Below, one piece after another: positions 1 to 64,000 of a stretch of DNA of 64,000 nt. How positions within the stretch are numbered: position 1 is the stretch's first letter; each line of letters starts with the position of its first letter. Under the pieces are notes generated by a model. That model ran no database searches, was not told the origin of the DNA, and was given only the letters and a program-made list of their open reading frames with translations. The position numbers were made by a program, and so were the translations under genes. The stretch is from positions 4,485,206 through 4,549,205 of the forward strand of contig NZ_CP018477.1 in NCBI RefSeq assembly GCF_002277955.1, read 5' to 3'. The DNA is from Thermogutta terrifontis. Its GTDB lineage: Bacteria > Planctomycetota > Planctomycetia > Pirellulales > Thermoguttaceae.

Positions 1-360
1 TTCCAGCAGATCAAAAGCATCTCCATTGACTATGCGGTGATGGAAAAGGCAAACAATGTTGTCGTGATCGAGGCGACGTTTCGCTGGGATGACGTTGGTG
101 GTTGGCGGGCACTGGAGCGGCTGCTGACCGTGGATGAGAGAGGTAACGTCGCTGATGCCCCGCGGGTGATCTTTTGGGATGCAGATGGCACGATCGTTCA
201 CAGTCGCCGGGATGACCATCTTATCGCCACGCTGGGGGTCAAAGACCTGGTTGTTGTGGTCACTCCGGACGTCACACTTGTGGCTGACAAAAATCGCGAG
301 GAAGATGTTCGCAATCTTCTGAAGGAGCTGGAACGGCGGGGATGGCGGGAGTATTTGTAA
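1..360 (+). CDS. mannose-1-phosphate guanylyltransferase, C-terminal part
   Basis: The reading frame is open from base 1, so the start lies left of the window and only about 119 C-terminal residues are present. The family makes GDP-mannose from mannose-1-phosphate and GTP for glycan synthesis in the cytoplasm. Visible family features are the SIDYAVMEKA stretch, the FRWDDVGGW motif typical of the ManC/RfbM end of the nucleotidyltransferase domain, and the repetitive beta-strand tail (VIFWDADGTIVHS, LIATLGVKDLVVVVTPDVTLV). There is no C-terminal phosphomannose isomerase domain, so this is the short single-function form. scpA follows 68 bp downstream on the same strand, with no sign of a shared function. 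Confidence 0.88.
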   Translation, partial: FQQIKSISIDYAVMEKANNVVVIEATFRWDDVGGWRALERLLTVDERGNVADAPRVIFWDADGTIVHSRRDDHLIATLGVKDLVVVVTPDVTLVADKNREEDVRNLLKELERRGWREYL

Positions 361-428
361 TGCATCGCGGCAAAGGATTTTAGAACGTGTGGGGTATGCC
401 CGGGCCCATGGCCGAAAGGTGAACCAGA

Positions 429-1262
429 ATGGCGGGTGGAACGACAGAATTCCGCGTCAATCTGGACGTCTTCCGCGGCCCGCTCGATGTTCTCCTCTAC
501 CTCATTCGCAAACACGAGCTGGCCATCACGGAGATTTCGGTTTCAGAAATCGCGGAACAGTTCCTGCAGTTTGTGGAATCAGCCCAGCCGCTGGATGTTG
601 ACACGGCAGCCGACTATCTGGCCATGGCAAGCTGGCTGGTGGAGCTCAAATCTTATGAACTGTTACCGCACGGGGAGGAGATGCCAGAGGAATTTGTCTC
701 CGAACCGCGTGAAGAATTGGTCCGGCGGCTTCTGGAGTACAAGCGCTACCGGGATCTGGCGTATCTGCTTGAGGAGCGTGCCAAAGAATGGCAAACGCGT
801 CTCCGGCGTCTGAGCGATGACCTCGGGGAGAGCCCGATTCAGCCCGCGGATGAACCGCTGCAAGAAGTCCACCTGTGGGACCTGGTCCAGGCTTTTTTGA
901 GGGTCCTCCAGGAAAGCGAGGTCCAGGCAGGAACGACGCTCGTCTATGATGACACCCCCATCCAGGTCTTCATGGAGCGTATCTATCGGCGGTTGCTCGA
1001 TTGCCAACAACTCGCGTTTCGCGAACTCTTCTTGCCCGGGATGCACAAATCCACGCTGGTTGGGATCTTCATGGCGGTGCTGGAGTTGGTACGATTCGGC
1101 TTTATTCGTGTCCACCAAGAAGAACTCTTTGGCGAGATTCTCCTCTCTCTCCGCGAGGACCGCCCCCCGTATCACCCCTGGGAACCGCCTCCGGCAACCG
1201 AAGAAGGGGAGATGGCCAACGGCACGACCACTGGGCAAGCCTCTTCCCAAAGCGGACAATAG
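429..1262 (+). CDS. scpA: segregation and condensation protein A (ScpA)
   Basis: 277 residues, a normal length for ScpA, the kleisin subunit that bridges SMC heads in bacterial condensin and helps separate chromosomes. The N-terminus has the family signature FRGPLDVLLYLIRKHELAITEISVSEIAEQF (about residues 15-45), followed by the DTAADYLAMASWLVELKSYELLP helix and a C-terminal winged-helix region (STLVGIFMAVLELVRFGFIRVHQ). An AAGGTG box precedes the ATG. The C-terminal 35 residues are Pro/Gly/Thr rich and probably disordered. No scpB or smc gene is in the window. The call rests on the strong N-terminal signature. Confidence 0.93.
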   Translation: MAGGTTEFRVNLDVFRGPLDVLLYLIRKHELAITEISVSEIAEQFLQFVESAQPLDVDTAADYLAMASWLVELKSYELLPHGEEMPEEFVSEPREELVRRLLEYKRYRDLAYLLEERAKEWQTRLRRLSDDLGESPIQPADEPLQEVHLWDLVQAFLRVLQESEVQAGTTLVYDDTPIQVFMERIYRRLLDCQQLAFRELFLPGMHKSTLVGIFMAVLELVRFGFIRVHQEELFGEILLSLREDRPPYHPWEPPPATEEGEMANGTTTGQASSQSGQ

Positions 1263-1348
1263 ACGTTTCCATGAAGTTGGCTGGGGCTTACCGGGCTTAT
1301 AGTGACGCTCTTTGGAACAAGGGCGGAAATCACCCACCTGGAGACGTG

Positions 1349-2296
1349 ATGGTCCCTTCGGAAAAGCGTGCCGCGGTGAGTTCGGAAAATCGCAAATCAC
1401 AAAATCATGATGAGCGGTGTTTGGGAGCTTCCGGCGAAGAGGCCCTGAAGTCGGTCCTGCTAGAAGATCTGCCGATCAAGAGGCTCTCGCACAAAAACAT
1501 CACCATCGAGGGGTATTCCCGGGCCGCCTTTCAGACCTACTGGCGGATCCCGGAGTTCCGGCTCGGTTTTGATCTGGGGGGCCAACCGTGGGCATTCATG
1601 GGGACGCCCTCATGGTTTGTGTCACACACCCATATCGATCATGTGGTGGCCCTTCCGGCGTATGTTTCGCGGCGGCGGATGATGAAGATGGAACCGCCCA
1701 CTATTTACCTGCCGGAACAGGCCGTCCCGCTCGTGGAAAGGCTCCTTCACATCATCGCGCGGCTGGATCGGGGACGCCTTCCCTGCCAGCTTGTGCCGAC
1801 AGCGCCTGGCCAGGAAGTCGAGCTCTCCCGAGAACTCGTCGTCACAACGGTTCCCACCCAGCACACCGTCCCCTCGCTGGGATTCATCGTTTGGGAACGA
1901 CGGAAAAAACTGAAACCGGAGTTCCATGGGCTGCCCGGCGAGAAAATCCGGGATCTGCGTCTCAGTGGCGTGGAGGTCACCAACGAAATCCGTCTGCCGC
2001 GGGTCGCCTATCTCGGCGACACACGGGTGGACGTCCTGGACGAGTACCCCGACCTGTACCGGGCAGAAGTGCTCATCATGGAGGTTACTTTTCTTTCGCC
2101 CCATCACCGTGGGGAAAAGATTCGGAAATTTGGGCATGTGCATATTGACGACCTGGTCGCCCGGCGAGACCGCTTTCAGAACGAGCTGATCATCGCCTCC
2201 CATTTCAGCATCCGCTACACGCCGCGATTGATTGAGAAGCTCGCCCGAAAGGCAATTCCAGATATGCTGGGCGGGCGACTCCAATTATGGCTGTAA
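1349..2296 (+). CDS. MBL-fold metallohydrolase, RNase Z-like
   Basis: About 315 residues. The metallo-beta-lactamase zinc motif SHTHIDH is clear, followed by later metal-ligand regions (VPTQHTVPS, YLGDTRVDVLDEYP, IIASHFSIRY). The overall order resembles RNase Z/ElaC and related phosphodiesterases rather than antibiotic-degrading lactamases. I chose the ATG at 1349 because a GGAG box sits 5 bases upstream; an in-frame ATG at 1271 would add 26 residues without similarity. Substrate is unknown: tRNA 3'-end processing is possible, but homologs annotated only as MBL-fold hydrolases are equally likely. It follows scpA by 86 bp. Confidence 0.8.
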   Translation: MVPSEKRAAVSSENRKSQNHDERCLGASGEEALKSVLLEDLPIKRLSHKNITIEGYSRAAFQTYWRIPEFRLGFDLGGQPWAFMGTPSWFVSHTHIDHVVALPAYVSRRRMMKMEPPTIYLPEQAVPLVERLLHIIARLDRGRLPCQLVPTAPGQEVELSRELVVTTVPTQHTVPSLGFIVWERRKKLKPEFHGLPGEKIRDLRLSGVEVTNEIRLPRVAYLGDTRVDVLDEYPDLYRAEVLIMEVTFLSPHHRGEKIRKFGHVHIDDLVARRDRFQNELIIASHFSIRYTPRLIEKLARKAIPDMLGGRLQLWL

Positions 2297-2829
2297 CCTT
2301 GGCCGCCATTTGGCGGGCAGCTTTGTGCCATATGTCGGGGTGGCTGACCCATCCCCACTTTTTGGAAGGATCTGTCGGAATCTGAAGCCATTGCCCGCGG
2401 TAAGGGGCATTCATGAATTGCGTCTACCGTGCAATCAGCGGTATACAGACCTGATAAGCACGTCCCTCCGAGAATTTTTTCGGAGGGGCACGCTCGTCGT
2501 GCCCGACGCAAGGAACGTAGCACAGCGGACCCGACGAGCGGGTCCATCCGACCATTGCCCGCGGTAGGGGCAATTCATGAATTGCCCCTACCAAACATCA
2601 AAAACTTGGCTCTGCCAAAATGCGGATGGATTAGGCCGCTCATCCAGCGGCCACGCGGCGGGTGGCTTCTGCCCCGTCCGAAAGGGCCAGCCTCCTGCGG
2701 AATAAGATCTCTCTCGGCGGTGATCGCCAGCGGGTATAATGGGCCGATATGCTAGCCACCGGCCCTGTGTTCCCATTCCGCTGGGCGCAGCAAATTCTGG
2801 CGGAGAGCGAAACCACCATAACGAGGGGG
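2297..2829. repeat. spacer with hairpin and palindrome repeats
   Basis: This 533-bp spacer has no convincing gene. It contains a hairpin-type pair near 2446-2510 (a degraded CCTGATAAGCACGTCC copy and a GGGCACG-type copy), a GGACCCG-ACGAG-CGGGTCC hairpin near 2527, and a 28-bp perfect palindrome at 2564-2591 (half site GTAGGGGCAATTCA). A partial copy of that palindrome lies near 2400. The remainder up to the response regulator shows nothing I can name. Confidence 0.75.
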
Positions 2830-3291
2830 ATGATGAGTCAAAAGAGTAAGATTCTCATAGCGGACGACCACCCCACCAACGTGGAGCTTTTGGAAGCGTA
2901 TCTGTCCCAGTGCGACTGCGACATTTACGTCGCCAGCGATGGACTGCAAACCCTGGAGCTTGCCCGCAAAGTCCATCCCGACGTCATCCTCCTCGACATC
3001 ATGATGCCCAAAATGAGCGGGTTTGAGGTTTGTCAGCGGCTGAAAAGCGACCCCGCCACCAAAGACATCATGATTCTGATGGTGACAGCTCTCAATGAGT
3101 TGGGCGATATCGAGCGGGCCGTGGCGGCGGGATGCGATGATTTTCTCAGTAAACCCATCCATAAGCCAGAATTACTCAAACGTGTCGAAAACATGCTCAA
3201 GCTCCGTCATGTGACGGATGAGCTGGAGCGGCTTCGCGCGTACATCGACGCGATGGAACAGAGACGGCAGACCGGCCCCACCACCACCTAA
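2830..3291 (+). CDS. response regulator receiver protein (CheY-like)
   Basis: About 153 residues: one receiver domain (residues about 5-125) plus a short helical tail. The acidic pocket is visible as ILIADDHP, the phospho-acceptor Asp lies in VILLDIMMPKMSG, the conserved Thr/Ser in MVTALN, and the Lys in FLSKPI. There is no DNA-binding or enzymatic output domain, so it likely signals by protein interaction. The tail ELERLRAYIDAMEQ may form a coiled coil. Two tandem ATGs (2830 and 2833) follow a GAGG box; the second has the better spacing. No histidine kinase is adjacent. Confidence 0.9.
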   Translation: MMSQKSKILIADDHPTNVELLEAYLSQCDCDIYVASDGLQTLELARKVHPDVILLDIMMPKMSGFEVCQRLKSDPATKDIMILMVTALNELGDIERAVAAGCDDFLSKPIHKPELLKRVENMLKLRHVTDELERLRAYIDAMEQRRQTGPTTT

Positions 3292-3369
3292 GCTCGGAAC
3301 TCTATCTTGGGTTCGCTTATACCTTTACACTTCATGGCAGAATAACGATCCGGAAAAACACCAAATACG

Positions 3370-4965
3370 ATGAGCGTTCGCACGAGATTTGCCCCCAGTC
3401 CGACGGGTTACCTCCACATTGGCGGTGTTCGCACGGCCCTCTTCTGCTGGCTGTTCGCCCGCCGTCATGGAGGACAGTTCATCCTGCGGATTGACGACAC
3501 GGATCAGCAGCGGAATGTTGAAGAAGCCCTCCAGCCGATCCTGGATGGTTTGCGGTGGCTGGGGATCGATTGGGATGAAGGGCCGGAAGTTGGTGGGCCG
3601 CATGCCCCCTACTTCCAATCGCAACGGTTGCCCATCTATCAGGAGGCTGTCCGTCGCCTGCTGAAAAGCGGTCACGCATACTGGGACTTTGCGACGCCGG
3701 AGGAAATTCAAGCGGAGCGGGAAGCCGCGCAGGCAGAAAAACGGCCGTTCGTATACAGCCGCCGCTTTATGGCGGAAACGGAAGCAGATGCCGCACGATT
3801 CCGGGCCCAGGGTCGTCAGGGCGTCGTGCGACTGAAAATGCCCCGCGAGGGGAAGCTCGTGATTAACGATCTCATTCGCGGGCCGGTGGAATTCGAGTGG
3901 TCCCAGGAACAGGACCATGTCATCCAGCGATCCGACGGGACGGTGCTCTACCACCTGGCGAGCGCCGTGGATGACCACGAGTTTGGTATCACACACGTCA
4001 TTCGAGCGGAGGAGCACCTGTCGAACACTCCTCGGCAGGTCTTCATCCTCCAGTCACTGGGCTATGAAGCGCCCCAATTTGCCCATCTCCCAGTTGTGGC
4101 CGAGCCAGGAAGCAAGGTCAAGCTCAGCAAACGGAAACTCGACAAGTACCTGAAAAACCGGGACTTTGCCGAGCTCATGGAACTCGGCCAAAAGATCGCC
4201 CAAAAGATTGGACACGCAGCCTCCAGCGAACTTTTCAATCCGGTCATTGTCGACTTTTATAAGGTGGTCGGTTTTCTGCCGGATGCGATCGTGAACTATC
4301 TGGCCCTGCTGGGGTGGTCACTGGATGATAAGACCGAGCATTTCACACGGGAGGAACTGGTGCGGGTGTTCTCCCTGGATCGCGTGAACAAAGCCCCCGC
4401 CAGCTTTGATCCCAAGAAATTGCTGGCCTTCCAGCAGCGGCACATGCGGGAAGTGCCGATTTCGCAGAAAGTGGAGATGGTCATCCCGTATCTTCGGCGG
4501 GCGGGGTGGATCCCCGGGGAAGTCAGCGCGGATTTGCGAGGAAAAATCGCCAGGGTTGTGGAAGCGGCAGGCGATCGGCTGCGCGTGGCGGGAGAGATTC
4601 TGAACTATCCCGAGTTTTTTGTCGCCGATGAAGACCTCCCCTACGACGAAAAAGATGTCGCCAAGCGGCTTCAACAGCCGGGGGTGGCAGAAATCCTCCA
4701 GCGCTTGGAAGGAGTGTTGCGAGAGGCGGAACCTTTCACCGCAAGTCATCTGGAAACGCTCATCCATCAGTGGACAGAAAGGGAGCAACTCAGCCTGGGC
4801 CAGGTGGTGCATCCGTTGCGGGTGGCGGTCACCGGGCGGAGTGTCGGCTTCGGTTTGTTCGACACGCTCGCCATTTTGGGACGCGACACCGTGTGCCGAC
4901 GACTGCAACTGGCCCGCGAGAAATTTGCCGCTTCGGCGGCTAAGCCGGCTCCCGAAAGCGCATAA
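3370..4965 (+). CDS. gltX: glutamate--tRNA ligase
   Basis: 531 residues, class I aminoacyl-tRNA synthetase charging tRNA-Glu (or acting non-discriminatingly on tRNA-Gln). The HIGH-type motif is PTGYLHIGG (residues 11-19) and the KMSKS-type motif is KLSKR (residues 251-255). The bacterial anticodon-binding domain follows. The last 40 residues ([20 protein letters not shown]) match the usual C-terminus. It lies just upstream of glnS on the same strand, with a 64-bp gap. Because a separate glutaminyl-tRNA synthetase is present, a discriminating enzyme is plausible, which is inference. Confidence 0.95.
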
Positions 4966-5029
4966 CGTTCCATTGAGAATACACGGCCATGGCCGATAGA
5001 ATTCCCAGGGCAAGTTGAGGATATGTGTC

Positions 5030-6808
5030 ATGACTGACGGCGGGAACATTACTCCGGAAAAGAAGATTCAGTCTGAAGCACAGCCCACCGGGACCCCCTC
5101 GGGTTGTGACTCTTGCGAGGGGACAGACTTTATTCGGGAAGCGATCATTGAAGACCTCAAGAGCGGACGTTTCGACCACGTCCATACACGATTCCCCCCC
5201 GAACCGAACGGGTATCTTCACATCGGACACGCCAAATCAATCTGTCTCAACTTCGGTATTGCCCAGGAGTTCGGGGGAAAGTGCAACCTCCGCTTCGACG
5301 ATACCAACCCCACCAAGGAAGATACTGAATACGTGGAGGCCATCAAGGAAGATATCCGCTGGCTGGGGTTCGATTGGGAGGACCGCTGTTATTACGCCTC
5401 GGATTATTTTGAACAGCTCTACCAATGGGCAGAGGAACTCATCAAGAAAGGCAAGGCCTACGTCTGCGATCTTTCGCCGGACGAAATCCGCGAATATCGT
5501 GGGACCCTGACCGAACCGGGACGGGAAAGTCCCTATCGGAACCGCTCCGTGGAGGAAAATCTTGACCTTTTCCGCAGAATGCGGGCAGGGGAATTTCCCG
5601 AGGGATCGCGGACCCTGCGCGCCAAGATCGACATGGCTCATCCCAACGTGCTCATGCGTGACCCGGTTATGTACCGCATTATCCACGCGCCGCATCACCG
5701 AACGGGCAACAAGTGGTGCATTTATCCCACATACGATTGGGCCCATGGTCAGTCTGACTCGATCGAGGGGATCACGCATTCGATCTGCACGCTGGAATTC
5801 GAAGTGCATCGGCCGTTGTATGAATGGTTCATCAAAGAGCTGGGGATTTATGCTCCGCGACAGATCGAATTTGCCCGACTTAATCTGACCTACACGGTCA
5901 TGAGTAAACGTCGGCTGCTGCAGCTCGTGCAGGAAGGTTATGTGCGGGGCTGGGATGATCCACGAATGCCGACCATCCGCGGACTCCGCCGACGGGGTTA
6001 CACGCCCGAGGCCATCCGTGATTTCTGTCAGCGGATCGGCGTTTCCAAGTACGACGGCGTCGTGGATATCGCGCTTCTGGAACACTGCATCCGGGAAGAC
6101 CTGAACAAACGGGCTCCCCGCGTCATGGCGGTCCTTCGGCCGATCAAACTCGTCATCGACAACTATCCCGACGGCCAGACAGAGTATCTGGAAGCCGTGA
6201 ACAATCCCGAAGATCCCTCGATGGGCACGCGACAGGTGCCCTTTTCGAAGGTGCTGTACATTGAAGAGGATGATTTCCGGGAAGTGCCACCACCGAAGTA
6301 TTATCGCCTTTCACCGGGCCGGGAAGTCCGATTGCGGTGGGGATACTTCGTCAAATGCACGGGCGTGGTCAAAGACCCTCAAACCGGCCGCATCCTGGAA
6401 GTGCACTGCACCTATGACCCCGCCACCAAAGGCGGAAATGCCCCCGACGGACGAAAGGTGAAAGCCACCATCCACTGGGTGTCGGCCGCGCATTGCGTGG
6501 AAGCCGAAGTCCGGCTGTACGACTACCTGTTCACCAAGCCAGACCCGGACGACGTGCCCGAAGGGATGGATTGGCGGGCCAACATCAACCCAAACTCTCT
6601 GGAGGTGATTCCCAACGCCAAGATCGAGCCCAGTGTCCAGGGGGCCCCGGCAGGCACGCGCTACCAGTTTGAACGTCTGGGATACTTCTGCGTGGATCCT
6701 GATTCCACGCCGGAAAAACTCGTTTTCAATCGCACGGTGACGCTCAAAGACGAGTGGGCGAAAATTCAAAAGAAGCTGGAAAACCAGCAAACCGCCGGAG
6801 CAGCGTGA
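5030..6808 (+). CDS. glnS: glutamine--tRNA ligase
   Basis: 592 residues; catalyses direct charging of tRNA-Gln. The class I motif [11 protein letters not shown] (57-67) and the MSKRR motif ([14 protein letters not shown]) are present, as is the [18 protein letters not shown] segment typical of GlnRS over GluRS. The C-terminal anticodon-binding beta-barrels follow and end near [17 protein letters not shown] 5030 is preferred because GAGG lies 9 bases upstream; a TTG at 5015 would overlap that box. Bacterial GlnRS genes are widely seen as descended from a eukaryotic-type enzyme, and having one means the Gat amidotransferase route is not needed for Gln-tRNA. Confidence 0.95.
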
Positions 6809-7221
6809 AGCCGCTTCACGGAAGAATTATTCGGCTGGATGCAAAACCAGTGCCGGTCAGCGGGGTCAGGCGGGCACGACAGGCGTGTCCTTCCAGCCTC
6901 CGGGAGCACCCGCATGTGAGGTCCATGATTTAAAGCTGGATGCTCCACTTGATCGATGGGGCTACGTCTGCGCTGTCCAATCCCTGTTTAAATTCAGGGC
7001 AGTTCACGAATTGCCCTTATGAGCCGTTGAGTTTTTTCTAAAAATCCTCAGAAAGAGGGGGATGGGGCGGAATGAGGTGATGGCGACAAATGGCGGACCG
7101 ACGTTTATGATTAAAGAAAGGCGAAACCTAACGGGAGGCTGTGCGTAACCGAAAGAAAGAGCCACAACCAGACCGCTCCGAATTAACGCGTGCAAAAGTG
7201 TTTTATTCAAGATAGAACCTG
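6809..7221. repeat. spacer with one diverged palindrome
   Basis: No gene is supported in these 413 bases. At about 6997-7020 there is a diverged copy of the GGGCAATTCATGAATTGCCC palindrome family (CAGGGCAGTTCACGAATTGCC). The rest shows nothing specific. Confidence 0.6.
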
Positions 7222-7707
7222 ATGAGTGACTTCGAGAAACGATTGCAACAGGCGATCGAGCGAGGCCGTCGTCGGCGGGACATGCAGGCGGAGGCGGAAG
7301 CCCGCCGGGCCATGACGGAACAGGAACTCCGTTCTCGGCACAGCGAACTCCGACTCCAACTGACCGACTACATCGAACAGTGCCTCCGCAAACTTCAGGA
7401 GCACTTTCCGGGATTTCAGTATGAGACTGTGATCTCCGAACGGGGTTGGGGGGCCGCTCTCAGCCGTGACGACATCGATCGCCGCGGTCAGCCACCGCAG
7501 CGACGCTACAGCCGAATCGAGCTGGTGGTGCGACCGCTTTCGGAGTACTTCGTGCTCGATCTGGCCGGAAAAGCCACGATCCGCGACAAGGAGCTCTTCA
7601 ACCGCAGTTTCTATCAACCGCTCAACGAAGCGGATCTCGAAACTTTCAAGGAAATCATTGACAAGTGGGTTCTGGAATTTGCGGAAGCGTACGCCGCTCG
7701 TTCCTGA
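7222..7707 (+). CDS. conserved hypothetical protein
   Basis: 161 residues, soluble, no signal peptide. The first 60 residues are strongly charged and helical (EKRLQQAIERGRRRRDMQAEAEARRAM), likely a coiled coil. The rest is a mixed alpha/beta domain with RYSRIELVVRPLSEYFVLDLAGKATIRDKELFNRSFYQ. I do not recognise a catalytic motif. The acidic start, absence of overlapping better genes, and well-behaved codon use support a real protein. It converges with the small membrane protein gene at 7744. Function unknown. Confidence 0.7.
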   Translation: MSDFEKRLQQAIERGRRRRDMQAEAEARRAMTEQELRSRHSELRLQLTDYIEQCLRKLQEHFPGFQYETVISERGWGAALSRDDIDRRGQPPQRRYSRIELVVRPLSEYFVLDLAGKATIRDKELFNRSFYQPLNEADLETFKEIIDKWVLEFAEAYAARS

Positions 7708-7743
7708 AATCACAGCAGATTTCGTCCGCTTCTTTCTGCGGAC

Positions 7744-7947
7744 TCAATGTCTGAATTCATCACTCTTCAGGGGCTTGCCCAGGAGGACGGCCAGCACATC
7801 GCCGAGGCTGCTCGGCCCAATTCCGAGACACATGGCCAGGCCAAAGCCGGCCACGAAATTCGCCAGACCGGTGATCATGAAAAACAGCGCCATGCCGATG
7901 TTGGCTCCCCTGCGTTTGGGGCGGTTCTTGCCCGCCGAGGCCGTCAC
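7744..7947 (-). CDS. small membrane protein, hypothetical
   Basis: 67 residues with one long hydrophobic stretch that may form one or two membrane helices (IGMALFFMITGLANFVAGFGLAMCLGIG) after a basic N-terminus (GKNRPKRRG), which suggests the N-terminus stays inside. Its start codon overlaps the stop of the upstream aldolase-like gene as ATGA, the usual sign of translational coupling, so the two are probably co-expressed. Function unknown. The small size and lack of recognised family leave some doubt. Confidence 0.6.
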   Translation of the reverse strand: MTASAGKNRPKRRGANIGMALFFMITGLANFVAGFGLAMCLGIGPSSLGDVLAVLLGKPLKSDEFRH

Positions 7948-8933
7948 GACTCGGCCGTCACGCGGTCATAAAACTCCACGTACTTGTTGCGGTCTTCTGG
8001 ATTTTTCCTGGCTTCAATAGCCGCCCGGGGATGCAGGTTCAACTGGCCGGTGATGTTGTACTGCACGTACGGGCCCCATTCCACTTCCGCGCGGAGCGGC
8101 TCAATCCAATCCTGGAGGAACTGATAAATCGGCCGAATGCGGAACTTGGGGTTACGGAGGAAGCCGATCAAAAGCTCCATCGGGCAATTGCCGGCCCCAC
8201 GTCCCAGTCCGCCCATGGAGGCATCCACCCGGTTCGCACCGTGAATGATGGCCTCAATCGTGTTGGCGAAGGCTAATTGCTGGTTATTGTGTGCGTGGAT
8301 ACCCACCTCTTTCCCACGCTCCTTGGCGTAACCGAGATATTTTTTGACGAGACGTTCAATCTGCTCCGTGTAAAGGGCCCCGAAGCTATCCACCACCACG
8401 ACAACCTGAGCCGGGGTTTCCGCGACCAACTCCAGACACTGCTCGATTTCCACCTCCGTGGCCTGGGAGACTGCCATCAGGTTCGCCGAGGTCTCATAAC
8501 CCTTTTCATGGGCGGCCTTGATCATTTCGCAGGCTTCGACGGTCTGATGGACATAAAACGCCACGCGAATCATGTCGAAAACGCTGCGATCCTTAGGAAG
8601 GAGATCGGTTTTCCAGTCCGATTTGCCCGCATCCATCATTGCCGCCAGCTTGAGGGATGTGGGATTATCACCCACCACCCGGCGAACATCGTCCTCATCG
8701 CAGAATTTCCAGGTACCAAAGCGGTCCCGCTGAAAGACCCGCTTCGACGCCTTGTACCCGATCTCCATGTAGTCGATGCCGGCCTCCACACAGGTATGGT
8801 ACAGGGCTTTCACGAAATCGTCCGAGAAATGATGGTCGTTGACCAAGCCACCGTCGCGGACCGTGCAATCGAGCACTTTCAATTCCGGCCGGTACGTGAT
8901 CCACGGAGCAATGTCTTTCGGATCGGGCGTCAT
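7944..8933 (-). CDS. HMG-CoA lyase-like / DRE-TIM aldolase family enzyme
   Basis: About 329 residues forming a TIM-barrel of the HMGL-like/DRE-TIM family. The start of the barrel reads VLDCTVRDGG, corresponding to the metal-binding DxxxRDG motif. The metal-binding histidines appear in GIHAHNNQQLA, and the Gly-rich loop is MGGLGRGAGNCPMELL. This family includes 4-hydroxy-2-oxovalerate aldolase, HMG-CoA lyase and isopropylmalate synthases; the sequence looks closest to the oxovalerate-aldolase-like group, but no aldehyde dehydrogenase partner is adjacent, so the substrate is open. I set the start at MTPDPKD; 20 more in-frame residues upstream look non-coding. Coupled to the small membrane protein downstream. 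Confidence 0.8.
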   Translation of the reverse strand: MTPDPKDIAPWITYRPELKVLDCTVRDGGLVNDHHFSDDFVKALYHTCVEAGIDYMEIGYKASKRVFQRDRFGTWKFCDEDDVRRVVGDNPTSLKLAAMMDAGKSDWKTDLLPKDRSVFDMIRVAFYVHQTVEACEMIKAAHEKGYETSANLMAVSQATEVEIEQCLELVAETPAQVVVVVDSFGALYTEQIERLVKKYLGYAKERGKEVGIHAHNNQQLAFANTIEAIIHGANRVDASMGGLGRGAGNCPMELLIGFLRNPKFRIRPIYQFLQDWIEPLRAEVEWGPYVQYNITGQLNLHPRAAIEARKNPEDRNKYVEFYDRVTAES

Positions 8934-9168
8934 ACGGAGTTCTCCCACAAATGCCTCAAGGAAGCCACGAGAATTACCTACTTCGCCCCGCACTTACCTA
9001 ATTCGCGCGTTAAGCTGGGCATTTCCAGAAAACTATATCTTACGACTGTCGATGCGCTGCCACCGAAAGCGAAAACCTCACCACCCCGCTCCCGGGAGGG
9101 ATTTTGAGACCGCTCAGGCGAGGGACACGGAACTGGTCACGGTGGTTGATTCTGTCGCTAGGGAACTT

Positions 9169-10356
9169 TTACCACCGAGTCTTGCCCGCCATGCCTCCCA
9201 TTTCTTCTTTGAGCACGCGCTCCGGTTCACCGCGGACAAATTCCAAACGCGAGCCGTAATCCTCGGCGATGTCGAAGACGTAATCGCGTAGCGGGATTTC
9301 CACAGGCTGTTCACAAAAGGTTAGAGCTGTCTCCTTTGTTTCCGCGAGGAAACCCTCGTGGGGGCAGCGCCACACTTTCAGATCCAGATTCCAGGGCAGC
9401 ACGAGGACCTGGATGCGTCCCATCTGGAGCGCTTCTAACGTTTTTTCCGCTCCCCAGATTCCAGCACCTTCGCGAATTTCCGTCAAAAGACGCATTTCGT
9501 CCCGTCGCTCTGCTTCGTTGAGGAGCGGTTCCACCTTCTCCAGGATGTCTTTGGAACTTGCCTCGTCGATGACCGGTGGATGGCCCACCCGACCGACGAG
9601 CCGTCCCCGCAAATTTCGATTGAGGAAAACCTCGAAGAAACCAGTTTCCCAGTCGTCGCCCATCAGAACAAGTCGATTCACATCCAGCCGCAGGATGCAT
9701 TGCTCGAGCAATCGGGCCAGCTTGGAGTAGAAATTTCGGGCCCAGGTTTGCAGCTTGGCCCGGTATTTGTCCTGATCCCGGACCGATTTCGCCCGCAACA
9801 GCCCGCCTTCCAGCACCTTGCGATAATCGGCCAGCTCTTTCCATTGATTGGGCGTGATCTCCGCGAAGATCTGGGTGTCTTCCCGGACTTCGCCCAGGAA
9901 AATTTCATAGAAACGCCACTGCGAACGCCGCAGATGGAGAACACCCGCCCGCTCGTATTCGTCAAAAGCGAAAACCAGAGGCGTGATGTAGGGTTTACCC
10001 CAGCGAACCTCCACCCGCCCATGAGCTAAATCCACAACAGGAAGCTCTACCTGCAGGTCGAACCGCTCGGTTGTGAGCTTTCCGTGTTCATCCTCTGCCG
10101 CAAACAGGGCCATGGTTTTCGCTTCCGGAACGGAAAGATCGAGGAGCGTGAGGATTTCGTCATAGAGGGTTTTGGCCCGCTTTTTGGGAACGCGCAAGTC
10201 CGGAATTTCGCTCAGGCTGTTCTTACAGCGTTTGATCCATGCCCGGCCTGCATTCTCCGGCTTGGCTGGATTGACATCACAGTACAGGGAGAGCACTGGC
10301 TCCGCGTGTTCCCCAATCCCTTTGCGCAGTCTTTCGATATCTTCCTGAGTGATCAT
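9169..10356 (-). CDS. baeRF family protein (bacterial eRF1-like)
   Basis: 395 residues. The pattern MITQEDIERLRKGIGEHAEPVLSLYCDVNP at the N-terminus, the RVEVRWGKPYITPLVFAFDEYERAGVLHLRRSQWRFYEIFLGEV core and a C-terminal eRF1 domain-3-like part (EALQMGRIQVLVLPWNLDLKVWRCPHEGF) resemble the bacterial archaeo-eukaryotic release-factor-like families. Their suggested role is in ribosome rescue or stress-linked termination; no enzymatic activity can be read from sequence. An AAGGAGCG box lies about 10 bases before the ATG. The gene stands alone between the aldolase gene and a repeat-filled spacer. Confidence 0.75.
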   Translation of the reverse strand: MITQEDIERLRKGIGEHAEPVLSLYCDVNPAKPENAGRAWIKRCKNSLSEIPDLRVPKKRAKTLYDEILTLLDLSVPEAKTMALFAAEDEHGKLTTERFDLQVELPVVDLAHGRVEVRWGKPYITPLVFAFDEYERAGVLHLRRSQWRFYEIFLGEVREDTQIFAEITPNQWKELADYRKVLEGGLLRAKSVRDQDKYRAKLQTWARNFYSKLARLLEQCILRLDVNRLVLMGDDWETGFFEVFLNRNLRGRLVGRVGHPPVIDEASSKDILEKVEPLLNEAERRDEMRLLTEIREGAGIWGAEKTLEALQMGRIQVLVLPWNLDLKVWRCPHEGFLAETKETALTFCEQPVEIPLRDYVFDIAEDYGSRLEFVRGEPERVLKEEMGGMAGKTRW

Positions 10357-11094
10357 CGCCTGTAAACGCTCCTTTTTTCAAACAGGTAAGTGTCACCGAC
10401 TTTCGGATGGCGCCATGCCGATTCTGGCAAGACTTTTTTCCGGTTGCTAAACGGTCAAAAATAGGCCGGAAAAACAAAGTATACTGCCCCGGTAGCGACG
10501 TGACGATGCCGGGTCACTCCTGCCTCATCCCCATATTTCCCTGCCGATGGCGAGCGAACGTCCACACCGGTGCGCGTGGGAGTGAGATTCATCCCGGAAC
10601 CACCGGCTTGCCATGTCCGCTTTCGGAGGACGTGCTCGTCACGTCCGCTTTCCCGCGCTGGATAATCCATCGTTATTCATCGGGCACGACAAGCGTGCCC
10701 CTCCGAATCCTCTTTCGGAGGGACCTGCTTGTCAGGTCCGTTTTTCTCGGAGGGACGTGCTTGTCACGTCCGCTCATCAACCTTCAATATTCCCTTGGCC
10801 TTTGGCGGGGACTGAAGGCCACGTCGAAAGCGGGGCTAAAGCCCCGCACTCCATGGAGTACGGCGATTCATCGCCGCTTTTTCGTGAAGGCTTCAGCCTT
10901 CACCACCTTACCGTTTGCGCTAATCTGCCGCGACCACGAAAACGGTTCCCGGGCAACGGCCATTTATAACGGGCCCCAACGCCACCTTTTGCCCGCGGCT
11001 TGGCGTGGATTTTTGTAAAAGGGGGTTGGGTCGGGGTTACCGGGGCGTCGCGATTGAGGAATTTCCCGCCAAATCCCTTTTGGCGCCGACAGGG
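10357..11094. repeat. 738-bp spacer packed with palindromic repeats
   Basis: No gene. Hairpins with 7-bp stems and 5-base loops lie at 10682-10700 (GGGCACGACAAGCGTGCCC), 10721-10739 (GGACCTGCTTGTCAGGTCC) and 10753-10771 (GGACGTGCTTGTCACGTCC). The four-palindrome composite occupies 10829-10904: GCGGGGCTAAAGCCCCGC, ACTCCATGGAGT, GGCGATTCATCGCC, then GTGAAGGCTTCAGCCTTCAC. The rest is unassigned. Confidence 0.85.
10435..10474. other. inverted repeat upstream of baeRF gene
   Basis: TTTTTCCGG at 10435-10443 is repeated in inverse as CCGGAAAAA at 10466-10474, with a 22-base loop. It lies about 80 bp upstream of the baeRF start. An operator, a leader hairpin or a terminator for something read from the right are all possible. 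Confidence 0.3.
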
Positions 11095-12606
11095 TCACCA
11101 TTTGGCCGGGGAGGTTGCACGTTTGAGCACTTCCCGCATGAGGTCAGCAGGGGCATCCAGTCCCGTGAAGAGCTTGAACTGCATGCAGGCCTGCCGGACG
11201 AACATCTCCACGCCGGTGACAACCTTGCAGTTCCTTGCCCGCGCGTCCTTGATCAAGAGCGTATTCTCGGGATTGTAAACGGCATCAAAAACGAGCATGT
11301 GACTGCGGAGATACTTGGGATCGAACGGAGTTTCGTCCACGTTGGGGTGCATGCCGACGGGGGTGCAATTGGCTAGAATATCGCAGGCGACCGAGTGGCG
11401 GTCTTCCCATTTGACGTAGGGGCAATCGAGCTTCTCGGCCAAAAGGCGGGCCTTTTCCTCATCGCCGTCGGTGAGGGTGACCGTCGCTCCCGCGCGCAGC
11501 AGGCCATAAGCGACGGCCTTCCCTGCACCCCCCGCCCCCAGAACCAGCGCGTGTTTTCCTTTCAGCGGTGTCGGATCTTTGGGGGACGCGCCCAGCGCCG
11601 TTTCAATGGCCTCCAGAGCGGCCCGACAGTCGGTGTTATAACCGAGACGCTCATTCCCCTCGAAGATGACCGTATTGGCAGCCCCAATCCCACGGACGAT
11701 GCTGTCGGCCTTGGTCAGTTTGGCCAGAATCGCCTCTTTGTGGGGAATGGTCACACTCAAACCTTTGATCCCCCATTGAGGCGCTTGATCGATAAACTCG
11801 AACAGATCTTCCCGGGGCACACGGATGGGAATATACACCTTGTTCAGGCCCAGGCGCTGGAATGCCGCGTTGTGGATAAGCGGGCTGAGACTGTGCCCGA
11901 CAGGATCGGCGATCACGCCGTAGACCTCCGTGTCCGGCCGAATGCTTTCATAGCGGTAGACATCGCGCATTTCTTCAAAGCTGAGCTGCCCGGGGGCCAG
12001 TGTCCGCTCGGAATGGAACGCCGCATAACTGAATGGCGCCCCGAACTTCCCTGCCAGAATCCGCGAGGGGATTCCAATATCCCCCATGCACAGACCAACG
12101 GTGGGAATTCGGCTCTGCGCCACAAGCTGGAACATGCGGAGGTTATCCTGGGGATGGTTGGCCACCGTGGCGATCTTGATGATATCCGGGTCGAGCGTGG
12201 CCATCCGATCGTAAAGGGCCTGGAGATTCTCCGGTGTTTCGTGAAAATTGTGGTAGCTGATGATGCGCTTGGTTTGGCCGTACCGGGGAATCGAGGCCGC
12301 AATATCCTCCTCCAAATCGATGTAGTCCACCCCTTCGGCGATGGCAGTGCGGAGAATAAGCTGCCGCTCTTGTTCGGTACCTCGAAACCGTCCTCCATCG
12401 CGTTCTCGGCGGCAGGTCATGATTACCGGACAGGGACGTTCGTTGAGGAGCCGCTTCACATTGACGGGCCCGTTGATATAGTCGAGCCGAATTTCGACCA
12501 GTTTCACGCCCTGTTCAGCGAGATAATGGTGCTCGGCGATGACATGCCGATGGCGTCCTCGAGCGATGCTGACACAAATGATACTGCGAGAGTCGGATGC
12601 CGACAT
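11095..12606 (-). CDS. aroDE: bifunctional 3-dehydroquinate dehydratase / shikimate dehydrogenase
   Basis: 503 residues. The N-terminal ~225 residues are type I dehydroquinase (aroD): VEIRLDYINGPVN, a CRRERDGGRF segment, and the Schiff-base Lys region (PDIIKIATVANHPQDN). The remainder is shikimate dehydrogenase (aroE): VYGVIADPVGHSLSPLIHNAAF binds shikimate, GLSVTIPHKEAIL carries the catalytic Lys, and VLGAGGAGKAVAYGLL is the NADP Rossmann loop. Together they turn 3-dehydroquinate into shikimate in the aromatic amino acid pathway. The fusion, in this order, is known from plants and several planctomycetes and chlamydiae. No other aro gene is nearby. Confidence 0.95.
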   Translation of the reverse strand: MSASDSRSIICVSIARGRHRHVIAEHHYLAEQGVKLVEIRLDYINGPVNVKRLLNERPCPVIMTCRRERDGGRFRGTEQERQLILRTAIAEGVDYIDLEEDIAASIPRYGQTKRIISYHNFHETPENLQALYDRMATLDPDIIKIATVANHPQDNLRMFQLVAQSRIPTVGLCMGDIGIPSRILAGKFGAPFSYAAFHSERTLAPGQLSFEEMRDVYRYESIRPDTEVYGVIADPVGHSLSPLIHNAAFQRLGLNKVYIPIRVPREDLFEFIDQAPQWGIKGLSVTIPHKEAILAKLTKADSIVRGIGAANTVIFEGNERLGYNTDCRAALEAIETALGASPKDPTPLKGKHALVLGAGGAGKAVAYGLLRAGATVTLTDGDEEKARLLAEKLDCPYVKWEDRHSVACDILANCTPVGMHPNVDETPFDPKYLRSHMLVFDAVYNPENTLLIKDARARNCKVVTGVEMFVRQACMQFKLFTGLDAPADLMREVLKRATSPAKW

Positions 12607-12761
12607 GGTCTTTAAACTCTTCCGAACCTATCTCTTGACCTGCTGATGCTGACCGTGGATCGAACCTTCTCTGCCAACAGAGGCCACAGGTATCTCAACC
12701 CGCGATAGTCCCAGTGTGGCCGCAATTTGTCCTCCCGTAAATGGGGAAACATCTTTCTATC

Positions 12762-14219
12762 CTAATTGGTTTGTTCCCCTCGGGGCAGGTGACGTCGCTG
12801 CCAGAACACGTACAACCACGTCAGGATTCCCAGGGCAAACAGGAGGATGCTCACCACCTGAGCGATAGTCAGGCCCCCGTAGCTTCCCGGTTCGTCTGCC
12901 CGGATGATCTCCAAGATAAAACGTGTCACGGGGTAAAGCGTCAAGAACCACGCCCAGAGTTCGCCGTCGGTTCTGGCAAAAGGTTCATAGGCTAAAAGAA
13001 ACAGACACAAAATGAGGGCGTTGACAGCGCTATAAAGCTGACTGGGATGAACAAACAGGCTGTGCGGCGGGATTTCGTTGCGTGATTCCCACATGAAGTC
13101 GCCCCCCTCCCGTGTTTGGATGTGCACAAAGACCGACTCTGTGTTGGTTCGGGGAAAATTCCCAGAAACCGCTCGACGTTGAGTCGAGGACGGCGCCACT
13201 TCGGCAGCAGCACAGACGCACCCGCGGCCTCCCTCGATGAGGACGGGATTGCCACTGGCGGCGACCAACTCTTCCACGAGAATGGCGGTGGGAGACTGAC
13301 CTCCACCACCGCCAAGCTGCCTTCCGTTGACAACCGCGATGTGCTGGCCGGGTTTGACCCCCGCTCGAGAAGCCGCCGAGCCGGGCACCACCTCCACAAT
13401 GATCGGCAGACGATCCGGATCGTCTGGATCTTCATGAAATCGAATCCCGTAAATGGCCAGTTGGCCGTGCTCCAATTGATTCAGATAGGCAAATGATCCG
13501 GCCGGGAACTGGACCGACCACGGTAATTCACACACGCCACCGAAACAGCAACCGTTGAGAAAACACCCAATACGGCCGAATGCCAATCCCAACAGAAAGC
13601 AAGGTGCCAGAAGATCGAAGATCGCCAGCAATCTAACCTTCTGCTGCCAGGCGTAGAACGCGATCCCGGCAAGTCCTCCAAGGAGCGACCCATATACGAC
13701 CAGGCCACCCTGGGTCACATTGAGCACGGCAGTCAGCCCAGCCACCGGTCCTTGGGTCTGCCACACGGGTCCGTAGTGAACAGGCCAGTACTCAATGACA
13801 TGAAATAGCCGAGCGCCAATAATTCCGGGAATAATGCACCACAGTGCGAGATTGGCCACCCAATCCGCGGAGAATCCGCGTTTATTTGCTCTCAGAATGG
13901 CCAGCCCCACCGCTGCCAGCACAGCCACCAGAAGCATCGTCCCATAGCCGCGGACGGGTAGCCCGCGCAGGGGCCGGCCGGCTGCGTCGTAAATGCCTGG
14001 AATATCCACGAAGAGGCGGGGAAGAAGAAAGGCAATGACGAGGGCCACGATCCCGTGCACCACGACGCTATTCCAGAATTCACCTGTCCAGCCCTGCCGG
14101 CGCAAGGTCCAAATCAGAGCCAGGACACTCCATGCAATCCACAGCCAGAAGAGCAATCCCAGGCCGAATAGGGGCACCGATCCAACGCGTTCCGGAATGT
14201 AAAACAATGTCCGCCACAT
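12762..14219 (-). CDS. lgt: prolipoprotein diacylglyceryl transferase with inserted PDZ-like domain
   Basis: 485 residues, far longer than the usual 260-330. It is a multi-pass membrane protein that transfers diacylglycerol to the lipobox Cys of prolipoproteins. Family motifs include PGIIGARLFHVIEYW, GGLVVYGSLLGG, FGRIGCFLNGCC (a variant of GRxGNFxNxE) and HPSQLYSAVNALIL near the C-terminus. Between the GRIG motif and HPSQLY (roughly residues 262-385) sits an insertion with a PDZ-like signature, VEVVPGSAASRAGVKPGQHIAVVNGR, and a Cys-containing stretch. From the topology expected for Lgt, the insert would face the outside, which is inference. The start is the ATG at 14219; no strong ribosome-binding site precedes it. 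Confidence 0.88.
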   Translation of the reverse strand: MWRTLFYIPERVGSVPLFGLGLLFWLWIAWSVLALIWTLRRQGWTGEFWNSVVVHGIVALVIAFLLPRLFVDIPGIYDAAGRPLRGLPVRGYGTMLLVAVLAAVGLAILRANKRGFSADWVANLALWCIIPGIIGARLFHVIEYWPVHYGPVWQTQGPVAGLTAVLNVTQGGLVVYGSLLGGLAGIAFYAWQQKVRLLAIFDLLAPCFLLGLAFGRIGCFLNGCCFGGVCELPWSVQFPAGSFAYLNQLEHGQLAIYGIRFHEDPDDPDRLPIIVEVVPGSAASRAGVKPGQHIAVVNGRQLGGGGGQSPTAILVEELVAASGNPVLIEGGRGCVCAAAEVAPSSTQRRAVSGNFPRTNTESVFVHIQTREGGDFMWESRNEIPPHSLFVHPSQLYSAVNALILCLFLLAYEPFARTDGELWAWFLTLYPVTRFILEIIRADEPGSYGGLTIAQVVSILLFALGILTWLYVFWQRRHLPRGEQTN

Positions 14220-14326
14220 GAGTTCACTTCGCTGTGCCTGTCATGATTCGTTCAAGCCGGAAATTCAAATCGTTTCGGGGCGTGCCGTGTTTTGAACATC
14301 CCAAGGGTGATGGGGTTGGCAACGAA

Positions 14327-15190
14327 TCATCGAGACGGGGGTACAATCCGCATGTTATCGATCAATCGCGTGGAACCGAGGCGCACCGCGAGAAGGGCCT
14401 GCACCGGCCGATCGATGATTGTTACCTCTTCCAGTGTTTCCGGATCCACCAGGGCCACATAATCAACCTGGGCGTACGGCACGCTGCTGATTAACTCCCG
14501 CATCGCGGCGGTGACTGCGCGGGCATCGTTCTCCCCGGCGCTCACGCGTTCCTGGGCCAAACACAGGCTGCGGTAGAGGACCAGGGCGTCCTGCCGCTCC
14601 CTGGGGCTGAGGTACTGATTGCGGGAACTCATGGCAAGACCGTCCGGCTCGCGGACCGTGGGACAGGCTCGGATCTCCACAGGCAGATTCAGATCCCGAA
14701 CCATTTGCCGCACGACCAGGAGTTGCTGATAATCTTTTTCGCCGAAATAGGCCACATCGGGCTCAACAAGATGAAACAGCTTGAGGACGACGGTCGCCAC
14801 TCCGCGGAAATGGCCCGGCCGAAAGGTCCCTTCCCAGGGCTGCGCAATGCGGCCTACCTCCACCCAGGTATCAAAACCGGCGGGATACATTTCGCTGTCT
14901 GTCGGGGCAAAGACCCACGGAACGTCGAGCTCAGCCAACAGTTGCAAATCCCTGTCCAAATTCCGCGGATACCGATCGAAATCCTCGCCTCGTCCAAATT
15001 GCGTTGGATTCACATAGATGGAAACGACGACCTCATCGCACTCTCGTTTGGCCGCGCGGACCAGACTGAGATGCCCCTCGTGAAGCGCTCCCATGGTGGG
15101 AACAAAGCCGATCCTCCGCCCGGCCTGACGCAGTTGCCGGCTTCGAGATTGCATTTCCTGGGCTGAGCGAATAACTGCGGGCATTGCCAT
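14327..15190 (-). CDS. panC: pantoate--beta-alanine ligase
   Basis: 287 residues, normal for PanC, which joins pantoate and beta-alanine with ATP to form pantothenate for coenzyme A. The nucleotide-binding motif VPTMGALHEGHLSL is present, along with YVNPTQFGRGEDFDRYPR, the EKDYQQLLVVRQMV region and AMSSRNQYLSPRER (KMSKS-like loop). ATG 15190 is chosen because GGGAG lies 6 bases upstream. It follows folK by about 290 bp on the same strand; no panB or panD gene is visible. Confidence 0.95.
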   Translation of the reverse strand: MAMPAVIRSAQEMQSRSRQLRQAGRRIGFVPTMGALHEGHLSLVRAAKRECDEVVVSIYVNPTQFGRGEDFDRYPRNLDRDLQLLAELDVPWVFAPTDSEMYPAGFDTWVEVGRIAQPWEGTFRPGHFRGVATVVLKLFHLVEPDVAYFGEKDYQQLLVVRQMVRDLNLPVEIRACPTVREPDGLAMSSRNQYLSPRERQDALVLYRSLCLAQERVSAGENDARAVTAAMRELISSVPYAQVDYVALVDPETLEEVTIIDRPVQALLAVRLGSTRLIDNMRIVPPSR

Positions 15191-15479
15191 AGCATACTCC
15201 CGGTCTTTTAGAGGGTGGCGACAGGCCACCGCCCACCGAACGCCTCCCCGGCTAATCGCCATCTTCCATCGGCCTGGGTGATCGCTGAGCCGGGTAACAC
15301 AACCGTCCTTTTTCAGAGAGATCCGTGATACCTTGTCCCCGAGGTGCAAACGTCGCTGCTCAAGCAGAACGCTGACTTCATTATCCCCAATTGCCGCCGG
15401 TCGATTAAGAGGTGGAGATACGCCACGCAACATCGCGATTTTCAATATGTTTTTAATCGGGACATGGATAGCAGGATCG

Positions 15480-16688
15480 TTACGTCAGCGGGATGCCGGG
15501 TTCTTCGGTGGCTTCCATCGCGGCACGGACATGGTCCGGCCACTCGTCCGGATGTGAGCTTTCCACGAGTACTACTGGTGTCCCCTGACGGATCCGCACC
15601 AGGAGCGCCTGATGCAGGGAGCTGTCATCGCTGTCGTAGGAGGGCCCCGTTTCACTCGAAAAATTGGGGGCCCAGAACTGCCACTGGGCTGCGACCGGTC
15701 CTACCACCACGAGTCTCGGCCGGAGCACAATTCCCCGCTCCGGCGAATCTCGGTTGGCACGTGAGCTGCGTTTGGGAAGAATCACGCCGAGTAAATCCTC
15801 ACAATTATTTGGGGGCGTTTCCGTCGCCGCTGATCGAGCACGGCCGCGCCAAGTAAAACTTGTCGGCGGTAACGCGGTCACCACGCTTCGCCCCTGCCGA
15901 AGCCGCTCCTCCAGCTCCTTCCACCACGAAATTGCCTGGTCTTCCTCCACGGCTTCAACCCCCAGCCGCTGCCGAAGGGTGAAGGAAAGGTCCGAGGGCA
16001 GCGTTGTCAAAGGGCCGTTGGCGGTGACGCGTGACAGAAAGTTTCCCAGGTCCTCGAGGTTTTCCCTTCCCGGCAGCGGGGTTGCGTCGGTCTTGCTTAC
16101 GCTGGTATTCGTGAGGCCAGTACCCGTGAAGCTGACAGACCTTGGGACAGGGAAAGTCTCGGGAATCACGACGATCCACCGCGGAGCTTCGCGGAGGATG
16201 TTGAGGATTCGGCCGATGCTCAGTCCACTCCAAAAATGCCAGCCCTGGGGACGCAGTTCGGCCAATGATTCCAGGAAGAATCTTCTGGCAGCCAACCGGG
16301 GATGCGGGATATAAAGCCCACCCTCACATACCGGCCCGGCCTCGTCGAGAAGGATATCGAGATCGAGGCTGCGGGGCCCCCACCGGGTTTCGCGGGTTCG
16401 TCCAAACCGCTCTTCCACGGCACGCAATACATCCCAGATGGCCTGAGGCGACAGCGCGGTCCGCAGGAGAGCAACGGCGTTCACGTAAGGAAGCTGCTGG
16501 GCAGGACCACCGATGGGGCGTGTCCGACGCAATCGGCTGACGGCCTCCAGCTCCAGACACTCCTGCTCCGCCAGACACTTCAAAGCAGCCCGGAGAATGT
16601 TTTCTGCATTTTCGATATTCGAACCGAGCCCCACCGCGACCAGTCGGGGCGGGGAAGGGAAAGACGCCTTTTCTGTGGGAGATGCCAT
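15480..16688 (-). CDS. folK: HPPK (folK) with long C-terminal extension
   Basis: 402 residues; HPPK alone is about 160. Residues about 15-160 carry the pyrophosphokinase signature: VAVGLGSNIENAEN at the start, RTRPIGGPAQQLPYVNAV, then WGPRSLDLDILL and IPHPRLAARRFFLESLAEL. The enzyme transfers pyrophosphate to 6-hydroxymethyl-dihydropterin in folate synthesis. The last ~230 residues have no motif I recognise; they contain a Ser/Thr/Pro-rich linker and end with a compact part (RLVVVGPVAAQWQFWAPNF ... TPVVLVESSHPDEWPDHV). The gene begins 39 bp after ald ends, so the two may be co-transcribed. Confidence 0.85.
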   Translation of the reverse strand: MASPTEKASFPSPPRLVAVGLGSNIENAENILRAALKCLAEQECLELEAVSRLRRTRPIGGPAQQLPYVNAVALLRTALSPQAIWDVLRAVEERFGRTRETRWGPRSLDLDILLDEAGPVCEGGLYIPHPRLAARRFFLESLAELRPQGWHFWSGLSIGRILNILREAPRWIVVIPETFPVPRSVSFTGTGLTNTSVSKTDATPLPGRENLEDLGNFLSRVTANGPLTTLPSDLSFTLRQRLGVEAVEEDQAISWWKELEERLRQGRSVVTALPPTSFTWRGRARSAATETPPNNCEDLLGVILPKRSSRANRDSPERGIVLRPRLVVVGPVAAQWQFWAPNFSSETGPSYDSDDSSLHQALLVRIRQGTPVVLVESSHPDEWPDHVRAAMEATEEPGIPLT

Positions 16689-16727
16689 GTGACTTGCGAG
16701 TGCTCAGGAGACGTTCAACACAGGCGA

Positions 16728-17834
16728 CTAAAGGAAACGACGGCTGTACGGTAAATCGAACGCCTGGGCCACGTTGGGGTGTGTGATTTCTCCCCGATAA
16801 ATGTTGACGGCGCGGGCCAATTCTCGAAATTCCTGTGCTCCCCGTTCAACGCCCAAATCCGCCAGCCGTTTTACCCAGGGAAGCGTGGCGTGACACAGGG
16901 CGGGAGTGCTGGTCCGGGGAACCGCTCCCGGAATGTTGGTGACGCAGTAATGAACGATGTCATTGACGAGATAAATCGGCTGGGCGTGTGTGGTTGGCCG
17001 ACTGGTGGCACAACACCCCCCCTGATCGATCGCCACATCCACGATGACGCAGCCCGGCGGCATCCGCTGGAGGTCTTCCTCCTGGATCAACCGCGGGGCC
17101 CGGGCACCGGGGACGAGGACCGCTCCGATGACCAGATCGGCCTGACGGAGTTGCTCACGGATTGTGTAACGGTCGCTGTAGAGCACTGCACAATTGGGCG
17201 GCAGGACATCGCTCAGATAACGGAGTCGATCCAGATCAATGTCGAGGACGGCGACGGAGGCGCCCAGACCTGCAGCCATCTTTGCAGCGTTGGAACCCAC
17301 CACTCCACCCCCCAGGATGACAACATGGGCCGGTGCCACCCCTGTCACGCCACCCAGCAAAACTCCGCGACCCATTTGCGGGCGTTCCAGGTATTTGGCC
17401 CCTTCCTGAATACTCATTCGCCCGGCCACCTCACTCATGGGGGTCAGCAGCGGCAGCCGGCCACGGTCGTCCTGGAGCGTCTCGTAGGCCACGGCGACGG
17501 CATCGCTGGCCAGAAATTGTTCCGTCAAATTGCGATCCGCGGCAAAGTGAAAAAAAGAAAAGATCACCTGTCCTGGGCGAAGATATGCTATTTCGGACGG
17601 CTGGGGTTCCTTGACCTTGACGATGAGGTCCGCGGTCTCGTACACGTCTCGGCCGGAGGGCACGATTTCGGCTCCCGCTCGCAGATACTCATGATCCGAG
17701 ATGCCAGATGAGAAACCCGCCCCGGCCTCCATTACCACTTTGTGTCCGGCGCGGACCAGATCTTCCACGCCCACCGGCAGCATCCCCACACGGTACTCGT
17801 CGGGTTTAATCTCTTTCGGAACCCCAATGATCAT
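16728..17834 (-). CDS. ald: alanine dehydrogenase
   Basis: 368 residues, usual length. It converts L-alanine to pyruvate and ammonium using NAD. N-terminal MIIGVPKEIKPDEYRVGMLP and KVVMEAGAGFSSGISDHEY are the family's substrate-domain signatures, LIVKVKEPQPSEI contains the catalytic Lys region, and VVILGGGVVGSNAAKMAAGLGASVAVLDID is the NAD-binding Rossmann fold. A pyridine nucleotide transhydrogenase alpha subunit shares this fold but would differ in length and C-terminus. An AGGATCG box lies ahead of the ATG. Confidence 0.94.
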   Translation of the reverse strand: MIIGVPKEIKPDEYRVGMLPVGVEDLVRAGHKVVMEAGAGFSSGISDHEYLRAGAEIVPSGRDVYETADLIVKVKEPQPSEIAYLRPGQVIFSFFHFAADRNLTEQFLASDAVAVAYETLQDDRGRLPLLTPMSEVAGRMSIQEGAKYLERPQMGRGVLLGGVTGVAPAHVVILGGGVVGSNAAKMAAGLGASVAVLDIDLDRLRYLSDVLPPNCAVLYSDRYTIREQLRQADLVIGAVLVPGARAPRLIQEEDLQRMPPGCVIVDVAIDQGGCCATSRPTTHAQPIYLVNDIVHYCVTNIPGAVPRTSTPALCHATLPWVKRLADLGVERGAQEFRELARAVNIYRGEITHPNVAQAFDLPYSRRFL

Positions 17835-18106
17835 GCGTCGATCCTGTGAATTGCCGTCATTCTCCGTGATGAGCAGCTAACCTTCCATGCCATTTTACAG
17901 AACCTTCCCGCACCGTCGAAACGTGTTGCCCGATGTTTGGCGTGAGCATGATGTCGGGCCGGGAGCCTCGCGGCGTTCGCGGCAAATTTGGGGCCTTCCG
18001 GAGTAGACTTCTCGCCTTGCGCTACACGACAAGAAAGCACAAGGCGTCCATCGGGGCCCGAGCATCCGCTGGCTGACCCACTACGCCACAAGAATCGGGA
18101 ATAATC

Positions 18107-18475
18107 TCAAGGTTCCGAAGGACCGAGAAGGAACATCATCGACGCACAGCAGATGGCGGCGCACCCCAGGGCCATGATGACCTGTGAAATGAGAGCGGCA
18201 TTCCACTCCAGCGCGGCTCCCGCCAAGAGCTTCATGACTGGGCGAGAAAGCGCCACCGCGATCCCCACGCCTGCCAACACAGCCGTGACGAGCATGGCCG
18301 GCCGACGGACCGAGGGAAGCAACAACGCTATCCCCGCCGTGGCCTGGAGAATGAATCCGGCAAACGTGGGAATGAGCGCCGTCACATGGCTGGCGCCGGT
18401 AAGAAAAAAGGCCGCCAGACCGGCCACTATGAGCACATCACAAAAAACAATCACCGCAATCAGACTGACCGGCAT
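18107..18475 (-). CDS. hypothetical membrane protein, four predicted helices
   Basis: 122 residues, almost wholly hydrophobic, with about four membrane-spanning segments (LIAVIVFCDVLIVAGLAAFFL, FAGFILQATAGIALLL, AMLVTAVLAGVGIAVAL, QVIMALGCAAICCASMMFLL). I do not recognise a family. It starts 93 bp after carA on the same strand and may be read from the same transcript. Low complexity of hydrophobic codons means a chance open frame is conceivable, but the regular helix spacing argues for a real gene. Confidence 0.6.
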   Translation of the reverse strand: MPVSLIAVIVFCDVLIVAGLAAFFLTGASHVTALIPTFAGFILQATAGIALLLPSVRRPAMLVTAVLAGVGIAVALSRPVMKLLAGAALEWNAALISQVIMALGCAAICCASMMFLLGPSEP

Positions 18476-18568
18476 CGCTCGGGATTTTCTTTAAAAGCGA
18501 GGCAGATTTCGGGTGCTACTCTTCCTACTACGGTCATTTTGAAAACGCGACTCCGCCTGATCGCGCGA

Positions 18569-19723
18569 TCATGCACTCTTTGCCACGGCGCCACGATATT
18601 CGTCTATCAACTGCCGGAAGCGTTCAAACAGGTAATGGCTGTCGTGGGGGCCGGCGGAGGCCTCAGGATGGTACTGAACGCTGAAAGCCGGTACCTCAAG
18701 GTGCCGCAATCCTTCCACAGTGTTGTCGTTGAGGTTCCAGTGGGTCACCTCGAAGTAGGGGGGCAGGGTGTCCGGATCCACGGCGAACCCGTGGTTCTGG
18801 CACGTGATTTCCACCCGGCCCGTGTCCTTGTTCATCACCGGTTGATTGGCCCCTCGGTGCCCAAATTTCATCTTGAAGGTCTTGGCTCCACAGGCAAGTG
18901 CGAGGAGTTGGTGGCCCAGGCAGATCCCGAATATCGGTACTTTACCCAGCAGTTGAGCGATCGTCTGTTGAGCGTAGCGGACCGGCTCCGGGTCACCCGG
19001 TCCGTTGGAAAGAAAGACGCCGTCTGGACGGTACTTAAGGACGTCTTCCGCGGTTGCCGTGCCTGGCAACACCGTGACCCGGCAACCCGTGTTGAACAGA
19101 TGCCGGGCGATGTTGTACTTCATGCCATAATCGAGGGCCACCACGTGCGGGGCATCGGGAGGGATTTCTCGCAAAACCTGTCCGTTGAGTTTCGTCCAGT
19201 GGCTGAGGGGCTGATGCCATTCGAAGGCTTCCGGAGGCAACACCTCGCGAACAAGGTCCCGCCCTACCAGCCCCGGACTGGCCTTCGCCTTGGCGACGAG
19301 ACTTGCGTCATCGAGGTCCACGGTGGAGAGCACCCCTTTCATTGCCCCGTGGATGCGAATCCGCCGGACGAGCGCTCGGGTGTCAATGCCCTCCAGCCCT
19401 ACGATACCGAAGCGTTTGAGGAATTGATCCAGGTCCCCCGTTGCCCGCCAGTTACTTACGCGGCGGCTGCGCTCTCGCACAACGAAGCCCGCCAGGTGCG
19501 GTTTCCAGCTCTCGAAATCTTCCTCGTTGACCCCATAGTTGCCAATTTCTGGATACGTCATGACGACGATCTGCCCACGGTAGCTGGGATCTGTGAGGAT
19601 TTCCTGATACCCGGTCATCGAGGTGTTGAAGCACACCTCGCCGTCAACCTCGCCTTCGGCACCGAAGGCCATGCCGGTGTAGACCGTACCGTCTTCCAGA
19701 GCGAGTTTGGCGATCTTTTCCAT
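18569..19723 (-). CDS. carA: carbamoyl-phosphate synthase small subunit
   Basis: 384 residues, standard for CarA, the glutaminase subunit that feeds ammonia to CarB for arginine and pyrimidine synthesis. The N-terminal domain has FGAEGEVDGEVCFNTSMTGYQEILTDPSYRGQIV. The class I amidotransferase domain shows the nucleophile Cys in FGICLGHQLLALA and the catalytic His-Glu in VQYHPEASAGPHDS. No carB is adjacent, which is common. An AGAGAAGAG stretch precedes the ATG. Confidence 0.96.
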   Translation of the reverse strand: MEKIAKLALEDGTVYTGMAFGAEGEVDGEVCFNTSMTGYQEILTDPSYRGQIVVMTYPEIGNYGVNEEDFESWKPHLAGFVVRERSRRVSNWRATGDLDQFLKRFGIVGLEGIDTRALVRRIRIHGAMKGVLSTVDLDDASLVAKAKASPGLVGRDLVREVLPPEAFEWHQPLSHWTKLNGQVLREIPPDAPHVVALDYGMKYNIARHLFNTGCRVTVLPGTATAEDVLKYRPDGVFLSNGPGDPEPVRYAQQTIAQLLGKVPIFGICLGHQLLALACGAKTFKMKFGHRGANQPVMNKDTGRVEITCQNHGFAVDPDTLPPYFEVTHWNLNDNTVEGLRHLEVPAFSVQYHPEASAGPHDSHYLFERFRQLIDEYRGAVAKSA

Positions 19724-20693
19724 CTCTTCTCTTTTTGCCTCTGTTTTTATTTCCTCGCCGTGCGAAACATTCTACGTGCGATGAATTCTACGCTCCAACC
19801 ATCCATTTGACCCGTGCCGGTGCATGGTCGAGCGTGATATGGTCACTCCGGGGACAACCTGTGCATTCCCTCAAGCCGGGAAACATATTTCTCTTGCGCA
19901 GGATCGGCGCTTTGCATGGGGTCTTCACCCAGGATGGAGAATTGCATGGGCGGAGTTTAAAGTTCACGGCCGTGAACCACCGATAGCATGAAACACGGCT
20001 GCTGGGGCTTCACAGTGCGGGCGTTCTTGCGAACGCCCGTGCTTGGGCGGCCGACCCAGGGGGTCCCTGTGTCCGGCGAACAGGGCCCCTATTTTTATGC
20101 CCGCTAGCCCGCCTCTTTTTGGAACTGGCAACTCGTCGATCCGCGCAATTTCAACTATTTTACCCGTTCGGGCAAAGTTCATCCACAACCACGGCAGCCG
20201 ACATCCCGCGCGGAAAGCGGGGCTAAAGCCCCGCACTCCATGGAGTACGGCGATTCACCGCCGCTTTTTGGTGAAGGCTTTAGCCTTCACCACCTTCGCG
20301 TTTGCAGTGTTTTGCCGCGAGGGGGAAAACGGTTCCCGGGTAGGGACAATTCATGAATTGCCCCTACAACGCCGGAGGGACCCGCTCGTCGGGTTCGGTG
20401 AACACCGATGGATGACCCATTCCCCTACCCCGGGCACGACAAGCGTGCCCCTCCGTGTTCGACGGACGCCGTGAAAGGCGCCCCTCCATTGATTGAATTG
20501 GAAGGCCCGGTTCCACCCCGCCCACACCACCTGTAGGGGCAATTCATGACCTGCCCGCTACAGCATGTGAGCCCTTGGCCTCGCTCAGATTGTTAAAAAA
20601 GTGAGGGTACATCAACCACGGCAGGACCGAAATGCTTCTGTCCCATCACAGCCCCAAAAAACTATGCGATCCACGGGGTGGGCAACGGAATCC
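19724..20693. repeat. 970-bp spacer with composite repeats
   Basis: No gene found. The four-palindrome composite lies at about 20216-20290 in the same orientation as the 10.8-kb copy. A perfect 28-bp palindrome copy (GTAGGGACAATTCATG... variant) lies near 20341-20368, hairpins GGACCCG/CGGGTTC near 20380 and GGGCACGACAAGCGTGCCC near 20434, and another palindrome fragment near 20533. The first 250 bp and last 100 bp hold nothing I can identify. Confidence 0.8.
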
Positions 20694-21557
20694 TCATCGA
20701 TCAGAAGTCGATGGCAGGGCCGTGCCCGGAACCGGCGAGCAGCGTCGGGATAGAGCCGATCTTCGGATTTCATAAAGGAATACTCCGGCCGCCACACCCA
20801 GGTTGAGCGAATCCACGAGGGGCGACATAGGGATCGTGACGCGATGATCACAAAGGTCTTCCCAGCCTTCCGAGAGCCCCTCCGTCTCATGACCGAAAAG
20901 CAGCCCCAGCCTTTCCGGTGGAGTGAAATCGGGGAGCGAGACGGCGGGCGGATCGAGCACCGTCGCCACCAATTCCACCCGCCATTCGCGCTTGAGCGTC
21001 TCCAGTTCGCCTCGCAGATGCTGGGTCTTCGCCAGCGGCAAATGGAGGACGGCCCCCATCGAGACGCGGAGGATCCGCCGGGAAAAAGGCTCCGCACACC
21101 GCTCGCCCAGGATGACAGCATCAACGCCGAAGGCGGCGGCCGACCGAAAAACCAGGCCGATGTTGTCCGGCTTGGTGATCTGGGGGCAGATCACTAAAAC
21201 AAGCGGTCCTGGCTTGTCCGGTGGCGGCAACACATCCCTGACCGACGGCAGAATCCGCCTCTTACCGACCGCCAGAACCCCCTGATGGAACTGATATCCC
21301 ACCACTTGATAGAGAAGTTCTCGGGGACCTACGTAAACTGGGATGGCTGCCGGAATCTGGTCGATAAATCGGTCGGCGCAATCCTCAGAAAGGAGAACGG
21401 ACTCCGTTTCATAGCGGCTTTTGAGCAGTCGCTCCGTAACCAGCCATCCCTCCGTGATGAAGATCGATTCCCCTCGGAGTGTTCGTTCTGGGAGGTTGCG
21501 GTAGGGAGCCAGACGTGGATCATCCCACGAGTCAACGCGAATCACCTCGCGAGGCAT
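20694..21557 (-). CDS. SPOUT-family RNA methyltransferase (TrmH/SpoU type)
   Basis: 287 residues. An N-terminal substrate-binding-like part (ESIFITEGWLVTERLLKSRYETESVLLSED) is followed by a SPOUT knot domain with three family motifs: QITKPDNIGLVFRSAAAFGVDAVIL, LGLLFGHETEGLS and VTIPMSPLVDSLNLGVAAGVFLYEI. These enzymes 2'-O-methylate rRNA or tRNA using S-adenosylmethionine. The exact nucleotide cannot be told from sequence. It starts 19 bp after the fucosidase gene, so they probably share a transcript though the functions look unrelated. Confidence 0.9.
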   Translation of the reverse strand: MPREVIRVDSWDDPRLAPYRNLPERTLRGESIFITEGWLVTERLLKSRYETESVLLSEDCADRFIDQIPAAIPVYVGPRELLYQVVGYQFHQGVLAVGKRRILPSVRDVLPPPDKPGPLVLVICPQITKPDNIGLVFRSAAAFGVDAVILGERCAEPFSRRILRVSMGAVLHLPLAKTQHLRGELETLKREWRVELVATVLDPPAVSLPDFTPPERLGLLFGHETEGLSEGWEDLCDHRVTIPMSPLVDSLNLGVAAGVFLYEIRRSALSRRCSPVPGTALPSTSDR

Positions 21558-21576
21558 AAGTTGGAAAAAGCCCTCC

Positions 21577-23331
21577 TCACTTCTGCTCCCTGCCGAACAG
21601 TTGAAATTCCCCGATCGTCGGCCCTTCTGTCGCCTTCAAAATGTTGAGGCGAAACCGCTGCGCCATCACCTCGGAGAAGCGAAACTCGGCATGCTCCCCG
21701 ATCCTGCTTCCCTTGAAACAGGGGATCCATTGATCCCCCTCCGCATATTCTATCTGGAATTCCTGGACGCGCGGGGCGTAGGCCTCTTCGATCACAGCGC
21801 GATTGACACGGCACGGCCGTTGGAGATCCACTTCCAGCCACGCGGCATGGGTGCCGGCATCCGTCGCCCAACGGGTCTCAGGATTATCATCCACCGCCAT
21901 TTGTGGTCCAAATTGTGTCACCCGCTTTTGAAAAACATTTGAGGCTTTGGCCGGTTTTCCCGCGCTGAGCGCTCCGCTGAGGCTGGGCACGGCGACTGGT
22001 GGAATATCGAAGGCCTGCCCTTCCACCGTCAGTTCCAGCACCGTCACTAGTGGGTCGCGCTGTTCTGGAGGCAGATTCACGGCAAGATGTGTGTTGGTTT
22101 GCTCGATTTTAAGGTCACCCCCTGTCCGCACCACAGCCGCCAGGACCTTTTGATTGATAGGGGGAAGAACGAGCGGTCCCTGCTGAGGCCAATTGAAAAT
22201 GAACACGTAAATCTTGTTGTCTTTGCAGGTTGAAGCCACCCACGAGCCGGGTTTGAACGGACCGCCGCGTGTCCCATACACCCCATCGCCGTATTTTTTC
22301 AGCCACGCACCGATTTCTCTAAGCCGTTCCACTTGGCGGGGCTCAATTTGGCCGTCCGGCATGGGCCCCACGTTGAGGAGCAGGTTGCCATCCCCACCCA
22401 CCGTGCGCAGAAGAATCTGCAGGCACTGACTGAGGCTTTTGAGTTCGTCATTCGGTTTCCACGCCCACTGGCGACAAATTGTCATACAAGTTTCCCAGGG
22501 ACGCTCCCGGTTGAAAGTGCCGACGCGCTGTTCGGGTGTATCAAAATCGCCCACGAAATCGGGCCCCTCCGTGTTTCCTTCCATGCCCCGGCGACCTTTG
22601 TCCACGCGATTGTTGATGAGAATATCGGGCTGGAGGGTGCGAATGTGCTTGTACAGCGCCAGGCCATGGGCGTGCGTCCAGGGTTCTTCCCATTCCCCGT
22701 CGAACCACATGACTCCCAGCGGTCCATATTTTCGGATGATCTCGGCTGTCTGGTTGTGGAGGTACTGAACATAGCGCTCCATATTGGGATTGGGCTTACG
22801 CGTTCGGCCGCCGGGGGAACCCAGCGGGTAATCGGGATGGTACCAATCACAGATAGAGTGATACGTGCAGAACACGATCCCCTGGCGGCGACAGGCCTCG
22901 GAAAGCTCTTTGAGCACGTCCCGCTTGAACGGCGTGGACATAATGTCGTAATCGGTGTATTCCGAATCCCACAGACAGAAGCCGTCGTGGTGCTTCGAGG
23001 TGATTACCAGATACTTCATGCCCGCCTCTTTGGCGATGGCCACCCATTCATCGGCGTTAAAGTTTACGGGATTGAATTGTTTGTAAAGATTGTCGTACTC
23101 TTCGATGGGGACCTGAGCCCCGCGTGACCACCCGATCTCCGTTCCCTTGATGCTAACTGGTCCCCAGTGAATGAACATCCCGAAACGCATCGCCCGCCAT
23201 CTCGCCAGAGACTCCGGCGGTGGCGTCCACTCGAATTGCGACTCTTCGGCCAGGCATGGGGGACTAAAAATCCCCATCCCCTTAGCACACGCCATCAATC
23301 CCAGAAAAACAAGAGCATACCCGAGGCGCAT
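21577..23331 (-). CDS. secreted alpha-L-fucosidase (GH29)
   Basis: 584 residues with a signal peptide (MRLGYALVFLGLMACAKGMGIFSPPCLAEE). The GH29 catalytic domain is clear: RFGMFIHWGPVSIKGTEIGWSRG, YLVITSKHHDGFCLWDS, and the nucleophile Asp in GVMWFDGEWEE. A C-terminal discoidin-like (F5/8 type C) carbohydrate-binding domain, about residues 450-580, includes AKASNVFQKRVTQFGPQMAVDDNPETRWATDAG. The family removes terminal fucose from glycans; this one would act outside the cytoplasm. It sits between a beta-helix protein gene (61 bp upstream) and the RNA methyltransferase. The nearby sulfatase and fucose-isomerase-like genes fit use of sulfated fucose polymers. Confidence 0.93.
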   Translation of the reverse strand: MRLGYALVFLGLMACAKGMGIFSPPCLAEESQFEWTPPPESLARWRAMRFGMFIHWGPVSIKGTEIGWSRGAQVPIEEYDNLYKQFNPVNFNADEWVAIAKEAGMKYLVITSKHHDGFCLWDSEYTDYDIMSTPFKRDVLKELSEACRRQGIVFCTYHSICDWYHPDYPLGSPGGRTRKPNPNMERYVQYLHNQTAEIIRKYGPLGVMWFDGEWEEPWTHAHGLALYKHIRTLQPDILINNRVDKGRRGMEGNTEGPDFVGDFDTPEQRVGTFNRERPWETCMTICRQWAWKPNDELKSLSQCLQILLRTVGGDGNLLLNVGPMPDGQIEPRQVERLREIGAWLKKYGDGVYGTRGGPFKPGSWVASTCKDNKIYVFIFNWPQQGPLVLPPINQKVLAAVVRTGGDLKIEQTNTHLAVNLPPEQRDPLVTVLELTVEGQAFDIPPVAVPSLSGALSAGKPAKASNVFQKRVTQFGPQMAVDDNPETRWATDAGTHAAWLEVDLQRPCRVNRAVIEEAYAPRVQEFQIEYAEGDQWIPCFKGSRIGEHAEFRFSEVMAQRFRLNILKATEGPTIGEFQLFGREQK

Positions 23332-23392
23332 ACAAGACCCTCCCGAAATGTCTGGCGTTTCGTCCAGCGTTTTATCCGCGTTTCAGCCCAGG

Positions 23393-25531
23393 TCACTCAC
23401 CCTTGGGCAACCCGGCAGGCACCTCTGGCAAATTGACAGTGAGCACCGGCGGACTGGTCCGCCCGGCTTCCCGTGGATCGAACGCCTGAAATCCCAGTTT
23501 AAAGGCCGGCGAATCCGGCTGAAGTCGATAATCCTCGTTTGCAGGATCGACAAATTTTGGATCCGCGATGACGGAATGCAGATCCTGCCCCCGCTGTTTT
23601 TGCCACTCTTCGAGCGTCAGGTTACCCGGAAAGACGACCGGCTTTCCTCCGTGCCAGTACAGATTGTAATCCATCCGAAAGTTATTGTCGTTCCAGTTGC
23701 TACCCAGCAGCGGACTGTCGTTATCCCAGGCAACGACGTTCCGCTCAAAGAAGAACGAAATATGGGGTTCCGTGCGGGTTCGCTGGATTTGATGCTCGAT
23801 CGAGTTCACAAAGATATTGTTATGGATGCGATTCTCTTTTCCGTAGTGCTGGTGAAAATTGCCGGTTTTTGTGCGATAGACAAGGTTGTAGGCCATCTCG
23901 ATGTGCGTGGAACCTTCGTCCGTGTACAACCCCCAGCCACCATAACTGAACGAATAAACGTCGTGGATCCTGTTGTGATTAACGGTCGTTCCCGGCGAAA
24001 CTCCCAGGGTGTACACGCCCCCCATGTCAGAAAGCACGTACTGTCCGATGTTGTAAATGTGGTTGTAATTGATCGCGTTGTGATGGGCCGGGCTTTCCGC
24101 GTAGCCCCAGGTCCAACCCACCGAAACCCCCGTGTAATAGAAATCGAAAATGTCGTTGTGTTCCACCGTGTTGTAAGGTGAATGGCCGATCCAGACTCCG
24201 ACGGCCGCGGGATGGATGCGTCCTCCATGGGCAATTGTGCAGTTTTTCACGGTGATGTGTGAGACGAGGGCATCCTCGCCCTGGGGTTGCTGACTGGCCC
24301 CCTGCCAGTTGGCCGAACCGGCATGTCCAATCTTCACCCCACCCGCTCCCAGATCGACCAGTTCGCAATTTTCCAGCCGGCAGTTCCGGCAACCTGCTCC
24401 AAACGCGACGGCATACGTGCCGGTGTGAATGACCGCGCAGGTGTCAAATAGGACATTCCTCGCCCCCACAGCCGAAATCGCCCCATCCAGGCCAACCTCC
24501 GCCTGAGGGTAGAACTGCCCATCCTCCGGGCAAACCCAGTTGGAATGGGCGAAAATGAGACCGCGAAACTGAAGGTGCTCCACCCACCGCTTATTCGCAC
24601 TGTCGCACGCAAGAATGACCAGATTATCCAGACGAGGCGCTACGACATCCGCCGTTTGCGGATCTTCGCCAGGTTTTGGGATATACGTGAGTTCACCCGT
24701 CGTGCGATCGAGATAGAACTCGCCTGGCTCGGTCAGCCCCTCTTTCACATTTTCAAGGTAATAGCGATGCCCTTTGAGGAACTGTGCCCAGTAGGAGTCG
24801 AATCCGGTGCCCCGGCGGAAAATGACCAGCTTTTTCTCCGGATCGATGCTGGCAATCCGCATCCGCGACATGGACCACTGGTGGAAAATGTTGACTTCCG
24901 CGTCCCCGAGATTGGTCCATTGGGGATTGAACTCTGCTTCCGCATACTGGATCCGGTCATCCCCACCCCGCTCTTTTTCGGCAGGGGGCGGCACCCGCTC
25001 CGCAATCGTGTAATAGCCCTTTTTGGGCAGACGGGGACGGTAGCGACGCTGATCGTTGACGAAAAGCTGGGCGAAGGCCCATTTTCCGCTTTTCACCTCA
25101 TCAAGGACCAGATGCCACCGGCCTCGATCGTCCACTTTCCAGCCGGAAAGGGGAACGCCACCAGAAATGATCGGTCGCTCATTGGGGTAAGCCTGATACA
25201 CCGTAGGGGACTTTTCAGTGCCCGAATCCGCCGGGGTGAATCGAAGAGGCTGACTCAAAAAATAACGGCCGCCACGGATGCTGACCACGACCGGCGTATG
25301 TCGCTCAGGTTCCTTTTGGCGGAGTTCTCGCACGGCCTGCTGGGCTCGAGCTATTGTGGCAAACGGACCATCGGTCCTGGCCTCGTTGGGGGCCGCCAGT
25401 TTGCCAGACCAGCCATCATTGCCATCCGGGGCGACGTAAAAATCCTGGGCCAAAAGGCCGCCCATCCCGAGAAGCGTGCCCACAAGCGTGCCCGCTAAAT
25501 ACCTCACAAGCGGAGTGACTTTCACCATCAT
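23393..25531 (-). CDS. secreted right-handed parallel beta-helix protein
   Basis: About 712 residues with a signal peptide ([31 protein letters not shown]). The [15 protein letters not shown] start and [14 protein letters not shown] are typical of pectate-lyase-like beta-helix proteins in planctomycetes. The central region repeats short strands such as [39 protein letters not shown] and [16 protein letters not shown]. Probably polysaccharide binding or cleavage; no catalytic set can be assigned. Tandem ATGs at 25531 and 25528 follow an AAAGGAG box. The open frame extends 138 codons further upstream, but that part is translated repeat DNA. Confidence 0.85.
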
Positions 25532-25712
25532 GAATCTCCTTTCGCGGTGGGCCAACGAATGGTAGGCAAGGTTGGCGGGAGTGCCGACGATTTTATTTGG
25601 CCCATTCCTGTTCCGGCAGCTGAGCAAACTTGACGGCATGTCCGCGGTAACTATACCCCGGCCGCCAGGCGACCGCAAGCATCCGCGCCATGGACGATCC
25701 AGCGTTGAAAAA

Positions 25713-26178
25713 CGGACGTGACAGGCACGTCCCTCCGAGAGACGCTTCGGAGGGGCACGCTTGTCGTGCCCGGGGAATAACATTGGATAATCCAACATTA
25801 CGAAGCGGACGTGACAGGCACGTCCCTCCGAGAGACGCTTCGGAGGGGCACGCTTGTCGTGCCCGCAGAACCAAAATGGATGACCCAGCGTTGGAAAGGC
25901 GGACCTGACAAGCAGGTCCCTCCAAGGGATGTTTCGGAGGGGCACGCTTGTCGTGCCCGGGGAATAACATTGGATAATCCAACATTACGAAGCGGACCTG
26001 ACAGGCACGTCCCTCCGAGAGACGCTTCGGAGGGGCACGCTTGTCGTGCCCGGGGAATAACATTGGATAATCCAACATCGCGAAGCGGATGTGAGAGGCA
26101 CGTCCCTCCGAGAGACGGACCTGACGAGCGGGTCCCTCCGGAAAAGGTCCCGCCGAAAGCGGACCTGGCACCCAACTT
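25713..26178. repeat. 93-bp tandem repeat array, five units
   Basis: Units begin with CGGACSTGACAGGCACGTCC-type hairpins at 25713, 25806, 25900, 25993 and 26086, a period of 93-94 bp. Each unit carries a GGACGTG-type hairpin, CTCCGAGAGACGCTTCGGAG, a GGGCACG-type hairpin (GGGCACGCTTGTCGTGCCC) and a spacer with GGATAATCCAACATT. The third unit is the most diverged. The last unit degrades into extra GGACCTG/CGGGTCC pieces by 26180. Confidence 0.9.
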
Positions 26179-26180
26179 CC

Positions 26181-26589
26181 CGGACTGAATCGCACTCCCG
26201 GGCACATGCTCGTCGCGGTCGAGAGCTTTTCCACCGACAGAGAAAAATCGGAGATAAAAATTTTGTCAACCCAAACAGGACACAAAACTTTGATGGAAAT
26301 CCGCCAACCGTTCCCCCTCTGATTCTCCACCTTCCCCATTTCGACGACTGCCGCGCAGCCCGAACGTCCCCAGGATCGTCAAAACCCGGCTCTCCGGATT
26401 GTGAAAATGGGAAGCTTGTGGCGATAGTGGCGGAATTCTGCTCCCCCCAATTGACGAATTTACCCCAATTCCAGTGGGCGTGAAAACGCACTTTTGACGA
26501 TAACGCTTAACAGCAGCGTGACATCGTTTTTGGGGATTGCACCAGGTTGACCAGAAGTGCCGAAGAGCATCCGCCATAAGGAGGTTGCC
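26181..26589. other. spacer without identified features
   Basis: Between the tandem array and the small Cys-rich protein gene I see no gene, repeat or regulatory motif beyond the AAGGAGG box at 26578-26584 that serves the next gene. Confidence 0.5.
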
Positions 26590-27114
26590 GTGTCAGCCAG
26601 ATGGGACGCAAAGTCGCCGCTTTGGCCTGTGCTGACCCTCGTCGGGTTGGCAATCAGTGTTAGCTGGCCAGCCGTGTCGGGGGACCTTCGCGCGGCAGAG
26701 CCTGAACAAAGTTCGGCAGGTTCGGCATCGGCACCAGCGAGTAGCGCAGAATCAGGGCTTTCCCCGGCTCCGCCAACGGCCGGGAGCTCCGTCGAGCTCT
26801 CTTCAGTCTGCCCGGCGTGCGATTGCCACGGACACATCCACCAGGGGTGTCTTGCCCGCTACATGTCGGCCATCGGAGGGTTCAACTGCACATGCCGGGG
26901 CAGCTACAAGTTTCCGGTGCCGCCTCAATACACCTATCACTGGCCTGGGCTGTACAGCCAGCAGCTCATGAGGGCGTACAACAGCCCTTACCGGTATCCG
27001 GCGCTGAAACTCCCTCCGTGGATGCCGCGGGGACAAGAGCCGACCACCTCGGAAGCGAGGCCACTCACGCCGTCACCGGCAGAGAATAAACCGGAATTGC
27101 AACCGCTTCCCTAA
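26590..27114 (+). CDS. small secreted Cys-rich planctomycete protein
   Basis: About 174 residues from a GTG start placed 5 bases after a perfect AAGGAGG box. A signal peptide (SPLWPVLTLVGLAISVSWPAVSGDLRAAE) is followed by a Ser/Ala/Pro-rich linker, then a compact Cys/His cluster: CPACDCHGHIHQGC and, 17 residues later, CTCRGSYKFPVPPQYTYHWPGLYSQQL. I have the impression that the second part is a recurring planctomycete motif, but I cannot name a family. The Cys/His spacing could bind metal or form disulfides. The tail is Pro/Glu rich. It lies just upstream of the secretin gene, suggesting a role in the same envelope system. Confidence 0.78.
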   Translation: MSARWDAKSPLWPVLTLVGLAISVSWPAVSGDLRAAEPEQSSAGSASAPASSAESGLSPAPPTAGSSVELSSVCPACDCHGHIHQGCLARYMSAIGGFNCTCRGSYKFPVPPQYTYHWPGLYSQQLMRAYNSPYRYPALKLPPWMPRGQEPTTSEARPLTPSPAENKPELQPLP

Positions 27115-27306
27115 GCAAAAACTTTAACAACCCAAGGAAGCTGTCGAGAGAAACACGGGGACGTTCGGGGCTCCTGCACGGTGATGAAAATACCGGCACG
27201 GGGATGACGCCTGAACAGGATTGAATCAGTTGCACTGAGACTTACACAGCCTGAATATCCGCCGCTGATCACGGACCCGATCGGCGTACAACCCAGGGAT
27301 GGAGCT

Positions 27307-30078
27307 ATGAGCAAGGCAGCGCAGCATGCGATTTTGGCCCGCCGTGATGCCACGGGCGTGCCGTTTCTCTTCGCCTGCGGTGTGATCACCGTGGTCACCA
27401 CTGCTTTTTGGTGGGCCTGGGGACGTGTCACTGCGCGGGGGGATGAGGCGAATACTGGGCTCGAAGCCTCGCCCCCGTTGCGCCTTCAACTTCATGTGGG
27501 TGACGTGCACCCCCTTATGCCCGATGGAAACAACAACGGCGTCGCCACGCTTCCCCACCGACGCTCCGAGGACAGCACCATCGAGTTGCGAATTCGAACG
27601 ACGGCGGATGCACCGTCCCTCTCCCAGCCGGTCGCCGAGACTGGGCAAATTACTCTTTCAAACGATTCGCCGGAAGAAGTCTGGATCGAAGAGAGCCTCA
27701 AGAGCGTCCCCGCCGAGGTCTGGGTCAGCGAAGAAAGACCCGCCGTGCCCTCCGTCGCCCGTAATGACGGAACTTTGCCCACCCAGCGAATTGTGTTGGA
27801 GACACCAGGATCGCAACAACAGATTGTCCTGCGGGTGCGATCTGTGAATGCGCCTCTGGTGGTCCGCAACAGCACCGATATCAACCTGGGAAGCGACGAG
27901 TCGCCGCTGGCCGATCTCGGCGTGGCTTCGACTAGCATCCCGCGCACCACCCCGAGTGTCCTCCGTTTGATCCGGGAAAACATGGAGGTGAGCCAGAGTT
28001 GGGCGGTGGCGGCCAGCCGACCGGTGCGGCCGTTCCTTCTGGATGAGCAACCGGTCCTGCGAGTCCCGGCGGATGTCATTTCCGAAGTAGCGCAGGCTGC
28101 CGGGGAGGACACAGTCCCGAACCGGCAGATGGTGCTTCTTACCTCAGTGGGCACGCCGCAGCAACCGGCGGAAAACCGTGCCGTTTCCTCACCGGTCGCT
28201 ACTGGCTGGGATTGGCCAGGGCGCACTTCTGACGCACAACCAAACCAGGCCACGCCCCACCGAGACGGTGACGGCTTTGTGACGCTCATTGACAACGAAA
28301 TGGTTGCCTTCAATAGAAGCCAGCCCGCGGAGGCTACCACCCCACAGTTCCGCGTGATCACGCCCCAGCCCTCTCTGGCTGGCCAGGCAACAGGTCCTTC
28401 GTTTGGCCAAACCGAGGACGAGCGACCTGAGGCACCGGAACCGACGTTCAATCAAAACAGTTCGTCGGAGGGCAACCCGCCGCTTCGTCCTGTTCAACCG
28501 TCAATCGTGGGCGATTCAGGTGATGTCAGCGGACAGGCGGGGAAGCCCTCCCGTCCACCGGTTCAGGTGAAGGAGTTCAGCCCTTCCGGCAATTCCAGAG
28601 CAGCCGCTTTGACAGGTTTGCAAACCGAGGCTCCGGCGGTTTCTCCGTCTCCGGCGCCTGAGCAACCGAGATCAGACCTCGCTGCGAGCCCGTTTGAAAT
28701 CATCGAGGAGTCGGGCGAGTTGACGGTCATCGTGCGGCGGAGCAAACTGCTGCGCACGCAGGTGGACGTCTATCGCACGGCGGTTGTGGATTCCAGCATC
28801 TGCGACGTGGTTCAGTTCACACCCCGGGAGATTTCTATCCTGGGCAAAAGCCAGGGTGCCACGCATGTGACGTTCTGGTTCCAGGATGAGCGCTATCGCC
28901 CGGTGACGTATCTCGTGCGGGTTGTCCCCGATCCGGAGGTCGAGAAAACGCAGGTGAAGCGCTATGAACTGCTCGAATCACATCTCGCCAAGTTATTTCC
29001 CGAAAGCAAAGTGGACCTGATCGTCGTCGGCGATAAGCTCGTGGTCAAGGGCCAGGCACGCGATGCCGCCGAAGCCGCCCAGATCATGGCGGTGATCCGC
29101 GGTGAGCTGGTTCGTGGCCGGAGTGTCGCCGAGGGGAAGGCGGCCGATCCGGTTGGTCAGGAAGCGGCCGGGCAGACACTCCCCGCAATCCAGGTGATCA
29201 ACATGCTGCGGATTCCCGGCCCACCGCAGGTTGCTCTGAAAGTCAAAATTGCCGAGCTCAATCGGACAGCCGCCCGCAACTTCGGTGTGGACATGCATCT
29301 GAACTTCGACCAGGGGAAGTTCCTCATTCAATCCCTGCTGAACATCTCGTCCGGCGGTTCGGCAAGTGTCATTGGTAACTTTGATGGGGGCGACCTCCAG
29401 TTTGGACTGCACTATCTGGAAGAACATGGCGTGGTGCGCCTGCTGAGCGAACCCACACTGGTGACCATCAGCGGTCGTCCGGCCACGTTCATCGCGGGTG
29501 GAGAGTTTGCGGTGCCCACGGCTGTCGGCGTCAACGGCGTGGGTGCGGTCACCACAGACTTCCGGGCGTATGGAGCGATCATCACGTTCCTGCCCACCGT
29601 GCTGGACAAGGACCTCATCCGACTGGAGGTGGCTCCGGAATTCAGCCAGATCGACAAGAAGAACACAGTCAACGGTACGCCGGGTCTGCGAACCCGTGCC
29701 GTGACCACCACTGTGGAAATGCGCGAGGGCCAGACGCTGGCCATTGCAGGATTGCTGGACGATTCCATGACCGGCAACAATCAGGGTGATTTGCCGATAT
29801 TCAACCAGATCTTCGGACGTCGCAGCCTCAGCCGTAACGAAACCGAACTCATCATCCTGGTCACGCCGGAGATCGTCCATCCGATGGAGCCCGAGGAAGT
29901 GCCGCCGCTGCCAGGTTTCGATGTCACCGAGCCGACCAACCACGAGTTCTACCTCAAAGGTCATCTCGAAGGGCGGCCCACTCAGGAATACGACAGCACG
30001 ACCTGGCCGCGCCTCCGTCGGCGATACAACGCCGGTGGACCGGCCACCATCTCCGGCCCCTACGGCCACGGCGATTGA
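27307..30078 (+). CDS. secretin of the CpaC/RcpA type (type II/III secretion family)
   Basis: 923 residues, about twice the usual CpaC length. A signal-anchor-like stretch (VPFLFACGVITVVTTAFWWAWG) starts the protein, then ~430 residues of Ser/Pro/Thr-rich low-complexity sequence. A pilus-assembly N-terminal domain follows at about 465-560 (ELTVIVRRSKLLRTQVDVYRTAVVDSSICDVV), then a BON-like segment (PESKVDLIVVGDKLVVKGQARDAAEAAQIM), and the secretin domain at about 635-860 with VRLLSEPTLVTISGRPATFIAGGEF, AIITFLPTVLDKDLI and ETELIILVTPEIVHPM. It would form a ring in the outer membrane for Tad-like pili or secretion. The ATPase and platform genes are not in the window. Confidence 0.9.
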   Translation: MSKAAQHAILARRDATGVPFLFACGVITVVTTAFWWAWGRVTARGDEANTGLEASPPLRLQLHVGDVHPLMPDGNNNGVATLPHRRSEDSTIELRIRTTADAPSLSQPVAETGQITLSNDSPEEVWIEESLKSVPAEVWVSEERPAVPSVARNDGTLPTQRIVLETPGSQQQIVLRVRSVNAPLVVRNSTDINLGSDESPLADLGVASTSIPRTTPSVLRLIRENMEVSQSWAVAASRPVRPFLLDEQPVLRVPADVISEVAQAAGEDTVPNRQMVLLTSVGTPQQPAENRAVSSPVATGWDWPGRTSDAQPNQATPHRDGDGFVTLIDNEMVAFNRSQPAEATTPQFRVITPQPSLAGQATGPSFGQTEDERPEAPEPTFNQNSSSEGNPPLRPVQPSIVGDSGDVSGQAGKPSRPPVQVKEFSPSGNSRAAALTGLQTEAPAVSPSPAPEQPRSDLAASPFEIIEESGELTVIVRRSKLLRTQVDVYRTAVVDSSICDVVQFTPREISILGKSQGATHVTFWFQDERYRPVTYLVRVVPDPEVEKTQVKRYELLESHLAKLFPESKVDLIVVGDKLVVKGQARDAAEAAQIMAVIRGELVRGRSVAEGKAADPVGQEAAGQTLPAIQVINMLRIPGPPQVALKVKIAELNRTAARNFGVDMHLNFDQGKFLIQSLLNISSGGSASVIGNFDGGDLQFGLHYLEEHGVVRLLSEPTLVTISGRPATFIAGGEFAVPTAVGVNGVGAVTTDFRAYGAIITFLPTVLDKDLIRLEVAPEFSQIDKKNTVNGTPGLRTRAVTTTVEMREGQTLAIAGLLDDSMTGNNQGDLPIFNQIFGRRSLSRNETELIILVTPEIVHPMEPEEVPPLPGFDVTEPTNHEFYLKGHLEGRPTQEYDSTTWPRLRRRYNAGGPATISGPYGHGD

Positions 30079-30186
30079 CGCAAGCACACACAGATACTTC
30101 CTGCACCGCAAGAAAACATACACAGTCACAATTCCGCACAAGATCCCAAAACGAAATAATCTGCCAGGAGAATCGTGAGATAAGCC

Positions 30187-30825
30187 ATGAACCGGCACAA
30201 ACGCATCCTGCAAACGGGATTGACGAATGGAACGCGTGGGCAACGCATTTCGGAAAGCACGCCGCCGAAGGAGCACCGTGGGTGGCGATGTTTCGCCGCG
30301 ATCCCGTGGGGACTGCTGAGCGTGGTGCTGCTGGTCGGTTGCCATACACCGAAGGTCTCTCACGAGGCGAAAATGGGCCCGGTGTACGACCGACCGTTCC
30401 CGCTCGGCCAGGTGACGGATGCGCACTGGGAAACGATGCAGACCAACGCGGAAGCCGCGGACTTCATCTTTTATGATCACGAATTCGTGGGCCAGACGGC
30501 CGACCTAACTCCTCTGGGGCGAAAACACCTGTTGTCTGTGGCACTGCGATTGGAGCATGTTCCCTTCCCTGTTGTGGTGGAAGAGTCGCCCCGTGGTGAA
30601 AACCCGCAGCTTGACGAAGCACGACGGCAAACCATCGTCAACCAGCTCGTTCAGCTCGGACTCAACCGCGAGATGGTCGAGGCCCGGGTGGTTGTGGCAC
30701 CGGCGTTCACGGAAGGCCTTTCCGCCATCGAGGGTGAGGCAGCGTACTACAGCACGCTTCTCGATAGCCAGTACGGGACGGGCTTTCGCGGCATGAACCG
30801 GGGTTTCAGCGGCTGGCGACGGTAG
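30187..30825 (+). CDS. lipoprotein, probably linked to the secretin
   Basis: 212 residues. A charged N-terminus is followed by a hydrophobic stretch ending in a lipobox (LLSVVLLVGC, Cys near residue 55). The mature part includes LTPLGRKHLLSVALRLEHVPFPVVVEES and DEARRQTIVNQLVQLGLNREMVEARVVVAPAFTEGL, which reads like an OmpA/CpaD-type peptidoglycan-associated fold, similar in idea to the CpaD lipoprotein that helps Tad secretins assemble. That role is inferred from position 108 bp after the secretin gene. The long 40-residue stretch ahead of the signal is unusual; a later start is possible. Confidence 0.75.
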   Translation: MNRHKRILQTGLTNGTRGQRISESTPPKEHRGWRCFAAIPWGLLSVVLLVGCHTPKVSHEAKMGPVYDRPFPLGQVTDAHWETMQTNAEAADFIFYDHEFVGQTADLTPLGRKHLLSVALRLEHVPFPVVVEESPRGENPQLDEARRQTIVNQLVQLGLNREMVEARVVVAPAFTEGLSAIEGEAAYYSTLLDSQYGTGFRGMNRGFSGWRR

Positions 30826-31284
30826 GCTTGCTGCCGGCTTCGCAAAGATCGGCAAATGCGCATGGGACGGAGGTGGCCCCTCTGTCCCATTTCTCTTTCG
30901 GAGGGACCCGCTTGTCGGGTCCGAGGGATAACGCTCGATCATCCATTCCCTCTCACCGGGCACGACCAGCGCGCCCCGCCCAATTTTCCGGAGGGACGTG
31001 CTTGTCACGTCCAGATTCGGAGGGACGCGCTTGTCGCGTCCGATCAACACCGATCGGCACCCCGTCACGGAGCATGGCAAGCGTCCCCCTACTCCGAAAA
31101 TTCCTGCCCCTCGTGTCGCCTTCCACCTCCAGACTGGGTGAAGCTCAGGATATGTGTGCCTGGCCTTTTCTTGACAACACCTACCTGGCCGGTCATCATT
31201 ACTGGCGTCTCAAGGGCGGCCAAAGCGGGATGGCTTCGGCTTGTGGTTGAAGTGGCGTGGCCTTTTTCCGGGAGGGTTGAACCG
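30826..31284. repeat. spacer with hairpin repeats
   Basis: Hairpins at 30904-30922 (GGACCCGCTTGTCGGGTCC), near 30995 (GGACGTGCTTGTCACGTCC) and 31023-31041 (GGACGCGCTTGTCGCGTCC), plus a decayed GGGCACG copy near 30958. The rest up to the Tat-protein gene has no gene. Confidence 0.8.
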
Positions 31285-32715
31285 ATGTGTGAACACTGCA
31301 CGCGCCGTGAATTCCTGGGTAGCAGCGTCCTCAGCGCTCTGGCAGCATCCGCGAGCTGGAGCTACACATGGGCATCGCAGGCGGCTCCCGTTCAGCGGCC
31401 TGAAAAAGTCAAGATTGGCGTTCTCTGGTCAGGCTCACCGGGGCCGGCGGATCGTGGCTGGAACACCGATCCGCCTCATGTTGAAAAAATGCAAAAAGTC
31501 CTCACCGAGGTGGAACAAAAGCTGGGGAATGTCGAGCTGGTCCATGGCAAATCGGAGAACGCCGAGCAGACCAAGAACTTTTTGGGCACCATCGGGGAAG
31601 GCACACCGGTTCTCGCCATCAACCTCAGTTGCTTTGCCCTCACCCGGCTGGTCGGTCCAATCCTGGAAGCCCGCCATCCGATGATCGTCTTCTCGCTGCC
31701 GGCCAGTGGGCACGACTGGATGTATCCTCATCGGTGGCAGCGGGCGGGACACCGCGTCACGCTGTTTGCGACGAGCGATCTGGCCGAACTGGAACACGCG
31801 GTGCGGCTGCTGCGGGTCATTCCGCTCCTCAAGCAAACGCGGATTCTTCTGTTCCCGCCGGCCCGCGGAACAGCCCCGGCTTGTTCCCCGGAACTGATCA
31901 AAGAGCGTCTCGGGGCAGAAGTCCTGGCCGTCGAGCAGGCGGCGTTCGACGAGATGATGGCGGCGGTGGAAGAGGACGCCGTCCGCGAAGAAGCCCAGCG
32001 ATGGATCAAAGGCGCCAAGCAGATCATAGAACCCACCGAAGAAGATATCTACAAAGCCGCCCGGGTGAGTGTGGCTCTCAATCGGCTCATGGATAAATAC
32101 CAGGCTCAGGGGCTGGCGGTGGGCACGTGCATGGGCTGGTTGCCACGGGGATTCCCCTGCCTCGGTTTCGCACGGTTGCGGGATCGCGGACTACCGGCCG
32201 CCTGCGAGGGTGACATGGATTCGCTGCTCACGATGCTTATTTTCCGATATGCCTTTGATAAACCCGGCTTCCAGGGAAATGCCACCTTCGACACGTCGCG
32301 GAATGTGCTTTGGACCGCCCACTGCACCGGGCCGCTGAAGCTGGATAGCATCGACGGCCCCGAGCATCCCTATCTGCTCCGCGGGCATTCGGAAGTCGGT
32401 GGCAGCGGATGTGTGCCCGAAGTGCAGTACCGCGTCGGCGAGGTCATCACCCGAACCAAATTCGTTAACCTGGACACCTTACTGATATCCACAGCCAAAA
32501 TTGTGGAAGTGCCCGAAAAATCGGTCCACGGCTGTCGCACGCAGTTGGTCAGCGAAGTCCGCGACGCGGCCAAAATGGTGGTCAACTGGAGCAGCGCCCT
32601 CCAAACCGAGGATGCGATGACGCTCCTCCATCGGGTAGTGTTTTACGGGGATCACCTGCAAAGTGCCTACCACCTGGCCCGCCTGATGGGGTGGAATGTC
32701 ATTGAAGAGGGTTGA
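31285..32715 (+). CDS. Tat-exported L-fucose isomerase-like protein
   Basis: 476 residues. The N-terminus CTRREFLGSSVLSALAASASW is a twin-arginine signal. The mature protein has the layout of the L-fucose/L-arabinose isomerase superfamily: a Rossmann-like first half (KIGVLWSGSP, VLAINLSCFALTRLVGPIL) and a C-terminal half with GLAVGTCMGWLP, LPAACEGDMDSLLTMLIFRYA and HCTGPLKLDSI. Export by Tat is odd for a sugar isomerase, so the protein may have a different role or may be a folded periplasmic enzyme. A GGGAGG box supports the ATG at 31285; the frame stays open further upstream through repeat DNA. Neighbours suggest fucose or sulfated-sugar metabolism. Confidence 0.75.
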   Translation: MCEHCTRREFLGSSVLSALAASASWSYTWASQAAPVQRPEKVKIGVLWSGSPGPADRGWNTDPPHVEKMQKVLTEVEQKLGNVELVHGKSENAEQTKNFLGTIGEGTPVLAINLSCFALTRLVGPILEARHPMIVFSLPASGHDWMYPHRWQRAGHRVTLFATSDLAELEHAVRLLRVIPLLKQTRILLFPPARGTAPACSPELIKERLGAEVLAVEQAAFDEMMAAVEEDAVREEAQRWIKGAKQIIEPTEEDIYKAARVSVALNRLMDKYQAQGLAVGTCMGWLPRGFPCLGFARLRDRGLPAACEGDMDSLLTMLIFRYAFDKPGFQGNATFDTSRNVLWTAHCTGPLKLDSIDGPEHPYLLRGHSEVGGSGCVPEVQYRVGEVITRTKFVNLDTLLISTAKIVEVPEKSVHGCRTQLVSEVRDAAKMVVNWSSALQTEDAMTLLHRVVFYGDHLQSAYHLARLMGWNVIEEG

Positions 32716-32721
32716 GCCCCA

Positions 32722-34227
32722 TCACGGCTGAAATTCGCCGAACCATTCCTGGGCAAAATATGCCCGGAGGCCCTCGGGCCAGGAGGCACTTTCCGCTGGG
32801 AGAGTGCCTCTCCCTCGCCGCTGATTGCTTTGAGGCTTGGCTTTTGGGCCTTCCGGCTTATTCACTTTGGGTAGCCATTTGGCCAGCTCCGCCTTGACTT
32901 CAGCGTAAGCCGGATCGCTGGCGAGATTGGTCCACTCCATTGGATCTTTCTCGTGATCGTAGAGTTCTTCCGTCCCGTCGCTGTAGCGGATATAGCGCCA
33001 GCGCTCCGATCGTACTGCGTGATTCATATAGCCGTGCGTGGTCACAACCGGTCGATCCCAGGGCGCATCCGGCTGCTTGAGGAGCGGCACGATGCTCCTG
33101 CCCTCCACGTGCGCCGGGATGGGAAGGTCGCACAACTCGCACAAAGTGGGATAGAGGTCGAGCAGGCTCACCGTGCGATGGCACTGGCTTCCTGGCTGCG
33201 TTACACCTGGGGCACAGATGATGAGGGGCACGCGGGTGGCTTCTTCCCATAGTGTGAATTTCCGCCAGTGAAGTTTTTCACCCAGGTGCCACCCGTGGTC
33301 CCCCCACACGACCACGATTGTATTCGTGGCATAAGGGCTTTTTTGAAAGGCATCCAGTAACCGGCCCACCTGGCGATCCACAAACTCGATGCTGGCCAGG
33401 TAGCCCTGAACGGCTTTTTCCCAGTTGTGGGTGGCCAGCACCCGCGCATGGTCGCCCTGAGGGTTGGCGATCTTTTTCCCCAAGGGCGGGACGTCGTCCA
33501 GATCGTCTTCCTTCACCTGAGGAAGAACGATGTTCGCCAGAGGAAAGTCGTCGAAATACGGGCGCGGCACATACCAGGGCAAATGCGGACGAATGTAACC
33601 GACCGCCAGAAAGAACGGGCGATCGTGCTTCTGGCCGAGGAACTCAATCGCCCAATCACTCAGCTTGGTGTCGCCCATCGCGGCGTCATCCACATCCAGG
33701 GGCCCCCAATCGAATTGCGCCGCATTTGGGATGCCATTGAGAGGCCGATTTGGCGGTACTGGATCACCAGGCCGGTCCCAGTACACCTCCCACGATTGGG
33801 GATCGTTGAAAACATTATGGAAGAGCTTTCCTCCTCCGTACACCTTGTAACCGTGAGCCATGAAATGCTGAAACACAGTAATGGTGTCCGGAAGTTGCGG
33901 TCGCCAGGGGTTGTCATTGTGATAGACACCTGACGAGGACGGTAAAACGCCGCACAACAGGCTCGTTCGGGAAGGATTGCACGCCGGGGCCGTGCAGTAC
34001 GCGCGGGTGAAAATCATCCCCCGCTTCGCGAGGGCGTCCAAATTCGGCGTTTTTGCCTGCGGGTGGCCGCCAAGGAAGCCCGTCCAATCATTGAGATCGT
34101 CAATCGCGATGAAGAGGACATTGGGTTTGCTCGGGGCAGATGGGGCCTCTCCGAATCCAGAGGTTTGGAACACCCACATCCAGCCCATACCGAGGACCAG
34201 AAGCGCGACACTCCGACCACTGACCAT
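32722..34227 (-). CDS. secreted sulfatase, formylglycine type
   Basis: 501 residues with a signal peptide (VALLVLGMGWMWVFQTSGFG). The metal-binding DD pair lies in FIAIDDLNDW (residues 43-44), and the sulfatase signature is CNPSRTSLLCG, with Cys83 as the residue to be changed to formylglycine. TTIVVVWGDHGWHLGEKLHW and GYIRPHLPWYVPRPY match iduronate-2-sulfatase-like members. Substrate is not readable; sulfated algal or host glycans are usual in this phylum. ATG 34227 has a GGGGGAGG box. It converges with the fucose-isomerase-like gene, 6 bp away. Confidence 0.93.
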   Translation of the reverse strand: MVSGRSVALLVLGMGWMWVFQTSGFGEAPSAPSKPNVLFIAIDDLNDWTGFLGGHPQAKTPNLDALAKRGMIFTRAYCTAPACNPSRTSLLCGVLPSSSGVYHNDNPWRPQLPDTITVFQHFMAHGYKVYGGGKLFHNVFNDPQSWEVYWDRPGDPVPPNRPLNGIPNAAQFDWGPLDVDDAAMGDTKLSDWAIEFLGQKHDRPFFLAVGYIRPHLPWYVPRPYFDDFPLANIVLPQVKEDDLDDVPPLGKKIANPQGDHARVLATHNWEKAVQGYLASIEFVDRQVGRLLDAFQKSPYATNTIVVVWGDHGWHLGEKLHWRKFTLWEEATRVPLIICAPGVTQPGSQCHRTVSLLDLYPTLCELCDLPIPAHVEGRSIVPLLKQPDAPWDRPVVTTHGYMNHAVRSERWRYIRYSDGTEELYDHEKDPMEWTNLASDPAYAEVKAELAKWLPKVNKPEGPKAKPQSNQRRGRGTLPAESASWPEGLRAYFAQEWFGEFQP

Positions 34228-34608
34228 GAGACACCTCCCCCTGTGGTTAAACAATTGAAGCATCTGCTGGCGGGGCCAACGCGTCTTCCCCAATCCAAAC
34301 TGAAACCGACCCCAATTTACCCGAGTCCAGGTTCCTCCGGGAGCACCGGTGGGCCGCCACATCGTGGAGGAATGCTTTGCCGTTCATTTCCGCCGGCCGT
34401 GGTTGGTGCCACAACTTTGTGGTCCCCAAGGATTCTGTGGACGCATCGATGCACCCGCGCGGCACCTGAACGCAGATGACAACACCCGCGTAGAAGAATT
34501 AAACCGCTTCTGAGCCTGCCAGGGGCAGCTCCGCCGAGAAATCCCCAACGGTTTCGCGACGCCCTCCACCATTGACTCCGCGCGAGTGGACTGGCGAGGC
34601 TGTGACGA
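34228..34608. other. spacer without identified features
   Basis: Upstream of the sulfatase start there is no supported gene; the sequence contains no repeat family found elsewhere in the window. Confidence 0.5.
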
Positions 34609-34659
34609 TATAATAGCAATGAACCGTTATCAGCGTCTTTGGGGGTTGTGCTGATAACG
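34609..34659 (+). promoter_or_regulatory. -10 box and leader hairpin ahead of a small gene
   Basis: A perfect TATAAT lies at 34609-34614. Transcription would start near 34621, immediately before a perfect inverted repeat CGTTATCAGC (34625-34634) and GCTGATAACG (34650-34659) with a 15-base loop. The hairpin would then cap the 5' leader, about 25 bases before the ribosome-binding site of the small gene at 34695. No good -35 box is seen at 17 bp. An operator is the alternative. Confidence 0.45.
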
Positions 34660-34694
34660 TCGGTCATGTGTCTCCAGAATAAGGGAGGTCACAC

Positions 34695-34904
34695 TTGCTT
34701 ACCGAACAACAGGTTGCCCACAGTTGGTACTCGTTGTTCTCCAAAGGTCCGGTTGACGAAAAGAAGCTGAAACGGGCCGAATCTCTCTTGAAGCACCTGA
34801 GACCGGAAAGCCCTCTCCATTACCGGCTCAGCAAGGAACTTGAGGAAATCCGGGCGCGGTATCAGGAGCAGAATAAGAAAAGCCGAGCCGCGGCCTCAAG
34901 CTGA
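34695..34904 (+). CDS. small conserved protein, unknown
   Basis: 69 residues from a TTG start that has a GGGAGG box about 6 bases upstream. The protein is highly charged and helical (DEKKLKRAESLLKHLRPESPLHYRLSKELEEIRARYQEQNKKSR), possibly a short coiled coil. No known domain. The promoter-like box and leader hairpin just upstream, together with a good ribosome-binding site, support real expression. Function unknown. Confidence 0.65.
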   Translation: MLTEQQVAHSWYSLFSKGPVDEKKLKRAESLLKHLRPESPLHYRLSKELEEIRARYQEQNKKSRAAASS

Positions 34905-34937
34905 AGTTTTCGCTTCTGCCTTTTTTATCGGTCCCCG

Positions 34938-36221
34938 TCAGGTTCCGGCGACCCGCGCTGGGGGTTGATTTTGCGCCTGGCCAAGGCATCGTCCGATCTG
35001 GCGAACGGCCTGCCGGAGACGGTGTTCGTTTTCAACCAGCGCCAGTCGCAGATATCCTTCGCCCGCCGCGCCAAAACCGCCGCCGGGACTGACGGCCACA
35101 TCGGCTTCTTTCAGCAGTTTCATCGCAAAGTCGAACGACGACATTTGGCTGGCCCAGGGCTCGGGAATTTTCGCCCAGACAAACATCGTCGCCTTGGGCC
35201 GAACGATGGGCCAGCCGAGCCGTTCCAGCCCTTCGCAGAGGACATCGCGTCGCCGCTGGTACTCGCGGGCCTGGGCCTCGACGGCGGCATCCGTGTGTCG
35301 GAGGGCGACGATCGCCGCGACCTGAATCGCGCGAAACATGCCGTAGTCGTAATAGGTCTTCACGGTGGCGAGGGCCCGCACCATCTCCGCGTTGCCACAG
35401 CAGAATCCCACCCGCCAACCCGCCATGTTGTATCCTTTGCTCATCGTGGTGAGTTCCACGCCCACATCTCGCCCGCCGGGGACGGCCAGAAGGCTCGGCG
35501 CCCGGTAGCCGTCAAACGTGACGTCCGCGTACGCAAGGTCACTGATGACGAGAAAGCTGTAGCGCTTGGCCAGTCGCACCAATTCATGGTAAAAGTCGGC
35601 CTCCACCACGGTTGTGGTGGGATTGTGAGGAAAGTTGACCACGACGACTTTTGGGCGTGGAAACAGGTTCTGGCAGACGAAAGCCAGACGCGACAAAAAC
35701 TCGTCTGGTTTGGTCACATCCAGACTGATCGTGCTGGCACCGGCAAGAATGACCGCGTACACGTGGGGTGGATAGGAAGGGGCTGGCACGACGGCCGTAT
35801 CTCCCGGTCCCAAAAGGGCCAAGCACAGATGGCTGAATCCATCCTTTGACCCCAGGCACACGATAATTTCGGATTCGGGATCCAATCGGACGCCGAACTG
35901 CTTGAAATACTTGGAAGCCACCTCTCTGCGGAGGTTCAAAATCCCCCTTGATTCGGTGTAGCCATGATTATCTGGATCGCGGGCGGCTGCCGCAAGCTTC
36001 TCGATCACGATATCCTGCGGGGGATCACTGGGATTACCCATTCCCAAATCGATCACGTCGGCGCCTGCCCGGCGCTTTTCATAAAGGAGCTTATTGATCC
36101 GCGCAAACAGATAGGGCGGCAAACGGAGGACGCGATCGGCCACCGGGATGCTGAATCCGGAGCGGGTTTCCGTGGGACCGATCGGACCGGGGACCTCTTT
36201 CGGCAAATCTTTCTCGTGCAT
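34938..36221 (-). CDS. class I/II aminotransferase, alanine or LL-diaminopimelate type
   Basis: About 427 residues. The fold-type I PLP enzyme features are present: [10 protein letters not shown] at the substrate end, [27 protein letters not shown], the [13 protein letters not shown] Asp that contacts pyridoxal phosphate, and the Schiff-base lysine in [16 protein letters not shown]. The sequence looks like the AlaC/DapL-like branch. Reaction could be alanine or diaminopimelate transamination; the window offers no pathway neighbours to choose. Start at MHEKDLPK; the open frame upstream of this runs through unrelated DNA and the 28-bp palindrome. Confidence 0.88.
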
Positions 36222-37072
36222 ACGCTTTCGATGCCCCTCTAAAAGGGCAGCTGAACCTCCGATATAGGTGCAAATTCCTGAGTGCGTCAGTTTCTGGTTG
36301 ATCTCTTTCAGTGTACAGGATCGTCTGCAAAATGGGGAATACCGGCGCAGGCTTGACCCATTCCACGTTTTACTAAAATCCATGCCAAGCTGCGGGCACA
36401 ATGTGGTGTAGAGGCAATTCACGAATTGCCCCTACCGGCGAGCGCTTATCGTGGTTGCGGCAAAAGACCGCAAACGGCAAGGTTGTGAAGGCTAAAGCCT
36501 TCACCAAAAAGCGGCGATAAATCGCCGCACTCCATGGAGTGCGGGGCTTTAGCCCCGCTTTCCACGCGGGACTTCAGTCCCCGGTGAAACGAAATGGATG
36601 ATCCAACGTTAAATAACGGACGTGACAAGCACGTCCCTCCGAAAGCGGACCTGACAAGCAGGTCCCTCCGAGAGGTCGGAGGGGCACGCTTGTCGTGCCC
36701 GATCAGGAGGCATGGGCGATCAATCGGTGGTCATCGGACCCGACCAGCGGATCCCTCCGAATATGGACGTGACAAGCACGTCTCTCCGAAAGCGGATCCG
36801 GCAAGCAGGTCCCTCCGGGCTGTTCCCGGCGTCGTCGTGTGCGCCCAGTCGATGAAACTCCACCTGCGTTAAAAACTTTGCCGCTGTCCGTTGCATCGCC
36901 CGGTCCCGCGAAGTACATTCAAAGGCTTGGCTGACCGGGAGAGGATTTCCTGAGTGCCCCCAAAGCGGCCTGCAATCATCCGTCTCAAGACATCTCGACG
37001 GAGCGCAGTTAGATAATTTGATTCCGAATTCCTTCACTTTTTTCTTTCACATTTGCAAGAGGAGCGATCGCG
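36222..37072. repeat. 851-bp spacer with composite repeats
   Basis: A palindrome copy (GAGGCAATTCACGAATTGCC) lies near 36411-36436. The four-palindrome composite lies at about 36485-36560 in inverted orientation. Hairpins follow at 36618-36636 (GGACGTGACAAGCACGTCC), 36647-36665 (GGACCTGACAAGCAGGTCC), 36682-36700 (GGGCACGCTTGTCGTGCCC), near 36737 and near 36764 (diverged). No gene is supported. The last ~240 bp before the next gene show nothing specific. Confidence 0.85.
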
Positions 37073-38425
37073 ATGATGCTTCCGTGGAGACAAATGGCGG
37101 TTCCTCGCTCAGCGTACACAGCTCGGGTTGTTGGAAGGCTTTTGGGCCTGGTTTTTCTCCTACCATTTATCGGGGCGGTGATTGGCGTGCTGCCCGATCG
37201 TGTTGCGCGCGGGGAAGACTGGCCCCAGTTCCATGGGCCCAATCGTGATAACATCTGCACAGAAACGGGGCTTCTTCAGGAATGGCCGGAAGGCGGCCCC
37301 AAACTCCTCTGGACGCTTGAGGGCCTTGGCCGCGGTTATTCAACGGTTTCAATCTCCCAAGGGCGTCTGTACACGATGGGGGATCGGCCTGCGGAAGGTG
37401 GTGAGGCCCAATTTGTTCTGGCCTACGACCTGGCCACCCGCAAGGAACTCTGGGCGACGCGGATTGGACCGCCTCACCGCGATGGGGGCCCACGCTGCAC
37501 GCCCACCGTGGATGGCGATCGGGTTTACGCCATCGGCACGGACGGGGACCTGGTGTGTCTTGATGCGGCCACCGGCCGAATCGTGTGGAGGAAGAACTTC
37601 GGGCGGGATTTCGGCGGCAAAATGATGTCCGTCTGGCGATACAGCGAGTCACCCCTGGTGGATGGGGAAAAACTGGTGTGCACCCCCGGCGGAAAAGACG
37701 CCCTCCTTGTGGCGCTGGACAAGAAAACGGGGGAAACGATCTGGCGTTGTCAGCCCGGGGATTTGGGACCACGCGGAGCGGACGGAGCGGGGTACGCTTC
37801 GATCATGCCGGCCGAGATTCATGGCGTTCGTCAGTACATTACCCTGGTGGGCAGGGGAGCCGTTGGTGTCGATGCTGCGACCGGCAAGCTCCTGTGGAAT
37901 TACAACCGTATCGCCAACAACGTGGCGAACATCTCCAATCCCGTTATCCGTGGCGAATACGTTTTCGTCAGCACGGCCTACCGCACCGGGTGTGCCCTGC
38001 TGCGCATCAAACGGGATGGAGAGAACTGGTCGGCGGAGGAAGTCTATTTCCATGATGCCAATACATTTTCCAACCATCATGGCGGCATGGTGCTTGTTGG
38101 GGATTACCTGTACGCCGGGGATGGCCAGAATCGCGGAGCCCCCATCTGCATCGAGTTTCTCACCGGGAAAGTGATGTGGAAGGAACAGCCGGTGGACCGC
38201 GGATCGGCGGCCGTCCTCTACGCCGACAACCGACTCTATTTCCGCTATGAAGCCGGCACGGTCGCGCTCATTGCTCCGGATCCCAAAGGATTCCGGCTCA
38301 TCAGCCAGTTCCGCCCGGCCGTCGTGGACGGTCCAGCCTGGCCGCATCCCGTCATCTGCGATGGGAAACTCTATCTGCGGGCTCACAACGTCCTCATGTG
38401 CTACGATGTCAAGAATAAGCCCTGA
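37073..38425 (+). CDS. secreted PQQ-like beta-propeller protein
   Basis: 450 residues with an N-terminal signal segment (VVGRLLGLVFLLPFIGAVIGVLPDRVARGED). The start of the mature part, DWPQFHGPNRDN, is typical of the planctomycete BamB-like/PQQ-repeat family. Repeats of the seven/eight-bladed type appear through the protein: VLAYDLATRKELWATRIG, LVCLDAATGRIVWRKNFG, LVALDKKTGETIWRC, GVDAATGKLLWNYNR. They usually serve as binding scaffolds, not enzymes, so true PQQ binding is unproven. A GAGGAG box precedes two tandem ATGs. It is followed by a substrate-binding lipoprotein gene. Confidence 0.88.
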   Translation: MMLPWRQMAVPRSAYTARVVGRLLGLVFLLPFIGAVIGVLPDRVARGEDWPQFHGPNRDNICTETGLLQEWPEGGPKLLWTLEGLGRGYSTVSISQGRLYTMGDRPAEGGEAQFVLAYDLATRKELWATRIGPPHRDGGPRCTPTVDGDRVYAIGTDGDLVCLDAATGRIVWRKNFGRDFGGKMMSVWRYSESPLVDGEKLVCTPGGKDALLVALDKKTGETIWRCQPGDLGPRGADGAGYASIMPAEIHGVRQYITLVGRGAVGVDAATGKLLWNYNRIANNVANISNPVIRGEYVFVSTAYRTGCALLRIKRDGENWSAEEVYFHDANTFSNHHGGMVLVGDYLYAGDGQNRGAPICIEFLTGKVMWKEQPVDRGSAAVLYADNRLYFRYEAGTVALIAPDPKGFRLISQFRPAVVDGPAWPHPVICDGKLYLRAHNVLMCYDVKNKP

Positions 38426-38542
38426 CCCCATCAAGCGAGGTGTTTTCGACACGCCAGCTCGGCGATGCGTCATCACTTCCACGGATGTAACGAGAAAGGT
38501 ACCTGATTCACCCAGCAAAGACCAGGCAATTTCCCTCATCTG

Positions 38543-39529
38543 ATGGCGCGAGAATATTGGTTGCGTTGGATGGTGTTTTTCGTGCTGATGGGCGCGCTCG
38601 CCGGTGGGTGCGGCTTGCCAACGCCAGAGCGCGATAATGCCTTCCAGTCTGCGCCCGCAGGAGATTCGAGCAACTCGCCTCTGCCGCCGGGGCAGATTCG
38701 CCGGATCGTCTCCATGGCCCCGAGCATTACCGAAACACTCTTTGCCCTGGGATGCGGGGATCGGGTGGTGGCCGTTACCGATTTCTGCGAATATCCTCCC
38801 GAAGTCCGCAACTTGCCCCGGGTGGGCGGATACGTCAACCCGAATCTGGAGGCCGTGCTGCGACTGAGGCCCGATCTGGTCGTCGCACCGGCAGGCGCCG
38901 AAGACCTGCCCGCCAAACTCAAAGCCATGGGGCTCCCTGTGCTTACCGTGGACCACCGCTCGATTGAGGGTGTGTTTGATTCGCTGTCGATTCTGGGCAA
39001 AGCTCTGGGGGTGGAACGGCGCGCCGAAGAACTGAGCGCGACCTGGCGAAAGCGATTGGACACAATTGCCCAGCGATGTCGTGGTCAGCCACGGCCGCGG
39101 GTTTTGGTCGTGGTGGATCGACCGCTGGAAACCGGTCGGCTCCAGAATCTGTGTGCGGCTGGATCAGATGGGTTTCTCAATAGACTCGTGGAACTGGCCG
39201 GTGGCGAGAACGTTCTCGGGGACTCCGCCGTTGCTTTCCCCATCATTTCGGCAGAAACCGTCCTGCGGCTCAATCCGGATGTGATTATCGAGATCCAGGC
39301 GGGAAGAGAGATCTCGTCTGAGCGTCACTCGGAATGGTTGGCCGCCTGGCAGGAGGTGAAAGAAGTGTCCGCCGTGCAAAATGGACGCGTTTATCTTTTG
39401 GGGAAGGATGTCCCTGTGGTCCCCGGCCCGCGGATGCTCGATCTGGCAGAATCCCTCGGGCGGTGCATCCACCCGGAGCTGTTTGACGCTTCTGGCCCCT
39501 CCCGCTCAGTGACCTCCGGGGAGAAGTAA
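38543..39529 (+). CDS. ABC transporter substrate-binding lipoprotein (BtuF/FepB type)
   Basis: 328 residues with a lipobox (LMGALAGGC). It has the helical-backbone binding-protein pattern: RIVSMAPSITETLFALGCGDRVVAVTDFCEYPPEV, then DLVVAPAGAEDLPAKLKAMGLPVLTVD and a C-terminal half with VVDRPLETGRLQNLCAAGSDGFLNRLVELAGGENV and NPDVIIEIQAG. The family binds vitamin B12, heme or ferric siderophores for uptake. The ligand cannot be fixed here; B12 is attractive because a B12-binding-type radical SAM enzyme occurs at 51.9 kb, but that link is speculative. No permease or ATPase gene is adjacent. Confidence 0.85.
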   Translation: MAREYWLRWMVFFVLMGALAGGCGLPTPERDNAFQSAPAGDSSNSPLPPGQIRRIVSMAPSITETLFALGCGDRVVAVTDFCEYPPEVRNLPRVGGYVNPNLEAVLRLRPDLVVAPAGAEDLPAKLKAMGLPVLTVDHRSIEGVFDSLSILGKALGVERRAEELSATWRKRLDTIAQRCRGQPRPRVLVVVDRPLETGRLQNLCAAGSDGFLNRLVELAGGENVLGDSAVAFPIISAETVLRLNPDVIIEIQAGREISSERHSEWLAAWQEVKEVSAVQNGRVYLLGKDVPVVPGPRMLDLAESLGRCIHPELFDASGPSRSVTSGEK

Positions 39530-39754
39530 TGGCTCGCCCTGCTCGATCGCCAACGGCCGGTGGCCGGTCGCTGTTCCTTGGAAGGCGATTTTCACAGGGG
39601 TAAAATAAAGGCCAACAAGCGAACGGCGATTGGGACGTGTTTTCTCGTCCCAGAAAGGAGCCATTCGTGGAAGGCGCCATGGGAGGGAACCTATCGGCAG
39701 CTCGTCTGTCAGGTGGTCGATCTCAATTGATTCGGGTTGAGAGAGGACGGACCC

Positions 39755-39988
39755 ATGAGCGAGATCTCCAATTCCTATGTGGCGCGGATCGGCGAAACCG
39801 CGGGTTTGGTTTGGCACGCTTTGCATGCCAACGGGCCGCTCAACCTCAGCCAGCTTGTCAAGAAGCTGGAACGGCCACGCGACGAGGTCATGCAGGCCAT
39901 TGGCTGGCTTGCTCGAGAGGATAAACTCGTCTTCATGGACCGTGGTCGTGCCCGGCTGGTGGCACTGAAAGAGCAGGCCGGCGCCTGA
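39755..39988 (+). CDS. winged-helix domain protein (DUF2582-like)
   Basis: 77 residues. SNSYVARIGETAGLVWHALHANGPLNLSQLVKKLERPRDEVMQAIGWLAREDKLVFMDRGRARLVAL fits a single winged helix-turn-helix domain of the DUF2582 type, found as stand-alone proteins in Bacteroidetes and planctomycetes. DNA binding is assumed, not shown. ATG 39755 is chosen because a GAGAGAGGA box lies just upstream; 6 extra codons are possible from 39737. Confidence 0.75.
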   Translation: MSEISNSYVARIGETAGLVWHALHANGPLNLSQLVKKLERPRDEVMQAIGWLAREDKLVFMDRGRARLVALKEQAGA

Positions 39989-40007
39989 TGGCTTGCAGCT
40001 TGTTGGC

Positions 40008-40847
40008 TCAAAACTCGAAGATTTTCCGCACGTCTTCGATGACGCCTTCCTTGGTCATGAGACGTCCTGGCTCATCCGGCTTATCGAACACGAGCCATTG
40101 CTTCTTTGCCTTAATCGGCATCTCAATGCAGTAGGGTTTGCACCGTGGAATGGCTTCGATGGCTTTTTTCGCCCCCTCGTACAGGGCTCGGCGTGTCTGG
40201 TCAAACGGATAAAGCACGGCGCTTTCACGGGCCAGCCCTTTTTTGACAGCGACCGTCACAACTTCTGGCCCAAAGAAGGTTCTCGCTTCCCGGCAGGTGG
40301 CCTCGTCGCCGGTCACCATGATCGTGGGGACACCGAAGGCTCCGGCGTAAAGAGCCACCTGCGCAAGTTCCCCCGATTCCACCCCGTTGTACCAGTAACG
40401 GTTCTCGTTTCGAGATGATTGCGTGTGGCAGAGCACGCCATCCGGCGTCCCCATCATGGCATGAGCACCCAGTTGGACCAACCCCGCGAAGGTTTCGTCG
40501 AGCTCGGGCATCACGCTGGGCCGGGGCAAACCCGTGATGTACTTGGCCCCAGGCACCATCAGGTGCGGCACAAAGGCCTGGCTGCCGTGACCATCCAGAA
40601 TCACGATTTCCGTGGCCCCGGCATCGCGGAGTCCCCGTACCACTGCCGCAATATCGCCCATCAGATATTCCTTCGCCTGTTCATTGAGGGGACCGGCCTC
40701 GCGGGTTTGAGCAAACTTGTAAACGCCACTGGCGCCCTCCAAATCGGTGACGATGTAGATTTTCAAACCTTGCCCATGAACTCCAATCGGCCAGGTGAAA
40801 AGCGAGGCAATCAACCAACCCACACTCAGCAAGCTTTTCCACCGCAT
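40008..40847 (-). CDS. exported M55 family metallopeptidase (DppA-like)
   Basis: 279 residues with a signal peptide (WKSLLSVGWLIASLFTWPIGVHGQ). The M55/DppA signature begins KIYIVTDLEGASGV, with the zinc-binding Asp-Glu pair; ILDGHGSQAF and MGTPDGVLCHTQSS carry further metal and active-site residues. Members cleave D-amino-acid dipeptides or related substrates; with the signal peptide it could act on peptidoglycan fragments in the periplasm. An AAGGAG box supports the ATG at 40847. It converges with the winged-helix gene. Confidence 0.88.
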   Translation of the reverse strand: MRWKSLLSVGWLIASLFTWPIGVHGQGLKIYIVTDLEGASGVYKFAQTREAGPLNEQAKEYLMGDIAAVVRGLRDAGATEIVILDGHGSQAFVPHLMVPGAKYITGLPRPSVMPELDETFAGLVQLGAHAMMGTPDGVLCHTQSSRNENRYWYNGVESGELAQVALYAGAFGVPTIMVTGDEATCREARTFFGPEVVTVAVKKGLARESAVLYPFDQTRRALYEGAKKAIEAIPRCKPYCIEMPIKAKKQWLVFDKPDEPGRLMTKEGVIEDVRKIFEF

Positions 40848-41097
40848 AACCGCAACTCCTTCTCTTCCTGGTCCTGCAGGTCGCACCACTCTCACGAAGG
40901 TGTGGCGGACATTTTAGGCAAAACGCGCCTCATGGACAACAACGCGGGCAACCCCACGAAGCTGTCCGCAAGCAATCTGGAATCCCGGATGCAGGGCGTG
41001 CCATTCGGGATGGGCGCCTGTTGAAACTGATTAACGGGAAACCACTTCCGGAAGCGGCCTTTTGTCGGACCGTCTCGGATCGCTCCCCACCACCGGC

Positions 41098-43197
41098 TCA
41101 GCGTTGTGCTTTGGGGACGAGCACACTTCGGCTGACAATCGCATCGCGGATCGCTGTTTCACCCACCAGGGGCGGCTCACATTGGCTGCCATGGCACAGG
41201 TAGAGAGTGGCCTGACCGTCGATCGGCTTCCGGTCGCGGAATATCCGCTCGTGCAATGGCCCAGCGGCGTGCTGATCTGGTCCGTCCATTGCGGTAACAC
41301 ACGCGGGAATGTAGCGACGAAAATATTCGCGGAGAAAATCAGGCCATTCGCGCGAGTGCTCGGCAGTTTCTGGCAGACAAAACACCCAGCTCGTCCAGCC
41401 GCTGGTCAGCGTCTGGAGACAGAGCAGTGCGTGTCCCACACCCATCGGGGCCCGCTGCATCCAGCCCGATAAACCGGCCAGCGCCTGTTCGGCATCCTCC
41501 AGGAAGCGTGTTTCTCCCAGCAGGTGCCCCAGGCGGAGGAGGAGCTCCACGGTCAACGCGCTTCCGCTTGGTGTGGGATTGTCGAAATAGTCCAGTTGCC
41601 GACAGAGGAGATGAGGATGATCTTGCGCGGTCATAAAGAACGCCCCGCTCTGCGGATCGCGAAATTGTTCGAGAATGTATTCCACCAGACGATAGGCGTG
41701 TTCGAGGTACTGCGGATTCGCCGTGGTTTCATAGCCACTCACCAGGGCCACGCCCAGCGCTGCATGATCGTCCAGCACAGCGGGGCCCTGGAGTTCGCCA
41801 TCACACCAGGAATGGCAAAGTTGGCTGTTGATCCAAAACGTGGCCAGCAGGAAATCAAGTGTCTCCTGGGCGGCCTCAATGTAACGTGATTCCCCCAGTG
41901 CACGCCCAGCCCAGAAGAGCGTGTCCACAGCGAATGCATTCCAATTGAGGAGGATCTTCTCATCCCGGGCGGGGCGCACTCGGCGGTTACGTGCCTGGAA
42001 AAGGATCTGGCGGCACACCGCAAGTTCCTTCTCGATGCTTTCTCGCTCTTGGGCGGTGAGTTGTTCCAGGCGATCCTGGGAAGAAATCAGATTCGGAATG
42101 TTGCGACCCTCGAAATTACCCTGCCGACGGATATCGTAGTACTCGACGAAAAGGTCTGCACGATTGCCAAGGATTTCCTGAATCTCCTGGTAATCCCAAA
42201 GGTAAAACTTGCCTTCTTCGCCCTCGCTATCGGCATCCTCAGACGAATAAAAGCCGCCGCCCGGTCGAGCCATGTCGCGGAGGAGATAATCGAGCGTTCG
42301 TCGGGTGACATCTTCATAGAGCGGGCGTTCCGTCAGGCGAAAGGCGTCAAGATATGCCCGGGCGAGAAGCGCGTTGTCGTAGAGCATCTTTTCAAAGTGC
42401 GGCACCAGCCATTGGGCATCGGTAGAATAGCGGTGGAACCCTCCGCCAATATGGTCGTGAATGCCCCCTGCGGCCATGGAATCGAGCGTCTTGAGCGCCA
42501 TGAAGAGGGCAACCTGCGAGGATGTCGTGGCATACCGCAGCAGGAGAAATCGCAGCAAAGAGGGATGGGGAAACTTGGGCGCTGCTCCGAAACCACCCCA
42601 ACGGCTGTCGAATCCGTGGGCCAGCGCACGTTCCGCGAGTTCGGCCGTGCTACTGTCGGGCCTGTCGGCCTTGCCCGCCAGCGTCCCTGAGACATCCGAA
42701 ACCAGGATTGTTAGCTTGTCCGCCTGCCCCAGTACCTCCTCGCGGCGGTTCTGCCAGGCTTCGACGACAGCGCGGAGGACATCCAGAAAGCCGGGCATTC
42801 CTCCCCGAGCCCTGGGCGGAAAATACGTCCCTCCGTAAAACGGCTGGAGATCGGGAGTGAGGAAAACCGTGAGCGGCCAGCCCCCGCGACCCGTGAGAAG
42901 CTGAACGGCTTCCATGTACTGGGCATCCACAGCGGGGTGTTCCTCGCGGTCCACCTTGATGGAAACAAAATGCCTGTTGAGAAAGTCTGCGACTTCAGGG
43001 TCGTTGAAACTTTCTCGCTCCATTACGTGGCACCAGTGGCAGGCAGAATAGCCGATGGAGAGGAAAATGGGGCGGTCGAGCTCTTTGGCCTTTCGAAAGG
43101 CCTCCTCACCCCACGGATACCAGTCCACAGGATTTTCAGCGTGCTGTCGAAGATAAGGACTTTTCGACGAAATAAGACGATTGGGCATGGGTTTCAT
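41098..43197 (-). CDS. thioredoxin-domain protein (DUF255, YyaL/SSP411-like)
   Basis: About 699 residues. The N-terminal thioredoxin-like domain reads [28 protein letters not shown] and has the redox motif CHWCH in [29 protein letters not shown] large (alpha/alpha)6 toroid follows, with [54 protein letters not shown] and [19 protein letters not shown]. Function in bacteria is unknown. No clear signal peptide and no strong ribosome-binding site; ATG 43188 is an alternative start. Confidence 0.9.
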
Positions 43198-43510
43198 CAA
43201 AAAGAAAACAGTAGGCTTTTGTCGGGCCCTGATATTCTCACGCAAGCTGGAGAAAAGCCGCGAATTGGTCTCGCAAGCCGCACCCGATGGCCCAAACAAT
43301 TGCCTCAGCAGTTCTTTACCAGTGCGTTTCCTTTTCCGGGTGATCCATCACCGGCCAAATTCGTTTTATCCTATGGCAGAACACTGCGTTGGGCAATGCT
43401 TGCAATCAGGTCAAGCCTACCGACCTCGCCCCCGGACCACCTGCCGGACATTCTTGACCGACAGGGCGTCTACTCCCCCATCACAACGCTTCGCCAGCGG
43501 GTTGCTTCAA
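43198..43510. other. spacer without identified features
   Basis: A 313-bp stretch between two minus-strand genes. I see no gene in it. The left edge of a duplicated 240-bp segment starts near 43478. Confidence 0.4.
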
Positions 43511-43715
43511 CTATTTGCTTGGGGGAATCACTCCAACGGGGCCTTGTGGGCTGCCCCAGCGGACGTGCGGTCCGTCCACAACCGTGGGCTTTTCATGGCC
43601 TACCACGCGGGAACCGTCAACAAGAATCGGCCATCGGGCGTCTGTCCCTTCCGGAAACTCCTCCTTGAAATGACACCCGACGATCTCGCCTTCTCGAAGA
43701 AGGGCCTGGAATTGA
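43478..43715 (-). repeat. left copy of a ~240-bp direct repeat
   Basis: The 3' end of the truncated beta-helix gene. It matches 48300-48550 in the same orientation, for example the encoded EIVGCHFKEEFP and EKPTVVDGPHVRWGSP segments and the stop region VIPPSK. Confidence 0.8.
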
Positions 43716-44860
43716 CCAGCCGGCAATTCGGCAAAGCGGTGGATGAACTCGCAATCAACGAAGCGAAAACCTCCACCCGAGCACCAAATACTGCGGCGCT
43801 GGTTCGCGCGAAAAACGCAGGATTCAAACGTGACGTTTTTCAAGTTGCCGTTCATTTCCGCCAGGAAACCACCGTAAGGACCTTGGCCCTGCCAGGGTTT
43901 ATCTTCGAAAGTGCAACGAATCCACCGCGTGGCCAAGGCCGGATCGTCCGAACCAAAAGCGTGCACGCTGCTGCCGTGAAACGTGCAGTCCTCGAAGACT
44001 AGTCCGGGCTTGGCATTCCATGCACTCCAATTGGTCACACCCCAGAACAAACAGCGGACAAAGCGGCTGTATCCGCCGTCGCCGGAGTCGGCCACCATGC
44101 CGCAACCCGCATTGTTGACAAACTCGCAGTCCTCGAAATAGCCGTCGCGACAGATGGACTCCTCCGCCTCGATGTCGAGTCCCGCACCGGGGGCAGAGAC
44201 AAACGGCTTGCCGTTGTTTTCGGCCTTTCCCGTGTGATTGAACTTGCACCGCCGAGCGGTCAGCCCTCGCCCGCCGATCCATGAAAGTCCCTGTCGCCCG
44301 TTGTACTCGAACACGCAGTCCGTGAGAGTATGCGGCGACGCCGGGTCCTGCTCCTTCAGGCCGTACCAGCCGATCATGATTCCATCCAGCGCATGGTGAT
44401 GACTATGCACGCGCTCGATAGTGGCGTTTTTATTATTCTGAAGAAAGATTCCGCACGCAGGCAACTGTCGGCCCGTGTCGCCGAATTGTCCGCCAATGAT
44501 TAGTTCGCCGAGGTTGCCGTCCAGTTCCAGGTCCTGGATGATGACGTTGTCGCACTCGACGATGTGCAGCATAAATCCCACGCTGGCCGCGTACTTGGGA
44601 TCGACGAACGGCATTTTGGTTGGCTGATAGGGTTCGCCGTTATCTTTATCGAAGGACCCGAACCGCAAGCCCGGCGCTAACCGCAGCGTCGCCCGATTGC
44701 CTTCGATGCGCAGGTACTTCAGCCCCTTAACGGTGAAGATCTTGGCCGGGCGATAGTATGGATATTCGCCCGGGACATGTTCCTGCTTGCCCACCCGATA
44801 GGTGCCGGGCGGAATGACGAGCGTTCCGCCGCCGGATCGGGCGTGGTTCGATTGGCGCAA
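43511..44860 (-). pseudogene. beta-helix protein gene, 5'-truncated
   Basis: 449 codons from a TTG, with an in-frame TAG about 27 bases upstream and no signal peptide. The first recognisable residues, ARSGGGTLVIPPGTYRVGK, normally follow a signal peptide and about 50 residues of an AALQAALDAA-type helix in such proteins, so the 5' end appears lost. The beta-helix part contains FMLHIVECDNVIIQDLELDG, CGIFLQNNKNATIERVHSHHHALDGIMIGWYG and GYFEDCEFVNNAGCGMVAD. It may still be translated from an alternative start, but export would fail. Its 3' end is duplicated at 48.3 kb. Confidence 0.65.
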
Positions 44861-45023
44861 AAGAAAATCCCGACAACGCCCGTCATGCTAACAGCGTTGT
44901 GGTGCGTTGCCGGGATCGCTGACGCCGATTTTTCAAAAGGTCCAGCCTCGACTCTGCCAAGAAACCGTTGAACGGCGTCGGCAATCAACAATCGTCAACA
45001 GTGCTTGGCACTGTCGCGGAATA

Positions 45024-47902
45024 TCATGGAGTACTTAATTGATTGAAGAAATAGTCGACTGCGGCGATCTTCTGCCTTGCAAGGTCTGAATACTTTGCGG
45101 GGTCACAAAATCCCGGATCTTCAATTATGCCGTCGCCATCGCTATCGTAAGGATCGAATTTCTGGACATCGAATGCATACCCTGCATCGAACAGCTTTTT
45201 CGCATACCCCAATGCTGCCGCCCAACATGATGCCCAATCCCGGTCTGGTAATATTGCACCAATGCCGTGAACGTAGTCTACAAGGTTGCCAGGTTCGTTA
45301 TAATTAAACAGGGTGTTGATGTTGGACTGCTGTGTAAGATACATAAAATACTCCGCGAAGTTGCGCCCGCTATTATCTGGGGCGGGAATTCCCTGAAGAG
45401 ATGGATCAAGCCACAGATACGCAATGGACCAAACAGTGGCCATTTCATAAAACAGTGGGTCCCACCCGAGATTGCTATCATAAAATTCAATTGTGCCATT
45501 TGAACCGGTAAAGATTGCGAAGTACGGATCGTAACCCTTTCGAATGAAATTCAACGAGCTACCATTCTGGAGCTTTAGTAGCGCGGTGTTGTTAGTGCGT
45601 TCGTGTAGCTTCGCCAGTCCGCGATCGACTATGCTAACCGTCAATTCATTCCATTGGCCGTCATCGTCATAAAAATTAATGGTCGCGTCGACGTCAGCGA
45701 GATTTGAGACCAGATCCAGGTTTTGAGGAGACGAGTAGACGCCATTGTACAAGAGGAACCGATCCGCCCCCGCACCACCCGCGAGGGTATCGACGTCGTC
45801 ATCTACACCACCGAACAACCCATCATTCCCGGCTCCGCTGTTGAGAGTGTCAGCACCGGCTTCGCCATAGAGGTTGTCGTTCCCGTCCCCGCCGTACAGG
45901 TTGTCGTTCCCGTCCCCGCCGCTCAGGGTGTCGTTCCCGGCATCGCCAAAGAGCGCGTCGTCATCGGTGCCGCCGTTCAGCACGTCGTCGCCGGCGTCGC
46001 CGTGAAGCGTGTCATTTCCGGCATCGCCAAAGAGTTGGTCTGCACCATCGCTGCCGTACAGCGAGTCGTCGCCTTCATTGCCCTCAAGGTGATCGTCCCC
46101 GGCGTCGCCCCTCAGGAGGTCATCGCCGCGCCCACCCAAAAGCATATCATCGCCATCGGCTCCTTTAAGCACGTCGTCGTAATCGCCGCCGTAGACGATG
46201 TCATCGCCGCCCTGCCCGCGCACCACGTCTTCGCCATTACGTGCGTGCCAGTTTGCGAGCTGCCATGAACCCTTACCTTTGGAGAAAGTCGTACCGACGT
46301 GCAGGCCCAGCGAGCCGTTCCAATCCAATCCGCTGAACGCGATATCGGATTTGTGGTCTGCGTTGAAGTCACCGACGATCGGCGCCTGCCCGAGTAGATG
46401 CGTCCCTTCATCCAAACGGGTGTAACGGGATGTCCAGGATCCATCACGCGTAGAGAACTTGACTGCAATGTCGGGTCCCTGCCGTCCGGGCAAGAGAGGG
46501 TCCAGAAATCCGGGGGCGACAAAGGCGATGTCGGTTACGAGATCCCCGTTGAAGTCCCCGGTGAGGGCGGGACGGCCGGTCAGACTGACCATTTCCTCCA
46601 CCCACAAGCCTTCCCAATTCCCGAACTCCTGATAGGCGGAGTTCCATGCTCCGGTTCCTTTAGAGAACTTGATAGTGAGGTTCATTTCCTCCATGCCGTT
46701 TTGATTTCGGCCGACGAAGACGATATCCGTTTTATGGTCGCCGTTGAAGTCACCGGTAAGAGGAGCATATTGGGCGAGATTTGGGTTGCCGTCCAAGCGG
46801 TTGTAGCGGGATTTCCACGTTCCATCGTAGTTGGCGAACTTGACGGCGATGTCCAATCCGTCCCCGGGAAAATACTGGTTTAACAGATTCCGACCGAGGA
46901 ATGCGATGTCCGTCCTACCATCCCCATTGAAATCGCCGGTTAATGCGTCTTGTTTAGCCAACGCGATGCTTTCGTTGACCCACGCGGCCTCTCCAGCGAA
47001 TTCTTGGTATCGATCGGTCCAGGCACCGTTGCCTTTAGAGAGTTTGACGTCGAGATTCAGCTCGTCATTCCCCTTCCAATTGGTTCCGACCAGGGCGATA
47101 TCCGTTTTGTGATCGCCGTTGAAATCACCCGTCAGAACCCAAAGCCTCGTCCGTTCGAGGGGTCGGTTTCAACTTGCTGCCTCGTCTTCCAGAGTCCGTT
47201 TCGCAGCGAAAAATGGACCACGATGTTCAGGCCGGGCGCGACGGCGTCTTGGGCCACGAAGGCGAGATCATCAGCCCCATCCCCGTTGAAGTCCCCAACG
47301 AGCGGACCGCTGCTTGCGTTAAACACCTGCATGGCATCATTGCCGAGAACATCGTTAACGACCGCATAGTTCCCATTTCCCAGCGAGAACACTGTGGTCG
47401 CAATCAAACCAATACCGTCTATGTAGCGCAATACTAATCCGTCCGTTCTGTGATCCCCGTTGAAATCACCGGTCAGCGGCAAGGTAACGGATGCGTCGAG
47501 GATATCGTCGCCTTCGATGTAATCGTTTGCGGATGTTCCCGTAATGACGTCGTCGCCCGCGCCGCCGAACACATATGCCGGCACAGTGCTTACCCTGTTA
47601 AGGTTGACAACGTCGTCGCCTTCACCCGCGTTGACGACAATGCGGTTGACCTTGTCAAGAGGATAGCATCCCAGCCCATCGATCTTCAGATTGTTATCGA
47701 CCTGACGCACGACGATATTGTCTGACTCGGCCGACCCAAAAATCGCCAGAACACCGCTTCCCGTCAGCATTGCGGAGATACCGGACAGCATCCGGCGATC
47801 CTATAAGCCCTCGAATGAGAGTTGCCTTTTGCTCTTGTGGGAGCCCAGGAGCTTGCTCTTCTTTGAAGCACGCCGCGAAGCACGAGAACCCTTGCGAAAC
47901 AT
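45024..47902 (-). pseudogene. FG-GAP/RTX surface protein gene, broken
   Basis: The original start is the ATG at 47902, preceded by AGGAGGTGCACC. The N-terminus MFRKGSRASRRASKK... ends RQLSFEGL, then an in-frame TAG (47801-47803), then DRRMLSG; in homologous planctomycete exported proteins this reads like LEDRRMLSG, so the stop replaces a Glu codon. After codon 219 of the continuing frame (near 47133) a single-base loss shifts the frame: adding one base would restore GFGFLTGDFNGD. Downstream are FG-GAP/VCBS repeats (LTGDFNGDGRTDIAF), then RTX-type calcium-binding repeats (GGDGNDNLYGGDGND), and a C-terminal domain with an EF-hand-like DPYDSDGDGII. Two separate lesions make this a pseudogene unless one is a sequencing error. 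Confidence 0.85.
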
Positions 47903-48299
47903 GGTGCACCTCCTAGAAGTCATCGAGGCTTTCAGTTCCACGAATAGTATCATCCTGACTTGGTTCGTAGAACCGAGATGAAGAATCCGCGCAGACATCG
48001 TGCCGACACGGAACCAAGTCAATAAATTGATCCGATGTCCCGAGCAAGGCAAAGCACTAACCGCCAGTGGGAAGAATTGCCCCAAGGTACTGCAAGCGAC
48101 GTGCCAGACTGTGAAGCCCAGACGGCCCCTGTACCCTTAGCCTCCCAACCCCGGACAATGCCCACCCCTGGCGCTCGGCAAAAACCCCGGTCAACAAGGA
48201 TCCGAGATTGTCGCCCGATAGTTTACCGCGGATTTTTGCGCTGTCAATCCCCCTCTGTAGATCATATGATTAGGTCCGTCCGAATGGCCCCTCTGCTCA
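47903..48299. other. spacer without identified genes
   Basis: No gene is supported between the start of the broken surface-protein gene and the duplicated gene tail. Confidence 0.4.
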
Positions 48300-48550
48300 G
48301 ATTACAACGTTTCGCCAGCGGGTTGCTTCCGCTATTTGCTTGGGGGAATCACTCCAATACGGCCTCGTGGGCTACCCCAACGGACGTGCGGTCCGTCCAC
48401 AACCGTGGGCTTTTCCCGGCCTACGCGGGACCCGTCGACAAGAATAAGCCAGCGACCGTCTATCGAGTCCGGAAACTCTTCCTTGAAATGACACCCGACG
48501 ATCTCGCCCCCGCGAAGAAGGTGGAAAGGTCGGTGACCGAAGAGAGCCAT
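48300..48550 (-). pseudogene. duplicate tail of the beta-helix gene (right repeat copy)
   Basis: Encodes LREGEIVGCHFKEEFP-like sequence (here LRGGEIVGCHFKEEFPDSIDG) ending GVIPPSK, the same C-terminus as the gene at 43511. Only about 70 codons of homology remain, joined to unrelated sequence at its 5' side. With the copy at 43478-43715 it forms a direct repeat around the broken surface-protein gene. Confidence 0.8.
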
Positions 48551-48721
48551 CACCAAAGCATGCTGCACTTCTTTTTCGCCAATACCAAGCTTCCTTTGGA
48601 ACCGTCGGATTGAGTGCGCAGAGATCAGTAGGAAGTCACTCATCCTCCACCAGCCACCGTGTTCGCACTGCGGCGAGAAGCCGACAGGCGATTATGGCCA
48701 CGGTTACGACTATTCCAGCTA

Positions 48722-49435
48722 GTGCTCCGTCACAGGGTAGTTTTGGGATAGAGAGACTTCAGTTTGCAGCGGACATCTTCCGCGGTCATTTGCCAGTCGA
48801 CGCCGCGCTGCCGAGCGTTGAGGTCTGCCGACCACGCCGCAATTTGCCCCTGAAGAAGATGTAGCTCCTCCAGGCGATCCCCGCTAGACACTGCCGGGTC
48901 AAACAGCCGAGCTCGCAGTCCGCCACGTTCAGCCAACTGCCGTGTTTCGGCGTGTAAACAAACCCAATGCGGCGAAAGTACTGACGAGCCCGCTCCGCTG
49001 GGAACACCTCATAAAACGCCCCATTCGCGTGCGTGTTCAGGTTGTCGCAGATCAGCGTGATCCGCTCACAGTCCGCGTAACGCCCGTCCAAAAGCGCCGA
49101 CGCCTCCGACGCTCAGTCGCTCTTGGTCCTAAAAACTGACGAACCTTTTCCACCGTCTGCGGCCGTAGCCGAACGCTTCGGCAATGCGTTAGTCTGTCCA
49201 AGCCGGACCGTTCGCGTCCGCCTTCAGCAGAATCTGAGCGCGACGGACCTTACGGCTCCTTGCCTTCAGCTTGCGAATGACCTCCTGACATTTCTGACGT
49301 TCTTCCTCGGTCAGCCGGACAATATACTTCTTTCGCATGGCAACCCTCCTTGGCAAAAGGGAACAGAAACGACCACCGATCCTATCCCATCCCACACTCC
49401 CATGACGATCTCAATATTGTCCTGTGACGGAGCAA
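48722..49435 (-). mobile_element. IS630-like element, internally deleted
   Basis: 14-bp inverted ends match exactly: TGCTCCGTCACAGG at 48723-48736 and CCTGTGACGGAGCA at 49421-49434. TA dinucleotides flank both ends (48720-48721 and 49436-49437), as expected for IS630 insertion at TA. The transposase N-terminus (RKKYIVRLTEEERQKCQEVIRKLKARSRKVRRAQILLKAD, start at 49338) is followed by a stop. The DDE-domain C-terminus (ITLICDNLNTHANGAFYEVF, then VYTPKHGSWLNVADCE) is in a shifted frame. At 714 bp it lacks about a third of a normal element, so it is inactive. Confidence 0.85.
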
Positions 49436-49448
49436 TAGATCCCTGTTC

Positions 49449-51908
49449 TCAGCAACTTCGCGATTGCCACAAAGCTCTAAGTGCTTGTCCTGTTGGAGTA
49501 TCCTTCTTGGCAATCTCCACTGGTGTTCCCTCAGCAATTACAGAACCTCCCTGTGGCCCGGCACCTGGCCCCATTTCAATTACGTAGTCACTTGCCCAAA
49601 TAACGAATGGATCATGCTCTATAATGACCACAGAGTGTCCCATATCGAGTAAGCGATCGAAAACGGTGAGCAAGTTTCGAATGTCTCGCAGATGGAGGCC
49701 CGCAGTAGGCTCGTCAAAAACGTACAGTACACCACCTTTCTTCTTTTTTGAAAGTTCTGCGGCCAGCTTTAAACGCTGCGACTCTCCCCCAGACAAGGTG
49801 TCAGTACTTTGTCCTAGACATATGTAACCGAGGCCAATAGCTTCCAAGTCTTCCAGCTTGGCGGCTATTGCAGGAACATCGGAAAAGAGATGCCGAGCTT
49901 CAGAAATGTCCATGTCTAGGACATCAGCAATGGAGTACCCACGGTACTTGACCGATAGCACGGTGCCATTAAACCGTTTGCCGCCACACTCCGGACAAAC
50001 GACATTAAGATCAGCGATCATCCCATTTGGGGGACAAATTCTGCCAAACCCGTGACACGTCGAACAGGCGCCATGCGGGCCATTAAATGTAAAAGATCGC
50101 TCATCAAGCCCCAGCTTATGTGCTTCGGGAGATCGCGCAAAAATGTGGCGTAATCGATCGAATACCTTGGTGTATGTTGCGACTACTGAGCGGGAATTGT
50201 GTCCAATGGGGGCCTGGTCAACCAACACGATATCTGTTATCCTGTCTCTTCCAACAAGTGTACAAGGTTCACTTTGCCGGGTGCGACTTGTCGCAGTCCT
50301 AGCATACCAGCACAGCGAGTCAATGACCAAAGAACTCTTTCCCGATCCGCTTACGCCTGCGATGCAAACCAGAACATGCAGGGGAATATCGACGTCCACA
50401 TTCCGCAAATTGTTTGCTCGGGCCGAGCGAATTTCTAGTTTTTCTTCGCCTACCTCACGACGCTGCCGTTTCAGGTATGAGATATCTGCAGTTATAGCTT
50501 CCGCCGTAGCAGACGACTGGTAGCACAGCCTAATATGACTAGGCGTCCCTTCACACACCTTTGTCCCACCAAATTTCGACGGTCCTGGACCTAATTCGAT
50601 AATATAATCTGCCTGCTCAATTACCTGCGGGTCATGCTCTACAATTAGTACCGTGTTACCACTACCGCTCTCCACTAGGCCACGGATAACGCGCAGGAAG
50701 GAAGGTACTTCCTTTGGGTGAACGCCAACTGTTGGCTCATCTAATACGTAAAGGACGCCCGAAATATTAGACGCCAGGTGCGATGCAAGGTACACTCTGT
50801 GCATTTCACCTGCCGACAAAGATGCAGTCTTTCTGTCTAACGCCAGGTAAGATACACCTAACTCGTCTAGTATGCGGATCAGTTCCAGAATTTTCATTCG
50901 AGGAAGCTCGGCAAACTGATCGCGAACATCGCCAAAGCGTAACTCTTGCAAAGCTTTGGCTATCGATATCATGTCAGAACACTGCCACTCTCTAACAGTT
51001 TTCCCGCCCAGAACAACAGAAGCAGCTTCAGGATCGATCCCTGCCCCGCCGCAGGTGGGGCAGGTTGTTTTGCTCAAGAAACACTCGAGCTCCCGTCGAA
51101 CCCTTAGGCTTTCGGTTTGTTTCAACGTCTTCTCTATCTCGTTAATAATTCCGGGAAACTCCAGTGGGCGTTTTTTGGTTCGTTTTGCCCCATAAAATAA
51201 AGCAACTTTTGCTTCCCGTGGCCATTGCGAATAAGGTGTGCTGATGTCGCAACCAAACTGCTCCAGAAAACGAACAAAGAAATTCCACTTCATCGTTCCC
51301 TTTTTTGGCCCCCCGAATTTCAAACCACCTTCGGCGATTGAAAGATTGGGATCTGGGTAAACTTTTTCGATATCGACACTTTTGGTAACTCCCTCGCCGC
51401 CACACTCGGGACAAGCGCCGGTTGGTGAGTGGTTTGAAAACGCGCCCGGTTGAAATTTACGAATCTCTTTGCCGCAGGATCTGCAATACGTGCGGAAGGC
51501 CGGATTGTACACTGGTCTTTCTTGGGTAGAGCAGTTTCGGCACGGTATTTCTCCGCAGGTTGCAAACAATACGTGCAAAAAAGAACTAACCCTTGTTGTT
51601 GTACCGACCGTGCTCCGAGGGTTGTGAAAGTGTTGGGATTGACGCACTGCAATGGTCGGAGGCAACCCGAGCACAATATCTACTTTTGGCGCGAAAATCG
51701 GGGATACGAAATACAACTCACGTTGGTCCAACGACTCGATTATTCGTCGTCGCCCCTCAGCGAAGATAGTATCAAAAGCTAGTGAGCTCTTTCCGGAGCC
51801 CGAAACACCCGTTATTACTGTCACTTTGTTGTAAGGTATTTTTACATCAATCCCTTTTAGGTTTCCTTCGCGACAACCGTACAGTTCGATTTGACCAGAC
51901 ATAGGCAT
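49449..51908 (-). CDS. UvrA-like ATPase, candidate self-protection protein
   Basis: 819 residues, shorter than housekeeping UvrA (~940). Two ABC ATPase modules are present: Walker A VITGVSGSGKSSLAFDTIF and CIAGVSGSGKSSLVIDSL, signatures SLSAGEMHRVYLASHL and TLSGGESQRLKLAAEL, Walker B VLYVLDEPTVGVHP and VLYVFDEPTAGLHL. Zinc-knuckle pairs remain (CRNC, CRSC, CPEC, CPTC, CSTC, CPEC). Close UvrA paralogs occur in producers of DNA-binding antibiotics, where they give self-resistance (DrrC for daunorubicin is the classic case). Here its start overlaps the end of the upstream radical SAM gene by about 50 bp, so it is part of the peptide operon. A GGAG box supports ATG 51908. Confidence 0.88.
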   Translation of the reverse strand: MPMSGQIELYGCREGNLKGIDVKIPYNKVTVITGVSGSGKSSLAFDTIFAEGRRRIIESLDQRELYFVSPIFAPKVDIVLGLPPTIAVRQSQHFHNPRSTVGTTTRVSSFLHVLFATCGEIPCRNCSTQERPVYNPAFRTYCRSCGKEIRKFQPGAFSNHSPTGACPECGGEGVTKSVDIEKVYPDPNLSIAEGGLKFGGPKKGTMKWNFFVRFLEQFGCDISTPYSQWPREAKVALFYGAKRTKKRPLEFPGIINEIEKTLKQTESLRVRRELECFLSKTTCPTCGGAGIDPEAASVVLGGKTVREWQCSDMISIAKALQELRFGDVRDQFAELPRMKILELIRILDELGVSYLALDRKTASLSAGEMHRVYLASHLASNISGVLYVLDEPTVGVHPKEVPSFLRVIRGLVESGSGNTVLIVEHDPQVIEQADYIIELGPGPSKFGGTKVCEGTPSHIRLCYQSSATAEAITADISYLKRQRREVGEEKLEIRSARANNLRNVDVDIPLHVLVCIAGVSGSGKSSLVIDSLCWYARTATSRTRQSEPCTLVGRDRITDIVLVDQAPIGHNSRSVVATYTKVFDRLRHIFARSPEAHKLGLDERSFTFNGPHGACSTCHGFGRICPPNGMIADLNVVCPECGGKRFNGTVLSVKYRGYSIADVLDMDISEARHLFSDVPAIAAKLEDLEAIGLGYICLGQSTDTLSGGESQRLKLAAELSKKKKGGVLYVFDEPTAGLHLRDIRNLLTVFDRLLDMGHSVVIIEHDPFVIWASDYVIEMGPGAGPQGGSVIAEGTPVEIAKKDTPTGQALRALWQSRSC

Positions 51909-53872
51909 TGAGGCTCCGCAAAAGTGGGAAAATGTTGCAAGATTGTCTCGGCTCCTGATTCTTGCATCATCAGTATTTTGTAACCAAGTGCTTCGATTAT
52001 GTCTTTTGTTTGTATATCGCAGCAGCCTCCCCAGACCCGAATTAGATCTTTGACTCTGCTTTCTTCGGCGGGGCCTGACAGGATGAGGGCGGTATCGCGC
52101 GCTAAGTCGATTGCCACTATGTTCCTTTGCCCGGATTCTTTACCAGGTACGCAGACATAGTAGACGGTGGCAAAATTCTTGTGCCAAAATTGCCTGTCTA
52201 TTGAACAACTCTCGAAGACCACAATCGGCCTCGTTCTTTGGGTGCGTCCGCGGCACAATACATCGGCAAAAACACGACCGGAATAGCAACGGGCATTTCC
52301 TAAGCTACTACCCCCCAAAACTTCCGGCACCATTCGGACGTACTTCCGAATTTCGTTCCACTGTGCTTCGGTAGGATAAATGTGCGCGTAAATAGCAGAT
52401 GTGGCTTTGGCTTCATCAGAAGGATCAACGCCAAGACGCTCGCAAAGCTCGAGGTAAATGCCAGATCCGGGAATTGCCTGGAACACGGAGATTGAGTACG
52501 AATAAATAGCGTCCCTATGTTCCTCTAGAAATGCGATCGTCTTGTCGCGATCTTCAGTCGTCTCTCCGGGATAGCCAAACATGATGTAAAGGTGGCAGCG
52601 TATTCCGGCATGGCTCGCCCGCCTAATGATATCCGAAATCGTTTTCACGTTCGTCCCCTTGCGCATCAAGTCCAACACCCGCTGCGAACCCGACTCGAAC
52701 CCAAATCGCAACATGTGGCACCCACCGTCCGCAAGAAAACTCAGCAATCGCTTATCGAGAAAATGAACTTCCGGACGAGCGTTAGCCACCCACTTCGCTT
52801 TTGGCGCCAGGGCCCTAGCAATATGTTTCATGACCCCAGGTGTGACAGCAGCGTCGACAATATAGACAGCGTCGAGATCGTAAAGTTGCGCCGTAAGACC
52901 TAATTGTTCTACCTCAGCCTGCGTAATCAGACCGTCAGCAAATGTCTGATCGCCGCTGCAAAACTTACAACATCCGTAGTAGCACCGCTTTCGAAAAGAA
53001 TATGGTGCAACGCGTCCGCCAGAAGTGTATGAGCGCCAAACGACGTCCCTGAAATCGGGCATTTTCTTGTAAATTTTTCGGGCATCGTCGGGCCAGCGTA
53101 TATAAACTCGTCCTGCAACGCTGTGTTCCACTCCAGGAAGATCTGCAGGTTTTTCTCCTACTGCCAGGGATAATAGAGCATACTCTCCTGGCCCACTCAC
53201 AATAACATCGACGGCGTCAAACGCACACAAAATCTTGATCGGGTCATAGCACCAAGATGAGAAATAGGCTCCGCCGAGAACGACTAAACAGTCCGAGCTG
53301 GCCTCTTTGAAGAAGGCCGCCAAAGCTAAAGCGGGAACTAGCTGGGTTGAAAAACAGATAGATAGGCCGATAATCGGACTACGCTCACTTGTAATAATCT
53401 GGAAACTTCGTGTTTGGATTAGGTTAGTTATCAAGGGCTTGACAAACTCGCACTCTTTCTCGAGACTGGAAACAAAATTTCCTGTGCTAAGGCCGTCTGG
53501 AACTCCGAACCCGTCGAATGTTATAACAGGACGTCCCTCCAAAAACTCCAACAATTTCAAGCCGGCGGAGATACTATCAATCCGGTCGGCATACTCCGTC
53601 AGCAACGAGATTCCTGACCGAACCAACTGACTGCGAAATCCGTCCAGATGGTCAATCCTCGAATCCACTTTTTTTTGCAGGTTATGGGGTGAGGTAAGAA
53701 GGTTAAATAGCTCGATACTGCTATCCCACACATGGCAACTGACCCCGTGGGATACCAGGAACGCCTTGAGTAGATACGGGGCCAAGACGGGCATCGTTAC
53801 GTCAGCCACAGGGGGGACCACCAAAAACACCTTACGATTCCGCTTTTCCCTTGCAATGCTGACCGAAAACAT
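51857..53872 (-). CDS. B12-binding-type radical SAM enzyme
   Basis: 671 residues. The N-terminal ~190 residues look like a cobalamin-binding-type domain (KVFLVVPPVADVTMPVLAPYLLKAFLVSHGVSCHVWD). The radical SAM core begins YSFRKRCYYGCCKFCSGD, an iron-sulfur motif spaced CX4CX2C as in the CYxGxCxFC subgroup. LADGGCHMLRFGFESGSQRVLDLMRKGTN and CHLYIMFGYPGETTEDRD are typical later elements. Such enzymes often methylate or otherwise modify RiPP peptides; class assignment here is by pattern only. A GGGGGAG box supports ATG 53872, so the first five codons of the longer frame are not needed. Located between the pqqD-like gene and the UvrA paralog; overlaps the latter. Confidence 0.85.
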   Translation of the reverse strand: MFSVSIAREKRNRKVFLVVPPVADVTMPVLAPYLLKAFLVSHGVSCHVWDSSIELFNLLTSPHNLQKKVDSRIDHLDGFRSQLVRSGISLLTEYADRIDSISAGLKLLEFLEGRPVITFDGFGVPDGLSTGNFVSSLEKECEFVKPLITNLIQTRSFQIITSERSPIIGLSICFSTQLVPALALAAFFKEASSDCLVVLGGAYFSSWCYDPIKILCAFDAVDVIVSGPGEYALLSLAVGEKPADLPGVEHSVAGRVYIRWPDDARKIYKKMPDFRDVVWRSYTSGGRVAPYSFRKRCYYGCCKFCSGDQTFADGLITQAEVEQLGLTAQLYDLDAVYIVDAAVTPGVMKHIARALAPKAKWVANARPEVHFLDKRLLSFLADGGCHMLRFGFESGSQRVLDLMRKGTNVKTISDIIRRASHAGIRCHLYIMFGYPGETTEDRDKTIAFLEEHRDAIYSYSISVFQAIPGSGIYLELCERLGVDPSDEAKATSAIYAHIYPTEAQWNEIRKYVRMVPEVLGGSSLGNARCYSGRVFADVLCRGRTQRTRPIVVFESCSIDRQFWHKNFATVYYVCVPGKESGQRNIVAIDLARDTALILSGPAEESRVKDLIRVWGGCCDIQTKDIIEALGYKILMMQESGAETILQHFPTFAEPQCLCLVKSNCTVVAKET

Positions 53873-54019
53873 AGCCAACTCCCCCAACCACCCTGTGATG
53901 ACTGACGAAATGGAGCTTGTAGTGACCTCGGGCTGACGATATCCTCCGTTTTCACACTACCTGGGCTACCCGCTTGTGAACTCTGAACGCTTTCCCAACA
54001 GTGTATTTGAGATTCTTTG

Positions 54020-54277
54020 CTACTCGCGCGCCAGTAAATCCAGGTTTATACAGGCATCCATAAATTCCTTCACTTTGGGATAAACCTCTTCCTTTGTCAG
54101 GCCGAAGCGACATGCCAAATTGTCCGCAATCTCCTCAAGATCACGTCTGCCATCGATCTGTTTCCAAATCTCGTAAGCATCGTGGTTGAATGCTAAAATT
54201 GGGGTACGGTTTGTAAAGACGAGGGCTCCAAACCTTTCCGGCCGTACCTTCACTCCTTGTTTTACCTTCAAACTCAT
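54020..54277 (-). CDS. PqqD-like peptide-binding (RRE) protein
   Basis: 85 residues with the PqqD fold pattern: LKVKQGVKVRPERFGALVFTNRTPILAFNHDAYEIWKQIDGRRDLEEIADNLACRFGLTKEEVYPKVKEFMDACINLDLL. The winged-helix PqqD/RRE domain holds the leader of a precursor peptide for its radical SAM partner. It starts 12 bp after the SPASM gene at 54290 ends. As a stand-alone RRE it supports reading the surrounding genes as a RiPP pathway. Confidence 0.88.
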   Translation of the reverse strand: MSLKVKQGVKVRPERFGALVFTNRTPILAFNHDAYEIWKQIDGRRDLEEIADNLACRFGLTKEEVYPKVKEFMDACINLDLLARE

Positions 54278-54289
54278 TGAAGTTCCGCC

Positions 54290-55330
54290 TCATCCCAAAT
54301 TTTGCCTGGATACTCCCCCTGCCATATGGTAGTCGCGTGTACCACACCACTCGCCCGTGGTCGACTTAGCCGCTGCGCGGCATCCCCCGTGGCAATGTGG
54401 GAAAAGCTTACACGTCTTACATCGCGCTGGCACGTGCTCATTCCGCACGAACGCTGCAAAGACGGGAGAGCAGCATTTAATTTCACTGATAGACTTTGTC
54501 AGAATGTTGCCGCCAAGCTTTATACGAGACAGGCCACAAACCATCAACTCACCCGTTACATCTACATAAAACCTGTCATAGCCGTAGGAACACGTGTTAG
54601 CAAGATATTGCAACTCGGGAGGCAGTGCGCAGAACGGTATCGCCTCTGCGATCTCTATATGGGGATACGTCTCTTCTCGTCGGATAAGGTCCACGATGTG
54701 AAATGCTTCCACCAATTGCTCTCCCGTGGGACATAAATGTTTTGAGTTGGCACCCACTCCTACTGGAAGAAAGCGTGTTATTGTCATATAACGCAAGCCT
54801 ATCCGTTGAAAAAACTCTACTACCTCACCGAGCTCGTGTGCGTTAGCCGCATTCAACACAAAGTTACTCGCAATCGGTATTTTATCCCGTTCCAAGAACT
54901 CTCGTATAGCACGAATTGTGCGGTCAAAGCTTCCCTCAACACCTGTTAGTGCATCATGCGTCTTCCGAATACCATGGACAGAAACACTAACGCTGACAAT
55001 AGGGAATTCATGAAGGCGTTTTACCGCTACATCGTTCATCAATGTGCCATTTGAAAGGATCATTACGTTCGGAAATAATTCCACGGCACATCGAAGTACG
55101 TCAAAAAACCCGGGGTGAAGCAAAGGCTCCCCCCCGGTCAAGGTCACTTGCATTACTTGCTGACGCGCTAGCGATTCCAGTATTGGAATTGCATTAGTAC
55201 AATACCGCGGACGTTGCGAGTTGTAACAAAAACGGCAGCGCAGATTACAGTCCTCAGTCAGCTCGACCTGCACAAGAAGGGGAGCCAAATCAATTAGATG
55301 ATCATACGATGGCACACTCCCAGCCTGCAT
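54290..55330 (-). CDS. radical SAM/SPASM peptide-modifying enzyme B
   Basis: 346 residues. The cluster motif is CNLRCRFC in VQVELTEDCNLRCRFCYN (CX3CX2C). TLTGGEPLLHPGF and SVSVHGIRKTHDALTG fit the radical SAM core. The C-terminal SPASM region has Cys residues in NTCSYGYDRFYVDVTGELMVCGLSR and ARCKTCKLFPHCHGGC for additional iron-sulfur clusters. Enzymes of this type form thioether or C-C crosslinks in precursor peptides. An AAAGGA box supports ATG 55330. It begins 14 bp after enzyme A ends and is followed by the pqqD-like gene. Confidence 0.9.
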   Translation of the reverse strand: MQAGSVPSYDHLIDLAPLLVQVELTEDCNLRCRFCYNSQRPRYCTNAIPILESLARQQVMQVTLTGGEPLLHPGFFDVLRCAVELFPNVMILSNGTLMNDVAVKRLHEFPIVSVSVSVHGIRKTHDALTGVEGSFDRTIRAIREFLERDKIPIASNFVLNAANAHELGEVVEFFQRIGLRYMTITRFLPVGVGANSKHLCPTGEQLVEAFHIVDLIRREETYPHIEIAEAIPFCALPPELQYLANTCSYGYDRFYVDVTGELMVCGLSRIKLGGNILTKSISEIKCCSPVFAAFVRNEHVPARCKTCKLFPHCHGGCRAAAKSTTGEWCGTRDYHMAGGVSRQNLG

Positions 55331-55344
55331 TACTATTCCTTTCT

Positions 55345-56343
55345 TTATCTTTTTCGCCGGTTTTTGAGGTGTTTGGCATAAGTTTGCCGTGCAGCGTAGC
55401 AGCCCCCACCGCACTTTGCAAGGTTGCCGCACGACTGACACTCAGGCAAGGGAAGGGTATGGAGCCAAAAACGTCTACTAGCGAAAGTTCTCCAAGTTTC
55501 AGCGAACGACTGTACGCTCAGGTCTCCTAAAACTGGTTGCGAGACCAGCGTACACGGCGTTACCAAACCGCTTGGCGTTATCCTCGCAACATTCAACCCT
55601 ATTGTGCAAGCAATGTTAGCTTCAGCGATGAAATTGCGGATATCATCCGGGACAACGCACAAGGGAATTGGCTGAGGCAAGGCGAATCTGCTGAAACGCT
55701 GGCTCCCGTTCTGGAAATCCCTCACCAGTCGCAGAGCTTGATAAATCTCACAGGGTCCTAAGGTATGCCTATCTTCCTTGCGACCGGGAACTAAGCCGAT
55801 TGTGACAAGTAACGTTTCCACCCCTAAAGATCTCAGATACCACATCGTGTCATAGAGATAGTGAAAATTGGCTTTGAAAAGCACAACATTAGCTGCGACA
55901 TACACCCCTGCGTCCACTAGATTACCAATACCCCTTTCAACTTCAATGATAGCCCCTTTCTGCCCAACCATTGCGTCGTGAGGCCCCCCGGGAGGTGACA
56001 AAACTGTAGTGCATATAGAATTGAAAAACTTCGCTATCTGATTTGCCCGCCGATGATTAACGAGGGACGCATTCGTGTTCAGGTGCAAATCAAATCCAAG
56101 CGCCGCTGCGTACTCGCAGATACCAAAAAAATCTTCATGTAACAGCGGCTCGCCACCATTGAAATTAATGCTGATAATCGAGGCACGGGCCAATTCATCT
56201 AAGATGCGGCGTACGAGACCAACCGGTGCGGTTTTGTAGCGATCACAAGCAGGGTCACCCGCAAATCTGTTGTAACAAAACCAACACCGACGATTGCACG
56301 CGTACGTTAACTCCAGTTGCACCGATGTTGGCATCAACATCAT
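55345..56343 (-). CDS. radical SAM/SPASM peptide-modifying enzyme A
   Basis: About 332 residues. The cluster motif lies in VQLELTYACNRRCWFCYNRF (CX3CX2C), and INFNGGEPLLHEDFFGICEYAA and HLNTNASLVN are core elements. SPASM-type Cys residues lie in ACTIGLNVARITPSGLVTPC and ECQSCGNLAKCGGGC. It starts about 40 bp after the precursor gene, an arrangement typical of RiPP operons. A GGAAAG box fits ATG 56343; ATG 56391, which overlaps the precursor stop by 10 bases, is a possible alternative with translational coupling. It is clearly diverged from enzyme B, so the two probably catalyse different steps. Confidence 0.88.
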   Translation of the reverse strand: MMLMPTSVQLELTYACNRRCWFCYNRFAGDPACDRYKTAPVGLVRRILDELARASIISINFNGGEPLLHEDFFGICEYAAALGFDLHLNTNASLVNHRRANQIAKFFNSICTTVLSPPGGPHDAMVGQKGAIIEVERGIGNLVDAGVYVAANVVLFKANFHYLYDTMWYLRSLGVETLLVTIGLVPGRKEDRHTLGPCEIYQALRLVRDFQNGSQRFSRFALPQPIPLCVVPDDIRNFIAEANIACTIGLNVARITPSGLVTPCTLVSQPVLGDLSVQSFAETWRTFASRRFWLHTLPLPECQSCGNLAKCGGGCYAARQTYAKHLKNRRKR

Positions 56344-56381
56344 GCAATACTTTCCGCGACAACTTTCCGTGACGCCCGCGC

Positions 56382-56594
56382 CTAACGACATGCACAGCAC
56401 TGACACGGGGTGCACTTAGCCACCACCTTCGCCCCCTCACCTCTCATATATTCCACTACCTCCGGATCGACGACTCTGGAAGCTGCGTCGTTTTGAGAAA
56501 AAGGCTTCTTAAATGGATTAAACAGCTCAATCTTGGGATTTAACGTTCTTGAGCCCCGCGTTTGAGTATCAACCCCACGCGTACTCCGATCCAT
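56382..56594 (-). CDS. putative RiPP precursor peptide, Cys-rich C-terminus
   Basis: 70 residues. ATG 56594 is 8 bases after GGAGG. The leader-like part has a conserved-looking aromatic patch (NPKIELFNPFKKPF) and an acidic helix region (VVDPEVVEYMRGEG). The peptide ends KCTPCQCCACR, with Cys at 61, 64, 66, 67 and 69: five Cys in the last eleven residues. No enzyme fold fits, and it heads an operon of three radical SAM enzymes plus a PqqD-like protein, which makes a precursor role likely. I do not recognise the core from any described class. A metal-binding peptide is the main alternative. Confidence 0.72.
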   Translation of the reverse strand: MDRSTRGVDTQTRGSRTLNPKIELFNPFKKPFSQNDAASRVVDPEVVEYMRGEGAKVVAKCTPCQCCACR

Positions 56595-56650
56595 TTCTTC
56601 GGCCTCCGAATTAACTTTTCCCAATCCCAACACAGGCTATTACGATGAGT

Positions 56651-56679
56651 AATCTAGTTAACGACCGAGTGGTTGTCAA
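56651..56679 (-). promoter_or_regulatory. sigma70-like promoter of the RiPP operon
   Basis: On the minus strand a perfect TTGACA (56679-56674) is followed after exactly 17 bases by TAGATT (56656-56651), four of six matches to TATAAT. Transcription would begin near 56644, giving a leader of about 50 bases before the precursor ATG at 56594. Confidence 0.7.
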
Positions 56680-56694
56680 GGGTGCACCAAATTG

Positions 56695-56978
56695 ACTGTG
56701 TCATACGTGAATAGAAATGACCCCTTGCGGCGTGAATAGAAATGTCCCTATCAACCCTCCGAAAGGAGGGTTGTATGGAGACATTAGAGATGAGTGCGAA
56801 AGAGCGAGCGCGGCTGGAGGTTTTCGGCCGGGTGAAGGCGGGAGACATCACGCTGGTAAAGGCGAGCGAGATCTTGGGGATGAGTTATCGGCAGGTGAAG
56901 CGTTCGTGGGCACGTTCTCAGGCGTTAGGGGCAGCGGGATTGGTGCACCGCTTGCGAGGTCGGTCCTCCGATCGGCAA
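56695..56978 (+). mobile_element. ISNCY-like transposase fragment
   Basis: ATG 56775, after a GAAAGGAGGG box, begins METLEMSAKERARLEVFGRVKAGDITLVKASEILGMSYRQVKRSWARSQALGAAGLVHRLRGRSSDR, the helix-turn-helix start of ISNCY-family transposases. The protein breaks off after about 67 residues. Just upstream are two copies of GTGAATAGAAATGNCCC. The fragment ends near 56976-56985 inside a secreted-enzyme gene on the other strand. Boundaries are approximate. Confidence 0.75.
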
Positions 56979-57813
56979 GCGGAGCCCGCGGATAAGGGAC
57001 AATCTGATTGGTATACAGATGCTCCATGGGGCGTTCGCCCGCATCCAAATCGACTGGTTTTTCCCAGTGGAGGAAGTCGTTGGAAGTGGTTCGCGCGATC
57101 CACCGAACTCCCTGCCGAAAGACGCGGAAGTAAAGCACATACCGGCTTTCCATCTCCGACCAGAAGGCATTATTCTGCGAGTCGAAGGCCCCTTCAGAGA
57201 ATACCGGAGCATCTTGAACTTGCTGCCAGTGGATGCCATCCGGGGAGACGAAGGCCAAAAGTCCAGGCTCCCCAGTTCCTCCCAGCGCTTTAAAGCGGGC
57301 ATCCGGCGGGCAGTCACGCCGAGTATCAACAAAGGGAGCAAAATTGTGGCAACCTCTGTTGCGGGCCAGCACAGCGTTGTTGTCCTTCCTTCCCGCCACT
57401 TCATACAGCCCCAGTCTTGGCCGAGTCCAATGGATGCCGTCGGCACTTTCCGCCACACAGGTGACTTCCGTATCGAAGTCGTGCGATGCCCGGGGCATAC
57501 CGCGGTAGTACATTAGGAACCGGTCCCCATCCTTGAGAATCGTCACGTAGCCGCTGTAAATCCCCTCCCACGGTTGATCGAACTGGAAGACGATCTCCTG
57601 CGGTTGCGGGGTGTGAAGCTCCTGCCGACAACCCTCCAACTTGTCAATCAGCAGATCATCGATGAAAAGCTCGCGTCGCTGACCGATGGAAATGGCGTTT
57701 TCAGCCTCTGCAGCACCACCCCGGCGTGTCTCCCTCGACCAGCAGCAAACCGCCAGGACCACCGTGACTCCAACCCCAAGAGCTCTTTTGAGCGAAAGGC
57801 GCTGAGTTCTCAT
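56848..57813 (-). pseudogene. secreted glycosidase-like protein gene, 3'-truncated by IS
   Basis: Signal peptide (LKRALGVGVTVVLAVCCWSRETRRGGAAEA), then ISIGQRRELFIDDLLIDKLEGCRQELHTP and WEGIYSGYVTILKDGDRFLMYYRG, a five-bladed-propeller pattern of the GH43/GH32-like kind common in planctomycetes. Family members continue well past the point where this one meets PYPRAP (near 56980). From there the frame reads only the reverse of the ISNCY transposase, giving a meaningless Pro/Ser tail. About 279 real codons remain of an expected 450 or more. A GAGGAGG box precedes ATG 57813. Confidence 0.75.
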
Positions 57814-58637
57814 AGCCTCCTCGCCGGGCAATGGAAATTTCGGGACTGACTATGCAACGCAAATAACAGGGCCCTTCTGTTTGCTTTCGCTTCGCACCAA
57901 TCAAGTGCGCAGGCACGCCCAGATAAGCTCCCGAACCTTCACGAGGATCCACGACCGAGACGGCCAACTTCCCAAAATTCGATGCACATGGCAAGCCGGG
58001 GCGCCGATGGCACGGCCCCAGTGTCTGTTAGAATCTTCGAGAAGCGATCACAGGGCATGAGAATAGCTGTGGGGGCATCGCGGAAGCGTGCTGCCGTCCG
58101 AAACGGGGCGCCCCGCCGTACCTCACCAACAGCACGCCAAGCCTGATCCGTCCGGTCAAATTTCGATAGGCACAATTCATGAATTGCCCCTACTGGAATT
58201 CGGGGCTTTTGGCGGTGCTCGATGTTTTGCAGATTTCTTGGAGGGGCACGCTCGTCCTGCCCGGGGCAAGGGCAATGATGGATCATCGATCCGTGTTGAT
58301 CGGACGTGACACGCACGTGCCTCCGAAAAAACGGGCCCGACAAGCGGGTCCCTCCGGCGTTGTAGGGGCAATTCGTGAATTGCCCCTACCGGTGGGCACA
58401 TTTCGTGGTCCTGGGAAAACAGGACAAGTGGCAAGGCTGTGAAGGCTAAAGCCTTCACCAAAAAGCGGCGATGAATCGCCGCACTCCATATGGAGTGCGG
58501 GGCTTTAGCCCCGCTTTCCGCGCGGGACTTTAGTCCCCGCGGAAACGCAAGAGATGATGCAACATTGAAGGCCGGACGTGACAGGCACGTCCCTCCGAAT
58601 GCCGAGTCGCCAAGGGAGGTGGCGACGCCAATGGCTC
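57814..58637. repeat. 824-bp spacer with composite repeats
   Basis: No gene. Palindrome copies lie near 58170-58195 (GGCACAATTCATGAATTGCCCC) and 58363-58390 (GTAGGGGCAATTCG half site, perfect palindrome). Hairpins lie near 58305, 58334 (GGGCCCGACAAGCGGGTCC) and 58574 (GGACGTGACAGGCACGTCC). The four-palindrome composite is at 58439-58516 in inverted orientation, with CATATG in place of CATG in its ACTCC element. The first 350 bp hold nothing specific. Confidence 0.8.
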
Positions 58638-59894
58638 TCAGGTGGCGACGGGGGCGCTGCGGGTCAATTCGCGATAGACACGCTGGGCTTCGGGAAATGG
58701 TTCCAGGGCGCGGTCGAGGATTCCCAGTGTGTAAGCGATGGTCACGCCGTAGTTGCAAATGGGAACGCCTGCCCGCCGACAGAGCTCCATTCGCGTGAGG
58801 ACCTCGCGCCGGTTCCACATGCAGGCCCCACAGTGCACGAGCAACCGATAGGGAGACAAGTCTTCCGGAAAGTCGTGGCCCTGCACGGTCGTGAAATGCA
58901 GTTTCCCACCCACCCGCTCTTGCAGCCAGCGAGGTATTTTTTCCCGGCCGATGTCGTCCGCAATGGGGTGGTGGCTGCACGACTCCGCCACGAGGACGTG
59001 ATCCCCCGGCCGTAATCGATCGATGGCCAGGGCTCCTCGAACGAACTCGTTGAGATCTCCTTTTTGACGGGCGAGAAGAATGGAGAATGATGTCATTTTG
59101 ACGTGTGGGGGGGTAACTCGCGCAACCTGGGCAAAGGCCTGGCTGTCGGTCACAACAAGGACTGGCGGCTCCTTCAAGGATTCCAGTGCCCGGGCGAGTT
59201 CAGAGTCGCGGCAGACCATGGCCAGCGCGCCATGGTCGAGCAGTTCACGCAACGTGAGCACCTGTGGCTGGATAAGGCGTCCTTTAGGCGCCTCTTTATC
59301 GATCGGCACGACGAGCACCACAATCTGCCCGGACTGCACCAGATCGGCAATCAGCGGCGGACTGTTGATGAAGTCTTCCGGAGCGTTTTGAATGAGGGCC
59401 TGGCGAAGCGATTCCAGCCCCTCGTGCCTGATCGCGGCTGTGAATACGTAAGGGATTTTTTGCTGGTCCAGTTGGGCGAGGAGAGTTGCGTCCGGACGAG
59501 CAACGTCAACCTTGTTGAATACGACAATAACCGGGATACGACGCTGATGAAACTCGGCCAGCAGTTGCTCTTCAAAAACGCCCCATCGATCGCTATCAAC
59601 CACCAGCAGCGCCAAATCGGTCCGATCCAAGACCTGGCGGGTTTTCTTAACCCGCATGGCACCCAGGGCACCTTCATCGTCCACGCCCGCCGTATCAATG
59701 AACAGCACCGGCCCAAGCGGCAGCATCTCCATCGGCTTTTCCACGGGATCGGTGGTCGTCCCCGCCACGTCGGAGACGATCGAGACCTGTTGCCGGGTAA
59801 GCATGTTGAGCAGGGCTGACTTCCCGGCGTTTCGCCGACCGAAAATTCCGATGTGCAGCCGAAAACTTTTTGGAGTGGGACGATATTCAGTCAT
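58638..59894 (-). CDS. hydF: [FeFe]-hydrogenase maturation GTPase HydF
   Basis: 418 residues, standard length. The N-terminal Era-like GTPase domain has FGRRNAGKSALLNMLTRQ (G1), DVAGTTTDPVEK (G2), DTAGVDDEG (G3) and FNKVDVARPD (G4). The C-terminal cluster-binding part shows ESCSHHPIADD and HCGACMWNRRE, the CxH...HCxxC pattern that holds the [4Fe-4S] cluster and the diiron precursor. HydF assembles the H-cluster with HydE and HydG, then delivers it to the hydrogenase. No hydE, hydG or hydrogenase gene is in the window, so it must work with genes elsewhere. Confidence 0.93.
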   Translation of the reverse strand: MTEYRPTPKSFRLHIGIFGRRNAGKSALLNMLTRQQVSIVSDVAGTTTDPVEKPMEMLPLGPVLFIDTAGVDDEGALGAMRVKKTRQVLDRTDLALLVVDSDRWGVFEEQLLAEFHQRRIPVIVVFNKVDVARPDATLLAQLDQQKIPYVFTAAIRHEGLESLRQALIQNAPEDFINSPPLIADLVQSGQIVVLVVPIDKEAPKGRLIQPQVLTLRELLDHGALAMVCRDSELARALESLKEPPVLVVTDSQAFAQVARVTPPHVKMTSFSILLARQKGDLNEFVRGALAIDRLRPGDHVLVAESCSHHPIADDIGREKIPRWLQERVGGKLHFTTVQGHDFPEDLSPYRLLVHCGACMWNRREVLTRMELCRRAGVPICNYGVTIAYTLGILDRALEPFPEAQRVYRELTRSAPVAT

Positions 59895-60058
59895 GGAGGA
59901 TCCGTGAACTGGCGTGAATCGGGAATGGCTGTTCGCAAAAAATAGAAAATTCCCTATCCCATTCTACGACGTTGCCCTTCGCAGGGATTGAACGCCGCAA
60001 ACTGCCGCCGATGATCGTGCTGCCTTCGGCCGAAATTTCTGGGCGAAAACGGTGCCAT

Positions 60059-60460
60059 TCATGGCCGATACACCGCCGCACACCGCGGCGTTTCCCAAAG
60101 ACGTGTTTCCACAACCGGCAGACCTTTTTGCGCCACATAGTCGAATATGAGCCGCGCGATATTCTCGGCGGTAGGATTTTCGTCCATCAAGAAAAGCGGC
60201 TCACCCATTTCCTGCAGGACAGGTACCACCGGGTCCTGGCGGTGGAGAATCATCCGGTGATCGAGATTCTCATCAATCCAGCCCTGGACGACGCGCTTGA
60301 TGTCCGTAAAGTCGAGAACCATTCCCAGTTCGTCGAGAGACGCTGTTTCAAAGGTGATGACAAGCAAGCCGTTGTGGCCGTGAAGGTTCCGGCACTTTCC
60401 CGAATAGTTGAGCAAACGGTGACCGTAGCAGAAATCGATTTCACGCAATACCTGATACAT
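60059..60460 (-). CDS. queD: 6-carboxytetrahydropterin synthase (QueD/PTPS family)
   Basis: 133 residues from ATG 60460 (GAGGA box 7 bases upstream). VLREIDFCYGHRL has the first zinc His, YSGKCRNLHGHNGLLVITFET carries the catalytic Cys and HGHN zinc pair, and later MVLDFTDIKRVVQGWIDENLDHRMIL and ENPTAENIARLIFDYV contain the base-binding Glu region. Together with queC just upstream it fits the queuosine pathway, turning dihydroneopterin triphosphate to 6-carboxytetrahydropterin. Sepiapterin-type PTPS is the alternative, less likely given the neighbour. Confidence 0.9.
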   Translation of the reverse strand: MYQVLREIDFCYGHRLLNYSGKCRNLHGHNGLLVITFETASLDELGMVLDFTDIKRVVQGWIDENLDHRMILHRQDPVVPVLQEMGEPLFLMDENPTAENIARLIFDYVAQKGLPVVETRLWETPRCAAVYRP

Positions 60461-60567
60461 GGACACTTCCTCGCATAAGGGCTAGCCAATGACGGGCTGA
60501 TGTGATTTTTGTCGAAGGAGCATTTTACCGGTCATCGGTCAGATCAAGCGGCTGCTGATCGCAACGT

Positions 60568-61272
60568 TCAGGCTGGCGACACTGATTTTCCGTCGAGATC
60601 GGAAGCGTAACGGGTCAGATCGGGGATTCCTGCCTCCCGGAAAGCACGGCGTCTTTCCGCACATTTGTTGCATCCGCCGCAATGGAGGCCGTCCATCGGG
60701 GCGATGCAGGAGAAGGTCTCGTGGAGAGGCCACCGCTGCCCCCATTTCATCCACTCCGTTTTGGACACGCCCTGCAACGGTCGGATGATCTGGAGCGGTG
60801 GATCGCCGTACAGGTTAAGCGCGGTCTCCACAGTGCGTAAGAATTCTTCGGAAGCATCGGCAAATGGATTGGTATCCAAAATTCCAAGGGCCAGAAATGG
60901 CACGCCCTGCTGGCGACACCACAGACCCGCTTTGACTAGCAGCAGGAGGTTTCGCCCGGGCAGGAACACGGCCTCGTCGGGAGAGTCGGCATCGGGAATC
61001 TGTTCCCCGGTGAGACTCCAGTGATCGCCGTAAATGTCGCGGACTGGGAGTTCGAGGATTGCGAGGGGACGGACACGGTCAGCAAACCAAGCGAGGATCC
61101 TGCGGACGGCAGCCAGCTCGGCCTGCTCCCAGAACAGCCCGGACCTCACGTACAGCGGCGCGACACACCTGCCGTCTTCCACCAGTTTGGCCAGCATGAG
61201 ACTGCTATCCAGTCCTCCACTGAGCAGCACCGCAACGGAGCTGTCATTTTGATTCAATTTTGTTCCGTGCAT
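60568..61272 (-). CDS. queC: 7-cyano-7-deazaguanine synthase
   Basis: 234 residues. The PP-loop motif VAVLLSGGLDSSLMLAKL lies at the N-terminus. A C-terminal zinc-binding Cys set is visible in CIAPMDGLHCGGCNKCAERRRAF. The enzyme uses ATP to make preQ0 from 7-carboxy-7-deazaguanine on the way to queuosine. It lies 108 bp upstream of queD on the same strand; queE and queF are not in the window. I found no clear preQ1 riboswitch upstream. Confidence 0.92.
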   Translation of the reverse strand: MHGTKLNQNDSSVAVLLSGGLDSSLMLAKLVEDGRCVAPLYVRSGLFWEQAELAAVRRILAWFADRVRPLAILELPVRDIYGDHWSLTGEQIPDADSPDEAVFLPGRNLLLLVKAGLWCRQQGVPFLALGILDTNPFADASEEFLRTVETALNLYGDPPLQIIRPLQGVSKTEWMKWGQRWPLHETFSCIAPMDGLHCGGCNKCAERRRAFREAGIPDLTRYASDLDGKSVSPA

Positions 61273-61912
61273 ACAGTCCCAACAGGAGCAATGCTGTGGT
61301 CTTTCAATAGCCGGGCCTCATGCGGCAATCGCGGCAAGTCGCACCGATGGCGAATAAATCGCAAGGCCTCCGCGGCTTTTGCATTGCAACCATCGGCATG
61401 AGAATTCCTCGGTCATCTTCTAAAACTCTCCTAGAAGAAAAAAGGCATTGCCCACAGTCTGTTTCCTTCCGACATCTGCCGCCATGAGCTTACCTATTCT
61501 AGAAGGATACGACGGTTGACAAGGTGACCCTGCCTGACAAATCCCTACTTTTCTCCGCCGATGGAGACGCGGAAGTGCACACGAGCACGCGTGGAAGCGG
61601 GATTGAACCCGGCAAGACCTGAGGGTAGGGGCAATTTATGAATTGCCCGTACAACACATTGCCCCCGTGCAATCTCAGCGTTTTTTTGGAAAATTAGGGA
61701 CCTTCGCCTGAGTCATTAGCGCTTTTTGTTGCAACCTGCGAAAGGAAGTCCCGAGGGGCAGTTCATGAATTACCCTCATGGCAGCATCGGGCCACGTCCT
61801 CTAACACCCCTTAAAGAAAGTGACGTGTGTCAGGGCCTGGTTCCCACCGGCCACCGGGATCACCTGACCGAATTGTCCAGGTCGTAAACTTGCGCTCTAA
61901 GCAAGCCAAATC
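61273..61912. repeat. spacer with diverged palindromes
   Basis: A palindrome copy lies at about 61626-61653 (GTAGGGGCAATTTATG..., one arm changed), and another diverged copy near 61753-61780. No gene is supported; two frames of about 31 codons just upstream of queC are too short to claim. Confidence 0.55.
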
Positions 61913-63050
61913 AATGTTTGCACAGTTGGTGAAATCTGGTATATAGACATGGTCTGAGATCACGGAGGGCCGAAACCATGTCTGCACCGTATTTTGTACG
62001 TCCGCTGTCGCGTGCCGAACGCCGTGGGCTGGACGCCATCTTGCGCAACCCGCCCAATGCGAGGGTTTTCCTGCGTGCCCAGGCGGTCGATCTCTCCTCG
62101 CGGGGCTGGAAAGTGCACGAAATTGCCGAGATCGTCCGTCGCGACCGCTCGGTGGTGTCGCGTTGGTTGCATCGGTTCGAGCAGGAGGGGCTCGAAGGTC
62201 TCTGGCCCCGGAAGAGCCCTGGTCGGCCGCCCAAGGTGAGGGCCGAGTTTCGCCAAGCCGCCGACGAAGCTGCCCGAGAGAATCCCCGCGACTTGGGATA
62301 GGACTTCACGCGTTGGACGGCCGAGCTGCTGGCCCGGCATTTGGCTGGGACGACTGGCGTGGAGGTGGGAGCAGCCACGATCCGCAACACCCTGGCCGAG
62401 TTGGGCTTTCGCTGGGGGCGACCGAAGCTCGATCTGGCCCATCGCCAGGACCCTGCGGATGTGGCCCGAGCCAAGCGCCTGCGAAACGGCGCTTTAAAAA
62501 AACGATCCTCAGCCGCGGCCGCTGGGCCTTCTTGTATCTCGACGAAGCCGAATTCCACCTGAACCCCGGGCTGTGCCAGTGTTGGTCGCCGCCGGGCGAG
62601 CGGGTGATCGTGCCCTCGGCCGGTCAGAATCGCCGCGTGCCGGTCTTCGGCGCGTTGGATGCGGTAAGCGGCGAAGTGACGGCCCTGCTCACGGCCAAGA
62701 AGTGCGGCGCCGACTTTCTGGACTTCCTCAAGTTCCTCTCGGGCAAGCACTACGCGGAACAGGAACGGGTTTACCTGTTTTTGGATAACTGTTCGATCCA
62801 CCACACCCGTGCGGTGCGCGAGTTCCTTCAGTCGCAGCGCCCTCGGGTGCGTGTGATCTGGAACGCAGCCTACGCGCCCAACCTCAATCTGATCGAGCGC
62901 TTCTGGGGCCACTTGAAGCGGTCCGCGATCCACAACTACTACTTCCAGACTGTGGAAAATCTGGAAGACGCTATCCTGGGAGCCATCCACAGCATCAATC
63001 GCCAACTCGACCATCCCTTCCGCCTTAACCTGAAAACTGTGCAACCTTTG
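61913..63050 (+). mobile_element. IS630-family element with disrupted transposase
   Basis: Inverted ends TTGCACAGTT (61918-61927) and AACTGTGCAA (63035-63044). The transposase begins at ATG 61978 with an HTH domain (LSRAERRGLDAILRNPPNARVFLRAQAVDLSSRGWKVHEIAEIVRRDRSVVSRWLHRF). A TAG at 62299-62301 interrupts ENPRDLG(stop)DFTRWTAELLARHL. At TTTAAAAAAA (62493-62502) a -1 shift joins the frame to the DDE domain: FLYLDEAEFHLNPGLCQCWSPPGERV, LFLDNCSIHHTRAVREFL, YAPNLNLIERFWGHLKR, ending at 63065. Slippery A-runs are used by some IS630 relatives, so the shift may be programmed while the TAG is a true lesion. Confidence 0.82.
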
Positions 63051-63065
63051 TTAGCTGCCGCTTAG
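61978..63065 (+). pseudogene. IS630 transposase, in-frame stop
   Basis: About 360 codons in total if read through the TAG at 62299 and with a -1 shift at the A7 run (62496-62502). The catalytic Asp-Asp-Glu are visible as LDEAEFH, LFLDNCSIHHT and LNLIERFWGH. Without suppression only the 107-residue DNA-binding N-terminus is made. Confidence 0.8.
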
Positions 63066-63522
63066 AGACCGTAGAAAGCCTCTACCTTATCGATTATTGG
63101 GGGCCATATCCGGGCGGCGGTAGTGGCGACCCACCGTATTTCGACTGGGAATCTGGCGAGAAAGTGTGGCAACAGGTTGTGCAGCGATTTGGCGGCAATC
63201 CAAAAATCAAGATTATCGGGACACTGATAAAGGATGTCGCTGGCATCGTAGCTCCAGGTCGATTTGATTTCGTCTACTTGGACGCATGCCACAGACGGGA
63301 TATCGTCTTGCGTGATCTAAAGCAGTTTGGCCGACGGTTGCACTTGGTGATGTGTTGGCTGGACACGACTACGCGAAGACAGAACGGTATCCTTGGATTC
63401 AGGTAAGGCCAGCCGTCGATCAGTTTTGCCGCGAATACAACCTAACCATCGAGTGCATCACTGAGGGAAGAATGCGGAAGCTTTCTTATCCGCAAGCCAT
63501 AGCCACTACTTTGTCGCGTTGA
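63060..63522 (+). pseudogene. SAM-dependent methyltransferase, 5' end lost, frameshifted
   Basis: Directly after the IS630 end, the frame reads ETVESLYLIDYWGPYPGGGSGDPPYFDWESGEKVW and RFDFVYLDACHRRDIVLRDLKQF, the later half of a class I methyltransferase of the Methyltransf_24 kind. Near 63340 the frame changes: continuing in another frame gives GDVLAGHDYAKTERYPWIQVRPAVDQFCREYNLTIEC up to a TGA at 63520-63522. The 5' half is absent, presumably displaced by the IS. Its 3' end overlaps the convergent gene by 17 bases. Confidence 0.72.
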
Positions 63523-64000
63523 GCCGAATTGACTTGACATCAATCGTCGGATACCCAGGGCGCATATCCTTGTCTTTACTTACAATCCAAAGGCGGACAG
63601 TATAGCTATCGGATTTAGGCACACGAACCCAACCAACGGTGATTGTCTTGGCCGAATCCCATGTCTCGGTTTTTTCCAAGGAAAAAAACCTCGCGCTAAT
63701 TGGTATCCTGGAATTGTTGCGGAAGACGCCAATCGCGAAGACAGACAGTGGCCCTCTCCACGGGCCGGTGTATTCTATACTCACTTCATAGGTACCAGAT
63801 CGTAACTCAGCATGCCATTCGACGTATTCGTTCGGCTCAGACCAGCCGGTAATCCGATCGATGTTTGAAACGTACACCAGATGCCGGCCAACCAGCTTGG
63901 CATCCTTTGCTTTTAGTACGATGCCACCACCCGACGTGACCTGTTCTATCCTCTGCTCCCACCTATTTTTAACGAGAACCGGTGGGGATGAAACTCGGAA
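63506..64000 (-). CDS. C-terminal part of a large, probably secreted protein
   Basis: About 164 residues; the frame is open to the right edge, so the start is outside the window. The C-terminal ~120 residues (GWSEPNEYVEWHAELRSGTYEVSIEYTGPWRGPLSVFAIGVF ... SYTVRLWIVSKDK) form a beta-sandwich pattern like the carbohydrate-binding or discoidin-type C-terminal domains of fucosidases and related secreted hydrolases. The catalytic part is not visible, so no activity is assigned. Confidence 0.6.
   Translation of the reverse strand, partial: FRVSSPPVLVKNRWEQRIEQVTSGGGIVLKAKDAKLVGRHLVYVSNIDRITGWSEPNEYVEWHAELRSGTYEVSIEYTGPWRGPLSVFAIGVFRNNSRIPISARFFSLEKTETWDSAKTITVGWVRVPKSDSYTVRLWIVSKDKDMRPGYPTIDVKSIRLNATK

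Follow-up and report, generated by a model that had tools for sequence, protein, structure and literature searches.

A six-gene operon of Thermogutta terrifontis, located within a window of 64,000 nucleotides (the whole stretch of DNA analysed here), encodes a short peptide with a five-cysteine tail, three radical SAM enzymes, a PqqD-type protein and a UvrA-like ATPase. We favor, with moderate confidence, the view that the operon specifies an orphan radical SAM RiPP pathway, that the product of this pathway probably acts on DNA and that the UvrA-like protein gives immunity. Taken by itself, the proposal that the 70-aa ORF at the head of the operon is the RiPP precursor is likely and well supported by its context, while the idea that the product acts on DNA and is countered by UvrA-type immunity is a plausible hypothesis.

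A short ORF with a five-cysteine tail heads the operon

The initial annotation, made from the letters of the DNA, had singled out a 70-residue ORF ending in KCTPCQCCACR as a candidate precursor, with a well-spaced ribosome-binding site and a sigma70-like promoter about 60 bases upstream. The ORF was confirmed and assigned to the minus strand, no strand having been named in the initial annotation, and both expression signals were borne out.

56382–56594, minus strand: precursor peptide, 70 aa, whose leader contains NPKIELFNPF and whose putative core is KCTPCQCCACR (ORF reading)
56651–56679, minus strand: sigma-70-like promoter TTGACA-17-TAGATT (10/12 matches; 0.4 expected in shuffles)

The ORF runs from 56594 down to 56382, from ATG to TAG, and encodes MDRSTRGVDTQTRGSRTLNPKIELFNPFKKPFSQNDAASRVVDPEVVEYMRGEGAKVVAKCTPCQCCACR, in which the five cysteines of the C-terminal end are spaced CxxCxCCxC. 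The ATG is preceded, across an 8-nt gap, by the Shine-Dalgarno sequence GGAGG, and the −10 box of the promoter-like site, the only such site in the scanned 600-bp region upstream, lies ~57 nt from the ATG. A longer form starting at a GTG (83 aa, from 56633) would begin ~17 nt past the −10 box and is without a comparable Shine-Dalgarno sequence.

The cysteine tail is not due to chance. Among 56,779 simulated ORFs of 30–150 aa, taken from 60 simulated windows, one contained five cysteines within the final 12 residues and CxxCxCCxC occurred in none; among the 670 ORFs of the real window, the precursor alone has either feature. No Pfam or NCBIfam model matched the peptide, including the known RiPP family models searched and the metal-binding families in both collections.

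The operon encodes two radical SAM/SPASM maturases and a PqqD-type protein

Behind the precursor gene, on the same strand, lie three genes that encode the expected machinery of a RiPP pathway.

55345–56391, minus strand: radical SAM/SPASM maturase 1, 348 aa (PF04055 and PF13186 above cut-off)
54290–55330, minus strand: radical SAM/SPASM maturase 2, 346 aa (Pfam Radical_SAM and SPASM above cut-off)
54020–54277, minus strand: 85-aa peptide chaperone of the PqqD type, a RiPP recognition element (PF05402, 38.9 bits against a cut-off of 23.4)

Both maturases retain the CX3CX2C cluster motif. Maturase 1 contains CNRRCWFC, GGEP and the SPASM motifs CX12GX4C and CX2CX5CX3C, without the seventh SPASM cysteine; maturase 2 contains CNLRCRFC, GGEP and a complete seven-cysteine SPASM domain. 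The two are 27% identical, and among all sequences compared neither has a better match than the other. The solved structures nearest to them are SkfB and PqqE, with SkfB the nearest to maturase 2. Both maturases score with models of the PqqE/mycofactocin type, and the MftB and PqqD NCBIfam models match the 85-aa PqqD protein below cut-off.

None of these matches places the operon in a named family. Curated NCBIfam models remained far below their cut-offs for both maturases, and no radical SAM or PqqD protein of the operon passed a named RiPP family's curated cut-off. The GeoRSP models TIGR04303 and TIGR04302 gave 100.5 and 75.7 bits against 400, and 21.9 against 100, and the sactipeptide maturase models gave 115.3 against 300 (SkfB) and 89.7 against 625 (StsB). 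The general features of a RiPP cluster are nevertheless present: a 70-aa ORF overlapping the start of maturase 1, Radical_SAM and SPASM domains above the Pfam cut-off, and a leader-recognition element in the form of the PqqD domain (PF05402).

A third radical SAM enzyme resembles RiPP C-methyltransferases

51857–53872, minus strand: radical SAM protein, 671 aa, a relative of the RiPP C-methyltransferases that bind B12 (Radical_SAM domain, NCBIfam)

For the 671-aa protein, NCBIfam gives TIGR03975 (RiPP maturation radical SAM C-methyltransferase) as the top match, with the N-terminus alignable from model position 1, but the score of 78.5 bits is below the cut-off of 281.85 and the C-terminal ~185 aa had no known family or relatives that we could find. 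The match to a B12-binding domain is likewise weak (20.0 against a Pfam cut-off of 32.1). The cluster motif, CX4CX2C, was suspected of being broken, a suspicion that was dropped since the same spacing is normal, occurring in most of the relatives shown. A structure model computed from the single sequence (mean pLDDT 36) was unusable for a fold search.

The last gene encodes a UvrA-like ATPase without a UvrB-binding domain

49449–51908, minus strand: UvrA-like ATPase, 819 aa, without UvrB-binding domain; candidate self-resistance protein (Pfam, alignments)

The initial annotation did not mention this gene. Both ATPase halves are present, and the insertion (DNA-binding) domain PF17755, at residues 179–275, scores above cut-off. 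Residues 6–128 and 141–812 align to full UvrA, and comparison with eight full-length UvrAs, of which T. terrifontis itself supplied three, revealed that ~115 residues are missing between CRNC (at about residue 125) and YCRSC (at about residue 143). The missing stretch is the UvrB-binding domain. By contrast with full UvrA, Ecm16 (7SH1) gives a single unbroken alignment to residues 6–810. Ecm16 is an echinomycin resistance protein that has no UvrB-binding domain, a loss that has been linked to UvrB independence (PMC10192343), and uvrA-like genes have been used in a mining study to find DNA-intercalator clusters (PMC10413001).

The protein thus has two features of a self-resistance UvrA, the absence of the UvrB-binding domain, which is the hallmark of Ecm16 and DrrC, the self-resistance proteins of organisms that make DNA intercalators, and the presence of the insertion domain needed for DNA binding. 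With Ecm16, DrrC, MtrX and CmrX it shares these features, the ATPase halves and a location in a biosynthetic operon. However, it is no closer to this group than to ordinary UvrA, being 37–39% identical to ordinary UvrAs and 37% identical to a UvrA2-like protein, and, unlike Ecm16, in which zinc module 1 is absent, it keeps the four cysteines of that module (CRNC, YCRSC). Since these cysteines are kept and the distances to UvrA and UvrA2-like proteins are equal, the protein is only a candidate member of the Ecm16/DrrC group, which it resembles by anatomy, and may have lost its UvrB-binding domain independently. As the genome contains three further UvrA loci, the copy in the operon is an extra one. 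Elsewhere in the same genome (G000:C1, ~460072–465216), UvrA matches fall within one open frame of 2375 aa, which suggests a double-length UvrA.

The operon is probably an acquired island

The six genes form a run on the minus strand in the order precursor, maturase 1, maturase 2, PqqD, third radical SAM enzyme and UvrA-like protein, with the precursor gene directly behind the promoter-like site. Along the operon, the intergenic gaps are −10, 14, 12, 147 and −52 nt, the largest being 147 nt. The ATG of maturase 1 lies inside the final codons of the precursor (10-nt overlap) and the start of the UvrA-like gene lies inside the end of the third radical SAM gene (52-nt overlap). All six reading frames are intact. 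The GC content of the six genes is 46–51% (49% for the run) versus 57% for the window; that of the R1 chromosome (4,810,751 bases) is 57.34% (PMC5673643). Remnants of transposable elements lie on both sides.

48719–49438, no strand assigned: IS-like element of ~720 bp, bounded by imperfect inverted ends of 31 nt (81%) and containing disrupted transposase frames or fragments; downstream edge of the island (repeat ends, ORFs)
56742–57293, plus strand: fragment of an ISNCY-like transposase, marking the upstream edge of the island (NF033594, HTH_28)

Because the GC content is low and transposase remnants flank the operon, it was probably acquired, and an acquired island is the simplest reading. 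Neither an exporter nor a protease gene is present among the six genes, which counts against a secreted antibiotic. As the operon is bordered directly by an insertion sequence, exporter and protease genes may have been cut off or may lie elsewhere. A reading of the operon as a defence system was set aside, since the matches it drew, to viperin-like radical SAM proteins and ABC-ATPases, were all generic.

Searches for homologs point to an orphan cluster

The initial annotation had proposed that homologs in planctomycete genomes should conserve the cysteine spacing and the leader, and that the lack of a conserved homolog beside related radical SAM genes would refute a precursor. No such homolog was found in the sampled genomes, which, taken literally, is the refuting outcome. 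Matches to the precursor did not rise above noise in its own genome, plasmids or viral contigs, or in 392 genomes of the phylum, where every match had E above 1e-3. The enzymes gave similar results. For maturase 1, close relatives reached only 28–32% identity, the genome collection yielded one generic match (25%), and no ortholog was found there or in plasmids, viral contigs, phylum genomes or the phylum of the Desulfobulbus genome. Nor were orthologs found for maturase 2 in the sampled order genomes and plasmids or for the third radical SAM enzyme in the sampled phylum genomes and plasmids, and no radical SAM ortholog was seen in same-genus genomes. The sampling took in ~390 genomes of the phylum, 247 of the order, 100 relatives and 198 genomes from another phylum, and an additional scan of 84,980 species was of a kind that detects close relatives only.

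Better partial matches had neighbourhoods belonging to different systems, and a filter for cysteine-tailed short ORFs over the retrieved partial-match loci gave no convincing second precursor. A different RiPP-like set was observed on an Indioceanicola profundi plasmid (L059, 8338–12841), consisting of an NTF2-like gene, a radical SAM gene, PqqD, a B12-type radical SAM gene and a further radical SAM gene; the NTF2-like gene at its head has no cysteine tail.

Since neither the precursor nor the radical SAM enzymes have orthologs in the sampled genomes, the conservation test could not be passed, and since no homologous precursor or cluster was found, conservation of core and leader cannot be claimed. 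We read the missing homologs as reflecting an orphan cluster rather than as evidence against a precursor role. What stands of the earlier proposal is thus the genomic context: the candidate opens an operon that also encodes two radical SAM/SPASM enzymes, PqqD and a methyltransferase-like enzyme.

Other features of the window

A high-copy dispersed repeat occupies 58240–58605. A query covering it had 180 matches within the T. terrifontis genome and 127 in one genome of the same genus; two other same-genus genomes gave only 3–4 matches, none of those listed being to the repeat itself. When read as ORFs, the repeat encodes peptides such as VGAIHELPL, and similar peptides occur in ORFs at 23393–25945 and 30856–32715. 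A HydF-like GTPase (hydrogenase maturation, identified by eye) at 58638–59894 adjoins QueD-like (60059–60466) and QueC-like (60568–61272) ORFs; [FeFe]-hydrogenases, unusual for planctomycetes, have been reported in T. terrifontis R1 (PMC5673643). Two adjacent minus-strand frames at 45024–47791 encode one or more proteins with RTX-type calcium-binding repeats and FG-GAP repeats and are possibly one frameshift-split gene.

Discussion

How might the products of the operon work together? In the pathway we envision, the PqqD-type protein would bind the precursor leader, perhaps at NPKIELFNPF, and the two SPASM radical SAM enzymes would form thioether or C-C bonds in the cysteine-rich tail KCTPCQCCACR. 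Carbon methylation is the probable task of the third radical SAM enzyme, and the leader would be removed by a protease encoded elsewhere. DNA is the probable target of the mature peptide or of a by-product, and the UvrA-like ATPase, without the part that calls in UvrB, would recognize and clear peptide-bearing DNA, as is thought for Ecm16 (echinomycin) and DrrC (daunorubicin). The most specific version of this proposal, that DNA is the direct target of a radical-SAM-made ribosomal peptide whose five-cysteine core is crosslinked, and that a UvrA without UvrB binding protects the producer, is put forward tentatively, as a possibility that we would not yet bet on.

The missing exporter would also fit a modified peptide that is kept inside the cell and serves there as a redox cofactor or binds metal, comparable to PQQ or mycofactocin, with the UvrA-like protein being a separate repair gene or simply carried along. 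The scores of the maturases with PqqE/mycofactocin-type models and of the PqqD protein with MftB and PqqD, the similarity of maturase 2 to PqqE among solved structures, and the ability of five cysteines to bind metal all point in this direction. We nonetheless consider such a role rather unlikely, as the UvrA-like gene shares 52 nt with the methyltransferase-like gene and no longer encodes the UvrB-binding domain, which a repair protein of the ordinary type needs. Moreover, the cores of PQQ and mycofactocin, which carry Tyr and Glu, or Val-Tyr, have no cysteine cluster.

That the ORF encodes an unmodified small cysteine-rich metal-binding protein or regulator, and that the maturases have another substrate, seems improbable. 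CxxC and CC spacings are typical of metal ligands, and no homolog displays a conserved leader and core, but the ORF heads the maturase operon and overlaps maturase 1, and no metal-binding family model matches it. In addition, since the other short minus-strand ORFs of the island have no cysteine tails and are located in IS or spacer DNA, the island offers no other candidate substrate. More improbable still is a non-functional island, a remnant in decay that insertion sequences had carried in. Although IS remnants on either side, low GC content and radical SAM genes without orthologs in same-genus genomes are what such a remnant would leave, six intact frames, preserved catalytic motifs, a good promoter-like site and a ribosome-binding site argue against decay.

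The individual parts of the operon belong to known kinds; neither the way they are combined nor the precursor falls within a family model searched. A small precursor, one or more SPASM maturases and a PqqD-type recognition protein are also encoded together in the PQQ, mycofactocin, GeoRSP and SkfB-type sactipeptide operons. Unlike the precursors of these systems, the Thermogutta precursor matches no model and ends in a CxxCxCCxC tail, and its operon has in addition a third radical SAM gene and a UvrA-like gene. With this tail and three radical SAM enzymes, the proposed substrate lies outside every curated precursor family. The source is a cultured hot-spring thermophile, and the enzymes may be stable enough for in vitro work.

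Finally, we note that a resistance gene often reveals the target of the product, so a UvrA-like protein without the UvrB-binding domain, encoded among radical SAM peptide genes, predicts that the ribosomal peptide acts on DNA, a prediction that is directly testable. No paper linking RiPPs, radical SAM enzymes and an excinuclease was found in the literature searched. The Thermogutta cluster is ribosomal and planctomycete, whereas Ecm16, DrrC, MtrX and CmrX come from actinobacterial non-ribosomal-peptide and polyketide clusters, the only documented kinds of product that we found for such resistance. If our reading is true, UvrA-type clearance would extend to RiPPs and to planctomycetes.
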